Assembly (NCBI GenBank): GCA_016223045.1
Contig: JACRPT010000100.1
Location: 1-60,955 of the forward strand
Length of the DNA: 60,955 nucleotides
Direction: 5' to 3'
DNA from: Candidatus Eiseniibacteriota bacterium
GTDB taxonomy: Bacteria; Eisenbacteria; RBG-16-71-46
This document shows, in pieces, positions 1 through 60,955 of this stretch. How positions within the stretch are numbered: the first letter of the stretch is position 1; each line of letters begins with the position of its first letter. The translations under genes were made by a program, and so were the position numbers. The notes beneath the pieces were generated by a model. The model was not told the origin of the DNA, did no database searches, and saw only the letters and a list, made by a program, of their open reading frames with translations.

Positions 1-1366
1 GGGTCTTCCGGGAATGGTGTGGCTGTAATCATGCGGTCGCGCCGACGGTCGCCGGATAGAGGTCGAGCCCGCCGCAGTGGAAGTAGATCGCGTTGCGGAA
101 CCGCTCGCGGTTGCGGAACCCGCGGGCACGGAACTTCACCGCCTGGATCTTGGCGTTCATCGCCTCGGCCCCGGCGTTGGTGATGCGATGGGAGAAGTAG
201 GTCCGGATGTTCGCCCAGTGACGCTTGATCATCTCCGCCACGTGCCGCATCGGCTCGAGCTGGCTGCGCCGCGCCCAGCGGTACCACGCGGCGAAGTTGC
301 GGTCCGCGGCCCCGGCGTAGCGCAGCTCCCACAGCGCCATCGCGGCTTCCTTCAGTGCCCACGCCCGGCCCACGCGGGTGACGATCTCGCGCAGCAGATT
401 GAACGCCCGGGTCTCCGACCAGCTCCGCCCCTCGGGGTTCCGCAGCCAGTCGTACTTGGTGCCCTTGAGAATCGGGTCGCCCGCGGCCAGCCGCACGCGA
501 TGCTCCTGCCGCCGTACCTCGTCCACGGCCTTGCCCAGGTGCTGTGCGACGTGGAACTTGTCGAACACGATCTTCGCTTCCGCGCCCGGCAGGTGGATCT
601 GCGTCGACTGCACGTAGGGCTCCCACATGTCCATCGCCACCGCCTCGACGCCCGCGCGCTGCTCGGCGGTCAGGCGGGTCCAGAACTCATCCAGCGCCGC
701 CCGCCCACGATCATCCGCGACGTGGAGCACGCACCCGCGCTCGAGGTCGCTCACCACCGTCACGTACTCGTGCCGCTTCTGGAACGAGGTCTCGTCCACC
801 CCCGCGTAGCGTGGTGCCTCAAGCGTGCGCCGGGCGAGTCCGCGCTGCACCGCGCGGCCCATGATCCCGTCCGCTTCGTCCCACGTGATCCGCATCTGCT
901 GGGCCACCGCCTTCACGCTCGCCTGCCTGAGCCAGTCGATCGCCAGGGCCTCGAACAACGCCGTGAACCGCGAGCCCGGCTCGGCCCAGGACACCCGCAG
1001 CTGCTTGATCCCGTGGGTCGGGCAGTTCAGCCGCGGTACCCGCGCGTGCACGAAGGTCTTGAACTGGCAGGTGTCGAGATGCCGCCAGGTGCGCTCCTGA
1101 TGATCGTGGATCGGCGCCGCCGCCAGGCACTCCGGGCACACCCAGCGCGTGTTCGCCGGCAGCGCCACCGTCACGTGCACCTCGCCCGCGGCCTGCTTCA
1201 TCTCCACCAGCTCCACGCCCCAGGGTTCGGTCACACCCAGCAGCGTGGCGTACAGCGTCCGGCTGTCGGTCATCGCGCGTCCTTCCGAAAAGGGTCCGCG
1301 CGCAGCCTATCAGGCCCTCACGCCGCCTGCGCCAGCACTTTCACCCACACCAAAGCCGGAAGAGCC
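1..1366 (-). mobile_element. ISL3-family insertion sequence
   Basis: Imperfect terminal inverted repeats bracket a single transposase gene. The left end (1-28) and the reverse complement of 1339-1366 agree at about 22 of 28 positions, including the blocks TCTTCCGG and TGGTGTGG. The left repeat starts at the first base of the window, so the outer boundary and the target duplication on that side cannot be seen. The right end lies 5 bp from the duplication flanking the neighbouring IS1595 element. The element looks intact. Confidence 0.85.
29..1273 (-). CDS. ISL3-family transposase
   Basis: DDE transposase of 414 residues, the usual length for ISL3. The N-terminus holds a zinc-ribbon-like segment (C-P-E-C near residue 46, then a Cys and His around 84-87). 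A helix-turn-helix follows at about 115-135. The catalytic RNase-H-like domain begins at A-G-V-D-E-T-S-F near residue 157, with the second acidic residue in A-M-D-M-W-E-P-Y near 215 and a C-terminal [13 protein letters not shown] block typical of the family. The frame is open from start to stop. It moves its own element by cut-and-paste chemistry and belongs to the IS, not to the neighbouring operon. Confidence 0.93.
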
Positions 1367-1371
1367 GCATA

Positions 1372-1379
1372 ATCAAGGT
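1372..1379. repeat. IS1595 target-site duplication (copy at 2361-2368)
   Basis: The octamer ATCAAGGT occurs immediately outside both ends of the IS1595 element, at 1372-1379 and 2361-2368. An 8-bp duplication is the expected size for this family, so the element arrived here by transposition and its flanks have not rearranged since. Confidence 0.9.
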
Positions 1380-2360
1380 CATGCCTATCCGGTTGACTCC
1401 ACTCAGGGCAAGGGGTAGCGTGCCGCCGATGCCGAGGCCGGACTTCCCCCGCAGCGTGCAGGAGTTCCAGGCGCGTTTCGCCAACGAGGCGGCCTGCCGG
1501 GAGTACTTGGTGGCGTCCCGCTGGCCCGATGGGTTTGTTTGTCCCCGCTGCGGGTTCCAAGAGGCGATCCACTTGCCGGAGCGGTTGCTCTGGCGGTGCA
1601 AGGAATGTGGGTACGACACCTCGGTGACCGCGGGCACGGTGTTGCACCGTACCCGCATCCCGCTCACCCAGTGGTTCTGGGCTGCCTACCTGATGACGAC
1701 CCATACGCCGGGGCTGTCGGCACTCCAGCTGCAGCGGCAACTCGGGATCGGGCGCTACGAGACCGCCTGGACCATGCTCCAGAAGCTCAGGCGCGCCATG
1801 GTGCGCCCCGATCGCGAACCGTTGCGCGAGAAGGTCGAGGTGGACGACACCTACGTGGGTGGGCCGGAGGCCGGGCTCCGAGGGGGCCGTGAGTTGCGTG
1901 AGAAAGCGCTCGTCGTGGGGGCGGTAGAGGTGCGAGGGACCGCGTCCGGCAGGATCCGCCTCCAAGTGGTCCCGGACGCGTCGGGTCCATCCCTGACCGG
2001 CTTCGTGCACGCAAACGTGGATCGCGGCACCGTGGTCCTCACCGACGGGTGGCAAGGATACGCCCCGCTCTCCGAGATCGGCTACCGGCATCGTCCGCGG
2101 ACCCAGGGGGACCCGAAGCGCGCCGAGAAGCTCCTGCCCCGCATCCACCGGGTCTTCGGAAACCTGAAGACTTGGCTGCGGGGCACTCACCACGGCGTCG
2201 GTCACCGGCACCTCCAAGCCTACCTGGACGAGTTCACGTTCCGCTTCAACAGGCGCCGGACCCCGATGGCAGCCTTCCAGACATTGCTCGGCCTCGGGGC
2301 CCAGTGCCCACCCACCACCTACGACGAGCTGTATGGGGTGGAGTCAACCGGATAGGCATG
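1380..2360 (+). mobile_element. IS1595-family insertion sequence, complete
   Basis: A 981-bp element with perfect 23-bp terminal inverted repeats: 1380-1402 reads CATGCCTATCCGG and continues through TTGACTCCAC, and 2338-2360 is its exact reverse complement. An 8-bp direct duplication of the target (ATCAAGGT) flanks it. It carries one intact transposase gene. It sits 14 bp beyond the right inverted repeat of the ISL3 element, so it inserted at the very edge of that element. Confidence 0.96.
1429..2355 (+). CDS. IS1595-family transposase
   Basis: Transposase of about 308 residues with the ISXO2-like DDE/DDNK fold. A zinc ribbon is visible at the N-terminus (C-P-R-C-G then C-K-E-C-G, about 25 residues apart). 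The catalytic domain begins at V-E-V-D-D-T-Y-V-G-G and continues through V-V-L-T-D-G-W-Q-G-Y and the conserved H-R-V-F-G-N-L-K-T-W-L-R-G-T-H-H-G-V region. An ATG at 1381 is also in frame, but it lies inside the terminal inverted repeat; the ATG at 1429, with a purine-rich AGGGG about 13 nt upstream, is more plausible. The reading frame is intact, so the element may still be active. Confidence 0.92.
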   Translation: MPRPDFPRSVQEFQARFANEAACREYLVASRWPDGFVCPRCGFQEAIHLPERLLWRCKECGYDTSVTAGTVLHRTRIPLTQWFWAAYLMTTHTPGLSALQLQRQLGIGRYETAWTMLQKLRRAMVRPDREPLREKVEVDDTYVGGPEAGLRGGRELREKALVVGAVEVRGTASGRIRLQVVPDASGPSLTGFVHANVDRGTVVLTDGWQGYAPLSEIGYRHRPRTQGDPKRAEKLLPRIHRVFGNLKTWLRGTHHGVGHRHLQAYLDEFTFRFNRRRTPMAAFQTLLGLGAQCPPTTYDELYGVESTG

Positions 2361-2368
2361 ATCAAGGT

Positions 2369-2606
2369 TATGAGCAGCTCGTCATAAGCGCGATCCGAAG
2401 TAGAGACGCAGGGGGGGCAGAAAGCAAGAGGAATCTCGGGATGGCGAAGCGCCCGAGCCTCAGACGGAGGACCTGCCCCCCGAGCATCCCGGCAGCAGGA
2501 GGGCGAAGAAAGATGACCACGCCACCCAAGTTGCAGCCATGACCGCATCAGCCAGCAACCGCGCCTGGTCGGCGTGGGCGTGGCCGCCGTCGTCGATCCT
2601 CGATCC
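2369..2606. other. Gap between IS1595 and the hsd operon, no gene
   Basis: No convincing coding sequence. A small hairpin (CTCGGG and CCCGAG, about 2436-2458) and a longer-range complement (GGGGGGCAG against CTGCCCCCC, about 2411 and 2475) lie downstream of hsdM on the minus strand and might end the operon transcript. There is no T-run, so this is weak. Confidence 0.35.
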
Positions 2607-4118
2607 TCAGCGTCGTAGAGCCGCCCGCTGCTCCAAGTCTCCGAGGATGTCCTCGATCTGGCCGAGCGCCGAGCGAAGGTCGTCGGCGATCTCCTGGGCG
2701 AGGATGTTCGGGTCGGGGAGGTTCGCGCTGTCCTCCAGGCTCTCGTCGCGCAGCCAGAACAGGTCGAGGCTCACCTTGTCACGGGCGACGATCTCGTCGT
2801 AAGTGAACGCGCGCCAGCGACCCTCGGGGGTCTTCTCCGACCAGGTGGCCTTGCGCTTCTGGCGCTCGCCGGGCTTGTAGCAGGCGACGAACTCGTCGAG
2901 GTCGGCGCGGGCCATGCGCTTGGTCTTGAGCGTGAAGTGCTTGTTCGTCCGGAGGTCGTAAACCCAGACCTTCTTCGTCCACGGCTTCTTCGCGCCGGGC
3001 TTGCGGTCGAAGAAGACGACGTTCGCCTTGACCCCCTGCGCGTAGAAGATGCCGGTCGGCAGCCGCAGCAGCGTGTGGACGTCGCACTCGGCGAGGAGCT
3101 TGCGGCGCACGGTCTCGCCCGCGCCGCCCTCGAACAGCACGTTGTCGGGGACGACGACGGCGGCGCGGCCGTGGATCTTGAGCAGGCTCTTGACGTGCTG
3201 GACGAAGTTCAACTGCTTGTTCGAGGTGGTCGTCCAGAAGTCGGGGCGGTTGTACGTGAGCGTTTCCCGGTCGGTCTCGCCTTCCTCGTTGACGACGGTG
3301 ATTGAGGACTTCTTCCCGAACGGCGGGTTCGTGACGACCACGTCGAAGTGATCGCTGGGCTCGTCGCGCAGGGCGTCGTCGGTGCGGATGGGCGGCTCGC
3401 GATTGTCGTCGTCCGGGCCGACGCCGTGGAGGAACAGGTTCATCGCGCACAGGCGCGAGACGCCGGGCACCAGCTCCACGCCGCGCAGGGCGTCGAAGCG
3501 CAGGTGCTTCTTGGCGGTCCGGTCGAGTTCGTGGTGGCTGGCGAGGTAGTCATGAACGGCGAGCAGGAAGCCGCCCGTGCCGCACGCGGGGTCCACGATC
3601 ACCTCACCCGGCGCGGGCTGCACGCAGTCCACGATGGCCTGGATGAGCGCCCGCGGCGTGAAGTACTGCCCCGCGCCGCCCTTCACGTCCTGAGCGTTCT
3701 TCTCCAGCAGGCCCTCGTAGGCGTCGCCCTTCACGTCGGCGGACATCGAGAGCCAGTTCTCCTTGCCGATCAACTCGACGATGAGCTGGCGGAGCTTGGC
3801 CGGATCCTGGATCTTGTTCTGCGCCTTCTCAAAGATGATCCCGAGCATCCCGCCCTGCTGGCCGAGTTTCGCCAGCGTCTCGCGGTAGTGCTGCTCCAGC
3901 TTCACGCCCTCCATCTGCGGGTTCGCCAGGTCGGCCCAGCGGCAGCCCCTGGGGATCGGCTGCTCCTTGCCGGTGAGGGCGGCCCGCTCGTCGGCCATCT
4001 TCAGGAACAGGAGGAAGGTGAGTTGCTCCAGGTAGTCCTGGTAGGAGAGGCCGTCGTCGCGCAGCACGTTGCAGTAGGACCAGAGCTTCTGGACGATGCG
4101 GTTGCTGGTGTCGCTCAT
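2607..4118 (-). CDS. hsdM: Type I restriction-modification system, DNA methyltransferase subunit HsdM
   Basis: N6-adenine methyltransferase subunit that pairs with HsdS to methylate, and with HsdR added to cut. The protein has 503 residues. The N-terminal HsdM helical domain (about 8-135) precedes the catalytic domain, which has the SAM-binding motif D-P-A-C-G-T-G-G-F at 176-184 and the catalytic N-P-P-F at 264-267. The frame extends further upstream, but the ATG at 4118 is right because it gives the usual N-terminus and overlaps the hsdS stop by 4 nt (ATGA), a sign of translational coupling. It is the last gene of the operon, and both neighbouring insertion sequences lie downstream without breaking it. 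Confidence 0.95.
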   Translation of the reverse strand: MSDTSNRIVQKLWSYCNVLRDDGLSYQDYLEQLTFLLFLKMADERAALTGKEQPIPRGCRWADLANPQMEGVKLEQHYRETLAKLGQQGGMLGIIFEKAQNKIQDPAKLRQLIVELIGKENWLSMSADVKGDAYEGLLEKNAQDVKGGAGQYFTPRALIQAIVDCVQPAPGEVIVDPACGTGGFLLAVHDYLASHHELDRTAKKHLRFDALRGVELVPGVSRLCAMNLFLHGVGPDDDNREPPIRTDDALRDEPSDHFDVVVTNPPFGKKSSITVVNEEGETDRETLTYNRPDFWTTTSNKQLNFVQHVKSLLKIHGRAAVVVPDNVLFEGGAGETVRRKLLAECDVHTLLRLPTGIFYAQGVKANVVFFDRKPGAKKPWTKKVWVYDLRTNKHFTLKTKRMARADLDEFVACYKPGERQKRKATWSEKTPEGRWRAFTYDEIVARDKVSLDLFWLRDESLEDSANLPDPNILAQEIADDLRSALGQIEDILGDLEQRAALRR

Positions 4119-5608
4119 GCAGTCTTCCTCGCTTGTCGTCCCGGGCGGCCGTGCTTCTTCGTGGAGGTCTCGGCAGCGTCGCGCTGGGCCTTGATGCGGG
4201 CGAGCAGGACGGAGGCGGGCTCGTCGTGCGGATCCTGGTCGGCAAGCTTGCCCTCGAAGGCCCACTTGAGGATGGACTGCCGGAGGCGGGCGCTGCGCAG
4301 CAGACACGTCTCGACGGACGAAGCCGCCGCCTCGACGAGTGACGCGAGCGTGGCGGCCCGCGCGAGGATCTGAGCCTGTTCCGCCGTCGGAGGCAGCGCA
4401 ACTGGAGCGGCTCGAACGTCTTCTAGGTTCAGCGTCTTTCGCGCGACCTCATGTGCTTTGCCCTCCATGTGCGCGCGCGCCCGCGGGCTTCTGAGCCAAT
4501 GTTCAATCCACCTTGCGTCTACCAGATGGGTTGATGGGATGACACCGACTGCTCTTGCGACATTCGCACCCGCGAGAGCCGATCCCGCGACGGCGGTCCG
4601 ACCGATTGTGCCAACCAATGTAATCAGCACCTCCCCGCCGCGCAGAAAGGTTCGTTCGAACTGGTCGGCGACATCGCGAGAGATCCTCTTGAGCCCGTCG
4701 CCCGCGACCTGGCCATCGTTGATGTCGCCAACGCGAACGAGAGGAACGCCGTCGGGAACGTCAGGCCCCGGCACGAGGACGCCGTAGCCGCACGACCGCG
4801 CACCGTCGGTGAGTTGATCGACGGTGGTCCAGCACCAGCCTTCGGGCAGGTCGGGCAACCCGCTCGGATCCGGCGCGACGGGCTCCTGGTACTTGCCCCT
4901 GCGCACCGACGTTTCCCAGCGGCGGCGACGCTCGGCGAGGATGCGTTTCAGGAGCGCCGAGGCGGGCTCGTAGTCGCGGCCTTCAGCGCGGGCCAGCTCG
5001 GCCTCGGTGGGGACGAGCCGCCCCTCGACGGCCGCCTTGAGCACCGAGGCCCGATACCGCTTCAGGTTCCGCTGCACGCGCTCCAGCGTCGCGACGGCAT
5101 CGTCGAGCCGGGTGAAGTAGCTCTCGATGGCCTCGACGATGCGGCGCTGCTCGGGGAGGGGCGCGACGAGAAACCCCGTGTCGAGCAGTTGCTTCTTGGT
5201 GATGCCGTTGATCGTCGTGCCTCGACCCCTGAAAGCGGCGGCGGTTCTCTGCATCTGGAGGCGAACGAACTCGGGGTGAAAGTCATCCCCGTCGGTCAGC
5301 AACGCTGTGCAGTCCTGGCTGAAGCACAGCGGAACCTGCGCGAGCGCGACCTTTCCAAGCCCGACGCGCGTGGCAACGACCACCGAACCTGCCGGAACCA
5401 AGTTGGTCGCGGAAGCTGCTATGGCGCTCTCGGTGATCTGCTTGCGTGGGGCGATTGAACCGTCTTCGCGGAGGTCTGCGCTTGTTACCCAGGGTACGGT
5501 GCCCGCCCAGAACTCGGCGACCCTCGTGCTTGGCGTGCCACCTCCAACTGTGGGGAAGACCTCACCAACAGTCGTGGCCTGCCAGCCGTTCGGGATCATC
5601 GTCGTCAT
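4115..5608 (-). CDS. hsdS: Type I restriction-modification system, specificity subunit HsdS
   Basis: DNA-recognition subunit of 497 residues with the expected two-fold layout. Target-recognition domain 1 covers about 5-150 and ends in the conserved L-P-E-Q-R-R-I-V-E helix. A long helical spacer follows (about 160-240). Target-recognition domain 2 starts at L-P-E-G-W-C-W-T-T-V near 255 and ends at the second conserved block P-P-T-A-E-Q-A-Q-I. Each half reads one part of the split target; the target itself cannot be predicted from sequence. The ATG at 5608 overlaps the hsdR stop by 4 nt, and the stop overlaps hsdM. The C-terminus is Lys/Arg rich. Confidence 0.94.
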   Translation of the reverse strand: MTTMIPNGWQATTVGEVFPTVGGGTPSTRVAEFWAGTVPWVTSADLREDGSIAPRKQITESAIAASATNLVPAGSVVVATRVGLGKVALAQVPLCFSQDCTALLTDGDDFHPEFVRLQMQRTAAAFRGRGTTINGITKKQLLDTGFLVAPLPEQRRIVEAIESYFTRLDDAVATLERVQRNLKRYRASVLKAAVEGRLVPTEAELARAEGRDYEPASALLKRILAERRRRWETSVRRGKYQEPVAPDPSGLPDLPEGWCWTTVDQLTDGARSCGYGVLVPGPDVPDGVPLVRVGDINDGQVAGDGLKRISRDVADQFERTFLRGGEVLITLVGTIGRTAVAGSALAGANVARAVGVIPSTHLVDARWIEHWLRSPRARAHMEGKAHEVARKTLNLEDVRAAPVALPPTAEQAQILARAATLASLVEAAASSVETCLLRSARLRQSILKWAFEGKLADQDPHDEPASVLLARIKAQRDAAETSTKKHGRPGRQARKTA

Positions 5609-8457
5609 GCCGCCAGCACCTCATTCAGCTCCCGCAGCAGCGGCTCCAGCTCCTTGCCGAACACCTGGTTCGCACGCCCGAGCCCGCCCTCCTGCACGAA
5701 CGGCACGTCGTCGAAGTCCTCGATGCCGATCTCCAGCGACGTGGCGACGTGGTCGCGCATCATCTCCAACCAGCGAACCTGCTGCTCGGTGAATGTCCGT
5801 CCCCGGTTCGCCTGCCGCGCCATCCAGTTTTCGAACCGGGCGCGCACGCGCTCGGCGTGCGGAACGAGTTCGGTGTCCTGGTGCAGCGCGAATCGCACGA
5901 GGGAGACGATGTCGGTGAGCAGCCGCCTGCCGGACGCGCCACGCACCTTGTCCTTCTCCAGCACCTCGTAGGCTCGCCACAGAACCTCCGGCGTCCACGA
6001 GCGCGGCGGGGCCTTGATGGTCGCGGCGAGAGCCTTGATGTCGTCGTAGCGCAGCCGGTCGCGGTGCGGCACCGAAAAGAAGAACTGGAGCGCATCAATC
6101 TCGTCCTTGTTGTCGGCGATGAACTTCTCGAACGACGCGACCAGCGCCCTCGCTTTCTCCTTGGCCTCGGCGCTCGCGCCCGCGTAGAGCAGCGCGTCCT
6201 TCGAGACCTCGTCAATGACCTGCTCCAACTCGCGCTTGATGTCCTCCAGCAGTTGCCGCAGCCCCGGCTTCGTCGCCAGGGGCTCCACGGCCTCCTTGGC
6301 GAGCGCCTGGGCCGCCTGCTTGAACTGCAACTCGGTGGGCTCGTGGTCGCTGGTCAGGAGGTGCGTCCTGCGCGCCCGGGCGTGCTGGCAGTCGGGGTCC
6401 AGCGCCTCGACGATGCCGTGGGCGATCTGCGTGAGTCCCGTGCCGCCTGACGCCTCGCGGATGCGGGCGTCGTCCTCGGGACCGCACTCCCTGGCGAGGC
6501 GCGAGAGCCGACTCGCCAGCGACGACAGTACGTCGGGGTCGCTGCCGCCCATCGCAACGTGCTCCAAGAGCGCCTTGAACGGGACGCTCTTCTTGCACTC
6601 CAGCGGGTGCGTGTCGGCGAGCGGCGTCTCGGTGATGCCCACGCAGTCCACGATGACGAAGTGGGTCTTGGCGTGGGCGTCGGGCGTCACGGCCTTCAGT
6701 TCGGTCGGGTCAATGACCCGCACGCCGCGACCCTTCATCTGCTCGAACGCCACGCGGCTCTTGACGGCGCGCAGGAACACCACAACCTCGATGGGCCGGA
6801 TGTCCGTGCCAGTGGCAATCATGTCCACCGTGACCGCGATGCGCGGCTCGTAAGAGTTGCGGAGCTCCTTGATAAGGTCCTTGGGCTTCTTGCCCGTGGT
6901 CTTGTAGGTGATCTTCTGGCAGAAGGCGTTGCCGCGTGCGAACTCCTCGCGGACGATCTCGACGACGTCCTCGGCGTGGCTGTCGTCCTTGGCGAAGATG
7001 AGCGTCTTGGGCACCTCTGTGCGGCCGGGGAAAAGGTCGGTGAACAACCGGTCGCGGAACGTGCGAACGATGAGCCGGATCTGATCCTTGGCGACGACGG
7101 CGCGGTCGAGGGCGTCGGCCCCGTAGGTGATGTCCTCGTCGGGCGCTTCCCAACGGACCTTCCGCGACTGCCGGTGGCGGTAGCCCACCATCGTCCCGTC
7201 TTCGGCCTCGATGGTCGAGCCCTGCGCGGTGATCTGCGTGCGGATCTTGTAGATCTCGAAGTCCACGTTCACGCCGTCGGCCACCGCCTGCTCGTGGCCG
7301 TACTCCATGACGAGGTTCTGGTCGAAGAAGCCGAAGGTGTGCTTGGCGGGCGTGGCAGTCAGGCCAATGAGGAAGGCGTCGAAGTACTCCAGCACCTGCC
7401 GCCAGAGCGTGTAGATGGAGCGGTGGCACTCGTCAATGACGATGACGTCGAAGTACTCCGGCGGGTAGGCGCGGTTGTAGACCACGGGCAGCGGCTCCTT
7501 CATCGCCGCTCCGGCGAACTCGAACAGCGACGCTTCCTCGATCTCGGGGTCGAGGTCGGGCTCGCCCTTGAGCATCGAGTAGAGCCGCTGGATGGTCGTG
7601 ATGACGACCTTGGCCGAGGTCCCGATAGTGTTCGAGGAGAGCCGCCGGACCTTGTACAGCTCGGTGAACTTCCGGTTGTCGTCGGGCGTGCGGTAGCCCT
7701 CGAACTCGTCCTCCGCCTGCTCGCCGAGGTTGGTGCGGTCGACCAGGAACAGCACGCGCCGCGCGCCGCCGAACTTGATCAGCCGGTAGGCGGCGGTGAC
7801 GGCCATGATCGTCTTGCCCGAGCCCGTGGCCATCTGCACCAGCGCGCGGGGCCTGTTCTGGAACAGCGAGCGCTCCAGGTTGATGACCGCCTCCAACTGG
7901 TTCGGAAACAGGAACGACCTTCCCACCGACGGCATCGCGCGCAGGCGCGCACGGAGGGACGAGGGCCTGGTGTCGTCGGCGGCGGTGAACCCGCCGTGGC
8001 CCTTGACCCAGGCGTCGAGGGTCTCGGCGGCCAGCCAGTCGGCGAGCGTGCCCGGCTGGTGAACCTGGAAGATGCGGCGACTGCGCGGGTCGGGGTCGAG
8101 CAGGTTCGTGAACGTCGTCTCCACCCCCGTCGAGAGGTAGAGGAACGGCAGCGGCTCGACGGGCGGGTCGAGCCCGGCGGGCAGGCCGGTGGAGTACTTC
8201 TCCACCTGCACCTCCACGCCGCTCAACGTGTGTCCCTCGGGCTTCGCTTCGAGAACGCCGACGGCCTTGCCGTCCACGAAGAGCAGGTAGTCCGCGAAGC
8301 CGTGGCCGGTGGTGAGCTTGAACTCGCGCACGGCGACGCCACGACCGGCGGCCAGGTTCATCTCGTCGCGGTCTTGGAGGACCCAACCCGCCTCGGTGAA
8401 CGCGGCGTCGATCTGCGCGCGGGCCTTCTCTTCCGGATCGCTTCCGGGCAGGGTCAA
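5605..8457 (-). CDS. hsdR: Type I restriction-modification system, endonuclease/translocase subunit HsdR
   Basis: ATP-dependent translocase and nuclease subunit of about 950 residues. The N-terminal PD-(D/E)xK nuclease core is visible (D56, then E70-A-K72). It is followed by a superfamily 2 helicase motor with Walker A A-T-G-S-G-K-T at 210-216, motif II D-E-C-H at 342-345 and T-A-T-P near 367-370. The C-terminal part resembles the EcoEI-type R subunit. The frame is open much further upstream, but I chose the TTG at 8457: it overlaps the upstream HTH gene's stop as TTGA, has an AGGAG 6-7 nt before it and keeps the whole nuclease domain. An ATGA overlap joins it to hsdS. Confidence 0.94.
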   Translation of the reverse strand: MTLPGSDPEEKARAQIDAAFTEAGWVLQDRDEMNLAAGRGVAVREFKLTTGHGFADYLLFVDGKAVGVLEAKPEGHTLSGVEVQVEKYSTGLPAGLDPPVEPLPFLYLSTGVETTFTNLLDPDPRSRRIFQVHQPGTLADWLAAETLDAWVKGHGGFTAADDTRPSSLRARLRAMPSVGRSFLFPNQLEAVINLERSLFQNRPRALVQMATGSGKTIMAVTAAYRLIKFGGARRVLFLVDRTNLGEQAEDEFEGYRTPDDNRKFTELYKVRRLSSNTIGTSAKVVITTIQRLYSMLKGEPDLDPEIEEASLFEFAGAAMKEPLPVVYNRAYPPEYFDVIVIDECHRSIYTLWRQVLEYFDAFLIGLTATPAKHTFGFFDQNLVMEYGHEQAVADGVNVDFEIYKIRTQITAQGSTIEAEDGTMVGYRHRQSRKVRWEAPDEDITYGADALDRAVVAKDQIRLIVRTFRDRLFTDLFPGRTEVPKTLIFAKDDSHAEDVVEIVREEFARGNAFCQKITYKTTGKKPKDLIKELRNSYEPRIAVTVDMIATGTDIRPIEVVVFLRAVKSRVAFEQMKGRGVRVIDPTELKAVTPDAHAKTHFVIVDCVGITETPLADTHPLECKKSVPFKALLEHVAMGGSDPDVLSSLASRLSRLARECGPEDDARIREASGGTGLTQIAHGIVEALDPDCQHARARRTHLLTSDHEPTELQFKQAAQALAKEAVEPLATKPGLRQLLEDIKRELEQVIDEVSKDALLYAGASAEAKEKARALVASFEKFIADNKDEIDALQFFFSVPHRDRLRYDDIKALAATIKAPPRSWTPEVLWRAYEVLEKDKVRGASGRRLLTDIVSLVRFALHQDTELVPHAERVRARFENWMARQANRGRTFTEQQVRWLEMMRDHVATSLEIGIEDFDDVPFVQEGGLGRANQVFGKELEPLLRELNEVLAA

Positions 8458-8669
8458 CGCTTTCTCCTGCTGGGCTTCTTCACCGCGACGGGCGGAGCGC
8501 CGCCCGTCCGGCCCCACTCGTCGAGCGCCGCGCGAGAGATCCGCCACTGGTCGCCGACCTTCATGGCCGGGAATCTCCGCTCCCGAGCGAGCGCATAGAG
8601 CGTCCGCTCCGCGATGCGGAGCAACTTCGCGGCCTCGGGGATCGTGAGGAAGTCGTTCTTCTCGGGCAT
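8454..8669 (-). CDS. Small helix-turn-helix (excisionase/MerR-type) protein, first gene of the hsd operon
   Basis: About 71 residues. The segment L-T-I-P-E-A-A-K-L-L-R-I-A-E-R-T-L-Y near residues 8-25 is the classic winged helix-turn-helix of excisionase-family DNA-binding proteins, followed by F-P-A-M-K-V-G-D-Q-W-R-I. A basic tail ends the protein and its codons double as the hsdR ribosome binding site. I chose ATG 8669 because in-frame starts further up fall inside the predicted promoter. Its place as first gene, translationally coupled to hsdR, suggests it controls expression of the restriction operon, possibly by binding the 10-bp repeats in its own leader. This role is inferred from position. 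Confidence 0.8.
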   Translation of the reverse strand: MPEKNDFLTIPEAAKLLRIAERTLYALARERRFPAMKVGDQWRISRAALDEWGRTGGAPPVAVKKPSRRKR

Positions 8670-8685
8670 CGTCGGGTCGCCGTAG

Positions 8686-8703
8686 TTGCCAGCAATTGCC
8701 AGC
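8686..8703. repeat. 10-bp tandem repeat in the hsd leader
   Basis: TTGCCAGCAA is followed directly by TTGCCAGC. The pair lies between the predicted -10 box and the start of the HTH gene, a place where a bound repressor would block transcription of the whole hsd operon. Operator function is inferred. Confidence 0.4.
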
Positions 8704-8706
8704 CGC

Positions 8707-8735
8707 ATCGTAGTCGCACCGGGCTTCGCGTTCAA
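8707..8735 (-). promoter_or_regulatory. Sigma-70-like promoter of the hsd operon
   Basis: Reading the minus strand, TTGAAC and TACGAT are separated by exactly 17 nt. The predicted transcript start, near 8700, leaves a leader of about 30 nt before the HTH gene at 8669. No other good match lies upstream of the operon. Confidence 0.6.
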
Positions 8736-8892
8736 TGCATCGCAGCCTGCTCAGCACCTGCCCCACCCCGCCCCCGCGTGGGCGACAAAGCGCCACACCT
8801 GCGAATGCCCGACACACCTCCGCAGGCGGACCCGCGCTGCACCGGTCCACCTCATCCCGCTGGGCTGCTGTGAGTTGCCGGCGTCCTCCTGG

Positions 8893-8907
8893 TGGCACGT
8901 CCTCTGC
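8893..8907 (+). promoter_or_regulatory. Sigma-54 (-24/-12) promoter candidate of the lipoprotein gene
   Basis: TGGCACG-TCCT-CTGC matches the RpoN consensus TGGCACG-N4-TTGC at ten of eleven fixed bases, with the invariant GG and GC exactly 10 nt apart. It lies 86 nt before the lipoprotein start, so transcripts should begin near 8919. A sigma-54 activator gene is 1.8 kb away. Confidence 0.65.
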
Positions 8908-8993
8908 GATGGGGCAGGTCAGAGCGGTGGCTGACTCGCTGGCCGCTCGCACCACTCGAACGGGCCTTCCACTCACAGCCCAGGAGGAAACCG

Positions 8994-9851
8994 ATGAAGA
9001 CGCGCATCCTGTTCCCGACCCTCGTGCTTCTCGCCGCGGCCGCGCTCACGGGCTGCAGCAAGGAGCCCACCCGTCCTGTGTCCACGCCCGCCGCGCAAGC
9101 GCCGTCCCTGCCGCCCGCCGAGACGATGCAGTTCGACTTCAGCTTCTTCGAACCGGGCGCCCGCCTCGCCGCCGATCGGAGCGCGCTGGAGGGCAGCACC
9201 GCGGCGCAGTCGAAGAGCAACTGGATCAACGCGGCGGTCCGGGTCGCCTTCATCAACCTGATGGTCGCCGACGCGTTCGCCCCGCCGACGCTGGCCTTCC
9301 AGGCGGCGATCCACACCAGGCCGGTGCTGCAGCCGGATGGCTGGTTCCTATGGACCTACGTGTGGAGCGACACGGGCGCCCACCAGGTGACCGTCCGGCT
9401 CCGCGGCCGCGTTGACGGCGCGCTCGTGACCTGGCAGCTCCGCGTCAGCGACAACCAGGCGGCGCCGCCGGTGAACGACTTCCTGTGGTTCAGCGGGCAG
9501 TCCAGGATCACCAACGAGAGCGGCTACTGGGTCTTCAACGAGCTCAAGGAGGGCAACGAGGTCGAGGTCGCCCGGATCGACTGGATCAACCGGGCCCTGA
9601 ACGACCGCGAGCTCGCCTTCACGAACATCAAGGCCGGCACTCCGGATCAGGGCGACCGGCTGACCTACAAGGTCGCGGGAGCGATCGTGTCGGTCCTCTT
9701 CCACGACCAGTCCGAGAGCCGGGATGCGGACATCACCTGGAACCGGATCGCGGGCTCGGGCAGCCTGCTGGTGCCCGACTACAACAACGGCGAGCGCGCC
9801 TGCTGGGACGAGCGCCAGGAGAACATGGTCTGCCCGCCCACGGCGCTGTAG
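8994..9851 (+). CDS. Lipoprotein of unknown function, probably sigma-54 controlled
   Basis: 285 residues. A lipoprotein signal peptide is clear: positively charged start, a hydrophobic stretch, and the lipobox L-T-G-C, so the mature protein is anchored by a lipidated Cys near residue 18. The rest is a soluble, mixed-composition extracytoplasmic domain, rich in Trp and polar residues, that I do not recognise. An AGGAGG sits 7 nt before the ATG at 8994, which decides this start over longer in-frame versions. The only promoter-like sequence upstream is the -24/-12 element at 8893-8907. The gene faces the NtrYX-type operon and is probably one of its targets, perhaps made under envelope or nutrient stress. 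Confidence 0.75.
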   Translation: MKTRILFPTLVLLAAAALTGCSKEPTRPVSTPAAQAPSLPPAETMQFDFSFFEPGARLAADRSALEGSTAAQSKSNWINAAVRVAFINLMVADAFAPPTLAFQAAIHTRPVLQPDGWFLWTYVWSDTGAHQVTVRLRGRVDGALVTWQLRVSDNQAAPPVNDFLWFSGQSRITNESGYWVFNELKEGNEVEVARIDWINRALNDRELAFTNIKAGTPDQGDRLTYKVAGAIVSVLFHDQSESRDADITWNRIAGSGSLLVPDYNNGERACWDERQENMVCPPTAL

Positions 9852-9867
9852 CGCTCCTTCAGCATCG

Positions 9868-9895
9868 AGGCCCGGGGCTCGACGGCCCCGGGCCT
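9868..9895 (+). terminator. Hairpin terminator candidate after the lipoprotein gene
   Basis: The stem AGGCCCGGGGC pairs with GCCCCGGGCCT around a 6-nt loop, 17 nt after the stop codon. No T-tract follows, as is common in very GC-rich genomes. It lies between convergent genes and may work in both directions. Confidence 0.6.
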
Positions 9896-9983
9896 TCGCA
9901 TGTCCGCCGGCGGCGCGCACGACTGGAACGTCAGTCGGATCGCAGTCGCAGCCCGGCTCACGGAACTTCGCATGTCCGCCGGC
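9894..9983. repeat. 18-bp direct repeat between convergent genes
   Basis: CTTCGCATGTCCGCCGGC occurs at 9894-9911 and exactly again at 9966-9983, 72 bp apart. The first copy begins at the end of the terminator stem. It may be a local duplication of the gene end; no function is apparent. Confidence 0.7.
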
Positions 9984-9999
9984 TGCGTTGAGCGGACGA

Positions 10000-10671
10000 T
10001 CAGAATTGCCACACCAGGCCGAGCATCAGCTTGCCCGCGCTCCCGGTCTCCTGGATCGGGTTCTCCAGCCGGACGGTCGAGCCATCCGGAAGGTCCTGCG
10101 TCACCTTCACGCTGTTCCAGTTGATCAGGTCGAGGCGCGCGGTAAGGTCCGCCGCGAGATGCCCGGTCAGGTCGTAGAGCACCCCGACCCCCAGCGCCGC
10201 CAGCGCGCCCGAGGTCTGCACGTGGAAGCCCTCCTGATCCGCCCGGATGTCGGTCCCGCCCAGCCCGCCGAACACGTAGGGGCGGGCGCGCTCGCCCGGC
10301 AGGAACCGGTAGTGAGCCTCCAGCACCACGGAGGACTGATAGACCTCCACCGCCGCCTGCGTCGTCCGGTGCGCGGCCGTCCCTGCCGTGAGGCGCATGG
10401 CGAAATGGGGGGTGAAGCCGTAGCCCCCGAGGAACGTGAGGCCATTGCCCGCCTCCTCGATGAAGAGCTGGTTCGGCGCGCTGCCCGGGCCGGGGTCCTC
10501 CGCGCCGGTGAAGTTGGCCTGGTACTGGAGCCCGAGGGAGAAGCCGCGCTGGTGTGCCTGGCGAGGCGAGCCGTTCCCCGCGGGCTCGGCCGCGCTCGCA
10601 TGCCCGGCGCCGAGGGCGGCGATCAGGAAGCCGGCCGCGAGAGCGGCCCGCGTAGTCTGCGTCGTCATCAT
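10000..10671 (-). CDS. Small outer-membrane beta-barrel protein
   Basis: 223 residues with a cleavable signal peptide (about 1-26, ending A-S-A-A). After it come alternating hydrophobic strands separated by turns and a C-terminal strand ending in W-Q-F, the terminal Phe expected for insertion by the BAM complex. The size suggests an 8-stranded OmpA/OmpW-like barrel. Two adjacent ATGs (10671 and 10668) share a GGAGG; the first overlaps the stop of the upstream activator gene as ATGA, so it is the last gene of the Omp85-ntrY-ntrX operon. The cargo or ligand is unknown. Confidence 0.75.
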   Translation of the reverse strand: MMTTQTTRAALAAGFLIAALGAGHASAAEPAGNGSPRQAHQRGFSLGLQYQANFTGAEDPGPGSAPNQLFIEEAGNGLTFLGGYGFTPHFAMRLTAGTAAHRTTQAAVEVYQSSVVLEAHYRFLPGERARPYVFGGLGGTDIRADQEGFHVQTSGALAALGVGVLYDLTGHLAADLTARLDLINWNSVKVTQDLPDGSTVRLENPIQETGSAGKLMLGLVWQF

Positions 10672-12131
10672 GATTCCTCCTTCGAGTCGGCCTCGCTTCC
10701 CGGCCGCGGGGGTCGCGCTTCGAGACCGTAGGCCTGCATCTTCTTGTGAAGGTTGCTGCGCTCGATCATCAGCCAGCTCGCGGCCTGCGAGACGTTGCCC
10801 CCGGTCCGATCGAGGCACGCCGTGATGCAGCGCCGCTCGAACTCCCGGCGGGCGTGGACCAGTCCGCCGGCGGCCCGGATCTCGTCGAGGCTCGGCATCG
10901 GCCAGCCCTCGCGGGCCGGCTCCTCCGCCGGCCCGGGCGCGGAGGGGCCCGGAGGCAGCGCAGCAGCGGAGACCGGCGCCAGCACGCGCAGGTCGTCCTC
11001 GCGGATGACCGGGCCGTCGCTCAGGATCGCCAGCCGCTCGATGACGTTCCTGAGCTCGCGCACGTTGCCGCGCCAGCTCAGCTCGCGGATCAGGCCCAGC
11101 GCGCCCGGGCTCAGCTCCTTCGCCGGCAGGTCGTTCTCGGCGGCGTAGAGCTGGAGGAAGTGGTTCGCGAGCTTCGGGATGTCCTCGGGCCGCTCGCGCA
11201 GCGGCGGCACCGCGAGCGGGATCACGTTGAGCCGGAAGAACAGGTCTTCGCGGAAGCGGCCCGCCGCCACCTCGGCCGGCAGATCCTTGTTGGTCGCCGC
11301 GATCACGCGGACGTCCACGGCGTGCACGCGCGAGTCGCCCACGCGCTCGATCTCCCCCTCCTGGAGCGCACGCAGCACCTTGGCCTGCACGCGCAGGCTC
11401 ATGTCGCCGATCTCGTCCAGGAACAGGGTGCCGCCGTCGGCCAGCAGGAACTTGCCGTCGCGGCTCCGGTCGGCCCCGGTGTAGGCGCCGCGCACGCAGC
11501 CGAACAGCTCGGTCTCGATCATCTCCTCGGGGATCGCCGCGCAGTTGACCTTGACGAAGGCCCGCCCGGCGCGGGGGCTGGCGTCGTGGAGGGCGCGCGC
11601 CACCAGCTCCTTCCCGGTGCCGCTCTCGCCGCTGACCAGCACGGTCGCCCCGGTGGGACCGACCTTGCGGATCTGCTGCTTGAGCGAGGCGATCGCGCCG
11701 CTCTCTCCCACCATGACGTGGCGCTGCGCCTCGCTCCGCTGGTGCCGGCTCACCTCCTCGCCCAGGCTCGAGACCTGGAGCGCGTTGCGGACCGCGATGA
11801 GCACGCGGTCCTTTGACAGCGGCTTCTCCAGGAAGTCGAAGGCGCCGAGGCGGGTGGCCTCGACGGCGGTCGCGATCGAGCCCTGCCCGGAGATCATCAC
11901 CACGGCCACGCCCGGGTGGGCGGCGGCGATCCGCTTCAGGGTCTCGATCCCGTCCATCCCGGGCAGGCCGACGTCGAGCAGCACCAGATCGGCCGGCGCG
12001 TCGGCGAGCAGGGAGAGCGCCTCCTCGCCCGAGCCCGCCTCGCGCACCTCGTGGTCGGCGCCCTTGAGAATGATCGAGAGCATCCGGCGGATGTTCTTCT
12101 CGTCGTCAACGACCAGCGTCCTCGGTCTCAT
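10668..12131 (-). CDS. Sigma-54-dependent response regulator, NtrC/NtrX family
   Basis: 487 residues with the full three-domain layout. The receiver domain has D9-D10, the phosphorylatable D53 and K103. The AAA+ domain has Walker A G-E-S-G-T-G-K-E at 168-175, Walker B L-F-L-D-E near 236-240 and the sigma-54 contact loop G-A-Y-T-G-A at 215-220. A Fis-type helix-turn-helix ends the protein. The loop has Tyr in place of the usual Phe, a change seen in functional family members. The start overlaps the kinase gene stop by 4 nt. It activates RpoN promoters when phosphorylated by the adjacent kinase; likely targets are the -24/-12 elements at 8893 and 15793. Confidence 0.93.
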
Positions 12132-13627
12132 TCGGCTTCTCCCTGGATCCCGCGAGGTCCGGGCGGCAGCGTGATCACGAACTCCGCGCCCCCGCCTTCC
12201 CGGTCCGCCACGGCGACGGTCCCGCCGTGGCTCTGGATGGTGCTCTCGACGATGGCGAGCCCGAGCCCCATCCCGTCGGGCTTGGTGGTGACGTCGGGCT
12301 CGAAGATCCGCCGCCGCTCGCTCTCGGGCACGCCGGGCCCGCGGTCCAGCACGCGGATCCGCATCCCGCCGTCCGGCGCCGGGCCGGCGACGATCTCGAC
12401 CGGCGGCGTGCGGCCGGCCGTCCCCTGCGCCGCCAGCGCGTTGTTGACGAGATTCAGGAGCACGCGCCGCATCTGCTCACGATCGCACCAGAGCGCGCCG
12501 CCCCCGCGCGCCCCCGCGCGCTCCGCGCGTTCCCCGCTCTCGACCCGCACCGCGAGCTTCTCGTCGCCGTAGAGGGCGGCGACGTCGGCCAGCAGCTCGG
12601 CGGGGTCCACCGACGCCCTCTGCGGCTCGGGGAGGCGCGCGAACTGGGAGAACTCGGCGACCAGCGCGCGCAGGCCCTCCACCTCCTCCTCGATGATGGC
12701 CGCGCTCTCGTCCAGCAGCCGGCGGTACGCCGGGTCGTCGCCGGGATAGGCGTCGCGCACCTCCTGCGCCGCGAGCTGGATCGGCGTGAGCGGGTTCTTG
12801 ACCTCGTGGGCGAGCCGCCGGGACATCTGCCGCCACGCTGCGAGCTTCTCCAGGCGCACGAGCTCGGCCTGCTGGGTGCGCAGGCGGCCGACCATGCCAT
12901 TGAAGCTGCGCAGCAGCGCGCCGATCTCACCTCGCCCGACCTCCGGAACGCGCGTGTCGAGATCGCCCGCGGCGACCCGCTCGATGCCTCCGCCCAGCGC
13001 CGCCATCGGGCGCGTGAGGCGCGAGGCCAGGTACGAGCCGACCAGCAGCACGACCAGCACGATCGCGCCGTAGACGGCGAGGAAGGTCGCTTCCAGCCCG
13101 CGGATGACCGGTCCCCGCGCGCGGCGCAGCGTCTCCAGGAGCTGGATGCTGCGCGTGAGCTTCTCGGCGCGCGCCGCCAGAGCGGCCGGCAGAGGCGAGG
13201 TGACCCATGCGGGCACGCCGCCGGGAGCGCGGATGGAGGCGACGAGGACCTCCTCGCCCGCGAGCAGGAACCGCTCCGGCGGGATCGGCACCGCCACGCC
13301 GGTCGCGGGCCCGCCCGCGTGCGGCGCGGCCTGCGCCGCGGCGCGCAGCGCCGACTGCTCGCGCGCGTCGAGCCCCGCGATCTCCGCGGCGGTCAGGGTG
13401 TCCAGCGGTCCGCCGGCAGCGATCCTCGCGAGGAAGCGGCTCTTCTCCCGCTCGAGGACCTCGCGCGTGACGGCGAGCCCGGCCTGCGCGCCCTCCACGA
13501 TGCTGGTCTCCAGCAGCGGATCGAGGCTGCGCCGGAACAGCTCGCGGGCGACGAACGCCGCGGGCAGCAGCGGCAGGAGGACCGCCAGCACCAGGATCCC
13601 GATCAGTTGAAGTCGCAGCTTCCGCAT
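12128..13627 (-). CDS. NtrY-like sensor histidine kinase
   Basis: 499 residues. Two membrane helices (about 6-27 and 181-201) flank a periplasmic sensor domain of about 150 residues. A HAMP domain (about 201-255) and the phospho-acceptor box R-L-A-H-E-V-K-N-P-L (His274) follow. The ATPase domain has N-L-V-N-N-A, D-R-G-P-G-V and G-M-G-L-G-L-A-I. It phosphorylates the NtrC-family partner encoded directly downstream, with which it overlaps by ATGA. The ATG at 13627 gives a normal membrane-protein N-terminus; longer in-frame starts add only Arg-rich sequence. NtrY homologues sense nitrogen or redox state, but the envelope genes in this operon suggest another signal. Confidence 0.9.
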   Translation of the reverse strand: MRKLRLQLIGILVLAVLLPLLPAAFVARELFRRSLDPLLETSIVEGAQAGLAVTREVLEREKSRFLARIAAGGPLDTLTAAEIAGLDAREQSALRAAAQAAPHAGGPATGVAVPIPPERFLLAGEEVLVASIRAPGGVPAWVTSPLPAALAARAEKLTRSIQLLETLRRARGPVIRGLEATFLAVYGAIVLVVLLVGSYLASRLTRPMAALGGGIERVAAGDLDTRVPEVGRGEIGALLRSFNGMVGRLRTQQAELVRLEKLAAWRQMSRRLAHEVKNPLTPIQLAAQEVRDAYPGDDPAYRRLLDESAAIIEEEVEGLRALVAEFSQFARLPEPQRASVDPAELLADVAALYGDEKLAVRVESGERAERAGARGGGALWCDREQMRRVLLNLVNNALAAQGTAGRTPPVEIVAGPAPDGGMRIRVLDRGPGVPESERRRIFEPDVTTKPDGMGLGLAIVESTIQSHGGTVAVADREGGGAEFVITLPPGPRGIQGEAE

Positions 13628-13640
13628 TTCGCGCGTCCCT

Positions 13641-14336
13641 CTACGGCGCCCGCGCGAGCGAGCCGCAGGTGAATGGTGATGAGGTGGCGTCGGCCGCCCA
13701 GTCCGCATCGCGCTCGCGGCCCAGGAAGTAGCGCAGCAGCGTGCCCAGCCCCGCCGACACTTCCCGCCGGTTCGGGTCCCCGCCGCTCGATTCCCCACCG
13801 AACAGCGCGTGGACCCGCCGAATCTCGGCCGGCGCCAGCGGATGCACCGCGAGGCGGACCCGGATCCGCAGGCTCTGGCCGGGGTCGAGCAGCCGCATCG
13901 GCAACACCGGGAAGGGCCCCAGGCGGCCCATCAGGCTCGCCACCCCCTCGATGCTCGCCGCGCGACGGTCCTGCAGCGGTGTTCGCACCACCACGACGTC
14001 CTCCCACAGGTCGGGCTCGATCCGCACCTCGACGCGCGAGCCGCCCCGCTCGTGACCGGAGGGATCGAGCAGCGAGAACGCGAGCACGACGGCCGCAGGG
14101 AGCCCGCTCTCCAGGGTCTCGCGTGACTGAGCATCCGGCAGCCCGCGCGTCCGCACGCTGCACAACAGCGCCGTGTCGGAACGCGCCGGCTCCACCGCTA
14201 CGATCCACACGTCGTCCCGCGCCGCGGCGCGCGCGGCTTCGAGCCCCGCGCCCCCGCCGCTCATCAGCAGAGCCGTCGCGCCAACGAGGAGCGCGGTCCT
14301 CGCGCGCGACCGGCGCGGCCCGGGCGTCATCCCCAT
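13641..14336 (-). CDS. DUF4390-like exported protein
   Basis: 231 residues with an N-terminal hydrophobic signal/anchor (about 10-35) and a single soluble domain rich in beta-strand pattern. The central segments (G-L-P-A-A-V-V-L-A-F, then W-E-D-V-V-V-V-R-T-P-L, then L-R-I-R-V-R-L-A-V-H-P-L) resemble the DUF4390 family. Genes of that family are often found next to ntrY, and that context also holds here. The start lies 1 nt after the Omp85 gene stop and 13 nt separate its stop from the kinase gene, so it is cotranscribed. It may feed an envelope signal to the kinase, which is inference. Family assignment is from memory of the motif pattern. Confidence 0.6.
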   Translation of the reverse strand: MGMTPGPRRSRARTALLVGATALLMSGGGAGLEAARAAARDDVWIVAVEPARSDTALLCSVRTRGLPDAQSRETLESGLPAAVVLAFSLLDPSGHERGGSRVEVRIEPDLWEDVVVVRTPLQDRRAASIEGVASLMGRLGPFPVLPMRLLDPGQSLRIRVRLAVHPLAPAEIRRVHALFGGESSGGDPNRREVSAGLGTLLRYFLGRERDADWAADATSSPFTCGSLARAP

Positions 14337-14337
14337 C

Positions 14338-15747
14338 TCAGAAGGTCCACCCGAGGCTGCCGTTGACGTGGAACGCCTCCGCGACCGGTGTGCGCGAGAG
14401 CGGCCGACCGGCGTCGAGCCCGACGCGACCGAGCCAGGGCACGCGCAGCCGGAACCCGAACCCGGCCCCCGCCGCGTAGTCCCCGGCGGCGGGCGCACCC
14501 CGGTTCCAGCCCGTGCCGGCGTCCACGAACGCCAGGCCGACCAGCCGCGGATCCGACTCGGGCCCGATCCAGCAGGTGCGCAGCTCGAGCGACCCCGTGC
14601 CGAAGTTCAGGTTCCCCTGCGGCGGCGAGAGCGACTGGCTGGGGAACCCGCGCACCGTGTAGAGGCCGCCCAGGTAGAAGCGCTCGTAGAACGGCGCGTT
14701 CGGCGTCACCGACCCCGCACGCGCGCGCGCCGCGAGCAGCATCCCCGGCGCCAGCGGCAGGTAGGCGCGCAGGTCGCACTGCCAGGAGCCGAAGTCGCCG
14801 CGCTCGGAGAACGCCCCTTCCCCGCTCAGGCGCCCGCGCACTCCGTGGCTTTCGAGACCGCTGCCGCTCGTCCGGTCGAACTGCAGGGCGAGCCCCAGCC
14901 GCGACTGCGGCCGCTTGCGCAGGTCGCGCTGGATCTGCCAGGGCAGCTCGGCGAAGGGGATCTCGTCGCCGCGGTGGCGGTCCTGGGCCGCACGGTCCTG
15001 ATAGACCTCGGCGCTGGAATCCGCGTCGGTCGTCTCCAAGGAGACCCAGGCCTCCGCGGCGAGCGACCGCGTGAGCCCGCGGCCCAGCCGGAAGTCGAGG
15101 GCGCTGTGGTCGAGATGGTGGCGGACCTCGGTGCTGTCGAGGAAGTAGATGCGGTCCTGCCCCTCGGCGCGGAGCCGCAGCTCCCAGAAGTCACGCGAGG
15201 ACTGCAGGCGCGGCCGCCTGAGGGTCAGGTCCACCCCTCCCACGCGGTAGCCCAGGCGGGTGTTGAGGCTCAGCCCCTCGCCGCGGCCGCTCAGGTTGTC
15301 CAGGTTGAGCTGGACCGGGATCAGGTACCAGCCGGAGAAGTCCTCGTAGCCCAGCCCCAGCCGCAGGTGCGGCCGGTTCTCCCGGACGGCGAAGACGATG
15401 ACCACCCGGCCCGGCGCGCTGCCGCGACGCGTGTGGACCTCGACCTCGCGGAAGAGGTGGCTCTCGCGCAGGCGCTCGGCCGCCGCGAGGATCGCTTCGG
15501 GGGACGCGGGATCCCCGGTGGCGATGCCGGCGGCCGCGAGGGCCAGCGCTGTCGAGGTCCGCGCGGCGCCTGCGATCTCGATCCGCTCGACCACCAGGTG
15601 CGCCGCTTCCGCGAGGCTCTCCGGATAGGCGGGCTCGGCCGGGGTCGCGGGTTGCGCGCGGGCCAGCGACCCGAAACCGAGCAGCAGAGCCAGGGCGAGG
15701 CAGGCTCTCCCACCGATTCCTGCGAGTGCGGCGTTCGATCGGTTCAC
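14338..15747 (-). CDS. Omp85/BamA-like outer-membrane protein
   Basis: 469 residues. A signal peptide (about 1-30) is followed by one POTRA-like domain (about 45-120: V-E-R-I-E-I-A-G-A then R-E-S-H-L-F-R-E-V-E-V) and a C-terminal 16-strand-type barrel. The L-Y-T-V-R-G-F motif is the conserved loop-6 signature of the superfamily, and the protein ends in W-T-F. One POTRA instead of five makes it shorter than BamA; it is closer to TamA/TpsB-like or surface-antigen proteins. The start is GTG 15747 with AGGGGG about 5-6 nt upstream. It heads the operon with the NtrYX-like pair, so the operon links outer-membrane assembly to sigma-54 control. Confidence 0.82.
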   Translation of the reverse strand: MNRSNAALAGIGGRACLALALLLGFGSLARAQPATPAEPAYPESLAEAAHLVVERIEIAGAARTSTALALAAAGIATGDPASPEAILAAAERLRESHLFREVEVHTRRGSAPGRVVIVFAVRENRPHLRLGLGYEDFSGWYLIPVQLNLDNLSGRGEGLSLNTRLGYRVGGVDLTLRRPRLQSSRDFWELRLRAEGQDRIYFLDSTEVRHHLDHSALDFRLGRGLTRSLAAEAWVSLETTDADSSAEVYQDRAAQDRHRGDEIPFAELPWQIQRDLRKRPQSRLGLALQFDRTSGSGLESHGVRGRLSGEGAFSERGDFGSWQCDLRAYLPLAPGMLLAARARAGSVTPNAPFYERFYLGGLYTVRGFPSQSLSPPQGNLNFGTGSLELRTCWIGPESDPRLVGLAFVDAGTGWNRGAPAAGDYAAGAGFGFRLRVPWLGRVGLDAGRPLSRTPVAEAFHVNGSLGWTF

Positions 15748-16128
15748 ACGGCCCCCTGGCTCGAGTGCTGGCGGATTCCACGGCTTGCCTTCGCAACACT
15801 CGTTCCCGGCAGCGCAACCGCCCGAGTCCTGTCGGGCGAGCCGGGATGTGGGTCCACGGGAAGGCGTTCCGGCCTCGCCGAATCCGCGCGCGGTGCCGCC
15901 GCGCAGTCGGCCGCCTTCCCGGGGCCCAGACTCATGGGAGCTTTTACCACAGGTGAGGGCGCGCGGTGAGGCGCTTTCTCCGCCAAAGGGCCGGCGCCGG
16001 GTCCCGGAGGCCCGCTCTCCCCGCACCGGCGGCCCTCGGCGCGCCGCGTCGGCAGCGCCACAGCCCGCGCGCCCCTGAGCGACCGGAGCACGCCCGCTGC
16101 ACCCCGGAGCGCGCCCGCGGTCAGCCCC
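15748..16128. other. Intergenic region upstream of the Omp85-NtrYX operon
   Basis: No gene. It contains a sigma-54-type element (15793-15807) and a perfect 7-bp hairpin (CGCCCGA and TCGGGCG, 15819-15838) just upstream of it, which could be an activator site or a stem. The remaining part up to 16128 is GC-rich sequence after the crotonase-fusion gene upstream, with no clear terminator. Confidence 0.5.
15793..15807 (-). promoter_or_regulatory. Sigma-54 (-24/-12) promoter candidate of the Omp85-NtrYX operon
   Basis: On the minus strand GGGAACG-AGTG-TTGC matches TGGCACG-N4-TTGC at nine of eleven fixed bases, with GG and GC exactly 10 nt apart. The predicted start near 15781 gives a 33-nt leader to the GTG at 15747. 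This would make the operon self-activating through its own NtrC-family protein. Confidence 0.6.
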
Positions 16129-18219
16129 TCACGCCGTCATCGTCCGCGCGAACTCGGCTCCGACTCTGCCCTCGCGGCAGGCAGTCGTCGTCAGGAAGCC
16201 CGCGGCGTGCTTCGCCTGGATCGCCAGCGCCTCGGAGAGCGGCGCGCGGCAGGAGTCCCGCACACAGTCCACGATCGCCTTCCGCGCCGCTTCGGCGGCC
16301 GGGCCGTCGGCGGCGGGCATCCCGCTGACGTCCTGTGGCACCCGGTCCAGCGCGCCCGCGTCCAACGCCCGCCGCGGCAGGGCATGATCGCCACCGGCCG
16401 CCACCTTCCACGCGATGCGCAACGCCTCCTCCAGCGGCCCGGCGTAGTCAATGAGCCAGCCGACCGCGTCGCGGGCTTTGACCGAGTCCCCGGTCAGCAG
16501 CATCTGCAGGAGCTTCGGCCAGTGATCGCGGCCCGCCTTGCGGAAGGGCCAGTGGCAGCCCTCCATGCCGGGGACCACGGGCAGCGTCACTTCCGGCCAC
16601 CCGAACCGGGCGTCCTCCACCGCCACGACGTGGTGGCAGTGCGCGAGCAGCTCAAGCATCCCGCCCAGGCAGCGCTTGCCGGCCACGAAGCCGACCGACA
16701 CCGCGAACTCGTCGTTCAGGCGCCGCGCGGTCGCGGGCCAGCCGGTGGTGATGCTGAGTCCGTCCTCCACGTCGCCGAGCGCCGAGAAGAAGTCGCTGGT
16801 GTCGGCGCCGACCATCTGGGTGGAGATATGGAAGTCGCCGGTGACGATGACCTTCCCGATCCGCTCGCGCTTCAGCCAGTCGAGCGCGCGATTCAGCTCG
16901 CGGTCCACGTCCCAGCTGTAGCTCTCGCGGCTGATGGTGACGACACCGACCTCGCCGTCGTGCTCGGCGTTGACGTAGAGCTGCTGCCAGTCGGGGGTGT
17001 CCATCTTCGCCAGCGCGTCGGGGTGCCAGCTCTGCTTGGCGGCCTCCGGGTGTAGCAGGTGGTAGGCCTCCACGGTCCCGATCACGGCCGCGGGGCCGAG
17101 GTCGCGCATCATGCACAGGATGCCGCGGCGGAACTGGGCGCACAGCTCGCCGATGGCGTTCAGGTGCGCGTAGTGCCCGCGCTGCTCGTGGAGCATCAGG
17201 CTCGTCATCTGGAACATCGGACCCAGGATCCGCACGCGGAACTCGTCCTGCTCCTCCGCGCTCAGCACCCAGTCCACCAGCGGGCGGAAGTGATCGGGCG
17301 GGTACCACGCCTGGCCGGTCTCCTTGCGCTCCTCCAGCTCCGGGGTCGGCCGGAACAGCTCGCCGTACTTCTGGCTCAGGTGGTGGAGGCAGGACCAGGT
17401 GAGGAAGTCCGCGCCCTTCGAACCGATGGCGTCGTGCGCCCGGAACGGGTTCGGTCCGAGCAGCTTCCTCGTCAGCTTGTCCACCTTCCAGAACGGCATG
17501 TTGCTGGCGCGGTGGACGCGCAGGCCGGCCAGCGTCACGCCGCAGAACAGCACGTCCAGGACGAACGACCAGTGGTCGCTCACGGTGAGCGGGATCAACC
17601 CCAGCGCCCAGAAGAGCTGGGTGATCGCGGAAGGCTCGCTCTCCACGATCTCCCACACCTTGTTGATCTCGTGCGGGAACGCGGGGTGGGCGATGCCCAC
17701 GCCCAGCTCGGAGCTCGGGAATCCCGAGGTGACCGAGCGGATCTCGATCCCCGGGAACGCCTCGCGGAAGATCCGGTAGTGCGCCTTCTTGATCTCGAGG
17801 ATCTCGGGGATGGCCTCGAGCAGGAAGCGCGGCTTGAGCGCGTTCAGCTCGGCCGGGAGACTCCTGCCGTCATAGGTGAGCCGGACGATGTTGCCCATGA
17901 TCCGGTCGGCGCCCTCGCGGCCGAAGGCCTGCACCAGCCCGGGATACTGCCTGCCAATGCCATCGGAGGTGCCGGGGAAGTCGAGCCCGACCATGCGCAC
18001 GCCGAACGGCTGGAGCCGCGAGCCGAGCTGCATGGTCTTGCCGGCCCCGACGATGCCGTTCGACCCGGAGATGACGAGCGACCCCCGCTCGTTGCTCTTG
18101 CCGAACACCCGGTCCACGAGCTCGCCCGCGTCCGCGGGCAGCGCGCCGCGCCGGAAGATGTCGGAAACGTTTCCCAGCCCCATGGTCTGGAGCGTCGGTT
18201 GCCTCATCGCCTTGAACAT
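16129..18219 (-). CDS. Fused 3-hydroxyacyl-CoA dehydrogenase-like / enoyl-CoA hydratase-like protein
   Basis: 696 residues. The N-terminal half looks like a divergent 3-hydroxyacyl-CoA dehydrogenase: a dinucleotide-binding segment G-I-V-G-A-G near residue 55 and a block S-V-T-S-G-F-P then A-H-P-A-F-P-H-E-I-N near 165-185, matching the family's S-N-T-S and H-F-F-N-P region. The C-terminal part (about 425-690) is a crotonase fold with the oxyanion stretch G-K-R-C-L-G-G-M-L-E and R-F-G-W-P-E-V. In FadB the hydratase comes first; here the order is reversed. The thiolase gene ends 12 nt upstream, so the pair likely performs beta-oxidation-like steps on an unusual acyl-CoA. The substrate cannot be told. 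Confidence 0.75.
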   Translation of the reverse strand: MFKAMRQPTLQTMGLGNVSDIFRRGALPADAGELVDRVFGKSNERGSLVISGSNGIVGAGKTMQLGSRLQPFGVRMVGLDFPGTSDGIGRQYPGLVQAFGREGADRIMGNIVRLTYDGRSLPAELNALKPRFLLEAIPEILEIKKAHYRIFREAFPGIEIRSVTSGFPSSELGVGIAHPAFPHEINKVWEIVESEPSAITQLFWALGLIPLTVSDHWSFVLDVLFCGVTLAGLRVHRASNMPFWKVDKLTRKLLGPNPFRAHDAIGSKGADFLTWSCLHHLSQKYGELFRPTPELEERKETGQAWYPPDHFRPLVDWVLSAEEQDEFRVRILGPMFQMTSLMLHEQRGHYAHLNAIGELCAQFRRGILCMMRDLGPAAVIGTVEAYHLLHPEAAKQSWHPDALAKMDTPDWQQLYVNAEHDGEVGVVTISRESYSWDVDRELNRALDWLKRERIGKVIVTGDFHISTQMVGADTSDFFSALGDVEDGLSITTGWPATARRLNDEFAVSVGFVAGKRCLGGMLELLAHCHHVVAVEDARFGWPEVTLPVVPGMEGCHWPFRKAGRDHWPKLLQMLLTGDSVKARDAVGWLIDYAGPLEEALRIAWKVAAGGDHALPRRALDAGALDRVPQDVSGMPAADGPAAEAARKAIVDCVRDSCRAPLSEALAIQAKHAAGFLTTTACREGRVGAEFARTMTA

Positions 18220-18231
18220 GTTCCTCGCTCC

Positions 18232-19428
18232 TCAGGAGACCTTGAACAGGGCCGCGATCCCGACATCGCCGGCGGCGCAGCCGAAGATCAGCACGTAGCC
18301 GCCGCCCAGGTCGGTCGCCTCCTCCAGCGCTTCGATCAGCACGCGCGTGAGCGTCGGTCCCTGCGGGTGCCCCCAGACCAGGGGACAGCCCGTGTTGTTC
18401 ATCTTGCGCCAGTCGTAGCCCGTGATCTTCGTGAAGATGACGTCGTTCGCCGCGAACGGGTTGTGGTTCTTGACCACGGCCATGTCGTCCATGGCGAGGC
18501 CGGTCCGCTTCAGCAGCTCCTGCACCGCGAACGCCGGGGCCTCGGGCATCAGGCTGGGCTGCGTGCGGACCTCGGCCTTGCCGACGAACTGGATGTCCAC
18601 CTCGGGCCGCGGGCTGAGCGCGCGCGCCTTCTCCCTGCTCGTGACCAGCAGCGTCGCCATGCCGTCGGACGCGTGGGTCTGCGTGCCTCCGGTGACACAG
18701 GTGTCGAGCTCGCGCTGGGCCCTGAGGGCGCCGAGGGTGAGCCGGCGCACGCCCAGGTCGTCGTCCACGCGCCCGAGCGGCCGGCCCGCGACGTTCAGCA
18801 CGTCGAGCGGGACCAGCACGCGCGCCAGGAAGCCGGACTCCTTCGCCTCGAAGTAGCGCAGGTGGCGCAGGTACGCCACCTCGTCCACTTCCCGGCGGTC
18901 AACCTTGTACTTGCGCGAGGTGATGCCGGCGGCGGTGATCATCGCCCTGCCGGTGGCCGGGTCGAAGCCGAAGTTGTCCCACACGTCGGCGATCGCCATG
19001 GTGCGCTGATGCGCCCGGCGCTCCGGGAAGACGCCGACCGGTGAGTCGCTGGTCCGGTCGAAGGTCAGCACGCCGACCACGTCCTTGGAGCCGGACTGGA
19101 CCTCGGCGCCGCCGAGCAGCACGGCCTGGAGCCCGGTGGCGCAGGCCTGCTCGACGTGGTAGCCGGGGAGGCGATGCCCCATGCAGCTCGCCACCAGCGG
19201 CGCGGTCCAGAACTTCCAGTGCCAGGGGATGGTCGAGCCGATGACCAGGTACTCGAGCTCGCTCTTCGGGACCTTCCTGAGCCCCAGGATCCGCGCCATG
19301 GACTCGCCGGCGAACTGGCCGATGTTGACCTCCGCCAGCGCGCTGGTCTGCCAGGCCGGGAAGTAGCTGCTTCCCCAGGTGCCGTAGGGGATCCTGGCAT
19401 CCGGGAACATCTGCGGTGCCTTCTTCAT
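18232..19428 (-). CDS. Thiolase-family acyl-CoA acetyltransferase
   Basis: 398 residues, the normal thiolase length. The acyl-accepting Cys is in E-Q-A-C-A-T-G (near residue 98). The N-H-N-P-F-A motif near 325 replaces the more usual N-E-A-F-A. The C-terminal catalytic region reads F-G-C-A-A-G-D instead of C-x-G-G-G, so it is a divergent branch, possibly specialised for a bulky or aromatic-derived acyl chain. The start ATG 19428 has AAGGAG 7 nt upstream. It is followed after 12 nt by the dehydrogenase/crotonase fusion, which should make the 3-ketoacyl-CoA it cleaves. Confidence 0.82.
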   Translation of the reverse strand: MKKAPQMFPDARIPYGTWGSSYFPAWQTSALAEVNIGQFAGESMARILGLRKVPKSELEYLVIGSTIPWHWKFWTAPLVASCMGHRLPGYHVEQACATGLQAVLLGGAEVQSGSKDVVGVLTFDRTSDSPVGVFPERRAHQRTMAIADVWDNFGFDPATGRAMITAAGITSRKYKVDRREVDEVAYLRHLRYFEAKESGFLARVLVPLDVLNVAGRPLGRVDDDLGVRRLTLGALRAQRELDTCVTGGTQTHASDGMATLLVTSREKARALSPRPEVDIQFVGKAEVRTQPSLMPEAPAFAVQELLKRTGLAMDDMAVVKNHNPFAANDVIFTKITGYDWRKMNNTGCPLVWGHPQGPTLTRVLIEALEEATDLGGGYVLIFGCAAGDVGIAALFKVS

Positions 19429-19591
19429 GGGTCTCTCCTTCGACGGAGCGGCGTGGCGACCACGGGCGCGTGGCTCCCGGCCGGTGGTCACCGTCTTTGC
19501 CGCGGCACCATCGCGCAGGCCGGCGGCTTCCTGCAAGTAGCTTCGGGTATCACGCGGCTCGTGGCGCGGGCGCTCCCGCGAAGGAGGCGGA

Positions 19592-20512
19592 TCAGAGCCG
19601 GAAGGCAACGCCGGCGGCGACGGCCAGCACGGTCAGCGCTCCGAAGACGACCTCGCTCACGCCCAACTGCCTGGTGGTCAGCCGCGGCCGCAGGCGGTAC
19701 AGGCCGTACAGCGCCCGCAGCCCCAGCAGCGCGATCGCGCCCGCGCCGAGCCAGGGCACGAGCGCGCGGCTGGCGAGCGAGAGCGCTCCTGCCAGCGCGA
19801 CCGCGTGCGCCACCAGGGCCGGCGCGATGGCGGCCGGCTCGCCGCGCTCCCTGCGCAGCCGCGCGCGCACGTACAGGACCGACGGCACGATCCGCGCGGC
19901 CAGGATCAGCCACAGGCCGAGCGCCGGGCCGACCGCCCGGCCGCCGGCCAGCGCGATCGCCGGCGCCACCGCGGCCAGCGCGAGCGCCCCGGCCAGCTCC
20001 GCGGCCAGCTCGCGCGAACGCCGGCCGAGATCGAGAGCGAGCGCGCTCGCCGCGAGCGGCGCGGCCAGCCCCAGCGCCAGCAGCGCGGGCCCGCGCGCCA
20101 GGAGCACGGCGCCGGCGAGCGCCAGGGCTCCGACCATCGCGCAGCCGGCGAACGCACGCTCGGCGGAGACGGTACGAGGATGGCGCCGGCCCCTGCGCCG
20201 GTCGGCGAGGAACAGCCTGAGCGGCTGGCGCGCGAGGAACGCCGAGACCGCGGCCACCGCCAGCAGGAACCCCGCGGTCGAGCATGCGACCAGCAGCCCC
20301 AGGACGATCGGCTCGGCGAGGAATGCCCAGCCCCCGTGCTCGACGGGGACCAGCACGCGCCTCCACGAGGCTAGATTCGGCCCGGCGCCCGCAGCGCCCG
20401 GAGCCCGATCCGCCGGCGCGCCGCCCGGAGTCCGACCCGCCGACGCGGTGCCCGGAGTCCGATCCACCGGCTCAGCGCCCGCTGCCCGATCCACCGGCGC
20501 GCCGTCCGGCAC
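19592..20512 (-). CDS. YwiC-like multi-pass membrane protein
   Basis: Up to 306 residues. The signature P-V-E-H-G-G-W-A-F-L-A-E-P and the following F-L-A-R-Q-P-L-R match the YwiC family, and about eight membrane helices follow. Its function is unknown. The first 50 residues in the longest frame are Pro/Ala/Arg-rich and are encoded by a 27-bp tandem repeat. No ribosome binding site precedes the GTG at 20512. A GTG at 20356, just before the conserved E-H-G-G-W and preceded by TGGAGG, would give a family-typical start, so the shorter 254-residue version may be the real protein. Confidence 0.7.
   Translation of the reverse strand: MPDGAPVDRAAGAEPVDRTPGTASAGRTPGGAPADRAPGAAGAGPNLASWRRVLVPVEHGGWAFLAEPIVLGLLVACSTAGFLLAVAAVSAFLARQPLRLFLADRRRGRRHPRTVSAERAFAGCAMVGALALAGAVLLARGPALLALGLAAPLAASALALDLGRRSRELAAELAGALALAAVAPAIALAGGRAVGPALGLWLILAARIVPSVLYVRARLRRERGEPAAIAPALVAHAVALAGALSLASRALVPWLGAGAIALLGLRALYGLYRLRPRLTTRQLGVSEVVFGALTVLAVAAGVAFRL
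20390..20509. repeat. 27-bp tandem repeat, 4.4 units
   Basis: Four full 27-bp units (20390-20416, 20417-20443, 20444-20470, 20471-20497) and a partial fifth share the core GCCCGGAGTCCGATCC. The period is nine codons, so changes in copy number would keep the YwiC-like gene in frame. It encodes Pro/Asp/Arg-rich nonamers on the minus strand if translated. Confidence 0.85.
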
Positions 20513-20521
20513 GGCCCGGCG

Positions 20522-21181
20522 CTACTTCTTCTTCAGCGATGCGAGCATCGCGTCGAACTCGCGGGCGGCGGCGTCCACGGTCCGCGCGGGTCCGGCGAGC
20601 TTGAAGAACACCGAGCCGTTCGCGCCGGTGACGATGGCGCCGAGCAGCTCGTGGTCCGGCTTCGTACCCTGCCCGTCACCGCCCATGCCCGCGTGCGCGA
20701 GGTAGGTGCCGCGCAGGCGCAGCCGGGAGATCTCGAGCCCGCCCGATGACCGGGTGGTGCGCTCGGGAGCGCCGGCATCGGCGAACTCGTCGGTCCAGCG
20801 CTGGAGGTTGGCATCCGTGCCCCCGCCCTGACCGGGACCGAAGTAGTACACGGCGCAGCGGGCGTCCTCGCTATCTCCCGCGGCGCGCGGGACGCCGTAG
20901 GTCGCGAGCCGCATCGCGCTGCCGGGCTCGCTGACCCAGCGCTTCGGCACCACCCATGCGACGCCCGGGTCGCCGCCGCTCTGGATCACGACCTCGGAGC
21001 CGCCGGGCATGCCCGGCGGCATCGCCGGCGCGTCCGCGCCGCTGACCACGCCACTGCCGCCGGTCTCACCGCCGCCCGCCTGCGGCGGAGCCGGCTGCCT
21101 GGCGGTGTTCCTGGACCACGCGTAGAACGCCAGCGCGGCCACGCCCATCACCAGCACAATCACCATCGCACGCATCTTCAT
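20522..21181 (-). CDS. Conserved-looking membrane-anchored protein of unknown function
   Basis: 219 residues with an N-terminal signal anchor (about 3-22), a Pro/Gly-rich linker (about 27-65) and a soluble domain starting at V-A-W-V-V-P-K-R-W-V. That domain contains M-R-L-A-T-Y-G-V-P, C-A-V-Y-Y-F-G-P-G-Q-G-G and R-W-T-D-E-F segments that look structurally ordered, ending in A-M-L-A-S-L-K-K-K. It should face the periplasm. ATG 21181 has a GGTGG about 8-9 nt upstream. No function is recognised. It is followed after 9 nt by the YwiC-like gene in its longest form. Confidence 0.7.
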   Translation of the reverse strand: MKMRAMVIVLVMGVAALAFYAWSRNTARQPAPPQAGGGETGGSGVVSGADAPAMPPGMPGGSEVVIQSGGDPGVAWVVPKRWVSEPGSAMRLATYGVPRAAGDSEDARCAVYYFGPGQGGGTDANLQRWTDEFADAGAPERTTRSSGGLEISRLRLRGTYLAHAGMGGDGQGTKPDHELLGAIVTGANGSVFFKLAGPARTVDAAAREFDAMLASLKKK

Positions 21182-21298
21182 GTCGCGTCCCACCTCTCGA
21201 GAAGTCGTTCCGCGGCCGGGCCCCGCGGGGGCCACGTCCCAGGTCTCCCGGCGGCGCGTACCGGGGTGGATAGCAGGCGGGACCCCGGTCGCGCAAGC

Positions 21299-21322
21299 GC
21301 GGGCCCGCCACGCGGGCCCGCC
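21299..21322 (-). terminator. Hairpin terminator after msrA
   Basis: Two copies of the self-complementary decamer GCGGGCCCGC (21299-21308 and 21312-21321) with a 3-nt loop lie 6 nt downstream of the msrA stop on the minus strand. The stem is very stable. Confidence 0.6.
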
Positions 21323-21327
21323 TGAAC

Positions 21328-21897
21328 CTATCGCTCCGCGCGTCCGGCCGCGGACTTCTTCAGCCGCGCGGCGTACTTCGCGCGCAGCTTCGCCACCTTG
21401 GGCGCGATGACCGCGCGGCAGTAGGGCTGCTCCGAGTTCCGGCGGTAGTACTCCCGATGATGGTCCTCCGCAGGATGGAACTCCGCAAACGGCGCCAGCC
21501 CGGTCACGATCGGGGCGTCGAAGGCGTGCGCATCGGCGAGCCCGGCGATCACCTGCTCGGCGGTCCGCCGCTGCTCGGGCGAGTGGTGGAAGATCGCCGA
21601 GCGGTACTGCGTCCCGACGTCCTCGCCCTGCCGGTCGGGCGTGGTCGGGTCGTGGAAGGCGAAGAAGAACTCGAGGATCTCGCGGTACGAGATGACCTCC
21701 GGGTCAAAGGTGATGCGGGCCACCTCGGCGTGCCCGGTCTCCCCCGCGCAGACCTGCTGGTAGGTCGGATGCGGCGTGTGGCCGCCCGCGTAGCCGGGCT
21801 CGACGCGCTCGACGCCTTCGAGCTGCTCGAAGACCGCCTCCATGCACCAGAAGCAGCCCCCGGCCAGGGTGGCGACCTCGGTTCGACGCTGTCCCAT
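21328..21897 (-). CDS. msrA: Peptide-methionine (S)-S-oxide reductase MsrA
   Basis: 189 residues. It reduces methionine sulfoxide in proteins using thioredoxin. The catalytic motif G-C-F-W-C sits at residues 14-18 and is followed by V-E-P-G-Y-A-G-G-H, the H-A-E-V block and the D-V-G-T-Q-Y-R-S-A-I-F segment that shape the active site. There is no signal peptide, so it acts in the cytoplasm. No MsrB domain is fused. ATG 21897 is preceded by GAGGAGG at good spacing, and a strong hairpin follows the stop. It appears to be a single-gene unit. Confidence 0.95.
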   Translation of the reverse strand: MGQRRTEVATLAGGCFWCMEAVFEQLEGVERVEPGYAGGHTPHPTYQQVCAGETGHAEVARITFDPEVISYREILEFFFAFHDPTTPDRQGEDVGTQYRSAIFHHSPEQRRTAEQVIAGLADAHAFDAPIVTGLAPFAEFHPAEDHHREYYRRNSEQPYCRAVIAPKVAKLRAKYAARLKKSAAGRAER

Positions 21898-22050
21898 GGC
21901 TTCCTCCTCGGCGCGGCTCGTGGTCGTCGGCGGTGCGGCCGTCGCGGCCTGCGGCGCCGAGGATACGCGAAGCGGGCGCGGGGCGTGGGGGCTGCCTCAC
22001 GCCGGACGCACGGTCAACGCACCACCCCAGCTCCCACGACGGGTTCGCCC

Positions 22051-22079
22051 TTGAATCGGAGATTCACCATATGCATAAT
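22051..22079 (+). promoter_or_regulatory. Promoter and palindromic operator of the toxin-antitoxin pair
   Basis: TTGAAT (22051-22056) and CATAAT (22074-22079) are spaced 17 nt. The perfect palindrome TGAATC-GGA-GATTCA (22052-22066) covers the -35 box, the right place for repression by the antitoxin's helix-turn-helix. This patch is locally AT-rich compared with its surroundings. Confidence 0.65.
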
Positions 22080-22110
22080 CTGGTCGCAGGGTGGACGGGA
22101 GGGGGCGGGG

Positions 22111-22431
22111 ATGCGGAGGTGGCGGCGGGGCGTGCTTTCGAGGATTTGCGCGCTGGCGAGACGGCGGAGGGTCCGGTTCACCCACAAGGCCGTTCGGGAA
22201 CTGGCGGAGCTCGGTCTCGACGAAGAGGACGGTCGCGATGTCCTCGCGACACTTGCGGGGGCGGACTCGGCGGGCCGCGTCCGGTCGGAGATCAGCGGCG
22301 AGTGGATGTACGTCTTCAAGCCGGTCGTGGGCAGCATGCTCATCTACATGAAGGTGGTCCTGCGCGCCGACTGCATCGTGGTCTCGTTCCATGAAGAGGG
22401 GCACGGCGATGGCGACGAAGGTTCGGAGTAG
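22111..22431 (+). CDS. MqsR-like toxin of a type II toxin-antitoxin pair
   Basis: 106 residues. The pattern F-T-H-K-A-V-R-E-L-A-E-L-G-L, then S-G-E-W-M-Y-V-F-K-P, then Y-M-K-V-V-L and V-V-S-F-H-E resembles the compact MqsR RNase fold, in which the mRNA interferase acts at GCU/GCA-like sites. The frame is open far upstream, but the ATG at 22111 lies about 25 nt after the predicted transcript start and has GGGAGGGGG before it. The end overlaps the antitoxin gene by about 23 nt. Toxin-before-antitoxin order is typical of mqsRA. The family call rests on motif resemblance plus the MqsA-like partner. Confidence 0.65.
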   Translation: MRRWRRGVLSRICALARRRRVRFTHKAVRELAELGLDEEDGRDVLATLAGADSAGRVRSEISGEWMYVFKPVVGSMLIYMKVVLRADCIVVSFHEEGHGDGDEGSE

Positions 22432-22879
22432 GAGCGGAAGGGACGCGGGCAGGTCGCCGATCTCCCGGCACGCGGAAGACGCCTGCCCCGACTGCGGGAC
22501 GATCATGCGGGTGCGGAGGGGAACACTCCGGCTGCCCGTGAACGGCGAGGAGGTTTCCGTTCCAGACTCTCCGCACCTTCGTTGCCAGAAGTGTCGCGAG
22601 GTCGTGCTGACGATGGACCAGGCTCGCCGGTTGCGCGAGCGCGCGCTCGAGACCTATCGGAAGGAGTACGAGCTCCTGACCGCCCCGGAGATCCGTGCGA
22701 TCCGGAAGCGGTATCGCCTGACGCAGGCACAGCTCGCGCGGCTGCTTCGCCTCGGCAGCAACACGATCTCCCGCTGGGAGGCGGGGCGCAACGTCCAGAC
22801 GGCCGCGATGGACGTGCTGCTTCGACTCATCCGGGACATTCCCGGGAGCCTTGACTACCTCCGCAAGCACGCGGCCTGA
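22409..22879 (+). CDS. MqsA-like zinc-ribbon/helix-turn-helix antitoxin
   Basis: 156 residues from the ATG at 22409 (GAGGGG 8 nt upstream; an ATG at 22391 is also possible). The N-terminal half has two Cys pairs, C26-P-D-C29 and C59-Q-K-C62, expected to hold the zinc that structures the toxin-binding domain. The C-terminal half is an XRE-type helix-turn-helix (about 95-140) with L-T-Q-A-Q-L-A-R-L-L and N-T-I-S-R-W-E-A-G-R. It should neutralise the toxin and repress the operon through the palindrome at 22052-22066. The domain order is that of MqsA/YgiT proteins. Confidence 0.82.
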   Translation: MATKVRSRSGRDAGRSPISRHAEDACPDCGTIMRVRRGTLRLPVNGEEVSVPDSPHLRCQKCREVVLTMDQARRLRERALETYRKEYELLTAPEIRAIRKRYRLTQAQLARLLRLGSNTISRWEAGRNVQTAAMDVLLRLIRDIPGSLDYLRKHAA

Positions 22880-23119
22880 CCCGGTCATCTCTGGGGGCGG
22901 AAGGGTCGAGAGACGCCGGGCCAGAGGAGCCGCCCGCCCAACCCTGCCCGGCGCGGCAGAATCCGCTCCCAGCGCCCCTCGGCCGCCGGCTCTGCTGACG
23001 CCGTCCTGACGCGCCGCGCGCCCCGGTTCGTGTAGACTGTCGCCCCATCGCGCCGCGCAGGCGCCAACCGCGCGGCCGGCCGGCCGCGGAGACCAGAACC
23101 GACCATCCCGGGCTCCCCC

Positions 23120-24274
23120 ATGTCACGAACCGCCATTTCGTCGTCCCCCCGTCCTCGTCGCCCGGCCCGCCTCGCGCGCCCCGGCCTCGCCCTGCTGGCG
23201 GCCGCGGCAGCCGCCGCGCTCTCCGGCTGCGCGGCCCCGCCGAAGCCCCGCGCCCCGCGCGTCCCGGTCACGGTCGCCACCGCGGTCGAGCGCGCGATGC
23301 CGTTCGCGCTCCTCTCGACCGGCACGGTCGAGCCGCTCCAGACCGCGGCGGTGGGCTCGCAGGTGGGCGGCGTGGTCGAGCGCGTGGCGTTCCGCGAGGG
23401 CGACCAGGTACGCGCGGGGCAGGTGCTGTTCCGGCTCGACCCGCGCCCGTTCCGCGCGGCGCTCGAGCAGGCGCAGGCCGCGCTCGCGCGCGACCGCGCG
23501 CAGGCGGAGAGCGCACGGCTCGAAGCCGAGCGCGCGAAGCGGCTGTTCGAGCAGAGCCTGCTCTCGCAGTCCGAGTGGGACCAGAAGCGCGCGGCGGCCG
23601 AGGCCTGGGCGGGCACGGTGCGCGCGGACTCGGCGGCGGCGGGCACGGCGCGGCTCAACCTGGAGTACGCCGCGATCCGCGCCCCGATCGCGGGCCGCAC
23701 CGGGCGCCTCATGGTGCACGAGGGCGACTACGTCAAGACCGCGACGGCCGAGCCGCTGGTCACCATCAACCAGCTCCACCCGGTGCGCGTGCGCTTCACC
23801 GTACCGGTGAGCGCGGTGCCGCTGGTGCAGCGCTACCGCGGCGCGCGCCCGCGCGTGCTGGTGCGGCAGGCGGGCGCCGACTCCGCGGCGCTCGACGGCG
23901 ACCTGGTGTTCGTGGACAACGCGGTGGACCAGGCGAGCGGCACGCTGCTCCTCAAGGGCGAGTTCGCGAACCGCGACGGGCGGTTGACCCCGGGCGAGTT
24001 CGTGGACGTCCGGCTGGTGCTCTACGTGGAGCCGCGCGCGACGGTGGTGCCGGCGCCGGCGGTGACGGTGGGACAGCAGGGGCCGTACGTGTACGTGCTG
24101 AACCCGGACTCGACGGTCTCACCGCGCCCGGTTTCGATCGAGCGCACGGTGGACGAGATGTCCATCGTCACCCGCGGCCTCGAGCCCGGAGAGACGGTGA
24201 TCACGGACGGGCAGCTCCGCCTGGCGCCCGGCGCGAAGGTGGTGGTGCGGCAGGGCTCCGCGGGATCGCCGTGA
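23120..24274 (+). CDS. RND efflux pump periplasmic adaptor (membrane fusion lipoprotein)
   Basis: 384 residues. An Ala-rich signal ends in the lipobox L-S-G-C, so it is anchored as a lipoprotein. Next come a lipoyl-like half (V-G-G-V-V-E-R-V-A-F-R-E-G-D-Q-V), an alpha-helical hairpin (about 115-170), a second lipoyl half (A-I-R-A-P-I-A-G-R-T-G) and beta-barrel and membrane-proximal domains. It bridges the inner-membrane pump encoded next to it and an outer-membrane channel that is not in this window. The stop overlaps the pump's start as GTGA, so the two are coupled. The class is MdtA/AcrA-like; the substrate is unknown. Confidence 0.92.
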   Translation: MSRTAISSSPRPRRPARLARPGLALLAAAAAAALSGCAAPPKPRAPRVPVTVATAVERAMPFALLSTGTVEPLQTAAVGSQVGGVVERVAFREGDQVRAGQVLFRLDPRPFRAALEQAQAALARDRAQAESARLEAERAKRLFEQSLLSQSEWDQKRAAAEAWAGTVRADSAAAGTARLNLEYAAIRAPIAGRTGRLMVHEGDYVKTATAEPLVTINQLHPVRVRFTVPVSAVPLVQRYRGARPRVLVRQAGADSAALDGDLVFVDNAVDQASGTLLLKGEFANRDGRLTPGEFVDVRLVLYVEPRATVVPAPAVTVGQQGPYVYVLNPDSTVSPRPVSIERTVDEMSIVTRGLEPGETVITDGQLRLAPGAKVVVRQGSAGSP

Positions 24275-27200
24275 ACCTCTCCGCGCTCTTCATCCAGCGG
24301 CCGGTCATGACGACGCTGGTCATGATCGGCATCCTGATCTTCGGGATCGTCGGCTACTCGCTGCTGCCGGTGAGCGACCTGCCCAACGTGGACTACCCGG
24401 TGATCTCGGTGAACGCGAGCCTCCCGGGCGCCTCCCCGGAGACCATGGCCTCGGCGGTCGCCACGCCGCTCGAGAAGCAGTTCACCACCATCGCGGGTCT
24501 CGACGCGATGACCTCCTCGAGCGGCCAGGGTTCGACCTCGATCACGCTCCAGTTCGCGCTCGACCGCAACATCGACGCCGCGGCGCAGGACGTGCAAGCC
24601 GCGATCGCGAAGACGCTGCGCGCCCTGCCGACCGGGATCATCCCGCCCTCCTACCAGAAGGTGAACCCGGCCGACCAGCCGATCCTCTACCTGGCGCTCA
24701 CCTCGAAGATGCTGCCGCTCTCGAAGCTCGACGAGTACGCGGAGAACGTGCTGGCGCAGCGCATCTCGATGGTGAAGGGGGTGGCGCAGGTCTCGGTGTT
24801 CGGCGCGCAGAAGTACGCGGTGCGCGTGCGCCTCGACCCCGCGGCGCTGTCCTCGCGCGGCATCGCCATCGGCGACGTCTCCGCGGCGATCCAGGCCGCG
24901 AACGTGAACCTGCCGACCGGCATCCTGTGGGGGCCGAACAAGGCGGCGACGGTGCAGGCGACCGGGCAGCTGCGCGACGCGCAGGGGTTCGGCGACCTGG
25001 TGGTGGCCTACCGCCACGGCGCGCCGGTGCGGCTGCGCGACCTCGCGCAGGTGGTGGACGGCGTGCAGAACGACAAGGTCGCGAGCTGGTACCGCGGCCA
25101 GCGCTCGGTCGTGCTCGCGGTGCAGCGCCAGCCGGGCACCAACACGGTGCAGGTGGCGGACGGCGTGCAGGCGCTGCTGCGGCGCGCCGCCGCGCAGCTG
25201 CCGGCCTCGGTCGAGGTTCACCCGCTCTACGACCGCTCGGCCTCCATCCGCACGTCGGTGAGGGACGTGAAGTTCACGCTGCTGCTGACGCTGGTGCTGG
25301 TGGTGCTGGTGATCTTCCTGTTCCTGCGCAACCTGCCCGCGACCGTCATCCCGAGCCTGGCGCTGCCGCTCTCGGTGATCGGCACGTTCGCGGTGATGCA
25401 GCGCATGGGCTACAGCATCGACAACCTGTCGCTGATGGCGCTCACGCTCTCGGTGGGCTTCGTGGTGGACGACGCCATCGTGATGCTCGAGAACATCCAC
25501 CGCCACATGGAGGCCGGGAAGCCGGCGTTCCGCGCGGCGCTCGACGGCTCGCGCGAGATCGGCTTTACCATCCTCTCGATGACGCTGTCGCTGGTGGCGG
25601 TGTTCATCCCGGTGCTGCTGATGGGCGGACTGCTGGGGCGGCTGTTCCACGAGTTCGCGGTGACCATCAGCGCGGCCATCCTCGTGTCCGGGTTCGTGTC
25701 GCTCACCCTGACGCCGATGCTGTGCAGCCGGTTCCTCAAGCCCGAGCACGCGCTCCGGCACGGTCACGCCTACCTGGCGATCGAGGGCGCCTACCAGCGC
25801 ACGCTCGGGTTCTACGAGCGGACGCTGGTCTGGGTGATGGACCACCGGCGCAGCGCGATGCTGTTCTCGCTCGGCATCCTCGCGGGGACGGTGGCGCTGT
25901 TCCTGGTGGTGCCGAAGGGCTTCATCACCAGCGAGGACACCTCGCAGATCTTCGCCACCACCGAGACCGCCGAGGGCACGTCGTTCGAAGCGATGGTCAG
26001 GCACCAGCAGGCGGTGGCCGCGATCGTGGCGCAGGACCCCAACGTGCTCGACTTCATGTCGTCGGTGGGCGCGGGAGGCCCCAGCGGCGTCGGCAACCAG
26101 GGGCGCATCTTCATGCACCTCAGGCCGCGCTCGCAGCGCGCGCTTTCCGCCGACCAGGTGATCCGCGAGCTGCAGCCGAAGGTCGCCCAGGTGCCCGGCA
26201 TCCGGGTCTACCTGATGAACCCGCCGGTGATCAACGTCGGCGGCAGGATGTCGAAGAGCCAGTACCAGTACACGCTCCAGAGCACCGACGTGCAGGCGCT
26301 CTACGACGGCTCGAACGCGCTGCTCGCACGGCTGCGCGAGGCGCCGGGCCTGCAGGACGTGACCAGCGACCTGCAGATCAAGAACCCGCAGGTGAACGTG
26401 GAGATCGACCGCGCGCGCGCCTCGGCGCTCGGCGTGACGCCGCGGCAGATCGAGGAGGCGCTCTACGACGCCTACGGCTCGCGGCAGGTCTCGACCATCT
26501 ACACGCCCAACGACCAGTACTGGGTGATCATGGAGCTGATGCCCGAGCACCAGCGCGACCTGTCGGCGCTCCAGCAGCTCTACGTGGGCTCGACGAACGG
26601 GACGCTGGTCCCGCTCTCCGCGGTGGCGCGGCTCTCGCCCGGTCTCGGGCCCCTGACCGTGAACCACATGGGGCAGATCCCGGCGGTGACGCTGTCGTTC
26701 AACCTGAAGCCCGGCACGGCGCTCGGCCAGGCGGTGGACGCGGTGCAGCGCACCGCGCGCGAAACCCTGCCCTCGACCATCACCGGCAGCTTCTTCGGCA
26801 CCGCGCAGGTGTTCCAGTCGAGCCAGCAGGGGCTGCTCGCGCTGCTGGTGCTGGCGGTGCTCGTCATCTACCTGGTGCTCGGCGTCCTCTACGAGAGCTT
26901 CATCCACCCGCTCACCATCCTCTCGGGGCTGCCGTTCGCGGGATTCGGCGCGCTGCTGACGCTCGTGGTCTTCCGCACCGAGCTGAGCATCTACGCCTTC
27001 GTCGGCATCATCATGCTGATCGGCCTGGTGAAGAAGAACGCCATCATGATGATCGACTTCGCGCTCGACGCCGAGCGCACCGAGGGCAAGCCCGCACGCG
27101 CGGCCATCCTCGCGGCGTGCAGCATCCGCTTCCGCCCGATCATGATGACCACCATGGCGGCGCTGATGGGCACGCTGCCGATCGCCATCGGCTTCGGCGC

Positions 27201-27414
27201 GGGCGCGGAGTCGCGCCGGCCGCTGGGACTCGCGGTGGTGGGCGGGCTGGCGTTCTCGCAGCTGGTGACGCTCTACGTCACGCCCGTGATCTACACCTAC
27301 CTGGACGCGTTCCAGCACCGCGTGCGCGGCCGTCGCGCGGGCGCCACGCCCGCCGGCCCCGCGGGCACGGGCTCCGCGGGCGCCGGCAAGCGCGAGCACG
27401 CTCCGGTAGGCTGA
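24271..27414 (+). CDS. RND efflux transporter (HAE1/MdtB-like), inner-membrane pump
   Basis: 1047 residues, the usual size. It starts N-L-S-A-L-F-I-Q-R-P-V with the first membrane helix, then has a porter domain, helices 2-6, a second porter domain and helices 8-12. The proton-relay helix 4 carries G-F-V-V-D-D-A-I-V-M-L-E-N, whose adjacent Asp pair is essential in the family, and helix 10/11 carries G-L-V-K-K-N-A-I-M-M-I-D. It forms a trimer that pumps small hydrophobic compounds outward using the proton gradient. The GTG start at 24271 overlaps the adaptor stop. The Ala/Gly-rich tail is atypical but harmless. Confidence 0.95.
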   Translation: MNLSALFIQRPVMTTLVMIGILIFGIVGYSLLPVSDLPNVDYPVISVNASLPGASPETMASAVATPLEKQFTTIAGLDAMTSSSGQGSTSITLQFALDRNIDAAAQDVQAAIAKTLRALPTGIIPPSYQKVNPADQPILYLALTSKMLPLSKLDEYAENVLAQRISMVKGVAQVSVFGAQKYAVRVRLDPAALSSRGIAIGDVSAAIQAANVNLPTGILWGPNKAATVQATGQLRDAQGFGDLVVAYRHGAPVRLRDLAQVVDGVQNDKVASWYRGQRSVVLAVQRQPGTNTVQVADGVQALLRRAAAQLPASVEVHPLYDRSASIRTSVRDVKFTLLLTLVLVVLVIFLFLRNLPATVIPSLALPLSVIGTFAVMQRMGYSIDNLSLMALTLSVGFVVDDAIVMLENIHRHMEAGKPAFRAALDGSREIGFTILSMTLSLVAVFIPVLLMGGLLGRLFHEFAVTISAAILVSGFVSLTLTPMLCSRFLKPEHALRHGHAYLAIEGAYQRTLGFYERTLVWVMDHRRSAMLFSLGILAGTVALFLVVPKGFITSEDTSQIFATTETAEGTSFEAMVRHQQAVAAIVAQDPNVLDFMSSVGAGGPSGVGNQGRIFMHLRPRSQRALSADQVIRELQPKVAQVPGIRVYLMNPPVINVGGRMSKSQYQYTLQSTDVQALYDGSNALLARLREAPGLQDVTSDLQIKNPQVNVEIDRARASALGVTPRQIEEALYDAYGSRQVSTIYTPNDQYWVIMELMPEHQRDLSALQQLYVGSTNGTLVPLSAVARLSPGLGPLTVNHMGQIPAVTLSFNLKPGTALGQAVDAVQRTARETLPSTITGSFFGTAQVFQSSQQGLLALLVLAVLVIYLVLGVLYESFIHPLTILSGLPFAGFGALLTLVVFRTELSIYAFVGIIMLIGLVKKNAIMMIDFALDAERTEGKPARAAILAACSIRFRPIMMTTMAALMGTLPIAIGFGAGAESRRPLGLAVVGGLAFSQLVTLYVTPVIYTYLDAFQHRVRGRRAGATPAGPAGTGSAGAGKREHAPVG

Positions 27415-27532
27415 GCGCGCGGGGGGGGCGCGGCGAGCGCGACCTGGCGCACGACTACCCGGTGGTGTCCCGCGGTCGGCGGGACTCGCAGGTGGGCGCC
27501 CCGGGGACGAGATCGCCCGGGGCTGCGGCCGC

Positions 27533-27572
27533 CGGCCGGGCGGACATGCTCAGTAGCATGCGGGCCCGGCCG
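27533..27572. promoter_or_regulatory. Long interrupted palindrome between RND pump and peptidase genes
   Basis: A 9-bp arm CGGCCGGGC (27533-27541) pairs with GCCCGGCCG (27564-27572). Inside it a perfect 6-bp arm CATGCT/AGCATG surrounds a 4-nt loop. It ends where a -10-like GATAAC (27572-27577) begins, 12 nt before the peptidase start. It could end the pump transcript or serve as an operator for the peptidase. Confidence 0.5.
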
Positions 27573-27583
27573 ATAACCCCGGC

Positions 27584-29350
27584 ATGGCGTGTCCTCGCTC
27601 CGAACCCGGGCAGTGGCTGCTGTGCTTCGCCCTGTCCGCCGTGCTGGTGACGATCGTCCCGGGGTCCCTCGGCGCCGGGACGCCGGACCCCGGCGCGGGG
27701 GACTCGAGCTCCCCCGGCGTGGCGCGTCTCCAGCTCGAGAGTGGCTGCGGCGAGGAGCTCGACCTGACGCTCGCGCTCGGCCGCGCTCCCGATCACGCTG
27801 AGGCACTGACCCGCGCGCTCGCGCGCGTGACCGCCGCGCCGGACGGCCGCGTGACGACCAGCGTGAGCCGCCGCGGCTGGACGGCCTCGCTGGTCCGGCC
27901 GCGCGGTCTCGAGCGGCACGGGCTGATCGGGCGGGCCCGGCTCGATCTGGATCCTCTGCTGTCGGAACTCCGCCGGCGCGGCGTCACCCGGCTGGATGTC
28001 ACCCTGAGCGAACCCATGGGAGGCTTCGCGCGGCTGACCGGGGTCGCCGGGAGCCGGCGCGGGCAGGTGACCCGCATCCCGCTCGACCGGGCGGGCCCGC
28101 GCTCCGGCACGGTCGCGTTCGGCTTCACCACCGCCGACCTGGCGAGGAACGTACTGCCGCTGGCGCTGGCGCTGCTTCTCCCGCCCGTCTTCGCGCTGGC
28201 GCTGCGCGCCCGGGCGCTGTCGTCTCCCGTCGCCGAAGCGCAGCGCTCGTGGCGCACGTACGGCACGTGGGAGCCGGCCGTCGGTTTCAGCGCGTGGTGG
28301 CTCTGGCTCACGGTGACGCAGTGGACGCCGCCTCTCGGGCTGCTCCTGTTCCAGCTTCCCGCGTGGTCTCCCACGACCTTCTTCATCCTGGCGACGGCGA
28401 CGTACCTGCTGCCGCCCGTCGCCATCGAGCTCATCCTGGCAGCGCAATCCCATGCCGTGGCCACGCGCCTGGGACAGGCGCAGCGGACCTTGTCGGATGC
28501 GTTCCACGAGACGCTCGGCACCCGCGCGACCGTAGTCATCCCGGCCATCCTCGTCACGTCCGCGTGCCTGCTGGTGAGCCTGCGCATCTACGGGCCTGCG
28601 GCGTTCCTCGGCGTGCTCGGGATCGCGGGGGTCGTTCCGCTCGCCAGGCTGGCGTGGCGGACCACGGGCCTCTCGGCGGTCGAGGCGCCGCCCGGGGAGT
28701 TCCGGGATCGCGTGCTGGCGCTGGCCACCCGTGCCGGCGTGCGCCTGCGCGGCGTCAAGATCGTGTCGCCCGATTGCGGCCGGTTCCTGAACGCGTTCGC
28801 CGCACCGCTCCTCCGCACCGTGGCGATCACCGACCAGCTGCTCGCGGGTCTCTCCCGCCGCGAAGTGGACGGCGTCATGGCCCACGAGATCTCCCACGTC
28901 GGGCGCCGTCTCTCTCAACGCCTGGTCGTGCCCGTCCTGCTGTCGAGCGCGGCCCTGGCATCCCTTCAATGGCGGGGTGTGCCCGCAAAGGTCCTCATCC
29001 TGTTCGTCCCCCTGCTTGCCCTGCTCGCTCTCCGGCTCTTCCGGCACATCGAGATCGAAGCCGACCGGGGAGGCGTGGAGCTGACCGGGGACGCCGAGGC
29101 CTTCGTCTCGGGGGAGGCGAGGTTGTGCCGACTCACGAAGGAACCGCTGCACCTGGGCCGCTGGGAGGGCCTCGTCTCGACGCACCCTGCCCCGATCGAG
29201 CGGCTGCGGGCGGTCGCCCGCCGTGCGGGTCTCGACCAGCGGCGCTTCGAGCGGATCATCGAGCGCGGTTGCGGCGACGACCGCCGCTATCAGGTCCCTG
29301 CGCCGCCGGGACCGCGTGCCGACGGGCTCCAGACCGGCGAGGCCGCCTGA
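27584..29350 (+). CDS. M48-family membrane metallopeptidase
   Basis: 588 residues. A signal-like N-terminus is followed by an extracytoplasmic region of about 150 residues, a block of several membrane helices (about 180-380) and the catalytic domain. The zinc motif H-E-I-S-H is at 434-438, and the third ligand is probably the Glu in E-I-E-A-D-R-G-G near residues 490-495. The pattern is that of M48 (Ste24/HtpX-like) proteases that handle membrane or misfolded proteins. No ribosome binding site is visible; the ATG lies 6 nt after a -10-like GATAAC, suggesting a leaderless message. The N-terminal domain is not recognised. Confidence 0.8.
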   Translation: MACPRSEPGQWLLCFALSAVLVTIVPGSLGAGTPDPGAGDSSSPGVARLQLESGCGEELDLTLALGRAPDHAEALTRALARVTAAPDGRVTTSVSRRGWTASLVRPRGLERHGLIGRARLDLDPLLSELRRRGVTRLDVTLSEPMGGFARLTGVAGSRRGQVTRIPLDRAGPRSGTVAFGFTTADLARNVLPLALALLLPPVFALALRARALSSPVAEAQRSWRTYGTWEPAVGFSAWWLWLTVTQWTPPLGLLLFQLPAWSPTTFFILATATYLLPPVAIELILAAQSHAVATRLGQAQRTLSDAFHETLGTRATVVIPAILVTSACLLVSLRIYGPAAFLGVLGIAGVVPLARLAWRTTGLSAVEAPPGEFRDRVLALATRAGVRLRGVKIVSPDCGRFLNAFAAPLLRTVAITDQLLAGLSRREVDGVMAHEISHVGRRLSQRLVVPVLLSSAALASLQWRGVPAKVLILFVPLLALLALRLFRHIEIEADRGGVELTGDAEAFVSGEARLCRLTKEPLHLGRWEGLVSTHPAPIERLRAVARRAGLDQRRFERIIERGCGDDRRYQVPAPPGPRADGLQTGEAA

Positions 29351-29446
29351 GGGGCTGAGCCCCCGCTCGCATCGCCGCGCCGTCCGCCCGGCCGCCTGCC
29401 GCCCGCCATGCTTCGAGCGCGTCCCCGCCGGGTCGCCGCGCCTCCG

Positions 29447-29968
29447 TCACGGCCCGCTCGCGCCCGCGCCCTTCCACGCCTGCACGAACTCCTCGACCTG
29501 GGAGTCGAGCGTCTTCGCCACCGACGCGCGCAGCAGCCGCGCGGTGGTGACGCCGAGCGAGGCCTCGGCCGCCCAGGTCTGAGCGAGCGTCCGCGTCGAG
29601 TCCGCCCCCAGCGGAGCCACCCGCTGATGCATGGCGAGCGACAGGTGCCAGGCGATGATCGGCGCGTCGGGCACGCGCACGGTCTGGAGCCGCACCACCA
29701 GCAGCGGCGAGCGCCCGGTGGTGAGCGCGTCGCTGCGCTCGAGCAGCGGCACGCCCGCGCGCTCCAGCGCCCCGCGGACCCGGCCGGCGAGCCAGTCCTC
29801 GTCGATCCCGTAGCGCCGCACGTCGCCGCTGGTGCTCTCGGCCACCACGGCCACACCCGGCAGGCCGCGCAGCGCGGCGTCCCCGCCGTGGAGCTGGGAG
29901 ACCTCGGGGAGCGCGAGGACGCTGGCGCAAAGGACGACGCGCATCGCACTGACCATCGAAACGACCAC
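29447..29968 (-). CDS. Exported protein of unknown function
   Basis: 173 residues if started at the GTG at 29968, which has AGGAGG 8 nt upstream; the later ATG at 29956 lacks one. A short hydrophobic N-terminus (about 8-22) suggests export. The body has alternating strands and helices: V-A-V-V-A-E-S, a helix around L-A-G-R-V-R-G-A-L-E-R-A-G-V, then L-L-V-V-R-L-Q-T-V-R and a Thr/Ala-rich helix near the end. I do not recognise the family. It stands alone, convergent with the M48 peptidase gene. Confidence 0.6.
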   Translation of the reverse strand: MVVSMVSAMRVVLCASVLALPEVSQLHGGDAALRGLPGVAVVAESTSGDVRRYGIDEDWLAGRVRGALERAGVPLLERSDALTTGRSPLLVVRLQTVRVPDAPIIAWHLSLAMHQRVAPLGADSTRTLAQTWAAEASLGVTTARLLRASVAKTLDSQVEEFVQAWKGAGASGP

Positions 29969-30489
29969 GAGCCTCGCCTCCTTCCGCCGCGACCGGTCCC
30001 TGCTGCGGCGCCCGTAGCCCGGCGCCGGACCTCGACGAGCCGCGCGGCATCCTAGCACCGGCCGCGCTCCCGGGCCGCGCGGTGCGGCAGCCGCACACCC
30101 GGGTCGCGTGGTGCATCGGCCGCGGCTCCGGGCCGCGTGGTGCACCGGCCCGCGCGCCTGCGCCGAATCCCACACACCACCGGGGAAGGCCACCCGGCAT
30201 CGGATGGCAACCCGGCGTTGCAGCGCTTGCGGGCCGCGACGGGCCCCTGCGCCGGCCTCCGCGGGCCGTGCGCACCGGCACGGAACCGCGCGAATCGCGT
30301 TGCGTCCTGCACTCATGCCGCAGAACGCCCCCCCGGCACGGTCGGTGCCCTTCTTGCATGTGACGGACCGCGCGGGCAACGCCCATCGCCACCGCGGCCC
30401 TCGCCGCCACCGCGCTCGCGCGCGCGTGGAGCGGGCCGCCGACGCCGGCGTTCTGGTTCTGGTGTGCGGCGTGCCTGGCGGGCGAGCTG
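29969..30489. other. Intergenic region with a repeat block
   Basis: No convincing gene; the open frames here have the skewed composition of shadow frames. It contains the 29-bp tandem repeat at 30072-30158. The part from about 30364 to 30489 may encode the N-terminus of the following membrane protein (see that entry). Confidence 0.5.
30072..30158. repeat. 29-bp tandem repeat, three units
   Basis: Units at 30072-30100, 30101-30129 and 30130-30158 each begin GGG(C/T)CGCG(C/T)GGTGC. A partial unit precedes them at 30056-30071. The period is not a multiple of three and the block is intergenic, unlike the 27-bp array at 20390. Confidence 0.8.
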
Positions 30490-31176
30490 ATGTGGCTCAG
30501 GCTCCCGCTCGGGGGCGCGACCCTCACCATGGCGTCGTGCTGCAACTTCGCGGCGCTGCTGGTGCTCCCGCGCGGGCACGCGATGGCGGCGACCGCGCTG
30601 GCGGCGGCGGTGGCCGAGCTGATCGTGATGCGCAAGCCGCCGCGGCGCGTGCTGTTCAACGCGGGGCAATCGGCACTCGCGGTGGGAGCGGCCGCGTCGG
30701 TGTTCGGCGCGCTGCGTGGCCCGGGACCGCCGCCGCTCGAAGTCACCCCGTGGGCCGCTTTCGTCGCCGCGGCGGCGGCGTTCGCCCTGGTGAACTACGG
30801 CGCGGTGTCGGTCGCGGTGGCGCTGAGCGAGCGCGTCTCGCCGCTCACCGCGTGGAGGCGCAACTTCGGCAACGCCTACGACCTGCTCTCGAGCGGCGCG
30901 CTGTTCTCGCTCGGCATCCTGCTCGCGGTCCACTACACCATGGCCGGCGCCCGCATGACGGCGCTGGCCGTGCTCCCGCTGGTGCTGGGCTGGGTGAGCT
31001 ACCGCCGCTTCCTCGCCGAGCCGCCGCAGGTCGAGGCGCGCCCACCGGCTCCGCGGCTCGAGCTGCTGAGGTTCCCGGCTGCGACCGGCGCGGGACCTGC
31101 GAGCGCGCCGCCCGCGAGCGGCCGGTCGCGCAGGGTGCTCGACCTCGCGCGGCGCGGCACGCGCGGCTGGACCTGA
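30490..31176 (+). CDS. Multi-pass membrane protein resembling the sensor domain of HD-GYP proteins
   Basis: 228 residues from the first ATG, about six membrane helices and a loose Pro/Arg-rich tail after residue 180. The succession of a P-L-G-G-A-T-L helix, L-F-N-A-G-Q, V-N-Y-G-A-V-S-V-A and W-R-R-N-F-G-N-A-Y resembles the N-terminal membrane region of some HD-GYP phosphohydrolases; that output domain is absent here. The conserved-looking helix before the ATG (F-W-F-W-C-A-A-C-L-A-G-E-L) is in frame back to a stop at 30361, yet no ATG, GTG or TTG occurs there. The start may therefore be non-canonical or altered by a frameshift near 30362. Confidence 0.6.
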   Translation: MWLRLPLGGATLTMASCCNFAALLVLPRGHAMAATALAAAVAELIVMRKPPRRVLFNAGQSALAVGAAASVFGALRGPGPPPLEVTPWAAFVAAAAAFALVNYGAVSVAVALSERVSPLTAWRRNFGNAYDLLSSGALFSLGILLAVHYTMAGARMTALAVLPLVLGWVSYRRFLAEPPQVEARPPAPRLELLRFPAATGAGPASAPPASGRSRRVLDLARRGTRGWT

Positions 31177-31197
31177 TGAGGGAGGCCGCGCGATAAT
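31168..31197 (+). promoter_or_regulatory. Promoter candidate with good -10 box
   Basis: GATAAT at 31192-31197 with TGGACC 18 nt upstream. Transcription would begin about 31203-31204, right at the ATG of a ten-codon frame that leads into the NTF2-like gene. Confidence 0.45.
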
Positions 31198-31203
31198 CCG
31201 CGC

Positions 31204-31236
31204 ATGACGCGGTCCGCGGCGAAGGACGATCGGTGA
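31204..31236 (+). CDS. Possible ten-codon leader peptide
   Basis: ATG at 31204 opens a frame M-T-R-S-A-A-K-D-D-R then TGA. The stop overlaps the GTG start of the next gene as GTGA. It would start at the predicted transcript 5' end, so ribosomes finishing it could re-initiate on the next gene. It may be chance; nothing else supports it. Confidence 0.25.
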   Translation: MTRSAAKDDR

Positions 31237-31724
31237 GTCTCCGCCTCGCGCTGCTCCTGGTCGCGCTCGCCGCGCCGGCTCCGGCCGCTCTCACCCCGCG
31301 GCCAGTCGCGCCGGCGGGCGCCGCTCATCGCCCGCCCCCGCCGGCCGCCGACACCTCGGCCATCCGTGCCATGCTCGACGCCCAGGTCGCGGCGTGGAAC
31401 CGCGGGGACCTCGAGGGTTTCATGCAGGGCTACTGGCGCTCGGACTCGCTCACCTTCTACTCGGGCGGCGACGTGTCGCACGGCTGGCAGGCGGCGCACG
31501 ACCGCTACGTGCGGCGCTACCGGTCCGAGGGCCGCGAGATGGGGCGACTCGACTTCGACCTGCACGCGATCACGCTGCTCGCGCCCGGGCAGGCGGTAGT
31601 GCGCGGCGGGTGGGCGCTCGAGCTCGCGACCGGCCGCCCGCACGGGCTCTTCACGCTGTGGCTGCGCTGCCTTCCGGCCGCGGGCTGGCGGATCGTCCAC
31701 GACCACAGCAGCGCGGCGCAGTAG
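31233..31724 (+). CDS. Exported SnoaL/NTF2-like (DUF4440-type) protein
   Basis: 163 residues. A signal peptide (about 1-24) is followed by a Pro/Ala-rich linker and a single NTF2-like cone fold. Its helix reads I-R-A-M-L-D-A-Q-V-A-A-W-N-R-G-D-L-E-G-F, then come Y-S-G-G-D-V-S-H-G, a Y-V-R-R-Y helix and closing strands ending W-R-I-V-H-D-H-S-S. Family members bind small ligands or act as simple enzymes; which applies cannot be told. GTG 31233 has AAGGA about 7 nt upstream. Confidence 0.78.
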   Translation: MSLRLALLLVALAAPAPAALTPRPVAPAGAAHRPPPPAADTSAIRAMLDAQVAAWNRGDLEGFMQGYWRSDSLTFYSGGDVSHGWQAAHDRYVRRYRSEGREMGRLDFDLHAITLLAPGQAVVRGGWALELATGRPHGLFTLWLRCLPAAGWRIVHDHSSAAQ

Positions 31725-31794
31725 CGCGGCGGAGTGTGGCGACGGGACGGGGCCGGATGGCGCGACGGCACGATAGCCCCGGCGGCGGCCCGGC

Positions 31795-32094
31795 TCAGCG
31801 CATCAGCGCGGCGATGTCGCTCCAGCTCCTGAGGTCGGAGCCCTCTTCCCGGCACACCTGCTGGTAGAACTCGCACTGGGTGCAGCTCGCGAGCTTCGCC
31901 GCGAACGAGCCCTGCACGCGGCCGCCGCAGAACGTGCCCGCCACGGCCCAGCAGGCCCGGCCGCCGTTCCTGCCGCCATGCACGCCGTCGGCGCGCGGGT
32001 CGGAGGCGGCGGGGCAGACTCCCAGCTCCCGGACCTTCGCGCCGCCCGGCTCCCGCCCGCACTCCTTGAACTCCCAGCAGTTCTGCTTCGCCAT
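31795..32094 (-). CDS. Two-CW domain Cys-rich protein
   Basis: 99 residues with seven cysteines. It starts M-A-K-Q-N-C-W-E-F-K-E-C-G-R-E-P-G-G and has a second unit A-C-W-A-V-A-G-T-F-C-G-G with C-T-Q-C-E-F-Y-Q-Q-V-C. This is the pattern of two-CW domain proteins, in which paired C-W motifs probably bind a metal or haem-like group. The protein is soluble and cytoplasmic. There is no clear ribosome binding site. The gene is alone and convergent with the NTF2-like gene. Confidence 0.8.
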   Translation of the reverse strand: MAKQNCWEFKECGREPGGAKVRELGVCPAASDPRADGVHGGRNGGRACWAVAGTFCGGRVQGSFAAKLASCTQCEFYQQVCREEGSDLRSWSDIAALMR

Positions 32095-32315
32095 GGTCCC
32101 ACGCGGCCTCAGTTCGTGCTCACGAGAGTCTCAGGACTCGCGGCCGGGCACGCTACCACACGCCGGGAAGCAGCCTCAATCCGGCGACGCTCGCGCCGTC
32201 ACGGCGCACCATCTCGCCGCGCCTCGCGCCCCGGCACCTCCCGGCCGGGCCCGGCGCGCCCCACCCGAGCGGACGCGCCGCCCCCGGCGCCCACACCCGG
32301 CGGCCGGCCGGCGCG

Positions 32316-33897
32316 CTACCCGCGCGAAGGCCCGCGCTCTCGTTCGGCGAGCACCCGCAATGCCGCTTCGAGGCGCCCGTGCCTCTTGAACCGCCGCGCG
32401 GCGGGGATCTCGCACGGCGCGTCCTTGGCGCGGACGATGCGTGCCAGCGCCGCGCGCTCCCGCCCGCTCCAGCGCGGCAGGTCGGGGATCATGCAGAGCA
32501 GCGGTGACAGCGCCCGCAGCGCCCAGCCGTCGCCGCCCGGACCGAGCAGGCGCTTCACGCGCGCCACGCAGCGTCGCTCCGAGAGCGCGCGGTCCCCGCT
32601 GAACGCGCGCGCGATGAAACGGCTCTGTGCCACGCCCAGCCGGCCAAGATCCATGGGACGGCACCTCCCGTTCGAGAGATCGAGCGCCGCCTCGGTGTGC
32701 GAGAGCCGGCGCAGTGTGCGGCGGTCGGACCGGTGGCCGGGCCGGGCCGCCATGCGGGCCTCCTCCTCGCGGGCGAGCGTTTCGACGCGGGCGCTGGTAG
32801 GCCGGAAGCCGAGCCGGCGGTAGAACCAGAACGCGCCGCTCTCGATGGCCTCGTCGTTGCCATCGCCAATGCCGTAGCGGGTGACGAAGAAGTGGTCCAC
32901 GGCCAGCACGTGGTGGAGCACGCGCATCAGCTGGGCGTAGAGCCAGCGCACCTCGCCGCCGCGGAACCCGGGAAACAGATTCATGCCCAGCTCGCAGCAG
33001 CCCATGAAGACCGCCGCGGGCCCGTAGGCGACCGGCACGCCGTTCTTCACCACCAGGAAGACGTGCAGGGTCTCGAGCGGACTGCGGAACTCGCGCCGGA
33101 CGCCGATGAGCGCCACGCGTACGCCGCGCCCGCAGTCCGCCACCCGCACGCCGGCGGGGTCGGCGTAGATGAGCGGGTGGATCTCCAGCGTCCGCGCGCA
33201 GAGCGCGAGCAGCGCGACATCAATGACCGCCTGGCCACCTCGCGCCGGCGTGGGGATCGGCTGGCGGATGACCGGCTCGATGGCGCATCGCTCGCGCTGG
33301 ATCGGGGAACGCTGGTAGTGGATGCGCGGCGCCGGCAGCTCGATCGCGCAGGCCGGCGGGCCGGCGTAGCGCAGCGGCAGGTCGCAGCGCTCGAAGAGAT
33401 GGGCCTGCAGCGCGGGCGAGAGACCCGAGCGCTCGAGTAGCAGCACGAGGAACTCCAGGTCGCCGCGCGCGCCCGGAGGGCGGCACGCGGCGAACCAGTC
33501 CCGGGTCGGGATCCGGACGTCCTCCAGCCCCTGGGTCTCCCCCGGTGTCACCACCAGGTCCAGGGTGTCGAGCAGCGCGGTCTCGTCCCTGATCGCCTTC
33601 CAGTGGATGTCGAGCCGCCGCGGCAGCAGCCGCACGAGGCGTCGCACGACGCCGTACGAATACGGATAGACCGGCGGCTCGACGGCCGGGAGCGCGGCGA
33701 TGCGCGCGCACGGCCGCGAGCACGCGCGCGTCATCCGGGTACGCGCGCATGAAGTCGAGGGTCTCGCGCAGCCGCTCGAGCCGACCGGCGCCGGTGCGCG
33801 GGCCGACGCGGACCGCGCCGAGCAGCCGCAGCTTCCGGCGCGCGGCGTCCCCGCCGAAGGTGCGCGAGAGCGAATGGAGGGACTGGATGGGATCCAT
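32316..33897 (-). pseudogene. GNAT-like protein gene with an internal frameshift
   Basis: A protein of about 527 residues is split between two frames. The first part (33897 down to about 33705) starts M-D-P-I-Q-S-L-H-S-L and ends V-L-A-A-V-R-A. The rest, in another frame, continues I-A-A-L-P-A-V-E-P-P-V-Y-P-Y-S-Y to the stop at 32316. The switch lies in a GC dinucleotide run at about 33702-33708, so loss of one GC pair would explain it. The C-terminal half has a GNAT-like stretch F-F-V-T-R-Y-G-I-G-D-G-N-D-E and F-W-F-Y-R-R-L-G-F-R-P. Either a decayed gene, a slippage switch or a sequencing error. Function unknown. Confidence 0.7.
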
Positions 33898-34206
33898 GGA
33901 AGCGGGAACGGGTGCCGGTGTGGCGCCGCTCGAGTGTGGCCGCGAACGGTGGCCGGCACGCTAGACGCTCCGGGCCGGGGCTTCAAGCGTGCGCGGGTCC
34001 CCGGCAGCGCCCTGACCCCGCATCGGGGGGCCTGGTCACGGGAGCGCCGCGGGGGGCACCCGCGCCAGCGGGTCCGGTCCGATCGCGCCTCCGGCAGCCG
34101 GCTCATGGCCCTAACCCCCGGCGTCCCCCCGACCGATAACCAGACGGCGGGTTCCGCCGAGAGCCGGCACCTGATGGGGATCGCCCGCGAGACACAGGAG
34201 AACGCC
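33898..34206. other. Intergenic region between divergent genes
   Basis: No gene seen. A -10-like GATAAC at 34135-34140 faces the Sel1 gene; no matching -35 box is visible. Confidence 0.4.
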
Positions 34207-35865
34207 ATGAAGCGCCACGCACTCGTCATCGGCCTGCTCGCGCTCGCGCTGGTCGCGCCGCACGCGCCGGCCGCGCGCCTGCCCGATCCGGCCGATCCCA
34301 CGAAGAAGGAGCTCCTTCCTGGCCAGGCCGGCCGGATCCGCGCCGCCGCCGAGCAGGGCGACGCCGCATCGCAGTGGCAGCTGGGCCGGCTCTACGAGGA
34401 AGGGCACGGCGTGGCCCAGCACTTCGGCGAGGCGCTCAAGTGGTACCGGGCCGCCGCCGAGCAGGGTCTCGCCGAAGCTCAGAACAACCTGGGGAAGATG
34501 TACGCGTTCGGCCGCGGCACGGCGCAGGACTACGCCGAGGCGCTCAAGTGGTTCCGCCTGGGCGCGGAGCAGGGTTCCGCCAAGTGCGAGAACAACATCG
34601 GCGTGGCGTACGAGTTCGGCCAGGGCGTGAAACGCGACGACGCCGAGGCGGTGCGCTGGTTCCGCCTGGCGGCCGAGCGGGGGGTCGCGAGGGCGCAGCA
34701 CAACCTCGCCCTCATGCTCGACGCCGGCCGCGGGGTGAAGCTGGACGAAGCCGAGGCGGCGAAGTGGTATCGGCGCGCGGCGGAGCAGGGACTCGCGGAC
34801 GCCCAGGTGCAGCTCGCCTACGACTACCGCGACGGCACCGGCGTGAAGCAGAACCATGAAGAGTCGGTGCGCTGGTTCCGCGCGGCGGCGGAGCAGGGCG
34901 ATGCCATGGCGCAGAACAACCTCGGCGTGGCCTACGCGCTGGGCCGGGGCGTGACCGGGGACGAGGCCGAGGCCGTCCGCTGGTACCAGAAGGCGGCGGA
35001 TCAGGGCAATCCCTACGCTCAGAGCAACCTGGCCTTCCGCTACGCCGAGGGCGACGGCGTGCCGAAGGACGAAGCCAGGGCGCTCGCGTTGTTCCGCAAG
35101 GCCGCCCTCCAGGGCCACGCCACCTCGCAGTTCAAGCTGGGCGAGTTCTACGCGAACGGCCGCGCGGTGGCCCGCGACGATGCGCTGGCCCAGCGCTGGT
35201 ATCGCGAGGCCGCCGAGCGCGGTCACGGCGAGGCCCAGGTGAAGATGGGCCGGCTCCTGTCCGAGGGCCCCGCGGGCTCGCAGGACCCGGTGCGCGCGTG
35301 GTTCTGGTTCAGCCTGGCCGCCGCCGCGAACGAGGAGGGCGCCACCAGGCTGCGCGATGCGGTGGCCGCGCGCATGAAACCGGACCAGCTGAGCGCGGCG
35401 CAGGACCTGGCCCGCGACTGGAAGGCGAAGACGACCCGCGATCCGGTCACCGTCGAGCGGCCGGCCCAGGCCGGCGCGGCCGCGGTGGCCGTGCCGGCGT
35501 CCGCGGCGGCGGCCGCCACCCCACCGGCGAGCGCATCCACGTCCGCGACCGCCGGCAGCTTCGCGATCCAGGAGCTGTACTTCCGACCCGCCCCGGCGCG
35601 CCGCGGCGAGAGCGCGTGGATGGGCGTGCGCTACGCGGTCGCCGGAGCGGCGGGGACGATCCAGGAGTCCTGGTCGCTCATCTGCGACGGCAAGGAGCAG
35701 TTCCCGCCGCTCCAGCTCACCTGGAAGCCCGATCCCGCGCAGCCGCGCCGCGAGATCCCGCTCCCGATCCCGGCGCAGGCGCCGGCGGGCAGCTACCGGC
35801 TGCACCTGAGGGCCATGCTCGGCGGGACCGCGGTCGAGAAGGACTTCGCCTTCGCGGTGCAGTGA
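34207..35865 (+). CDS. Exported Sel1-repeat protein
   Basis: 552 residues. A signal peptide (about 1-22) is followed by roughly nine Sel1-like repeats, each with the A-E-A/A-Q-N-N-L-G-x-x-Y-x-x-G-x-G-V and A-x-x-W-Y/F-R-x-A-A-E-Q-G pattern (about 40-385). Next come an Ala-rich linker (about 415-450) and a C-terminal domain of about 100 residues (W-M-G-V-R-Y-A-V-A-G to the end) that looks like an immunoglobulin-type beta sandwich. Sel1 arrays serve as protein-protein scaffolds; the partner is unknown. ATG 34207 has ACAGGAG 6 nt upstream, which rules out the longer in-frame version. Confidence 0.88.
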   Translation: MKRHALVIGLLALALVAPHAPAARLPDPADPTKKELLPGQAGRIRAAAEQGDAASQWQLGRLYEEGHGVAQHFGEALKWYRAAAEQGLAEAQNNLGKMYAFGRGTAQDYAEALKWFRLGAEQGSAKCENNIGVAYEFGQGVKRDDAEAVRWFRLAAERGVARAQHNLALMLDAGRGVKLDEAEAAKWYRRAAEQGLADAQVQLAYDYRDGTGVKQNHEESVRWFRAAAEQGDAMAQNNLGVAYALGRGVTGDEAEAVRWYQKAADQGNPYAQSNLAFRYAEGDGVPKDEARALALFRKAALQGHATSQFKLGEFYANGRAVARDDALAQRWYREAAERGHGEAQVKMGRLLSEGPAGSQDPVRAWFWFSLAAAANEEGATRLRDAVAARMKPDQLSAAQDLARDWKAKTTRDPVTVERPAQAGAAAVAVPASAAAAATPPASASTSATAGSFAIQELYFRPAPARRGESAWMGVRYAVAGAAGTIQESWSLICDGKEQFPPLQLTWKPDPAQPRREIPLPIPAQAPAGSYRLHLRAMLGGTAVEKDFAFAVQ

Positions 35866-35886
35866 GCCCCGGCCGACAGCCGCCAT

Positions 35887-35930
35887 GACCGCGGGCCGCG
35901 CTCCGACGATGGAGCGCGGCCCGCGCGGTC
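35887..35930. terminator. Bidirectional hairpin terminator
   Basis: An 18-nt arm from 35887 (GACCGCGGGCCGCGCTCC) pairs with the segment ending at 35930 across a 6-nt loop, with a 2-nt bulge. It lies between the convergent Sel1 and POT transporter genes. Confidence 0.7.
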
Positions 35931-35954
35931 GGGCGTCCGGTCGGCGCTTCCCCG

Positions 35955-37268
35955 CTACACCCCCGGCATCGCGCGCTTGAGAGGTCTCAGGAGCGCGAAC
36001 AGGACGATCGCCATCACCAGAGCCATCCCGCCCAGCACGGCGAAGAACGTGGAGTGCTTCCACACCGTCCAGTAGACGCCGATGGCGGTGAGCTTGTTGC
36101 CGATCGCGGTGGCCACGAACCAGCCGCCCATCATCAGCCCGCGCACGCGCTCGGGCGCGACCTTCGAGACCAGCGAGAGCCCCATGGGCGAGAGCATCAG
36201 CTCGCCGCTCGTGAGGATGGCGTACGCGCCGATCAGCCACACGGGCGACACCTTCCCGGTGTCGCCGCCCGCCTTCGCCGCCAGGAACATCACGCCGTAG
36301 CAGGCCGTCGTGAGCAGCATCCCGATCCCCATCTTCGCGGGCGTCGCGGGCTCGCGACCTTTGCGGTCGAGCCACTTCCAGAACCAGATCAGCGGGTAGG
36401 TGAACGCCACCACGAAGAACGGATTGATGGCGTTCGAGATCACCCCCGACACCTTCCAGCGCGTGTTCTCGTTCGCCCAGTAGGTGAGCGTCGAGCCGTT
36501 CTGGTGGAACACCATCCAGAACACGATGACGATCAGGTAGATGACGATGAGCGCGCCGATGCGCCGGGCGTCGGACACCGCGTCGATGGGCTGCGCCTTC
36601 CCCTGCGGCGCCGCGGCGGTGCCCGCCTGCACGGCCCGCCGCCGCCCGTCCGCACCCTCGACGTGGCGCTTGAACAGCCACAGCACGACGATCGAGACCA
36701 CCATGCCGAGCGAGGCCACGCCGAAGGCCGGGCGGAACCCGAATCGGCGCGACATGAACTCCGCGACCACCGGGGCGAAGAACGCGCCGATGTTGATACC
36801 CATGTAGAAGATGTTGTAGGCGCGGTCCTTGAGGTGGCTGCCGGGCGGGTAGAGATTCCCGACCATAGTCGAGACGTTGGGTTTGAAGAACCCGTTCCCG
36901 ATCACCAGCAGCGCCAGCGCAGCGTAGACCGCGGCGAGCGTGTGGATCATGAAGAGCGAGTAGCCCACCATGAAGATCAGGCCGCCGATCAGGACGGAGC
37001 GCCGGTAGCCCAGCCAGCGGTCGGCGATCCACCCGCCCACCAGCGGGCTCGCGTAGACGAACATCAGGTAGTTCGAGTAGAGGCTCGTGGCCTGCGCCGG
37101 GGTCCAGTGGAAGCCCTGGTCGCTGCGCAGATAGAGCGTGAACATCGCCAGCATCGAGTAGAAGCCGAAGCGCTCCCACATCTCGGTGGCGAACAGGACG
37201 TAGAGGCCCTTCGGGTGCTTCTCCGTCACGGGCGGGCTGCCCGCGTCGGCCGCGGCGTGCAATCGCAT
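35955..37268 (-). CDS. POT-family proton-coupled peptide transporter
   Basis: 437 residues with about 12 membrane helices. The N-terminal motif A-T-E-M-W-E-R-F-G-F-Y (near residue 28) holds the E-x-x-E-R-type proton-coupling region, and G-N-G-F-F-K-P-N near 125 is the second POT signature; the F-Y-M-G-I-N-I-G-A segment follows. It imports di- and tripeptides with protons. Start ATG 37268 has AGGAG 9 nt upstream; the longer open frame upstream is antisense to the OPT gene and not real. A related POT gene lies at the right end of the window. Confidence 0.93.
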   Translation of the reverse strand: MRLHAAADAGSPPVTEKHPKGLYVLFATEMWERFGFYSMLAMFTLYLRSDQGFHWTPAQATSLYSNYLMFVYASPLVGGWIADRWLGYRRSVLIGGLIFMVGYSLFMIHTLAAVYAALALLVIGNGFFKPNVSTMVGNLYPPGSHLKDRAYNIFYMGINIGAFFAPVVAEFMSRRFGFRPAFGVASLGMVVSIVVLWLFKRHVEGADGRRRAVQAGTAAAPQGKAQPIDAVSDARRIGALIVIYLIVIVFWMVFHQNGSTLTYWANENTRWKVSGVISNAINPFFVVAFTYPLIWFWKWLDRKGREPATPAKMGIGMLLTTACYGVMFLAAKAGGDTGKVSPVWLIGAYAILTSGELMLSPMGLSLVSKVAPERVRGLMMGGWFVATAIGNKLTAIGVYWTVWKHSTFFAVLGGMALVMAIVLFALLRPLKRAMPGV

Positions 37269-37482
37269 CGGGTTCGCTCCTGAAGGTCGGGGACTCGGAC
37301 CGGGGAGGATCCCGGCCGCTGACCGGACAGCGCGGCGATTCTCGGGGGGCGGGCGTGCCAACGCCAGAGGAAAGATCGCGGGCGCCGGCGGCGTGGTCCC
37401 CGGCGCGGTGCCGGGCCCGGGCGCGGGCGGGCCCCGGCCGCTGCCAGGATGGCTGGCGGGGGCCGCTCGCGGAGAACGGTCG

Positions 37483-37511
37483 TTGACGGTGCTCCGGCCG
37501 CTGGCTAGATT
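37483..37511 (+). promoter_or_regulatory. Sigma-70-like promoter of the OPT transporter gene
   Basis: TTGACG and TAGATT are separated by exactly 17 nt, the best sigma-70-like match noticed in the window. The start codon is 39 nt downstream of the -10 box, with an AGGAGG in the leader. Confidence 0.75.
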
Positions 37512-37550
37512 GGCCGCTTCCCGCGCGGCCGCGCGCCCCGAGGAGGTCCG

Positions 37551-39848
<2,298 letters not shown>

Positions 39849-39916
39849 GCTTCGCGCGCGCAGTGGAGGCGGAACGGGAACGAAGTGCGCGGACGGGGCG
39901 CATCGTTCGCGGCCGG

Positions 39917-39950
39917 GGCGGCCCGACGTGTCACGCGGGACCGGGCCGCC
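39917..39950. terminator. Bidirectional hairpin terminator
   Basis: A perfect 9-bp stem GGCGGCCCG/CGGGCCGCC with a 16-nt loop, located between the convergent OPT and GTPase genes. Confidence 0.55.
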
Positions 39951-39963
39951 GGGCACCGCCCGT

Positions 39964-40956
39964 CTACGCGTGCAGCTCGACCACGTCGCGGTCGGTGAGC
40001 ACGTGGTCGCGGTCCACCTGCTGGCCGTCGAAGCGCGCGTGGCCCCAGATGCGCGCGTACTTGAGGCGCGCCGCGATGTCCTTGTGCACGGCGCACGCCA
40101 GGTCGTACACCGTGGCGCCCTGTGCGAGCACGAAGGGCCGCGCGTGGTCGGGCTTCCTGCCGGGCTCCTTGGCGTAGATGCGGATCCGGCCCAGCTCGGC
40201 GAACAGCGCACGCCGCAGCTCCTCGAGGCCGTCGCCGCGTTCGGCCGAGACCGCGAAGAACGGCAGCTCCTCCCCCAGCGATTCGCGCGCCAGCGCGGCG
40301 AAGGTGCCGTCACCGTCCAGGTCGCGCTTGTTCGCCACCACGAACACCGGCCTGACCGCCAGCAGCGGTGAGGCGTCGGGCGGCAGCGGCCGCGAGCGCG
40401 GCCACACCCGCGCGCGCTCGAGCAGCGCGCGGCAGGCCGCGACTCCGTCGTCGAGGTCGTCGCCCGCGAGGTCCAGCACCAGCGCCACGCCGTCGGCGTT
40501 GCGCACCAGGTTCGTCATGTAGGGCTCGACGTGGTGCGCGGCCACGGCGGGCGTGTCCACCAGCTGCACCTGCACGTCCTCGAACGGCATCATCCCGGGC
40601 TGCGGCGCGTGCGTGGTGAACGGGTAGGGCGCCACCTCGGGGTGCGCGTGGGTGAGCGCGGCGAGGAGGCGCGACTTGCCCGCGTTGGGCGGGCCGATCA
40701 GCGCCCACTGGCCTGCGCCCTCGCGATGCACGTGCCCCGGGTCGGCGCGGTGCGCCCCGGGCTTCTTCGCGTGCTGGCTCTCCTCCTCCAGCTTCGCGAT
40801 GCGGTGGCGCAGGTCGGCGTGGATCTTCTCGGTGCCCTTGTGCTTCGGCAGCAGGGCCAGCATCTCCCGCAACGCGACGAGCTTCTCCTCGTGGCTCGCC
40901 GCCTGGCGGAAGCGCTGCTCCGCCTCCCTGTAGTCTGGCGTCAGGTTCGCCGGCAT
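39964..40956 (-). CDS. Obg/DRG-like GTPase with TGS domain
   Basis: 330 residues. An N-terminal helical region (about 5-62) precedes the G domain: G1 G-P-P-N-A-G-K-S at 88-95, G2 Y-P-F-T-T-H, G3 D-T-P-A at 134-137 and G4 N-K-R-D at 209-212. The C-terminus, about 250-330, is a TGS domain ending D-H-V-L-T-D-R-D-V-V-E-L-H-A. This resembles eukaryotic/archaeal DRG proteins more than ObgE, and it lacks the glycine-rich OBG fold. It probably binds ribosomes or RNA. The ATG has no ribosome binding site and lies 8 nt after a perfect TATAAT, so the mRNA is likely leaderless. Confidence 0.88.
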   Translation of the reverse strand: MPANLTPDYREAEQRFRQAASHEEKLVALREMLALLPKHKGTEKIHADLRHRIAKLEEESQHAKKPGAHRADPGHVHREGAGQWALIGPPNAGKSRLLAALTHAHPEVAPYPFTTHAPQPGMMPFEDVQVQLVDTPAVAAHHVEPYMTNLVRNADGVALVLDLAGDDLDDGVAACRALLERARVWPRSRPLPPDASPLLAVRPVFVVANKRDLDGDGTFAALARESLGEELPFFAVSAERGDGLEELRRALFAELGRIRIYAKEPGRKPDHARPFVLAQGATVYDLACAVHKDIAARLKYARIWGHARFDGQQVDRDHVLTDRDVVELHA

Positions 40957-40964
40957 CGGGCGTC

Positions 40965-40994
40965 ATTATAGAGAAGGAAGGGCGGTCTGGGCAG
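40965..40994 (-). promoter_or_regulatory. Promoter of the TGS GTPase gene (leaderless)
   Basis: On the minus strand a perfect TATAAT (40965-40970) has a weak -35 CTGCCC 18 nt upstream. The ATG begins 8 nt after the -10 box, so transcription would start at or next to the start codon. Confidence 0.6.
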
Positions 40995-41020
40995 GGGGCT
41001 CGCGGCGGCCTCGCTGCGCC

Positions 41021-42430
41021 TCAGGCGGTGACCGTCTCCTCCTCGATCGCTACGCACACGAGCGCGCGGGCGAACCTCGCCCGCACCCGCGCCACCAGGA
41101 AGGCCGCCACCGCCGCCAACCCGGCCACCAGCCCCCACCACAACCCGACCGCGCCGCCGCCCAGCCCGAACCCGAGCCACAGGCTCACCGGCAAGCCGAT
41201 CAGCCAGAACCCCAGCACGTTCACCACCATCGGCGCTCTCGTGTCGCCGACGCCGCGCAGCACGCCGACCGAGACTACCTGCAGCCCGTCGAACACCTGG
41301 AACACTCCGGCGATGGGGATGAGCCGCATCGCCAGCGCCACCACCGCGGTGTCGGAGCTGTAGACGCGCGCCAGCAGGCCGGGCAGGGCGAACAGCATGA
41401 ACCCGCTCAGGAGCATGAACGCGCCGCCCGCGCCGAGCGCGGCCACGGCGGCGCGGCGCGCGCGCGGCGCGTCGCCCGCGCCGACCGACTGTCCCACCAG
41501 CACGGCGGCCGCGCCGCCGACGCCGAGCGGCACCATGAAGGTGAGCGAGGCGATGTTGATGGCGACCTGGTGCGAGGCCATCGCCACGGTACCGAGCCGG
41601 CCCATGAGCAGCGCGATCACGCCGAACACGCCGATCTCGAGCTGGATCTGGACGCCGATCGGGATGCCGAGCCGCAGCATGCGCCCGAGCGGCGCGAGGG
41701 CGATGGACTCGCGTCGCAGCGGCACCAGGCGCGGGGAGAGCTCGCGCCAGGCGATGGCGAGCAGGCCGAGCGCCATGCCCCAGCGCCCGCAGGTGGCGGC
41801 GAGGCCCGCGCCCACCGCGCCCAGCGCGGGGCAGCCCAGCTTGCCGAAGATGAACATCCAGCCCAGTGCGGCGTTCAGCAGGTTCGCGAGCACGATGGTG
41901 ATGACCACGGGCCGCATGCGCCCCATCGCCTGCAGGCTCTGGCGCAGCACGACGAAGGCGAAGAACGGCAGCACGCCCGGGATCGAGACCGCGACGTAGC
42001 GCGCGGTGAGCGGCACCACGTCCGCGGGCTGGCCGAGCACGCCGAGGAAGGCGTGCACCGGCAGGAACAGCGCCGAGGTCGGCACGGTCAGCAACACGCT
42101 CAGCACCAGCCCGCGCTGGATGCCGCGCGCCACCGCTGCATCGTCGCGCGCCCCCACCGCCTGCGCCACGATCGGATCGAGCGCCATCAAGGTGCCCATG
42201 CCGAAGACCAGCAGCGCGAACACGTAGAGGTTGCCGAGCGCGGCGGCAGCGAGCGCGGTGGCGTTGACGTGGCCCACCATGATGGTGTCCACCACGCCCA
42301 TCAGCATCATGCCGAGCTGGACGGTGACGATCGGGACGGCGAGCCCGGCCAGCCGGCCGAAGTCCTCGCGCGTCGGCAGGGAGCGGGACCATCCGCTCGT
42401 GGGGGCGTGGGTGTCGGGCGCGGCCATCAT
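41021..42430 (-). CDS. MATE-family multidrug efflux transporter
   Basis: 469 residues with 12 membrane helices in two repeats. The first half has V-D-T-I-M-V-G-H, the M-A-L-D-P-I-V-A-Q-A-V-G-A stretch and Q-S-L-Q-A-M-G-R-M-R-P. The second half has A-M-A-S-H-Q-V-A-I-N and V-G-Q-S-V-G-A-G, all family hallmarks. It exports cationic compounds in exchange for protons or sodium. Two adjacent ATGs (42430 and 42427) are possible starts and neither has a good ribosome binding site. It diverges from the TPR peptidase gene. Confidence 0.93.
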   Translation of the reverse strand: MMAAPDTHAPTSGWSRSLPTREDFGRLAGLAVPIVTVQLGMMLMGVVDTIMVGHVNATALAAAALGNLYVFALLVFGMGTLMALDPIVAQAVGARDDAAVARGIQRGLVLSVLLTVPTSALFLPVHAFLGVLGQPADVVPLTARYVAVSIPGVLPFFAFVVLRQSLQAMGRMRPVVITIVLANLLNAALGWMFIFGKLGCPALGAVGAGLAATCGRWGMALGLLAIAWRELSPRLVPLRRESIALAPLGRMLRLGIPIGVQIQLEIGVFGVIALLMGRLGTVAMASHQVAINIASLTFMVPLGVGGAAAVLVGQSVGAGDAPRARRAAVAALGAGGAFMLLSGFMLFALPGLLARVYSSDTAVVALAMRLIPIAGVFQVFDGLQVVSVGVLRGVGDTRAPMVVNVLGFWLIGLPVSLWLGFGLGGGAVGLWWGLVAGLAAVAAFLVARVRARFARALVCVAIEEETVTA

Positions 42431-42493
42431 GCGCGCAGGATGCCCCGAACCGCGGCGCGGCGCCAGTCGCGTGCGGCGCAGCAAGCCATCGGC

Positions 42494-42500
42494 TAGACTG
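42494..42500 (+). promoter_or_regulatory. -10 box directly before the TPR peptidase gene
   Basis: CTAGACT (TAGACT hexamer) lies about 8 nt before the GTG start, with no ribosome binding site between them. This suggests a leaderless transcript; no clear -35 box is visible. Confidence 0.4.
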
Positions 42501-42507
42501 CGCGGCC

Positions 42508-45198
42508 GTGCTGCCCATCACGCCCGTCGCACTCGCGCTCTCCACGCTCGTGGCGACCGCCGCGCCCGACACCGGGCTGTTCGCTCCGGTCGTGGCGCAG
42601 CAGGCGCACCGGCTGGAGGCGCTCTCCCGCCCCGCCGAAGCCGCGCCGGACGTCGAGCGGGTCGAGACCCTGCTCGCCGCGGGCCGCGTGGACGAGGCGC
42701 GCGCGGCGCTGGCCACGCTGGCGGGCGAGCCGCGGCGCGTGGCGGTGGCGAAGGCGCGCGTGCTGCTGGCGGCGCAGGACTTCGCCGCCGCCGCGCCGCT
42801 GGTGGCGGCGATGGCGGCGCAACGGGCTCCCACCGACGACGAGCGCCAGGTGCGCTTCGACTGGCTGTTCGCGCACGACGACGCGGCCACGGTGGACCGC
42901 CTGACGCGCGGCGCTTCGCTCGCGGCCCGCACCCGCGCGTCGCTCCCCGTCCTGCTCGCGGCCGGCCGGCTCGCCTACGATCTCCTGAACTACGCCCGCG
43001 CCGACTCGTGCTTCGCGCGGGTGCTGGAGCGCGCGGGAGCGCCGCCCGCCGCGCGCGCCGCGGCGCTCACCGGACTCGCGAAGAGCGCGCTGCGCCGCCG
43101 CGACTTCGACCGCGCGTTCGCCGAACTGCGCGAGTCGGTGGCGGCCGAGGCGACGGCCGACGGGCTCACGACCCTGTCCGAGGCGCTGGTGCGGCTCGGG
43201 CGGACCGACGAGGCCATCACGGCGGCTGAGTGGGCGGTGCGGCTCAACCCCTACAGCGACGCCGCGCACTACCTGCTCGGCAACGGCTACTCGCGAAGGA
43301 ACTACACCGAGCTGTTCGCCGCCTACCCGCAGACCTTCGCGGACTCCGCGGGGCGCCGCGCCCTGGCGCAGGCCGACAGCCTGGTCGCCGCCGGCGACCG
43401 CAGCGGCGCGCGCGCCACCTGCGAGGCGCTGCGCGGCGCCCACCCCGGCTGGGCCGACGCCTGCGTGCGGCTGGCGTCGCTCGACTTCGAGGACTGCCGG
43501 TTCGAGAGCGCGCGCGACCTGGCGTTCGCGGCGCTCGCGCTGTGCCCCGAGTACGGCCGCGCCCACGCCGTGCTGGCGAAGGCGCTCGAATCGCAGCGCT
43601 TCGCGGTGGACGTGCACCGCGCCGGCTACGAGCGGCGCTTCGCCGCGGCTCCCATGCCGAAGGTGCCCGGCATCGAGCGGTTCGTGCTCAACTGGAAGTC
43701 GCTCTCGCCGCGCCACCAGAAGCGCGTCGCGCTCTCCGTGGCGCCGTGGAGGACCTTCCTGCCCGTGCTTATCGAGGGCGGCGCGACCTACACGATCAAG
43801 CCGCTCCACATGCTGCTCTCGGAGACGCCGTACGGCGAGACGCTGCGCGACCAGCGCATCAGCTACGACTCGCGCCTGTGGGACGACGTGCGCGGCGCCG
43901 GCGGCTACCACACCGTGACCGGAATCGAGGACGTGGAGCGCACCATCTTCGACCGCTACAACACCGTGCTCCACGAGCTGACGCACCAGGTGCACGGCGT
44001 GCTCACCGCCGACCAGGCCCGGGAGATCCAGGAGCGCTACCGCCGCGCCAAGGCGCGCGACGACGCCACGAAGAACGGGTTCCTCTCCCGCTACGCCGGC
44101 GGGAGCGTCCACGAGTACTTCGCCGAAGGCGCCAACGCGCTCGAGTCACCGCGGCGCGACCGCTACGACCCGCGCGAGGTGGTGCGCGAGCGCCTCGCCG
44201 CCCTCGACCCGGACCTGATGAAGCTGGTGCAGCGCCGCTTCGCCCAGGCCGACGTGAGCGCGAGCTACGCCGTGGCGTACGTGAACGCCGGCGACGACCG
44301 CGTGGAGCGCGGCGCCATCGAGCCCGCGGTCGCGTTCTACGAGAAGGCGCTGGCGCGGAGCCCCGGCGAGGAGACCGCGCTGGTCTCGCTGACGAATGCG
44401 CTCACCCTGGGCGGGCGGCGCGACAGCGCGCTCGCCGCAGCCGCGCGGGCACTGGCGGCCCATCCCGCGAGCGGCGCGGTGGTGACCGCGGCGGCCGACG
44501 CGTATTGGCACGGCGGCCGCGGGCTGGACCAGGCGCTGGCCCTGCTCGAGCGTTCACGCCCCGCGGTGCGCGCCGAGGACCGCTGGCGCGTGGACCTGGC
44601 GATCGGCCGCTATGCGTGGATGAAACCGGCCGCCGCGCGCTCGCTGGCCGCTTTCGACTCGGTGCTGGCGTACCAGTCCGACAACCCCGAGGCGCTGCGC
44701 GGCCGCGCCGCGGCGCTGGCGCTGACCGGCCGCTGGGACTCCAGCGCCGTGGCCTACGACCGGGCGGTGCGGGTGCGCACCGGGATCGTCGAGCTGCGCT
44801 GCGACTACGCGCGCGACCTGCTGCGCGCCGGGCGCGTGGAGCAGGCCCGGACCCAGCTCGCCGAGGCGCAGCTCCTCGACCGCGAGAACGCCACCGCCGA
44901 GGCGCTGCGCGGCTGGGCGGACCTCCTGGCGGAGGACCGGAAGGCGGCGCGCGCGCACGTCACGCAGGCGCTGGGATGGGGGCCGTGGTGCGACCTCGCC
45001 AGCATCGTCCTGGGCGGGATCGAGCTGGCCGAGGGGAACGAGGACGCGGCGAACGCGGCGTGGGCGCCGGTCAGGGAGCGCATCGCTTCGGGCGCGCCGC
45101 CAGGGTACGTCTACCGCCCGAAGCTCGCGGTGTGGGAAGGCGTGCACGAGCTGCCGGCGGTCGAGCGCATGATCCTGGAGATGCTCGAGGGACGATAG
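42508..45198 (+). CDS. Exported TPR protein with gluzincin-type metallopeptidase domain
   Basis: 896 residues with an N-terminal signal-like stretch. TPR-type helical repeats fill about 40-370. A peptidase domain follows, with zinc motif H-E-L-T-H at 489-493 and the downstream Glu in E-Y-F-A-E-G (near 540) that serves as third ligand in gluzincins. More TPR repeats run from about 590 to 890 (A-V-A-F-Y-E-K-A-L-A-R-S-P-G type). Such TPR-peptidase-TPR proteins are usually extracytoplasmic, and the substrate is unknown. The start is GTG without a ribosome binding site, just after a -10-like box. Confidence 0.75.
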   Translation: MLPITPVALALSTLVATAAPDTGLFAPVVAQQAHRLEALSRPAEAAPDVERVETLLAAGRVDEARAALATLAGEPRRVAVAKARVLLAAQDFAAAAPLVAAMAAQRAPTDDERQVRFDWLFAHDDAATVDRLTRGASLAARTRASLPVLLAAGRLAYDLLNYARADSCFARVLERAGAPPAARAAALTGLAKSALRRRDFDRAFAELRESVAAEATADGLTTLSEALVRLGRTDEAITAAEWAVRLNPYSDAAHYLLGNGYSRRNYTELFAAYPQTFADSAGRRALAQADSLVAAGDRSGARATCEALRGAHPGWADACVRLASLDFEDCRFESARDLAFAALALCPEYGRAHAVLAKALESQRFAVDVHRAGYERRFAAAPMPKVPGIERFVLNWKSLSPRHQKRVALSVAPWRTFLPVLIEGGATYTIKPLHMLLSETPYGETLRDQRISYDSRLWDDVRGAGGYHTVTGIEDVERTIFDRYNTVLHELTHQVHGVLTADQAREIQERYRRAKARDDATKNGFLSRYAGGSVHEYFAEGANALESPRRDRYDPREVVRERLAALDPDLMKLVQRRFAQADVSASYAVAYVNAGDDRVERGAIEPAVAFYEKALARSPGEETALVSLTNALTLGGRRDSALAAAARALAAHPASGAVVTAAADAYWHGGRGLDQALALLERSRPAVRAEDRWRVDLAIGRYAWMKPAAARSLAAFDSVLAYQSDNPEALRGRAAALALTGRWDSSAVAYDRAVRVRTGIVELRCDYARDLLRAGRVEQARTQLAEAQLLDRENATAEALRGWADLLAEDRKAARAHVTQALGWGPWCDLASIVLGGIELAEGNEDAANAAWAPVRERIASGAPPGYVYRPKLAVWEGVHELPAVERMILEMLEGR

Positions 45199-45207
45199 GG
45201 CGGGCCC

Positions 45208-45243
45208 GGACCCCTCGTGGCTCCGCCGCCGGGGTCCCGTCTT
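45208..45243 (+). terminator. Rho-independent-type terminator after the TPR peptidase gene
   Basis: The stem GGACCCC/GGGGTCC with a 16-nt loop is followed by CGTCTTTG, 10 nt after the stop codon. Confidence 0.55.
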
Positions 45244-45266
45244 TGACACCCCCGGGACGGGCGCTC

Positions 45267-45464
45267 GCCCGGACTATTCATGAGCCCGCCGCCTGCGAGC
45301 GCGATCTGCCCGCCATCCGCGGCGTCGTTCGACCGGCCGCGACCCACGCTTCGCGTGGGTGCCCCGCGACGTGTTGACAACACGACTCCGTCGCGGCCGG
45401 TCGAACTCCTTGCGGCTGACAGGCATCTCGCACTCTCGGCTGGCGGTCCATGAATAGTCCGGGC
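45267..45464. mobile_element. 198-bp palindromic element, MITE-like
   Basis: Perfect 16-bp outer inverted repeats (GCCCGGACTATTCATG at 45267-45282; complement at 45449-45464) enclose a degenerate complementary stretch. Perfect 17-bp inner arms follow (GTTCGACCGGCCGCGAC at 45327-45343; complement at 45390-45406). The centre holds two further hairpins, CCCACGC-TTC-GCGTGGG (45343-45359) and GTGTTG-A-CAACAC (45371-45383). It has no transposase and no clear target duplication. A non-autonomous transposable element is the likeliest explanation; a structured regulatory RNA ahead of the sulfatase-fold gene is the alternative. Confidence 0.65.
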
Positions 45465-45519
45465 TAGGATGTCCGCGGTTCCTCGCTCCTCCAGCATCTC
45501 CCCGACCGAAGGGCCACTC

Positions 45520-46941
45520 ATGCCTGGATTCTCCCCGCATCGGCGCGCGCGCGCCCTTCTGGTCGCGGCGCTGGCGTCCCTGGTCCTCTGTGGCGGCTGC
45601 GCGCGTCCCCGGAAGGCGACGCCCCCCGCAGCGATCTTCCTCATCGTCGTCGACACGCTCCGTCCCGACCACCTGTCCTGCTACGGCGGTGCCGGGCACC
45701 CGAGCCCCGCCATCGACCGGCTCGCCGCATCCGGCGTGCGCTTCGAGCGGGCGCAGTCCGTCTCCAGCTGGACCGTTCCCAGCATGGGCGCCATGCTGAC
45801 CTCGCGCTACCCGACGCAGCTCGGACTCATCGAGCAGCCGCCGGAGCAGGGCGTGCGCTTCGACTGGCGCGAGAAGCGCCGGCAGGTGCGCTACACGCTG
45901 CCCGGAGGCGTTCCCACGCTCGCCTCGCTGCTCGACGACGCCGGCTATCATCCTGCCGCCTTCGTCAACCAGCCGTTCATCAACGCCGGGGACGGGTTCC
46001 TCCACGGCTTCGCGGAATGGTGCTACACCACGGGCGAGCGGACCCTCGAGTGGCACGACTTCACCCGGCCGATGCCGACGATCAACTTCCCCGCGGGCAC
46101 CGATCTCGGGACCGCCGATTCCCTGCTGGTCGCCGAGTTCGCACGCTGGCTCGCTGCCAACGCGGACCGCCGGCCCTTCGTGTGGCTGCACCTGCTCACG
46201 CCCCACTGGCCCTATACACCGCCCGATCGTTACCTGCCCGGGCACGAGCCGCGCCCCACCGACCCCGAGCCCCTCTACTCGGCCGAGGTCCGTGAGGCGG
46301 ACGATCTGGTCGCGGCGGCGCTCGCTGCGATCGACGCCCGGGTCGGACTCGAGCGCTCGCTGGTGATCCTGACCTCCGACCACGGCGAGGAATTCCTCGA
46401 CCACGGCATGTACGAGCACGGGCACAGCCTCCATCGCGAGATCATCCACGTGCCGCTGATCCTGGCGGGGCCCTCCCTGCCCGCGGGCAAGACCGTGGGC
46501 GCCTGCGTGCGCACGGTGGACCTCCTGCCGACGATCCTCGCTCTGGCCGGCGCGGACGTACCGGGGCCTGCGGGGATCGGGGGCGTCAGCCTGCTGCCGT
46601 TCCTCCGCGGTCGGGCGAAGGACCTCCCGGTCTACTCGGAGGGCATGCTCTACGGCAGCACCAAGCGCAGCCTGATTGACCATGGCTACAAGCTCATGAT
46701 CGACGTGCAGACCACCCCGCCCTACCGGCTCTTCGACGTGTCCCGGGATCCCCTCGAGACCCTGGACCTGGCGCCGCAGCTCCCCGATCGCGTGGCGAGG
46801 ATGCGGCGGGCGCTCGCCGTGGAGCGGGCGCGCTTCGTCACCGACTACGCGGCGCTCGTCGGTCCGGGGGCCGTGAAGAACGATCCCGAGACCCAGCGGG
46901 TGCTGCGCGCGATGCGCGCACTCGGGTACGTGAGCGACTGA
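45520..46941 (+). CDS. Sulfatase-fold lipoprotein with Thr at the nucleophile position
   Basis: 473 residues. Signal peptide with lipobox ending at Cys27. The alkaline-phosphatase-superfamily domain has metal-binding V-V-D-T-L-R-P-D-H (Asp45, Asp50), the nucleophile region W-T-V-P-S-M (85-89), S-D-H-G-E-E-F-L-D-H-G and the G-H-S-L-H-R-E block. True sulfatases have C/S-x-P-S-R; here Thr takes the place of the modified Cys/Ser and Met that of Arg, so it is more likely a phosphatase, phosphotransferase or phosphodiesterase. It ends R-A-M-R-A-L-G-Y-V-S-D, the tail motif shared in this region. ATG 45520 (GAAGGG upstream) fits the lipoprotein signal. Confidence 0.82.
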   Translation: MPGFSPHRRARALLVAALASLVLCGGCARPRKATPPAAIFLIVVDTLRPDHLSCYGGAGHPSPAIDRLAASGVRFERAQSVSSWTVPSMGAMLTSRYPTQLGLIEQPPEQGVRFDWREKRRQVRYTLPGGVPTLASLLDDAGYHPAAFVNQPFINAGDGFLHGFAEWCYTTGERTLEWHDFTRPMPTINFPAGTDLGTADSLLVAEFARWLAANADRRPFVWLHLLTPHWPYTPPDRYLPGHEPRPTDPEPLYSAEVREADDLVAAALAAIDARVGLERSLVILTSDHGEEFLDHGMYEHGHSLHREIIHVPLILAGPSLPAGKTVGACVRTVDLLPTILALAGADVPGPAGIGGVSLLPFLRGRAKDLPVYSEGMLYGSTKRSLIDHGYKLMIDVQTTPPYRLFDVSRDPLETLDLAPQLPDRVARMRRALAVERARFVTDYAALVGPGAVKNDPETQRVLRAMRALGYVSD

Positions 46942-46951
46942 GCGCCTGCGG

Positions 46952-46980
46952 CCGGGCCGCCTCCGGCCCGGGCGGCCCGG
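46952..46980. terminator. Bidirectional hairpin terminator
   Basis: A perfect 10-bp stem CCGGGCCGCC/GGCGGCCCGG with a 9-nt loop, between the convergent sulfatase-fold gene and the end of the PAPS-cluster operon. Confidence 0.6.
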
Positions 46981-47060
46981 GGAGGCGGGTCAGCGGGGAG
47001 TGCGGGTGAGCGGGCGCCGGGCTCGCGGAGCGCAGCGCGGAAGGCGGTACCGCGAGGCGT

Positions 47061-47882
47061 TCAGATCTCGACGCGCCAGAGGAACTTGGCCGCGAGCCCG
47101 CCGGCGAGCGACCAGAGGATGAACACGGCGAGCCAGTCGCCCTGCCACGCGAGCAGTGGATAGCGCGCCTTCGGGTAGCGGAGCGCGACGCGCGCGATCG
47201 GCCCGTCCGGGTCGAGCCGGGGCAGACCCGGGTGCACCAGCGGATCGAGACTCGAATCGCCGCGCCGGTCGCCGATGACGCCGGTCCCCGACCGGGTGGC
47301 GAGCTCGAAGTCGTAGCTCGTGGGTCCGGCGCGGAGGGCGAGCGTGTGGCGGCCCGCGCCGAGCGCGCGGATCCGCCAGCTGATCTCGCCGCTGGCCGGC
47401 GCGCGCACCGGCGGAGCATCGAGGACGATCCCATCGCCCGGCACCAGGGACACGGGGACGTTCGTCGCGTCCTCGCCCTCTCCCAGGGCGACCGTGACCA
47501 GCGTGGCCCCGGACACGCCCAGGGGCGCGTGGCTGAAGCGCGCGTCGAGCTGGACCACCACCACCAGGATCAGGGGAAGCAGCGCCAGCAGCGGCTTCAG
47601 GTTCACCCCGAGGTGCCCGATGCTGCTCCAGAGCGCCGCGGCGAACGCCTTCAGGAGCACCGCGAGGTCGTCCCGGTAGAGCCTCATCTCGAGGATGTGC
47701 GCCACGAAGACGTCGCGGGTGCGGCGGACGCGCGCCTGGTCGGACGTCGCCTTGAAGATCCACATCGCGACGACTCCGAACAGCAGCGAGATCACCGAGA
47801 GCGCCACCGCGCGGTTCCCGGCGAAGGGCGACATCAGCAGGTCGAACGCGCGGGTCATGACGGTCGCCAGGAACTCAGGCAT
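47061..47882 (-). CDS. Membrane protein, Oxa1/EMC3-like topology, last gene of the PAPS cluster
   Basis: 273 residues. A first membrane helix (about 25-45) is followed by a charged, coiled-coil-like cytoplasmic segment (S-D-Q-A-R-V-R-R-T-R-D to R-D-D-L-A-V-L-L-K, about 46-82) and a second helix (about 97-114). A soluble, beta-rich extracytoplasmic domain (about 118-245) and a C-terminal helix (about 247-267) complete it. The helix - cytoplasmic coiled coil - helix arrangement recalls Oxa1-superfamily proteins such as EMC3 and archaeal DUF106; the beta domain is extra. It starts 8 nt after the RHH-like gene, so it is cotranscribed. It could be the membrane base or insertase of the system. Resemblance only. 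Confidence 0.5.
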   Translation of the reverse strand: MPEFLATVMTRAFDLLMSPFAGNRAVALSVISLLFGVVAMWIFKATSDQARVRRTRDVFVAHILEMRLYRDDLAVLLKAFAAALWSSIGHLGVNLKPLLALLPLILVVVVQLDARFSHAPLGVSGATLVTVALGEGEDATNVPVSLVPGDGIVLDAPPVRAPASGEISWRIRALGAGRHTLALRAGPTSYDFELATRSGTGVIGDRRGDSSLDPLVHPGLPRLDPDGPIARVALRYPKARYPLLAWQGDWLAVFILWSLAGGLAAKFLWRVEI

Positions 47883-47890
47883 TCGATCGC

Positions 47891-48085
47891 CTACGAGATG
47901 TAGCCCAGGCCCGCAAGCCGCTTCTTGATCTCCTCGTCCGAGTCCCCTTCGCCCCCTCGCGCCAGCTCCCGCTCGAGGACGTGCACGACGAACTCATCGA
48001 CCGAAGAGTAGCCCGCCCGCCCGGCCGCCGCCTTCAGGCGCTCCAGGAGCTCGGGTTCCAGTTTGATGGATCTCTTTCGAAACAT
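47891..48085 (-). CDS. 64-residue ribbon-helix-helix-like protein with the LGYI tail
   Basis: The core R-S-I-K-L-E-P-E-L-L-E-R-L-K, then A-G-Y-S-S-V-D-E-F-V-V-H-V-L-E, follows the strand-helix-helix pattern of Arc/CopG proteins, which dimerise through the strand. The last 15 residues (D-E-E-I-K-K-R-L-A-G-L-G-Y-I-S) match the tails of the APS-kinase-like protein and both sulfatase-fold lipoproteins nearby. A strong AGGAGGAGGGG precedes ATG 48085. It lies 11 nt after one phosphodiesterase gene and 8 nt before the membrane-protein gene. It could be a DNA-binding regulator, but the tail suggests a small adaptor that dimerises and docks to a partner. Confidence 0.75.
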   Translation of the reverse strand: MFRKRSIKLEPELLERLKAAAGRAGYSSVDEFVVHVLERELARGGEGDSDEEIKKRLAGLGYIS

Positions 48086-48096
48086 CGCCCCTCCTC

Positions 48097-50043
48097 CTAC
48101 CGGGTGAACAGGACCCGTCCGCTCATCCGCGCCGGCTTCGCGATCCCGTAGAGATCGAGAATCGTCACCGGCAGGTCGAGCAGCGTCGGGTCGGCCACCG
48201 CAATCGGACGGTTCGCCAGCAGCACCCCGGGCACCAGGGTGTGGTCCATGCAATGGTCGCCGCTCCACTTCGCGAGGTTCGGCGTCAGCCACGACGGCGT
48301 GAACGACCCCAGGGCGGACTCGTCGCTTCCGCGGTAGCCGCGATTGTAGCCGACGATCAGGTCCGGAGCCGCCGCGACCTCGGGTCCGTGGTAGACGTCC
48401 CGCGCCCGGTAGACGCGGGTCACGACCTGCTCTCCGGTCTCGGGATCCCGCAACGCGAGGAGCTTCCGCGAGAGGTCGTCGAGAAGCCCGTCGTATTCGG
48501 CCGACGGCCTCACGATGCCCTTCTTCTCCCGCCCCAGCAGGTTGACGTAGAGCCCGTTCAGGCCGAGAGCGTACGCCCGCGTGCGCCGCCAGAGCACGTC
48601 GCGCAGGAGCGGGTGCCGCTCCTTCTCCCCCGGCCGCTCGAGCACCAGGTAGCCCTGCTCGTAGAGCCAGGTGTTGAGGTGGAACTTCTTGTGGTAGGGC
48701 GCGAAGCCGTGATCCGACATCACGATCAGCGTGGCATCGCCCGGGATGCGGCCCCTGACCACGCCGAGCAGGCTGTCCATCCGGACGTAGAGATCCTGGT
48801 AGCGCTCCCCGAACGCCAGGTCGCGCGCGTGCGCCGGATGCCGGTCATCGAAGTTGCGCCACAGCATGTGGCCGGACTGGTCCAGCGTGGACACGTAGAA
48901 GAAGAGGAAGCCGTTCCGGTAGTCCGCGAGCGCCGTGTCGAGCATGCGCCAGCCTTCGGCCAGGACGGTGTCGGTCTGGGCCACGTACGCCGTGTCGTCG
49001 AGCACCCCGGCCTCGAACGCCTTGGTGTCCTCGGGCATCCCCTGCGTGTAGAAGTAGCCGATGCGGTCGAACAGCTCGCGCGAGAAGCCCGGCGGGGTCG
49101 AGATGGGAAGCGCCGGATGCTCGGGATCGAGGTTGATCGGCGAGACGTAGAGCCGGAACGTGGGACGCACCGACCGCAGGTAGAAGCGGCAGATGCCGGA
49201 GAGCCGCTTGAACCTGCCGGCGAGGTCGAACTTCACCGGCACCCAGTCGCTCCACTGGCCGGTCGCGAGCAGGCGGACCTCGTCGCCGACGGTGATGCGC
49301 GCTGTGCCGTGCCCGGCGTCGAGATCGACCGTGAACGGCCGCTTCAGCTCCGGGCGCCCCCGGCGCAACGTGTTCTCGGGACCGATCAGCTCCGCCCGAA
49401 CCCGCCCGTCCACGACGCGGACGCGGTGCAGCGCCCCGCCGGGCACCTCCGCGCCGGGGCCGAGGTCGGCGTCGGTGTAGAAGGAGAACGTGCCGTAGCT
49501 CCCGAGGAGATCGGGGACCCCCATGCCGGCGAGCGTACGGCCCCGGCTCGGGGCGGGCGGGAAGTTCGCGGGGATGCGGAGGACCTCGCAGGGGACGTGG
49601 TGGCGGTCGAGGACCTGCCAGAAGGCCTCGCCCTTCCGCTGAAGCTCGGCCTTCCCGCCGGAGAGCGGGATCGCCCAGTCGCCGAGCGTCAGCGTGCGGC
49701 CGGGCTCGGTGACGCGCGCGGCGGAGAACACCGGCAGGTAGGTGGCCGGATCCCGGTGGATGAAGTCGAAGATGCCGTGACCTCCCGGGTCCATCCCGGT
49801 AATGAAGCACGACCACGCGACCGGGCTCTGCGGGGGGATGCTCGTCCCCAGCCGGGAATACGAGCCGCTCTTCATGAGCGCCTCGAAGTGCGGCATCACG
49901 CCGCGGGCGACGAAGCGCTCGAGGAGCTGAGGATCCATCCCGTCGATGCCGAGCACGACCACCGGCCGGTGCGTGGCCGCCCGCGGAGCGCAGCCGCAGC
50001 TCAGTGCCAGCGCGAGCGCCGCGGCGATCCGGCAGACCTTCAT
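48097..50043 (-). CDS. Alkaline-phosphatase-superfamily phosphodiesterase-like lipoprotein (AP1)
   Basis: 648 residues. A signal peptide with lipobox (Cys near 16-18) places it outside the inner membrane. Superfamily residues are in place: Asp34 in G-I-D-G-M-D, candidate nucleophile Ser73 in Q-S-P-V-A-W-S, T-L-D-Q-S-G-H-M, S-D-H-G-F and a last His in G-D-H-C-M-D. An insertion rich in beta strands (about 120-300) is shared with its upstream neighbour. The pattern is that of NPP-type enzymes acting on phosphate diesters or similar esters. The ATG overlaps the AP2 stop by 4 nt. Substrate unknown; the PAPS genes in the operon suggest a sulfated or nucleotide-linked molecule. Confidence 0.82.
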   Translation of the reverse strand: MKVCRIAAALALALSCGCAPRAATHRPVVVLGIDGMDPQLLERFVARGVMPHFEALMKSGSYSRLGTSIPPQSPVAWSCFITGMDPGGHGIFDFIHRDPATYLPVFSAARVTEPGRTLTLGDWAIPLSGGKAELQRKGEAFWQVLDRHHVPCEVLRIPANFPPAPSRGRTLAGMGVPDLLGSYGTFSFYTDADLGPGAEVPGGALHRVRVVDGRVRAELIGPENTLRRGRPELKRPFTVDLDAGHGTARITVGDEVRLLATGQWSDWVPVKFDLAGRFKRLSGICRFYLRSVRPTFRLYVSPINLDPEHPALPISTPPGFSRELFDRIGYFYTQGMPEDTKAFEAGVLDDTAYVAQTDTVLAEGWRMLDTALADYRNGFLFFYVSTLDQSGHMLWRNFDDRHPAHARDLAFGERYQDLYVRMDSLLGVVRGRIPGDATLIVMSDHGFAPYHKKFHLNTWLYEQGYLVLERPGEKERHPLLRDVLWRRTRAYALGLNGLYVNLLGREKKGIVRPSAEYDGLLDDLSRKLLALRDPETGEQVVTRVYRARDVYHGPEVAAAPDLIVGYNRGYRGSDESALGSFTPSWLTPNLAKWSGDHCMDHTLVPGVLLANRPIAVADPTLLDLPVTILDLYGIAKPARMSGRVLFTR

Positions 50044-52115
50044 ACGATGCTCCGCCCCATCATGTGCCGCGGGGGCTCCACGCCCAGGAGCGTGAGCGCC
50101 GTCGGGGCCAGGTCCATGAGCCGCGGCCGCTCCGCGACCGCCTCGAGGTTGGTGAAGAGCACGCCGGGCACGATCTCGGGGTCCATGCAATGATCGCCGC
50201 TCCAGGGCTTGACGTTGTCCTCGAACACCCGTGGACCGATCACGCCCTTCGCGCAGTCCCACGACGCGCGATAGCCTTCCGCGCAGAGCGCGATCAGGTC
50301 CGGCCCGTCTTCCACGTAGGGTCCCCGGAACGCCTCCCGGACATCCACCACGCGCCGCACCGCGATCGTGCCGTCCTCGTCGCGCAGGCCTTCCAGGCCA
50401 CGCACGATGCGCCGTCCGACCTCGCCGGCCTGCGCGGGCTCCACCGTCCCGCAGCGCTCGCGTCCCTTGAGGTTGAGGTAGATGCCGCCCAGACCGATGG
50501 CGTAGGCCTGGGTGCGATCCCAGTCCACGCCCGCCAGGTACTCGCCGGAGCCCCCTCCCTCCTTCAGCTTCATGAATCCGTTCGCCACCAGCCAGGTGTT
50601 GAGATTCACGCCCCGCCGGAAGCTCTTGAATCCGTGATCCGACATCACCATGAAGGCGGTGTCCCGGTCCACGTACTTCATGGTCTCCCCGACCAGCACG
50701 TCCATCTTCCGGTAGAGGTCGGGGATCGCGTCGCCGTGCGGGCTCGGAGGCTTCCCGCGGTTGGCCGGATGATCCGCGACGAGATGGCGGAAGAACATGT
50801 GCTGCAGGCGATCGGTGATGTCGAACACGCACACCGCCATCCCGCGGTGCAGCCGGTCCAGCGAGTGGAACCACATCGCCCTGCGCTCCTCGTGGAACGC
50901 GTACGCCTGGTCCAGCCACCCCTGCTCGTCGAGCACGCCCTCGTTCATCGCCCAGGTGTCCTCCGCCAGGCCGAGCGTCGCGTGCGGACCGAGCAGCTTG
51001 GCCAGGTGGATGGAGAAGAACGGCGGATGGGAGATCGGCATCGCCGGCCTCTCCGGGTCGATGTGGATCGGGGTCATGTACAGGCCGACCTGGTCGCCGA
51101 GGGCCGTGAGCCTGAACCGCACGATGCCGCGCAGCGTGACCCCGGGGGCGGCGCGGAAGCCCAGCCGCACCCAGGGCGTGTACTCTCCCTCACGCAGCAG
51201 GTGAGACGCGCCGCCGACCGCCAGCTCGACCTCGCGGCGGTCGCGGACCACGCGGAGGGTGAGCGGGAGCGTGAGCGGTTCCTTCGAGAACGGGCTCGCC
51301 GGCCCCGGGATCGCGGTGGCGATGAGGCCGTTCCGCTCCTCGACCTGGACGACCAGGCCGCCGACGCGCGCGGCCTCGTCCGGCGACGTGGTGAAGTAGG
51401 TGAAGGAGCCCTGCGACCCGCGCAGGTCCGGCACGCACATGCCCGCCACCATCACGCCGTCGAACTTCTCGACGGGGAACGTGATCGGCACGCGCAGCAC
51501 CGAGGCGAACACGCCGTGCTCGCTCAGGATCTTCCAGAAGGACTTGCTCTTCCGCAGCATGCGCACCCCGGCTCCCCCGCGCGGGATGCGCAGCGGGCCG
51601 AGGCGGAGGAAGCGCTGCTCGCCGTGCACCTCGCTCGAGGAGAGCTTCGGCAGGTACGAACGCCGGTCGCGGGCGAGGAAGTCCCAGATCGCGTGCCCCG
51701 AGCTGTCCACGCCGGTCGCGAACGTGGACCACGCGACCGGCGAGAGCGCCGGCAGCGACGTTCCCAGCCGGCGATAGCTGCCGGTGTCGCGCAGCCGCCG
51801 CAGATTCGGCAGCTCGCCGTCCGCCATCATGCGCTCGGTGATCGTGGGCTCGAGCCCGTCCAGCCCCAGCAGGATGACCTTCCTGACCTTCGCCCGCCGG
51901 CGCGTGCGCCGGTGGATCGCGCCACGCAGCAGCGCACGGATCGGGAAGGTGAGCAGGGCGAGGAAGGCGGCGAGGAAGGCGATCACCAGGGTGAGGAAGG
52001 ACGAGATCAGCGCGAAGCCGGCCCCGGGTCCGATGTAGGCGTGGGCCGCGGCCGGCGCCGCGAGGACGCCGAGCGCGGCGGCGAGGACGGGCCGGCCGGC
52101 CCTACGGCAGGACAT
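50040..52115 (-). CDS. Membrane-anchored alkaline-phosphatase-superfamily protein (AP2)
   Basis: 691 residues. Its N-terminus carries a signal-like helix (8-26), an A-Y-I-G-P-G-A-G motif and a membrane helix (about 33-58). A very basic segment (60-79) then leads into the catalytic domain, which by the positive-inside rule would be cytoplasmic. Active-site pieces are intact: Asp86 in G-L-D-G-L-E, Ser125 in L-S-P-V-A-W-S, I-T-D-R-L-Q-H-M, S-D-H-G-F and G-D-H-C-M-D. It is the closest relative of AP1 here, suggesting duplication followed by a change of location. ATG 52115 lies inside the AP3 gene end (14-nt overlap) and has GGAG 5 nt upstream. Confidence 0.82.
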   Translation of the reverse strand: MSCRRAGRPVLAAALGVLAAPAAAHAYIGPGAGFALISSFLTLVIAFLAAFLALLTFPIRALLRGAIHRRTRRRAKVRKVILLGLDGLEPTITERMMADGELPNLRRLRDTGSYRRLGTSLPALSPVAWSTFATGVDSSGHAIWDFLARDRRSYLPKLSSSEVHGEQRFLRLGPLRIPRGGAGVRMLRKSKSFWKILSEHGVFASVLRVPITFPVEKFDGVMVAGMCVPDLRGSQGSFTYFTTSPDEAARVGGLVVQVEERNGLIATAIPGPASPFSKEPLTLPLTLRVVRDRREVELAVGGASHLLREGEYTPWVRLGFRAAPGVTLRGIVRFRLTALGDQVGLYMTPIHIDPERPAMPISHPPFFSIHLAKLLGPHATLGLAEDTWAMNEGVLDEQGWLDQAYAFHEERRAMWFHSLDRLHRGMAVCVFDITDRLQHMFFRHLVADHPANRGKPPSPHGDAIPDLYRKMDVLVGETMKYVDRDTAFMVMSDHGFKSFRRGVNLNTWLVANGFMKLKEGGGSGEYLAGVDWDRTQAYAIGLGGIYLNLKGRERCGTVEPAQAGEVGRRIVRGLEGLRDEDGTIAVRRVVDVREAFRGPYVEDGPDLIALCAEGYRASWDCAKGVIGPRVFEDNVKPWSGDHCMDPEIVPGVLFTNLEAVAERPRLMDLAPTALTLLGVEPPRHMMGRSIV

Positions 52116-53424
52116 CGAGGCTCCGGAGCACCATGCGGGATGCCGCTTCCAGGTGGAAGTCGTCACTCGCGGACTCGAGCAGATCCCGGCGGCGGGTGAG
52201 GAAGAACGCGTCGTCCCAGGTGTGCATGCCCTGGAGCTGTCGCGGGCCGATGAACGAATCCGCCCCGATCCGGCCCTTGAGATCGTAGCCGCGGTGCGGG
52301 ACGACGAGCAGATCCGGGCCGAGATCGGCCTGCGGGCCGCGGTAGATCTCCGCGGCATCGAAGACGCTGCGGACCACCGGCGCGCCCTCGTGACGGAGCG
52401 CGCCGATGAACTCCGTGAGCTCCCGCTTGAGCGCCGCCACCTCGCCCTCGCCGACCGAGCCCTTCGGGTAGCGGCCACGGCGATGAAGGTACACGCGCGC
52501 CGGATCGAGCACGAACGCCCGCGTCCGCTCCGAGACGCCCTCGAGCGAATCGGCGGCCGGATCCTCGAGCGTCAGATAGCCGGCCTCGGCCAGGGCCCGG
52601 TTGAGAAACGCCTGCTTCCGGGCGCCGCAGAAACCGTGATCCGAGAGCACGAAGAAGTTCCGCTCCTCACCCGTCTCCGAGAACCGCTCGAACACCTCGC
52701 CGATGAAGGCATCGATCGCCCGGTAGTAGTCGAGGAAGTCCCGGTGGTGGGGATGACCCTCGTCCTCGCAGGCGTCCCACAGGAAGTGGTGCAGGCGATC
52801 GGTGCCGGTGATGACCACTTCCATCAGGTTCCAGCGTTCCTTCTCCCACAGCTCGTCCAGCATCCGGCGCCGCAGCTCGAGCAGTCGCGCCAGCTCGCGG
52901 AAGAGCGCGGGGGGATCGTCGCGGACCTGGCGCGCGTCGAGGTCGACCTGATAGCCCATGTCCAGCGCCGCCTGCAGGTGGTGTGCGGGGTAGACCGACT
53001 TCTCGAGTCGGACCGCCACGAAGCCCGAGACCAGGGCGCCCGGGATCGGCCGCGCCGGGTAGGTGGCCGGCTGATTGAGGACCACGCTTCGCATCTCCCG
53101 CTTCCCGAGAAGGTCCCAGATGGTCTCGGCCTTCACGTCGAGGAAGCTCGGGAACCGGGTTCTGTAGGTGCCCGGGACCAGATCGGTGAAGCCGAAGATC
53201 CCGTGCTCGCCGGGATTGCGGCCGGTCATGAACGTGGTCCAGCTCACCGACGAGATCTCGGGCAGCGAGGCCACCATCGGCGTGAGCGTCGCGTCGCGGG
53301 CGATCTCGGCCAGCCGCGGCATCACGCCGGCCTGGAGGAACCGCCCGAGCATCGAGTGGGGCACGCCGTCGAGGCCGATGACGCAGGCCTTCCTCGGCGA
53401 TCGCGACGAGTCCTTCAACGCCAC
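52102..53424 (-). CDS. Soluble alkaline-phosphatase-superfamily protein (AP3)
   Basis: 440 residues with no signal peptide or membrane helix, so cytoplasmic. Active-site elements are Asp19 in I-G-L-D-G-V, Ser58 in I-S-S-V-S-W-T-T-F-M-T-G, the metal pair in T-G-T-D-R-L-H-H-F-L-W, L-S-D-H-G-F and a late His in G-M-H-T-W-D-D. It lacks the large beta insertion of AP1 and AP2. It resembles type I phosphodiesterase/nucleotide pyrophosphatase proteins and, being in the same compartment as the PAPS synthase, could act on APS, PAPS, PAP or a lipid-linked product. The start is GTG 53424 with GAGGG upstream, 15 nt after the APS-kinase-like gene. Confidence 0.8.
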   Translation of the reverse strand: MALKDSSRSPRKACVIGLDGVPHSMLGRFLQAGVMPRLAEIARDATLTPMVASLPEISSVSWTTFMTGRNPGEHGIFGFTDLVPGTYRTRFPSFLDVKAETIWDLLGKREMRSVVLNQPATYPARPIPGALVSGFVAVRLEKSVYPAHHLQAALDMGYQVDLDARQVRDDPPALFRELARLLELRRRMLDELWEKERWNLMEVVITGTDRLHHFLWDACEDEGHPHHRDFLDYYRAIDAFIGEVFERFSETGEERNFFVLSDHGFCGARKQAFLNRALAEAGYLTLEDPAADSLEGVSERTRAFVLDPARVYLHRRGRYPKGSVGEGEVAALKRELTEFIGALRHEGAPVVRSVFDAAEIYRGPQADLGPDLLVVPHRGYDLKGRIGADSFIGPRQLQGMHTWDDAFFLTRRRDLLESASDDFHLEAASRMVLRSLDVLP

Positions 53425-53439
53425 CGTGCCCTCACGCGC

Positions 53440-53988
53440 TCAGATGTAGCCCAGATCGCGCAGGCGGGCCTTGATGGCTTCTTCCTCTTCCGCCAGGTAG
53501 CCGCCGCCGCCGATCCCCGGGACGTGCCCGAGCGCTTCCAGCAGCGAGACGATCGCCCGCACCGCCCCATCCTCGCCTCCCTCTCCCGCCACGCTCACGA
53601 CGTGCGTTCGCTCCGATTCCGGGCCGCTGCCCGGCGCGTCCGCCGTTCCGGCCGTGGCCTCGGCGGACCCGCGGAGCTCAACCTCCACCAGGCGTTCGAT
53701 CGCCGCCCGCAGCTCGTCGCGCAGCGGCGCGGGCGCCAGTGGCTCGGCCGCGATCGCGGCCACCCCGTTCCGCGACAGCAGGCGGCAGACGAAGCCGACG
53801 CGGCGGGCGCAGGCGGCACGAGCCTCCGCGGGATCGCCGGGACCGGCCCCCAGGCGCTCCCGCACCTCGTCGCCGCCCACGAACTCGACCGCCATCCCGC
53901 GCTCGAGCAGGGCCTCCTCGACCCGGCGCGCGACGCTCGCCGCGAGGGCCGGCGAGGGACCCGTCAGCCAGAGGGTGAACCCCCTCAT
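53440..53988 (-). CDS. APS-kinase-like protein without a P-loop, with the LGYI tail
   Basis: 182 residues. It follows the APS kinase fold closely: G-F-T-L-W-L-T-G start, G-G-D-E-V-R-E-R-L after the second strand, A-R-R-V-G-F-V-C-R-L-L-S-R-N-G-V, then a P-L-R-D-E-L-R segment. Each aligns with the kinase domain of the ATP sulfurylase/APS kinase two genes upstream. The Walker A is destroyed: G-P-S-P-A-L-A-A-S replaces G-L-S-G-S-G-K-S-T, so no Lys or Ser/Thr remains to hold ATP. It is probably not a kinase but a regulatory or docking relative. The C-terminus E-E-A-I-K-A-R-L-R-D-L-G-Y-I carries the shared tail. ATG 53988 has GGGAGG upstream. Confidence 0.8.
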   Translation of the reverse strand: MRGFTLWLTGPSPALAASVARRVEEALLERGMAVEFVGGDEVRERLGAGPGDPAEARAACARRVGFVCRLLSRNGVAAIAAEPLAPAPLRDELRAAIERLVEVELRGSAEATAGTADAPGSGPESERTHVVSVAGEGGEDGAVRAIVSLLEALGHVPGIGGGGYLAEEEEAIKARLRDLGYI

Positions 53989-54013
53989 CGTACGAGCCTC
54001 CCGCCGGCCGGCA

Positions 54014-55393
54014 TCAGAGGACCTTGCCGATCATCTCGCCGGGCGTGGCGATCCCGAAGTAGTCGAGGATCGACGGGGCGACGTCGTAGATGGATACCCG
54101 GTCCGCAGCGCCGGCGGCCGGCTTGCCGCGCCCCTGCCAGATGAAGATCCCCTCCTGCGAGTGGTTGGCGTCGTCGGGGCCGGTGTCGTTCTCGAAGACG
54201 TGGATCTGGCGCCCGCCGACCATGCCGGCGCTGCGCCAGTCCAGGTTCCCGAGATAGACGATCATGTCGGGCGGCGTGCCGTTGCTCGCGCGATACACCT
54301 CTTCGGGAAGGAAGACCCGGGTGCCGATGTTCCGGCCCGCCTCGTCGGTGAGGTTCTCGAGCTCCGACTTGAGGTCGCGCTTGAACGCCGCCAGCTCGCC
54401 GGCGGGGATCCGCCCGTCGGGCTCGCGCCCCTCGACGTTGAGGAAGATGCGGGCGTAGTAGCCGCCTTCGCTCCACACCCGGGTGCGGCTCCAGTCGATC
54501 ATGTCCGCCTTCAGCCGCGTCGGCCCCTCGGGATACCGCTTGAGCGTGAGCAGGCCCCGGGCGATCAGCCACTCGTTGATGCAGACTGCTCCGTGCATCG
54601 CCTGCGCGCCGTGGTCGGAGACCACGATGACCGAGACGTCCTTCGGGAGCTCCTGCAGCACGCGGCCGACCTGGCCGTCCAGATGGACGTAGTAGCGGTG
54701 GATCACGTCCTCGAATTCGTTGCCCGGCCGGTAGAGCCGATGCGCCGGATCGGCGTAGCGCCAGAAGGCGTGATGGAGCCGGTCCGGACCCATCTCCACC
54801 ATCATCGCGAAGTCCCAGTCCTCGAGCGAGAGGAGTCTGCGGAAGGCCTGGAATCGCGCGTTCGTCATGCGGTAGATCTGGTCGAGGGTCTCGCGCTTGC
54901 GCTCGTTGCGGAAGTCCCTGACATCGATGATGTACTCGCCGCCGGCCCAATCGTCCAGCCGCGACGCCAGCTCCGGCGGAGAGGTCCAGACCACGTCCTT
55001 GCCGGGAGTGAGGAAGTCGCAGACCATCACGCCGCGCAGCGGCCGTGGCGGATAGGTCAGCGGCACGCCCATGACGATCGAGCGCAGGCGGTTCCTCGAC
55101 AGATGGTTCCACACCGTCTTCGCCTTCACGTGGGTCGCGTTCACGGTGAAGGTGTCCTCGTAGCCGTGCGAAGCCCGGTTGCGGAATCCGTAGATCCCGA
55201 GCATGCCGGGATCCTGGGAGGTCATCATCGCCATCCAGGCCGGGACGGTGATCGGCGGGATGGTGGAGACCAGGTTGCCGTGGATCCCCCCGTCCATCAG
55301 GCCGCGCAGGTGGGGCATCTCGGCGAGCCACGGCCCGAACAGGAACTGGGGCGTGAGGCAGTCGAGACCGATGATGCACAGCCGCTTCGACAC
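54014..55393 (-). CDS. Soluble alkaline-phosphatase-superfamily protein (AP4)
   Basis: 459 residues without signal or membrane helix. Active-site pieces are Asp11 in I-G-L-D-C-L-T, Thr49 in P-I-T-V-P-A-W as nucleophile candidate (the other three have Ser), M-G-P-D-R-L-H-H-A-F-W, V-S-D-H-G-A-Q and A-N-H-S-Q-E-G. It is the second gene of the operon, 11 nt after the PAPS synthase gene, with AGGAG before its GTG start (55393). A much longer open frame upstream is antisense-type shadow. The Thr suggests chemistry closer to nucleotide phosphodiesterases, perhaps cleaving or transferring from APS or PAPS. This is inference from context. Confidence 0.8.
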   Translation of the reverse strand: MSKRLCIIGLDCLTPQFLFGPWLAEMPHLRGLMDGGIHGNLVSTIPPITVPAWMAMMTSQDPGMLGIYGFRNRASHGYEDTFTVNATHVKAKTVWNHLSRNRLRSIVMGVPLTYPPRPLRGVMVCDFLTPGKDVVWTSPPELASRLDDWAGGEYIIDVRDFRNERKRETLDQIYRMTNARFQAFRRLLSLEDWDFAMMVEMGPDRLHHAFWRYADPAHRLYRPGNEFEDVIHRYYVHLDGQVGRVLQELPKDVSVIVVSDHGAQAMHGAVCINEWLIARGLLTLKRYPEGPTRLKADMIDWSRTRVWSEGGYYARIFLNVEGREPDGRIPAGELAAFKRDLKSELENLTDEAGRNIGTRVFLPEEVYRASNGTPPDMIVYLGNLDWRSAGMVGGRQIHVFENDTGPDDANHSQEGIFIWQGRGKPAAGAADRVSIYDVAPSILDYFGIATPGEMIGKVL

Positions 55394-55404
55394 CGGGCCT
55401 CTCC

Positions 55405-57135
55405 TCAGCTCCCGCTGTTGCCGCCGATGTAGCCGAGCCGCTCGAGGTGAAGCAGGATCTGATTGGCGGCCTCGTCCGGCGTGGTGGCGGTCGTGTCGAT
55501 GCGCACGTCCGCGTCCGCCGGCTCCTCGTAGGGATCGCTGATCCCGGTGAACTCCTTGACGATCCCCTGGCGGGCCTTGGCGTAGAGGCCCTTGCGATCC
55601 CGCGCCTCGCACACCTCGAGCGGCGTGGCGACGTGCACCAGCACGAAGCCCCCGAGCGGCTGGATCATCGCCCGCACCCGCCTGCGCGTGTGGTCGTAGG
55701 GAGCGATCGGGGCGCAGATGGCGATCCCGCCGTTCTTGGTGACCTCCGAGGCCACGAACCCGATCCGCTGGATGTTGAGGTCGCGATGCTCCCTGGAGAA
55801 GCCCAGCTCGGAAGACAGGTGCTTGCGCACGATGTCGCCGTCGAGCAGCGTGACCGGCCGTCCGCCCATCATCAGCAGCTTGACCAGGAGCGCGTTCGCC
55901 ACCGTGGACTTCCCCGACCCGGAAAGACCGGTGAAGAAGACGGTGAAGCCCTGCATCGCCCGCGGCGGATGGGTGCGCCGCAGCTCGCGCGCCACCTCGG
56001 GATAGGTGAACCACTCGGGGATCTCCCGGCCCTCCGCCAGGCGTTCCCGCAACTCGGTGCCCGAGATCGAGAGCGCCCGGGTCCCCTCCGGGACCTGGTC
56101 CTCCGGCACGTAGGCGTCGAGCTCCTGCACGTAGACCATCATCTTGAACGGCACCATGCGCACGCCCAGCTCCTTCTGGTGCCGGGAGAGCAGCTCCTGG
56201 GCCTCGTAGGGACCGTAGAAGGGGCGGCCCGCGGAGTCGTTGCCGGGACCCGCATGATCGCGGCCGACGATGAGGTGCGTGCAGCCGTAGTTCATGCGGA
56301 TGATGCCGTGCCACACCGTCTCGCGGGGCCCGCCCATCCGCATCGCCAGGGGCAGGAGCGCCAGGAACGCGGTGAACCTGGGGTAGCGCCCGAGGATCGC
56401 CTGGTAGCCGCGCACCCGGGTGTAGTGGTCCACGTCTCCCGGTTTGGTCATCCCGACCACCGGGTGGATCAGGAGATTCGCCTGCACGTCCTTGGCCGCC
56501 CGCAGCGTCAGCTCGAGGTGGGCGCGGTGCATGGGATTGCGGGTCTGGAAGGCCGCGATCCGCGTCCAGCCCAGCCGCGAGAACTCGCGGCGGGTCTCGG
56601 CGGGAGTGAGGCGCAGCCCCTTGAAATCGTAGTGCACGGGCAGTTGCAGCCCCTCCACCTCGCCACCGACGTACCAGGAGTGCGTGTGGTTCAGCAGGTA
56701 TTCGACGCCCGGGTGCTCCGGCCGGCGGGCGCCGAACACCTGCTCGGCCTCCAGCTCGCGATCCGGCTTCCAGACGTCCCCGACGCGCAGCGCCGCCAGC
56801 ATCACGCCCTCGGCGTCGCGCAGGGCCAGGGTCGAGCCGGGCTCGAGCCGGCGCGCCACTTCCTCGGTCACATCGAGGGTGACGGGGATCGGCCAGAGCG
56901 TGCCGCTCGCGAGCCGCATCTCGTCGCGCACCCGCTCGTAGTCGGAGCGACCCAGGAAGCCGCGCAGCGGCGAGAAGCCGCCGTTCATCAGCAGTTCCAG
57001 GTCGCAGAGCTGCCGTCCGGTCAGGTCCCACGACACCCATTCGCGGGAGTGGCTCTTCAGCTCCGCCGCTCGGGCCTCGTCCGCCAGCAGGTCGACCAGC
57101 TGGCCGCCGTGGGGTCGTATCAGGTGTTCGGGCAC
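55405..57135 (-). CDS. Bifunctional sulfate adenylyltransferase / adenylylsulfate kinase
   Basis: 576 residues. Makes APS from ATP and sulfate, then PAPS from APS and ATP. The N-terminal PUA-like and ATP sulfurylase domains (about 1-385) carry Q-T-R-N-P-M-H at 197-203 and G-R-D-H-A-G-P-G at 291-298. The C-terminal APS kinase (about 394-576) has an intact P-loop G-L-S-G-S-G-K-S-T at 403-411 and D-G-D-I-V-R. It ends L-L-H-L-E-R-L-G-Y-I-G-G plus four residues. GTG 57135 has GGAGGAG 8 nt upstream. As first gene of an eight-gene operon without reductase genes, it probably supplies PAPS for modification and not for sulfate assimilation. Confidence 0.95.
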   Translation of the reverse strand: MPEHLIRPHGGQLVDLLADEARAAELKSHSREWVSWDLTGRQLCDLELLMNGGFSPLRGFLGRSDYERVRDEMRLASGTLWPIPVTLDVTEEVARRLEPGSTLALRDAEGVMLAALRVGDVWKPDRELEAEQVFGARRPEHPGVEYLLNHTHSWYVGGEVEGLQLPVHYDFKGLRLTPAETRREFSRLGWTRIAAFQTRNPMHRAHLELTLRAAKDVQANLLIHPVVGMTKPGDVDHYTRVRGYQAILGRYPRFTAFLALLPLAMRMGGPRETVWHGIIRMNYGCTHLIVGRDHAGPGNDSAGRPFYGPYEAQELLSRHQKELGVRMVPFKMMVYVQELDAYVPEDQVPEGTRALSISGTELRERLAEGREIPEWFTYPEVARELRRTHPPRAMQGFTVFFTGLSGSGKSTVANALLVKLLMMGGRPVTLLDGDIVRKHLSSELGFSREHRDLNIQRIGFVASEVTKNGGIAICAPIAPYDHTRRRVRAMIQPLGGFVLVHVATPLEVCEARDRKGLYAKARQGIVKEFTGISDPYEEPADADVRIDTTATTPDEAANQILLHLERLGYIGGNSGS

Positions 57136-57149
57136 GTGGTTCGCTCCTC

Positions 57150-57170
57150 CCGGTTCTCAAGATGAACCGG
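57150..57170 (-). promoter_or_regulatory. Hairpin adjoining the ribosome binding site of the PAPS synthase gene
   Basis: A perfect 7-bp inverted repeat CCGGTTC/GAACCGG with a 7-nt loop ends exactly where the GGAGGAG begins. It lies in the leader and could control access of ribosomes to the first gene of the operon. Confidence 0.4.
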
Positions 57171-57207
57171 CCCCGTGCAGCGAGGCCGGATGCGGGCACC
57201 TCGGAAG

Positions 57208-57220
57208 CGGATAGTGACTA
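57208..57220. promoter_or_regulatory. Palindromic operator candidate GATAGT-G-ACTATC
   Basis: A perfect 6-1-6 palindrome in a locally AT-rich patch, 73 bp upstream of the PAPS synthase start and 246 bp upstream of the divergent sulfatase-fold gene. A sigma-70-like box pair could not be fixed nearby. The rest of the 330-bp gap (57136-57465) shows no gene. Confidence 0.4.
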
Positions 57221-57465
57221 TCACACTCGCGCGACCGAGTCTACGCCCGGCCGGAGGTCCCGCTCCACCCCGATTTCGCCCGGCCGGGGTGCGGGGGCAG
57301 CCCTGCCCCGCCTGCACCCACGCCGCGCCTGCGTCCGCGACGCGCTCCCGCTCGCCGGCCGCGCGGCGCCGCCGGCGAGCGAACCCCCGGCGCGCACTCG
57401 AGCCGCCGGTCGCCCGGCTCGAAGCGACGCGCGACGCCGCTCCAGCGAAGCTGCTAGCCTAGGGC

Positions 57466-58935
57466 ATGGCCTCGATCTCCCGGCACCCCACTGCGCCGCG
57501 GCGCGCGCTCGCGGGCCGCACGCTCGCGGCGTGGCTCGCGGCCGCGCTCGCCGCGGTCTGCCTGATCCTCGGCATTCCCTCCTGCGCGAGACGAAACGGC
57601 GCGCGGCCCCGCCACGTGATCCTCATCTCCCTGGACACGGCGCGCGCCGACCACTTCGGATTCCTCGGGAATCCCGCGGTCCGCACGCCGCGGCTCGATG
57701 CGATCGCCCGGGAATCGATCGTATTCGAGGACTGCATGACCGCGGCGCCCTCGACGCTGGCCTCCCACACCTCGCTGTTCACGGGCAAGTACCCGCACCA
57801 TCACGGGGTGCCCCGCAACGGCTTCATGGTCAACCGCGAGAACCAGATGCTCCCGGAGATCCTGAAGCAGGCGGGCTTCCGCACCGCGGGGTTCGCCGGC
57901 TCGTTCTCGCTCGACAGCCGCTTCGATTTCGCGCAGGGATTCGACCACTACGACGAGGAGTACGACGTCTTCGTGGGCGAGGGGGGCGCGGACCAGAATC
58001 AGCGCCCGGCGGAGGCGGTGAACGCAGCGGTGAAGCGCTACCTCGACCAGACCGGGGTTCCGGACCATCTGTTCCTGTTCGTGCACTACTTCGATCCACA
58101 CCAGCCCTACGCGGCGCCGGCGCCGTTCGACACGCTCTACGACCCGGCCGGCAGGAAGGGACTGCCGACCATGCGCGAGCTGAAGAAGAGCCCGGCGCTG
58201 ACGGCGGAGGCCCGCGAGGGCTTCGCGCGGCGTTTCGAGATGCAGTATGCATCCGAGATCACGTACCTGGACCATCATCTCGGACGCCTGCTGGACGACC
58301 TGCGCGAGCGCGGCATCCTCGAAGACGCGCTGCTGGTGATCACCAGCGATCACGGCGAGAACCTGTGGGACCATCCCGCGCAGTTCGACCACGGCCACAC
58401 GGTGTATCAGAGCACGATGCGCGCCGTGTGCGTGATGCGCCTGCCGCGCGGCGAGTCGGGCGGGACGCGGCGGAAGCAGCTCATCTCGAACGTGGATGTC
58501 CTGCCGACGCTGCTCGGAGAGCTGGGGCTCGACCCGCCCCGGGGGATCGATGGCGAGCGCGTCAGACTCCGCGAACCCGAGGCGCCGCTCGCGAGCCGAA
58601 CCCGCTTCGGACAGGCGACCAAGCCGTGGCAGGAGGTCGAGACCGACCCCCGCTGGACCAACCTGCGCAAGTCCCGGTGCGTGTGCCAGGGGCGGTTCAA
58701 GCTCATCCAGACGCCCTGGCTCGGGACCGAGGAGCTGTACGATCTCGGGTCCGACCCCGACGAACGGACGGACCTCCTCAAGGACCCGTCTCCCCGGGTG
58801 GCAGCGCTTGCCGCCAGCCTGAGACGGAAACTCGAGCACTGGGCGGCATCCGCGAAGCCGTTGCCGTCGCGATTCGAGCCGGCGCAGCAGGAAGAGACGA
58901 TCAGGAGACTGAAGAGCCTCGGCTACATCAACTGA
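57466..58935 (+). CDS. Sulfatase-fold exported protein with Thr at the nucleophile position and the LGYI tail
   Basis: 489 residues. A hydrophobic N-terminus (about 17-38) ends in G-I-P-S-C, a weak lipobox. Metal residues are in S-L-D-T-A-R-A-D-H (Asp57, Asp62), T-S-D-H-G-E-N-L and D-H-G-H-T. The nucleophile region reads S-T-L-A-S-H-T-S-L-F-T-G with Thr97 where sulfatases have the modified Cys, Ala99 for Pro and His101 for Arg, so sulfatase activity is doubtful. It ends E-E-T-I-R-R-L-K-S-L-G-Y-I-N, the shared tail. It diverges from the PAPS operon. The ATG follows a -10-like TAGCCT by 5 nt with no ribosome binding site, so it may be leaderless. Confidence 0.82.
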   Translation: MASISRHPTAPRRALAGRTLAAWLAAALAAVCLILGIPSCARRNGARPRHVILISLDTARADHFGFLGNPAVRTPRLDAIARESIVFEDCMTAAPSTLASHTSLFTGKYPHHHGVPRNGFMVNRENQMLPEILKQAGFRTAGFAGSFSLDSRFDFAQGFDHYDEEYDVFVGEGGADQNQRPAEAVNAAVKRYLDQTGVPDHLFLFVHYFDPHQPYAAPAPFDTLYDPAGRKGLPTMRELKKSPALTAEAREGFARRFEMQYASEITYLDHHLGRLLDDLRERGILEDALLVITSDHGENLWDHPAQFDHGHTVYQSTMRAVCVMRLPRGESGGTRRKQLISNVDVLPTLLGELGLDPPRGIDGERVRLREPEAPLASRTRFGQATKPWQEVETDPRWTNLRKSRCVCQGRFKLIQTPWLGTEELYDLGSDPDERTDLLKDPSPRVAALAASLRRKLEHWAASAKPLPSRFEPAQQEETIRRLKSLGYIN

Positions 58936-58967
58936 CCCACCGCCGCTCACCGGGAGACCGATACGAC

Positions 58968-59321
58968 ATGGAACGCGAAGACCTGCCCCGCGAACTCCGG
59001 CCCTTCGTCAACGGCGACGGGCGGATCACCCAGTGGCCGTCCCGGCTGAAGATCCAGCGCATGGCCGCGGCGCTGCTCGCCACCCGGTTCGAACCCGGGC
59101 GCGACTACAGCGAGAAGGAAGTGAACGCCCTGCTGATGGACGGCCACACCTTCGCCGACTGGGCGCTGCTGCGCCGCGTGCTCTGCGACTGGCGGTTCCT
59201 CGACCGGGAGAGCAGCGGCGCGCGCTACTGGCTCCGCGCGGAAGCCGGCGCGCTGATCGCCGAGCAGCTCGCGCCCCATCGCCGGCCCGCAGACCCACCC
59301 GTCCGACCTGCTCCCGCCTGA
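58968..59321 (+). CDS. DUF2087-domain protein
   Basis: 117 residues. The segment F-V-N-G-D-G-R-I-T-Q-W-P-S-R-L-K-I-Q near residue 12, then R-F-E-P-G-R-D-Y-S-E-K-E-V-N, then H-T-F-A-D-W-A-L-L-R-R-V-L-C-D and Y-W-L-R covers a full DUF2087 domain. In other bacteria this domain often sits C-terminal to a regulatory helix-turn-helix; here it stands alone. Its fold resembles a small winged helix and its function is unknown. It starts 32 nt after the sulfatase-fold gene, with GGGAG further upstream, and is probably cotranscribed. Confidence 0.85.
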   Translation: MEREDLPRELRPFVNGDGRITQWPSRLKIQRMAAALLATRFEPGRDYSEKEVNALLMDGHTFADWALLRRVLCDWRFLDRESSGARYWLRAEAGALIAEQLAPHRRPADPPVRPAPA

Positions 59322-60838
59322 GGCCCGTCGGCGCCCCCCTGATGCCGTCGCGGCGCGCGCCCGCGCGTCAGGCGGCGAGGTGCCGCGCCGGAGCGTTCGA
59401 GGCAGCCTGGTAGAGAAGCCCCGTTGCCGGCCCGGTCGTGCTTGCCGATGACCTTGTCGATGGGGCGGCCGAGCAGGAACATCGCCACGCCCGCGGCGGT
59501 GCCGAGCCCGGTGAGCATCCAGAAGAAGTTCTCCTTCGGCATCCTGGTCCAGAACGTCCCCAGGTAGCCCGACAGGTAGTTGCCGAAGAAGCTCGACAGG
59601 AACCACATCCCCATCATCATCGAGACCATGCGCGCGGGCGCGACCTTGGTCACGAGCGAGAGCCCGATCGGCGAGAGGTAGAGCTCGCCGATGGTGATGA
59701 TGAACGTCGTGCCGGCGAGCCACATCACGTTGCGGCGCACCTGCGGGTCCATCCCGTGCGCGGCCACGATCATGACGACGTAGGAGAAGCCGAGCATGAA
59801 GCACCCCATCGCCATCTTGGTGACGCTCGAGGGTTCCCGGCCCTTCCTCGCCTGCCACGCCCAGACCATGTTGAGGAGCGGGGCGAACATGAAGATCATC
59901 GCCGGGTTGAAGGCCTGGAACCACGAGGACGGGATGTCCACGCCGAGGAAACGCCAGTTGGTGTTCTGGTCGGCCCAGAGCTGCATGGTGTTCCCCTGCT
60001 GCTCGTAGCAGGCCCAGAACACGATGTTGAGCGCGCACAGCACGATCAGCGAGCCGACCCGCAGCCACTCGTCCTTCGTCATCGGCTCCTTGTGCTTCTC
60101 GACCTTCCCTGCCGCGGTCTTCATCCGCAGGTCCGGCGCCAGGTACTTCTGGCCCCACAGGTACTGGATGAGCCCCAGCACCATCCCCACGCCCGCGGCG
60201 CCGAAGCCCCAGTGCCAGCCGACCTTCTGTCCGAGCGTGCCGCACACCAGCGGCGAGAGGAACGCGCCCAGGTTGATGCCCATGTAGAAGATGGTGAACG
60301 CCTGGTCACGGCGTGGGTCGCCCTGCGCGTAGAGGTTCCCGACCTGCGTCGAGATGTTGGGCTTGAAGCAACCGTTGCCGAAGATCAGCAGGATCAGCCC
60401 GGGGAAGAACAGGTTCGGCGACATCAGCGTGAACTCGCCGATGGCCATCAGGATGGCGCCCAGGATGACGCTGCGGCGCTGGCCGATGACGCGATCGGCG
60501 AGCATCCCGCCGAACAGCGGCGTCAGGTAGACGAACGCGGTGTAGAGCCCGTAGATCTGCGAGGAGAGCGGCTGAATGGCGAGCGGCCCGAACAGCGCCT
60601 CGAGCCCGCCCTTGACCGCGGCGAAGCCCATGATCTGGCCGTTCAGGTGCTTCGGGTCGAACAGGAAGTTCAGCATGTAGAGCACGAGCAGCGACCGCAT
60701 GCCGTAGTAGGAGAACCGCTCCCACATCTCGGTGAAGAACAGGACGAAGAGCCCCGGCGGGTGGCCGAAGAAGGTGCGGGGCTGGGCGGAAGCGGCCGGG
60801 GCCGCGGGGACGACTGTGCTTGTATGATGTCCACTCAT
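59225..60838 (-). CDS. POT-family peptide transporter, C-terminus probably frameshifted
   Basis: 537 residues as read; about 12-14 membrane helices. POT signatures are F-T-E-M-W-E-R-F-S-Y-Y near residue 36, G-N-G-C-F-K-P-N near 155 and F-Y-M-G-I-N-L-G-A. It imports small peptides with protons and is a relative of the POT gene at 35955. After K-V-I-G-K-H-D-R-A-G-N the reading becomes Arg/Gly-rich and runs 97 nt antisense into the DUF2087 gene. In another frame the same DNA reads G-L-L-Y-Q-A-A-S-N-A-P-A-R-H-L-A-A and stops at 59368. A one-base change in the CCCC run near 59420 would explain this. ATG 60838 has GGGAGG upstream. Confidence 0.88.
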   Translation of the reverse strand: MSGHHTSTVVPAAPAASAQPRTFFGHPPGLFVLFFTEMWERFSYYGMRSLLVLYMLNFLFDPKHLNGQIMGFAAVKGGLEALFGPLAIQPLSSQIYGLYTAFVYLTPLFGGMLADRVIGQRRSVILGAILMAIGEFTLMSPNLFFPGLILLIFGNGCFKPNISTQVGNLYAQGDPRRDQAFTIFYMGINLGAFLSPLVCGTLGQKVGWHWGFGAAGVGMVLGLIQYLWGQKYLAPDLRMKTAAGKVEKHKEPMTKDEWLRVGSLIVLCALNIVFWACYEQQGNTMQLWADQNTNWRFLGVDIPSSWFQAFNPAMIFMFAPLLNMVWAWQARKGREPSSVTKMAMGCFMLGFSYVVMIVAAHGMDPQVRRNVMWLAGTTFIITIGELYLSPIGLSLVTKVAPARMVSMMMGMWFLSSFFGNYLSGYLGTFWTRMPKENFFWMLTGLGTAAGVAMFLLGRPIDKVIGKHDRAGNGASLPGCLERSGAAPRRLTRGRAPRRHQGGADGPQAGAGRTGGSAGRRWGASCSAISAPASARSQ

Positions 60839-60955
60839 GCAAGCCTCCCGGTCGGAGGCTGAGCAGACGGATCTCGGGAGAGGGTCGCCGTGGCGTGCTT
60901 GAGGCTTCGTCCTCGTCTGTGAGAGTGGCGCCCTCGCCCGATGCTCAGGGCTCGA

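What the first reader, a model, noticed from the sequence alone, without database searches (positions are those of the whole stretch)
47061..57135. Eight-gene operon coupling PAPS synthesis to four different alkaline-phosphatase-superfamily proteins
Seen directly: the genes run on one strand with gaps of 8-25 nt or overlaps of 4 and 14 nt, from ATP sulfurylase/APS kinase through four phosphodiesterase-like proteins, an APS-kinase-like protein, a tiny RHH-like protein and a membrane protein. All four phosphodiesterase-like proteins keep the metal and nucleophile residues but have different N-termini (lipoprotein, membrane-anchored, two soluble). No reductase, cysteine synthase or sulfotransferase is adjacent. 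Established: PAPS is the donor for sulfation. Inference: the AP-fold proteins may transfer or remove sulfo- or phosphoryl-nucleotide groups on an envelope molecule, a new kind of sulfur or nucleotide modification system.
Basis: partly seen in the sequence, partly recalled or inferred. Interest (0 to 1): 0.9.

Follow-up and report, generated by a model that had tools for sequence, protein, structure and literature searches.

The report
Conserved sulfate-activation and phosphatase-fold operon
Many unrelated bacteria carry an unstudied gene set that makes activated sulfate next to several phosphatase-shaped enzymes and puts one shared tail on several of its proteins, so it may be an unrecognised sulfate-attaching machinery.

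Summary
The operon is real and recurs elsewhere. A profile of its last gene, MP, matches 38 of 385 genomes; AP4-RHH-MP keep that order in 32 of 38 neighbourhoods. Sat-AP1-CysC-AP2 lies upstream or elsewhere in many. Real APS kinase is in 34 of 38 MP genomes and 14 of 42 hand-picked controls. The window's genome shows no PAPS reductase and no Sulfotransfer_1 or _3.

Two further features: CysC, RHH and neighbouring AP proteins share a C-terminal tail, about EExIKxRLxxLGY[IL], on 25 of 25 CysC beside AP genes and 2 of 26 elsewhere; CysC relics without a P-loop (window, L075, L077) keep it. MP belongs to the Oxa1/EMC3 superfamily, with a predicted beta domain added.

Best reading (0.42): AP-fold enzymes use PAPS as sulfotransferases, organised by the tail. 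AP-superfamily sulfotransferases have a published haloarchaeal precedent (Agl30/Agl31). Donor, acceptor and tail function are inferred; nothing was assayed. Against it: 20 of 38 MP genomes also have a Sulfotransfer_3 gene, 12 lack a tail-bearing CysC, and only 6 of 12 newly found AP1 loci lie beside Sat or CysC.

The parts
55405..57135 (-). Bifunctional ATP sulfurylase / APS kinase (Sat-CysC fusion) with intact kinase domain; ends HLERLGYIGGNSGS
   Evidence: NCBIfam NF004040 922 bits, cut-off 669; Pfam; tail-like end
54014..55393 (-). AP1: leaderless PF01663 protein, Thr at the nucleophile position; sits between Sat and CysC genes
53440..53988 (-). Degenerate APS kinase: no P-loop, no FTGxxDPYE segment, tail kept
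53443..53493 (-). C-terminal tail AEEEEAIKARLRDLGYI of the degenerate kinase
52102..53424 (-). AP2: leaderless PF01663 protein, Ser at the nucleophile position
50040..52115 (-). AP3: signal-like stretch, YIGPGAG transmembrane segment, K/R-rich linker, then PF01663 domain predicted to face the cytoplasm; Ser nucleophile position
48097..50043 (-). AP4: lipoprotein-like, predicted exported PF01663 protein; Ser nucleophile position
47891..48085 (-). RHH: 64-aa ribbon-helix-helix-like protein
47894..47938 (-). C-terminal tail DEEIKKRLAGLGYIS of RHH
47061..47882 (-). MP: Oxa1/YidC/EMC3-TMCO1 superfamily membrane protein, three predicted TM segments with a predicted beta domain between TM2 and TM3
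   Evidence: Family profile matches PDB 5c8j_I (MJ0480), E 1.2e-8; EMC3_TMCO1 in 9 of 34 members at E up to 1, best 2e-5; TM at 25-43, 92-110, 250-268; AF2 model of low confidence
57466..58935 (+). SulfB: PF00884 protein with Thr at the formylglycine position; tail EETIRRLKSLGYIN at 58891-58932
45469..46941 (+). SulfA: PF00884 protein, lipoprotein-like leader, Thr at the formylglycine position; tail RVLRAMRALGYVSD at 46897-46938

Best explanation
A self-contained sulfation machine. Sat and CysC turn sulfate and ATP into PAPS (family-level knowledge). PAPS is used not by a reductase or a classical sulfotransferase but by enzymes of the alkaline-phosphatase fold: AP1 and AP2 in the cytosol, AP3 anchored with its domain facing the cytosol, AP4 exported. 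They would form a sulfo-enzyme on the conserved Thr/Ser and pass the sulfo group to an acceptor at or outside the membrane. The tail on CysC, on RHH and on some AP proteins is a short docking element that holds the PAPS maker and a regulator on AP partners. MP, an Oxa1/EMC3-type protein, inserts or scaffolds the membrane part. Shown here: conservation, linkage to ATP sulfurylases of two unrelated kinds, tail distribution, tail kept by degenerate kinases, MP superfamily. Predicted: topology. Inferred: sulfo transfer, donor, acceptor, docking, role of MP.
For: MP profile in 38 of 385 genomes; AP4-RHH-MP in order in 32 of 38 neighbourhoods. APS kinase (E below 1e-20) in 34 of 38 MP genomes against 14 of 42 MP-less controls, Fisher 2.4e-7; 33 of 37 against 13 of 30 among genomes of 2 Mb or more, p 1.3e-4. 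MP-CysD-CysN-AP2 in L067. Tail on 25 of 25 CysC with an AP gene within 3 kb and 2 of 26 without, Fisher 1.5e-12 (Sat-CysC fusions and CysC hits under 90 bits not counted). Of four complete CysC beside AP1 in loci not seen before, three have the tail. Tail on 1 of 2010 other ORFs of 100 aa or more, that one being the CysD of L067 (many of these ORFs are not genes). CysC relics without P-loop in the window, L075 and L077 keep the tail. Own genome: no PF01507, PF13469 or PF00685 match; 11 of the 34 MP genomes with APS kinase lack all three. Catalytic positions conserved in the AP members aligned. Precedent: Agl30 and Agl31, alkaline-phosphatase-like proteins, one membrane-bound and one soluble, assigned as N-glycan sulfotransferases by deletion and by expression in Haloferax (PMC11980604: abstract, passages and Discussion read).
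Against: 20 of 38 MP genomes have Sulfotransfer_3 (13 of 42 controls) and 18 of 38 Sulfotransfer_1 (no controls run), so classical enzymes could use the PAPS there. Strong PF01507 matches, which include CysD, are in 10 of 38 MP genomes and 14 of 42 controls. 12 of 38 MP genomes have no tail-bearing CysC, and 4 lack a real APS kinase, among them G274, whose MP locus has CysD-CysN and so would make APS rather than PAPS: the donor may be APS, or the core may have another job. The AP1 search is largely circular: 16 of its 30 returned loci are members of the profile and two more were known; of the 12 new loci 6 have Sat or CysC within 1.5 kb and 6 do not. One CysC beside AP1 lacks the tail (L206). 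L075 and L077 come from one genus, so the relics stand for two losses at most. The solved relatives of AP1 and AP4 by profile are nucleotide pyrophosphatases/phosphodiesterases and phosphonoacetate hydrolase. Residual sulfation remained in the double mutant of the precedent paper, no role was found for its third AP-like protein, and PAPS is not named. Tail proteins are predicted on both sides of the membrane, which one docking site must explain.
Confidence: 0.42

Rival explanations
1. The AP proteins are hydrolases of the nucleotide pyrophosphatase/phosphodiesterase type that act on sulfur nucleotides or by-products (PPi, PAP, APS, PAPS), pulling or regulating sulfate activation; the sulfo group is used elsewhere by other enzymes.
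For: PF01663 is the type I phosphodiesterase/nucleotide pyrophosphatase family; solved relatives by profile are NPPs and phosphonoacetate hydrolase. AP1 sits between Sat and CysC in the conserved order.
Against: Four paralogues on both sides of the membrane are many for by-product clearance, and AP4 is predicted to be exported, away from PAPS. No user of PAPS was detected in this genome and 10 others with the families tested (98 and 99 without a positive control).
Confidence: 0.22
2. The AP proteins transfer or remove phosphoryl or alkylphosphate groups on envelope lipids (like EptA or LtaS), and the Sat-CysC module is only co-regulated with them.
For: The MP core occurs without tail-bearing CysC in 12 of 38 genomes. 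The flanking PF00884 proteins have weak similarity, far below cut-offs, to phosphoethanolamine transferases and lipoteichoic acid synthase.
Against: AP1 and AP2 are leaderless, whereas such transferases act outside (recalled); CysD-CysN lies beside MP and AP2 in L067; CysC and the core's RHH share the tail.
Confidence: 0.23
3. Ordinary assimilatory sulfate-reduction genes beside unrelated phosphatases.
For: Sat and CysC are the first enzymes of the PAPS route of sulfate assimilation; 10 of 38 MP genomes have a strong PF01507 match.
Against: No PF01507 candidate in this genome, which is 97.58% complete; gene order conserved across distant genomes.
Confidence: 0.05
4. The tail is a structural end-piece of the AP/sulfatase fold that spread to CysC and RHH by fusion and has no binding role (this concerns the tail only and can be true together with any of the above).
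For: 8 of 11 SulfAB-profile hits end in it, though the profile was built from tail-bearing proteins.
Against: It sits on proteins of two other folds, is kept by degenerate kinases, and in this genome the 4 pattern matches that lie at a C-terminus are all in this cluster.
Confidence: 0.15

Closest known systems
Agl30/Agl31 (VNG1056C/VNG1057C), N-glycan sulfotransferases of Halobacterium salinarum (PMC11980604; abstract, passages and Discussion read)
   Same: Alkaline-phosphatase-superfamily proteins, one membrane-bound and one soluble, in one gene cluster, assigned by deletion and expression to sulfation
   Different: Haloarchaeal glycosylation cluster; what I read names sulfatase relatives, not PF01663, and no Sat-CysC operon, tail, RHH or Oxa1-type protein; the sequences were not compared here
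Bifunctional Sat-CysC (NF004040 / PRK05537)
   Same: Gene 1 is a full match (922 bits, cut-off 669)
   Different: Followed here by four AP genes and a CysC relic instead of a reductase gene
NPP / type I phosphodiesterase family (PF01663)
   Same: AP1-AP4 match Pfam and keep the catalytic positions
   Different: Ser at the nucleophile position in AP2-AP4; AP3 and AP4 are longer by about 200 residues; operon context; no tested substrate
Oxa1/YidC/EMC3/TMCO1/DUF106 superfamily (PDB 5c8j, MJ0480)
   Same: MP profile matches MJ0480 over profile positions 7-120, E 1.2e-8
   Different: About 130 residues with predicted beta strands between TM2 and TM3 and a fixed place in this operon
Classical PAPS sulfotransferases (PF00685, PF13469, PF03567, PF17784)
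   Same: Would use the same donor
   Different: Different fold; none detected in this genome (the last two had no positive control)

Membership tests
AP superfamily, PF01663 | Pfam match and conserved metal-ligand and nucleophile positions | tested here: met
   in the members aligned AP1 D11, T49, D204, H208, D260, H261, H411 (T49, D260 and H261 in at least 90%, the rest invariant); AP2 D19, S58, D209, H213, D262, H263, H401; AP3 D86, S125, D435, H439, D493, H494, H642; AP4 D34, S73, D388, H392, D444, H445, H597; roles assigned by recall
AP-fold sulfotransferases (Agl30/Agl31 type) | Alkaline-phosphatase core | tested here: met
   PF01663
AP-fold sulfotransferases (Agl30/Agl31 type) | Loss of sulfation on deletion, gain on expression | not testable with these tools
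   Needs experiment
AP-fold sulfotransferases (Agl30/Agl31 type) | Sequence kinship to Agl30/Agl31 | not tested
   Their sequences were not fetched
Bifunctional sulfate adenylyltransferase/APS kinase (gene 1) | Full-length NF004040 match over cut-off | tested here: met
   922 bits, cut-off 669
APS kinase (gene 3) | P-loop and FTGxxDPYE segment | tested here: not met
   GPSPALAAS at the P-loop, segment absent, although PF01583 is over its cut-off
Classical PAPS sulfotransferase | PF00685 or PF13469 domain in the genome | tested here: not met
   No match in G000
Assimilatory PAPS pathway | PAPS reductase (PF01507) in the genome | tested here: not met
   0 candidates in G000
Oxa1/EMC3 superfamily (MP) | Profile similarity and TM1-loop-TM2 core | tested here: met
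   the window protein alone gives no Pfam hit
Oxa1/EMC3 superfamily (MP) | Membrane insertase activity | not testable with these tools
   Needs experiment
Ribbon-helix-helix regulators (RHH) | RHH_1 over Pfam cut-off | tested here: inconclusive
   17.4 bits, cut-off 20.5; pattern conserved in six aligned sequences, the window's included
Formylglycine sulfatases (SulfA, SulfB) | Cys or Ser at the formylglycine position | tested here: not met
   Thr in both (motif recalled)
Known anti-phage defence proteins | PADLOC model match at E 0.001 | tested here: not met
   0 of 8 proteins

The most novel reading that the evidence does not exclude
An undescribed bacterial sulfation apparatus in which the whole transfer step is done by alkaline-phosphatase-fold enzymes arranged across the membrane. 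PAPS made by Sat-CysC is handed to AP1/AP2 through a portable C-terminal tail, the sulfo group is relayed by AP3 on the inner face to AP4 outside with an Oxa1/EMC3-type protein as platform, and a tail-bearing RHH regulator senses occupancy of the same docking site. Kinase relics that keep only the tail act as adaptors.
Probability: 0.18. Interest if true: 0.93.

Novelty: new variant of a known kind. Interest (0 to 1): 0.8.

Why it matters
Bacterial sulfation is usually sought by looking for classical sulfotransferase folds. If AP-fold enzymes fed by a dedicated PAPS module do it in a good part of the genomes with this core (38 of 385 sampled carry the marker; the sample is not random), some bacterial sulfation is hidden under the names phosphodiesterase and sulfatase. 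The shared tail, kept even by degenerate kinases, is a simple handle for testing substrate channelling. MP adds an operon-bound branch to the Oxa1/EMC3 superfamily.

Tried and rejected
Defence system: no PADLOC match in 8 proteins. Viral origin: no relative of MP or AP4 confirmed in viral contigs. Named bacterial relatives: one related-loci scan of genome contigs gave a single short contig (L018); plasmids gave distant, mostly haloarchaeal AP proteins. Acceptor from conserved flanks: I chose up to five neighbours in each of 30 loci, cut the list at 49,000 residues (118 proteins) and scanned 97 of them from 24 loci; 139 Pfam families, none in more than 4 proteins. Structure: AF2 of SulfB from two sequences was too poor to place the tail (pLDDT 42.6); AF2 of MP from one sequence gave pLDDT 57.8 and Foldseek only weak matches to beta domains (best E 7.2e-4, TM 0.20). 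The two solved sulfatase relatives shown as alignments do not cover the tail. A possible RHH operator at 57210-57222 was not tested in relatives. Papers: searches returned none; none of the titles listed describes this operon, but the lists of 58, 64, 89 and 96 were capped (12 of 34, 15 of 44, 8 of 24, 10 of 69). Absence of Sulfotransfer_2 and _4 is weak because their controls rang nowhere. The RHH, CysC and SulfAB profiles were built from tail-bearing proteins and may favour such proteins.
Full report
Observation. The eight genes lie on the - strand as described, with gaps of 8 to 25 nt and overlaps of 14 and 4 nt. Gene 1 is a full Sat-CysC fusion (922 bits, cut-off 669). AP1-AP4 match PF01663. 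Gene 3 resembles APS kinase but has no P-loop and lacks the FTGxxDPYE segment. Two PF00884 proteins, SulfA and SulfB, flank the operon on the other strand; both have Thr where formylglycine sulfatases have Cys or Ser (motif recalled).

Conservation. MP matched 7 of 59 genomes, the own one included, and none of the 19 others of the same family, so the operon is patchy near home. In the phylum 6 of 47 have it, the own included; in a wider set 38 of 385. I fetched neighbourhoods for the 37 others of these 38 and used the window for the own. AP4, RHH and MP stand in that order on one strand in 32 of 38. The six exceptions: L012 (contig ends after RHH), L016 (AP4 on the other side of MP), L053 (no AP4 found), L067 (MP with CysD, CysN and AP2), L075 and L077 (MP before RHH). 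Sat and CysC or a CysC relic are in the same neighbourhood in 12 of 38, CysD-CysN in one more. L016 has an ABC transporter beside the core that looks sulfate- or molybdate-type (SBP_bac_11, BPD_transp_1 and an ATPase; the CysA_C_terminal match is below its cut-off).

Linkage to sulfate activation. I compared the 38 MP genomes with 42 MP-less ones picked by handle number, not drawn at random. APS kinase at E below 1e-20 is in 34 of 38 and 14 of 42; among genomes of at least 2 Mb in 33 of 37 and 13 of 30. The genomes are not independent, so the p values (2.4e-7 and 1.3e-4) are indicative. Tail-bearing CysC or relics are in 26 of 38 MP genomes and in 2 of 42 controls. An AP1 profile matched 44 of 385 genomes at E 1e-60, and 30 loci were returned. 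Sixteen of these are the profile's own members, chosen from neighbourhoods of MP or CysC, and two more were already known, so only 12 test the link afresh: L194, L197, L205, L206, L207 and L208 have Sat or CysC within 1.5 kb; L198, L200, L201, L202, L209 and L210 do not (some of these loci are cut by contig ends). AP1 therefore also exists apart from Sat/CysC.

Who uses the PAPS? The own genome (97.58% complete) has no match to PAPS_reduct, Sulfotransfer_3 or Sulfotransfer_1. Among the 34 MP genomes with APS kinase, 11 lack all three: G000, G021, G042, G044, G086, G149, G150, G232, G256, G318 and G364. Sulfotransfer_4 and _2 were not found in these 11 either, but those searches had no positive control; other sulfotransferase families were not searched. 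Against this, 20 of 38 MP genomes have Sulfotransfer_3 (13 of 42 controls), 18 of 38 Sulfotransfer_1, and 10 of 38 a strong PF01507 match (14 of 42 controls; the family includes CysD). G274, the genome of L067, has no APS kinase match at all, so its CysD-CysN would make APS only.

The tail. All 36 strong RHH hits end in it, and the 8 weak ones too, with the caveat that the profile was built from tail-bearing members. CysC ends likewise in 25 of 25 cases with an AP gene within 3 kb and in 2 of 26 without. Not counted there: Sat-CysC fusions, and three CysC hits under 90 bits (L017, L075, L077). The two of 26 are L131, cut by a contig end, and L151, beside genes that read like polysaccharide biosynthesis (judged by eye). 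In one search, 22 CysC lie beside AP1: 20 show the tail, one is cut by the locus end, one (L206) lacks it; only L197, L206, L207 and L208 are new, three of four with the tail. Of 2010 other ORFs of 100 aa or more, many of them not genes, 1 ends in the motif, the CysD of L067; CysD proteins naturally end in a similar peptide (recalled). In the own genome a DNA pattern has 22 matches (its reversed control 5); the 4 that lie within 13 aa of a stop are SulfA, the CysC relic, Sat-CysC and SulfB, all in this cluster. The pattern fixes codons and misses RHH, so other tails may be missed as well. CysC relics in the window, L075 and L077 keep the tail after losing the P-loop; L075 and L077 are from one genus, so this is two losses at most. 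It suggests a function of the tail apart from kinase activity.

Topology and folds. AP1 and AP2 have no leader in the members listed. In 27 AP3 listed there are 6-10 K/R in the 20 residues before the core, after a TM segment in all but L077, whose ORF starts too late; by the positive-inside rule the enzyme domain faces the cytosol. AP4 has lipoprotein, Sec-like or Tat-like leaders, judged by eye. MP has three TM segments; its profile matches archaeal MJ0480 (PDB 5c8j, E 1.2e-8) and 9 of 34 members hit EMC3_TMCO1 (best 2e-5). Its added domain is predicted as beta strands (pLDDT about 72-83 over residues 131-190; whole model 57.8).

Precedent. Zaretsky et al. 2025 (PMC11980604; abstract, passages and Discussion read) assign two alkaline-phosphatase-like proteins, one membrane-bound and one soluble, as sulfotransferases of the Halobacterium N-glycan by deletion and by expression in Haloferax. 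They report basal sulfation in the double mutant and no role for a third such protein. PAPS, phosphoadeno- and adenosine do not occur in the main text. Distant relatives of AP4 on two haloarchaeal plasmids lie among glycosyltransferase genes in both regions viewed.

Verdict. The gene set is real, recurs in distant genomes, is tied to sulfate activation in most of them, and is not described in the papers that my searches listed (some lists capped). I commit to AP-fold sulfotransferases fed by tail-organised PAPS synthesis (0.42), with hydrolase and phosphotransferase readings as the main rivals.

Noticed in passing
window 57210-57222: A 13-bp inverted repeat GATAGT-C-ACTATC between the divergent Sat-CysC and SulfB genes, A/T-rich in a G+C-rich genome; a candidate RHH operator.
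   Followed up: no
window 42508-45198: TPR protein of 896 aa before SulfA on the + strand, with an HELTH motif that suggests a metalloprotease (motif by eye).
   Followed up: no
L016 14913-18251: ABC transporter that looks sulfate- or molybdate-type beside an AP3-MP-AP4 cluster without Sat or CysC in the 20 kb read.
   Followed up: partly
L011 92-2383: One protein with a weak SPFH match, an AP domain, an internal LEALGYI motif and TPR repeats, directly before Sat.
   Followed up: no
L048 12101-14290: AP4 with an LGYV motif near its N-terminus, between lipobox and core.
   Followed up: no
L049, L052, L053, L054, L060, L129, L138: A second small RHH-like protein with the tail lies directly before Sat.
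   Followed up: partly
L150 1-9800: A genome without MP match that carries Sat, AP1, CysC, AP2 and diverged AP-like genes in one run.
   Followed up: no
L151 5906-6601: Tail-bearing CysC with no AP gene found in 13 kb, beside genes that read like polysaccharide biosynthesis.
   Followed up: partly
L198, L200, L201, L202, L209, L210: AP1 relatives without Sat or CysC within 1.5 kb; their contexts were not explored.
   Followed up: no
L011 12848-13828: BsobI-type restriction endonuclease (PF09194, 452 bits) just after the operon.
   Followed up: no
L179 (Halopiger xanaduensis plasmid 29317-60633): Haloarchaeal glycan cluster with several sulfatase-like and AP-family genes and a PAPS-reductase-family gene.
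   Followed up: no

Follow-up and report, generated by a model that had tools for sequence, protein, structure and literature searches.

A candidate non-catalytic APS kinase subunit in a conserved operon of PAPS synthesis and alkaline-phosphatase-superfamily genes

Our analyses showed that the window, a stretch of 60,955 nucleotides from a Candidatus Eiseniibacteriota bacterium (contig JACRPT010000100.1), encodes an APS kinase (CysC) homologue that appears catalytically dead. This pseudo-CysC (182 residues; 53440..53988, reverse strand) lies in an operon that links PAPS synthesis to several alkaline-phosphatase-superfamily (AP) proteins and that is widespread and uncharacterised; literature searches returned nothing relevant on a bacterial pseudo-APS-kinase or on the conserved operon itself. 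On balance, and with some reserve, we favour the view that pseudo-CysC derives from the tailed APS kinase native to the operon, has lost catalysis and is kept as a non-catalytic subunit.

Fold and lost motifs of pseudo-CysC

The pseudo-CysC reading frame runs from an ATG to a TGA codon, its translation opens with MRGFTLWLTGPSPALAASVARRVEEALLERGMAVEFVGGDEVRERL, and a ribosome-binding site, GGGAGG (53997..54002, reverse strand), precedes the ATG by 8 bases. By homology and predicted fold, the protein belongs to the APS kinase fold family, as a preliminary description of this DNA had proposed. Pfam assigned it to APS_kinase (PF01583, E=1.7e-14), and phmmer against the PDB placed APS kinases at the top (8a8h, 6.1e-14). 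The AlphaFold2 model, built with 29 sequences, reached a pLDDT of 83.4 and a pTM of 0.76 (91.6 and 0.88 for the model of the intact relative L037), and Foldseek ranked APS kinases first, again with 8a8h as best match (E=1.9e-10, TM 0.81 by target length). In the model, five strands and the expected helices are seen, residues 110–121 are disordered at the former lid, and the tail forms a separate helix (residues 166–179). Against NCBIfam PRK00889, with a family cut-off of 244, pseudo-CysC scored 69.8 bits and one intact relative 255.

Pseudo-CysC and APS kinases have in common the core strands and helices as well as two segments that had been noted before, DEVR (residues 40–43) and RRVGFV (62–67), both retained in the alignment. 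In contrast, the Walker-A motif GxxxxGK[ST] is absent. GPSPALAAS is found at the aligned GL[SP]xxGK[ST][ST], and the former P-loop as a whole (residues 10–19; 53932..53961, reverse strand) reads GPSPALAASV against GLSGSGKSTL. The preliminary description thus recognised the erased ATP-binding loop correctly, but it limited the damage to this loop, and the damage is wider: besides the loss of the Walker-A Lys, DGD is without its first Asp, and the lid is gone together with most of the APS contacts. The DGD(x)xR segment has become GGDEVR, where the second Asp and the Arg remain, and the APS-contact segments GFSxEDRxxNIRR and ISPYxxxR read GDPAEARAACARR and PLAPAPLR, with isolated Arg and Glu residues kept. 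GFSKEDRxxNIRR, ISPY and KGLYKKA..FTG are absent or mostly so. The lid, RDxKGLYKKA..FTGxxDPYE, misses about 20 residues, with TAGTADAPGS as the remainder. Alignments, the model and a weaker codon-position signal locate the deletion site in this lid/APS-binding segment at a low-complexity linker (residues 104–140; 53569..53679, reverse strand), and the middle of the protein looks unconstrained. The tail, YLAEEEEAIKARLRDLGYI (residues 164–182; 53443..53499, reverse strand), is conserved. Because the loss of about 20 lid residues offsets the retained tail of about 20 residues, the apparent preservation of CysC length is a coincidence; the orthologues measure about 200 residues with this tail.

The operon in the window and in other genomes

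Pseudo-CysC lies downstream of Sat-CysC (55405..57135, reverse strand, as are the operon genes that follow), a bifunctional ATP sulfurylase–APS kinase by NCBIfam (PRK05537 equivalog, 922 bits), Pfam and alignment to 1i2d. Its C-terminal domain, with an intact P-loop (GLSGSGKST), is the intact APS kinase that had been reported from this operon. The closest solved structure is the Penicillium ATP sulfurylase 1i2d (E=1.4e-208), from which Sat-CysC differs by its intact kinase P-loop. On either side of pseudo-CysC, again as described before, stand AP genes of the type I phosphodiesterase family (PF01663), namely AP1 (54014..55393) and AP2 (52102..53424), with 65% and 52.5% identity, respectively, to their counterparts at locus L106. 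Two more members of this family follow, both with approximate starts: AP3 (50040..52115), which has an N-terminal hydrophobic segment, and AP4 (48097..50043), likely a lipoprotein. A small ribbon-helix-helix (RHH)-like protein (47891..48085) is 64% identical to the L106 RHH protein, matches Pfam RHH_1 weakly and under the cut-off (E=0.0056), and ends in ..SDEEIKKRLAGLGYIS, a tail of the same kind as that of pseudo-CysC. The last gene of the conserved operon, as judged by comparison with L106, encodes a membrane protein (47061..47882) that matched no Pfam family.

A scan of genome contigs gave 38 related loci, most of them in one conserved operon with the order stand-alone Sat (~395 aa), AP1, CysC (~200 aa), AP2, AP3, AP4, small RHH-like protein and membrane protein. 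The operon spans about ten phyla, some members being without AP1 and AP2, and its hosts are Latescibacterota, Eisenbacteria, Krumholzibacteriota, Gemmatimonadota, Acidobacteriota, Planctomycetota, Poribacteria, Omnitrophota, UBP1 and ‘Deltaproteobacteria’ bins. Its CysC always runs about 20–25 residues past the end of ordinary CysC, e.g., with YSAEEEEKIKARLKDLGYI, and the pattern of this tail, ..EEEEKIKxRLKDLGYI, also occurs on the RHH proteins of the operon. With its position between AP1 and AP2 and its C-terminal [EK]xxIKxRLxxLGY[IL], the window protein belongs to this tailed CysC lineage, to which it is 42–48% identical. The tailed CysC proteins of the operon, however, keep P-loop, DGD and lid and accompany a stand-alone Sat, whereas in the window Sat-CysC replaces Sat and a P-loop-less protein occupies the CysC slot. 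The P-loop was intact in 34 of the 36 tailed CysC proteins compared, the exceptions being the window and L062, and a search for more dead copies in 38 named loci and in other operons found only intact P-loops in the slot.

In genome G021 (L106), from the same class as the window, the operon is complete, Sat stands alone and the tailed CysC is intact. According to the preliminary description, intact P-loops next to otherwise identical clusters would mark the window copy as simply decaying. Nearly identical clusters of this kind do exist, for example in G021, but they have a stand-alone Sat and the window has the fused Sat-CysC. This difference accounts for the P-loop loss, and decay is hence a live rival and not the demonstrated answer. 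A comparison across the class found neither Sat nor the operon in the other members of the window's family, so that the operon was probably acquired in this lineage or widely lost by its relatives. AP1 of the operon was absent from 19 other genomes of the family, which offered no orthologue for dN/dS analysis.

Variants of the operon were seen as well. Shorter operons without AP1 and AP2 (L043, L057, L059, L109, L110) consist of Sat, tailed CysC, AP3 and AP4, followed, on contigs that are long enough, by RHH and membrane protein. At L068:4994-10989, the half made up of AP3, AP4, RHH and membrane protein is opposite in strand to Sat, AP1, CysC and AP2, as if inverted. At L121 and L122 (G417:C1:1553983, G417:C1:2640990), AP1 is split, and its two parts lie on a single contig at a distance of about 1.1 Mb. 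Masked (N) stretches mark the break, which stems from either a rearrangement or an assembly fault.

C-terminal LGY[IL] tails similar to that of CysC were found on RHH-like proteins at the two ends of the operon and on AP-superfamily sulfatases, including two in the window. These two (57466-58935 and 45469-46941, both forward strand) end in LKSLGYIN and MRALGYVSD, sequences similar to the tail of the operon proteins; when a window sulfatase was compared with solved sulfatases, no displayed alignment extended to its C-terminal end. The second small RHH-like protein (~80 aa) is encoded upstream of Sat, with a tail ..EEFTPDELRAIKQRLKNLGYID, at L035:7784-8053, L046:8302-8562, L041:7089-7325, L038:7190-7447 and others, which brings the proteins with this C-terminal tail in one operon to three. 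Within the window, no small tailed ORF was found beside Sat-CysC. A 78-residue tailed protein (..EERIKERLRSLGYID) was also found just upstream of Sat in a Thermoplasmatota archaeon bin (L067:7528-7764, forward strand), where CysC is without the extra tail.

A second dead copy and the pattern of retention

L062, from Candidatus Magnetomicrobium (Nitrospirota), encodes a 180-residue protein between AP1 and AP2 that reads GFYCEGKGL at the P-loop and NEC at DGD, has neither GFSKEDR nor the lid, and carries the tail ..YSDDEADEIKNRLESLGYL. Only AP1 and AP2 are kept beside this dead kinase, and a different contig of the genome encodes an ordinary CysC that is intact. In the AP1 and AP2 trees, the window groups with intact operons in a well supported clade that does not include L062; the two were united in 0% of bootstrap trees, and the strongly supported branches need two separate changes. 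With the window inside and L062 outside the intact clade, catalysis was apparently lost at least twice in the CysC slot, and both genomes encode another APS kinase. Both dead versions are singletons, from one genome each, with dS to their relatives expected to be saturated, and share no new conserved motif. Among 231 genomes of its class, the L062 pseudo-CysC had no equally close kin, and a related AP1 was present in only 2 other genomes of 396 in its phylum, with no CysC beside it in the stretches fetched.

Retention was measured against 32 intact tailed CysC proteins, at positions conserved in at least 85% of them. The catalytic and ligand segments (P-loop, DGD, GFSxEDR..N, ISPY, lid, FTG) were picked by ourselves and not taken from a table, following general knowledge of APS kinase structures. 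By this division, the window protein keeps 13 of 40 catalytic/ligand positions (20 changed, 7 deleted), 32 of 50 positions in the core of the remaining body and all 8 conserved tail positions. Fisher tests of catalytic versus other positions gave p=4.6e-4, or 0.007 with deleted positions excluded and 0.025 for the core alone. For L062, the contrast of core and catalytic positions was weaker, with p=0.013 when deletions were counted and 0.075 or 0.25 without them, and retention of its tail versus body did not differ significantly (p=0.22).

Compared with intact members of its clade, pseudo-CysC is 42–45% identical in the body and 74–84% in the tail (44% and 84% with L005), whereas among these intact members body and tail identities are 76% and 89%. 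In intact operons, CysC exceeds AP1 by a mean of 15 points of identity (120 intact pairs); in the window, the protein in the slot is 12–20 points less identical than AP1 when both are compared with intact members of their own clade. From these identities, the CysC slot in the window has switched from slow to fast evolution, the tail excepted.

Decay, sensing or a structural role

Pseudo-CysC may be a decaying redundant gene without present function, a reading that we regard as less likely. Its frame would then be open through translational coupling in a long operon and an inactivation that is recent relative to stop appearance at 71% G+C. Sat-CysC clearly makes the gene redundant, its body has diverged much faster than that of intact relatives, and low-complexity sequence has taken the place of the deleted lid. 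Moreover, G+C at codon positions 1/2 is raised, at 0.82/0.56 compared with about 0.70/0.46 in the neighbours, and simulated neutral drift left the frame without a stop in 3–18% of runs (P=0.03–0.18; stop codons only, with frameshifts outside the model), which makes the lack of stops by itself a weak argument. However, a single frame matches the tailed family from end to end with no frameshift, its ribosome-binding site is intact, the tail is unchanged at every conserved position, the core is better kept than the catalytic segments (p about 5e-4), and a second independent case shows the same outcome. All this fits the maintained pseudo-enzyme or structural partner suggested in the preliminary description, although decay still competes with it. 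That the gene is a sequencing or assembly artefact of a metagenome bin is highly improbable. It does come from a single genome (G000, 164 contigs), but in-frame changes extend across all 182 codons with the codon-position pattern preserved, the bin is 97.6% complete and 0.02% contaminated, and the flanking operon genes are all intact. We give hardly more credence to a still active enzyme that acts on a different substrate or through an unusual nucleotide site: D40 and R43 of GGDEVR and arginines 57, 63, 90 and 94 remain, but the Walker-A lysine and glycines and the lid have disappeared, and L062 offers no shared new motif.

To our knowledge, the sole characterised PAPS-sensing pseudo-APS-kinase is the C-terminal domain of Penicillium ATP sulfurylase. 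Fungal ATP sulfurylase is regulated by its inactive APS-kinase-like domain (PMC13213808), and this domain binds PAPS (PMC3779200). With this precedent for a regulatory domain (PMC3779200, PMC13213808), its APS kinase fold and the operon shared with Sat-CysC, pseudo-CysC could likewise be an APS/PAPS sensor or an allosteric regulator of Sat-CysC, the former as previously suggested. We consider this role quite unlikely. In the 1i2d alignment, the fungal domain keeps GFTREDR..NIQR, APIAPY, the complete lid and most of the P-loop (GYMNSGKD), whereas the window protein and L062 have lost the lid and most APS contacts. Sensing of PAPS by pseudo-CysC through a fungal-type site is thus unlikely, since GFTREDR..NIQR, APIAPY and lid are missing or mostly so. 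Both the fungal domain (1i2d, 1m8p) and the window protein have the APS kinase fold without kinase activity and are associated with ATP sulfurylase (PMC13213808), inactivity of the window protein being read from its sequence. The fungal domain, however, is fused to the sulfurylase, whereas the window protein has an ORF, a ribosome-binding site and a stop of its own. Similarly, the APS-kinase-like domain of yeast ATP sulfurylase (1g8f, 1j70), for which no defined catalytic or regulatory function is described (PMC3779200), is part of one polypeptide, and the window protein is separately encoded and carries the LGYI tail.

For the reading that we favour, comparison of the operons shows Sat-CysC, with intact kinase motifs, in the place of Sat. 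The fused enzyme appears able to do the kinase's job, so that the old CysC is redundant for PAPS synthesis, which would have freed it from catalysis. The old CysC has lost its ATP-binding, catalytic and most APS-binding residues together with the lid, while the fold core and LGYI tail are kept. Body and tail might serve as a scaffold or tail carrier. The probable docking partner would be an AP-superfamily protein or some other product of the operon; alternatively, the protein might pair with the kinase domain of Sat-CysC. An AP-superfamily partner is a guess, made because L062 keeps only AP1 and AP2 beside its dead kinase. That a second, unrelated lineage underwent the same loss suggests that the protein is kept for its structure and not for catalysis. 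Of its parts, the tail is the most likely to carry the retained function, as LGY[IL] tails recur on RHH-like proteins and AP-superfamily sulfatases.

More tentatively, we may speculate that the LGYI tail common to CysC and the RHH-like proteins is a docking tag that builds a multi-protein complex. APS kinase would then have a second role as a scaffold, strong enough for two lineages to have kept body and tail independently after catalysis was lost. The two dead copies would be counterparts of the fungal pseudo-APS-kinase domain that are encoded as proteins of their own and, unlike it, are without the lid and most APS contacts. As two natural losses of catalysis, they separate a structural from an enzymatic role without mutagenesis. 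A function of the dead kinase would mean that APS kinase has a non-catalytic task in this operon, and would single out the shared LGYI tail as the important part.
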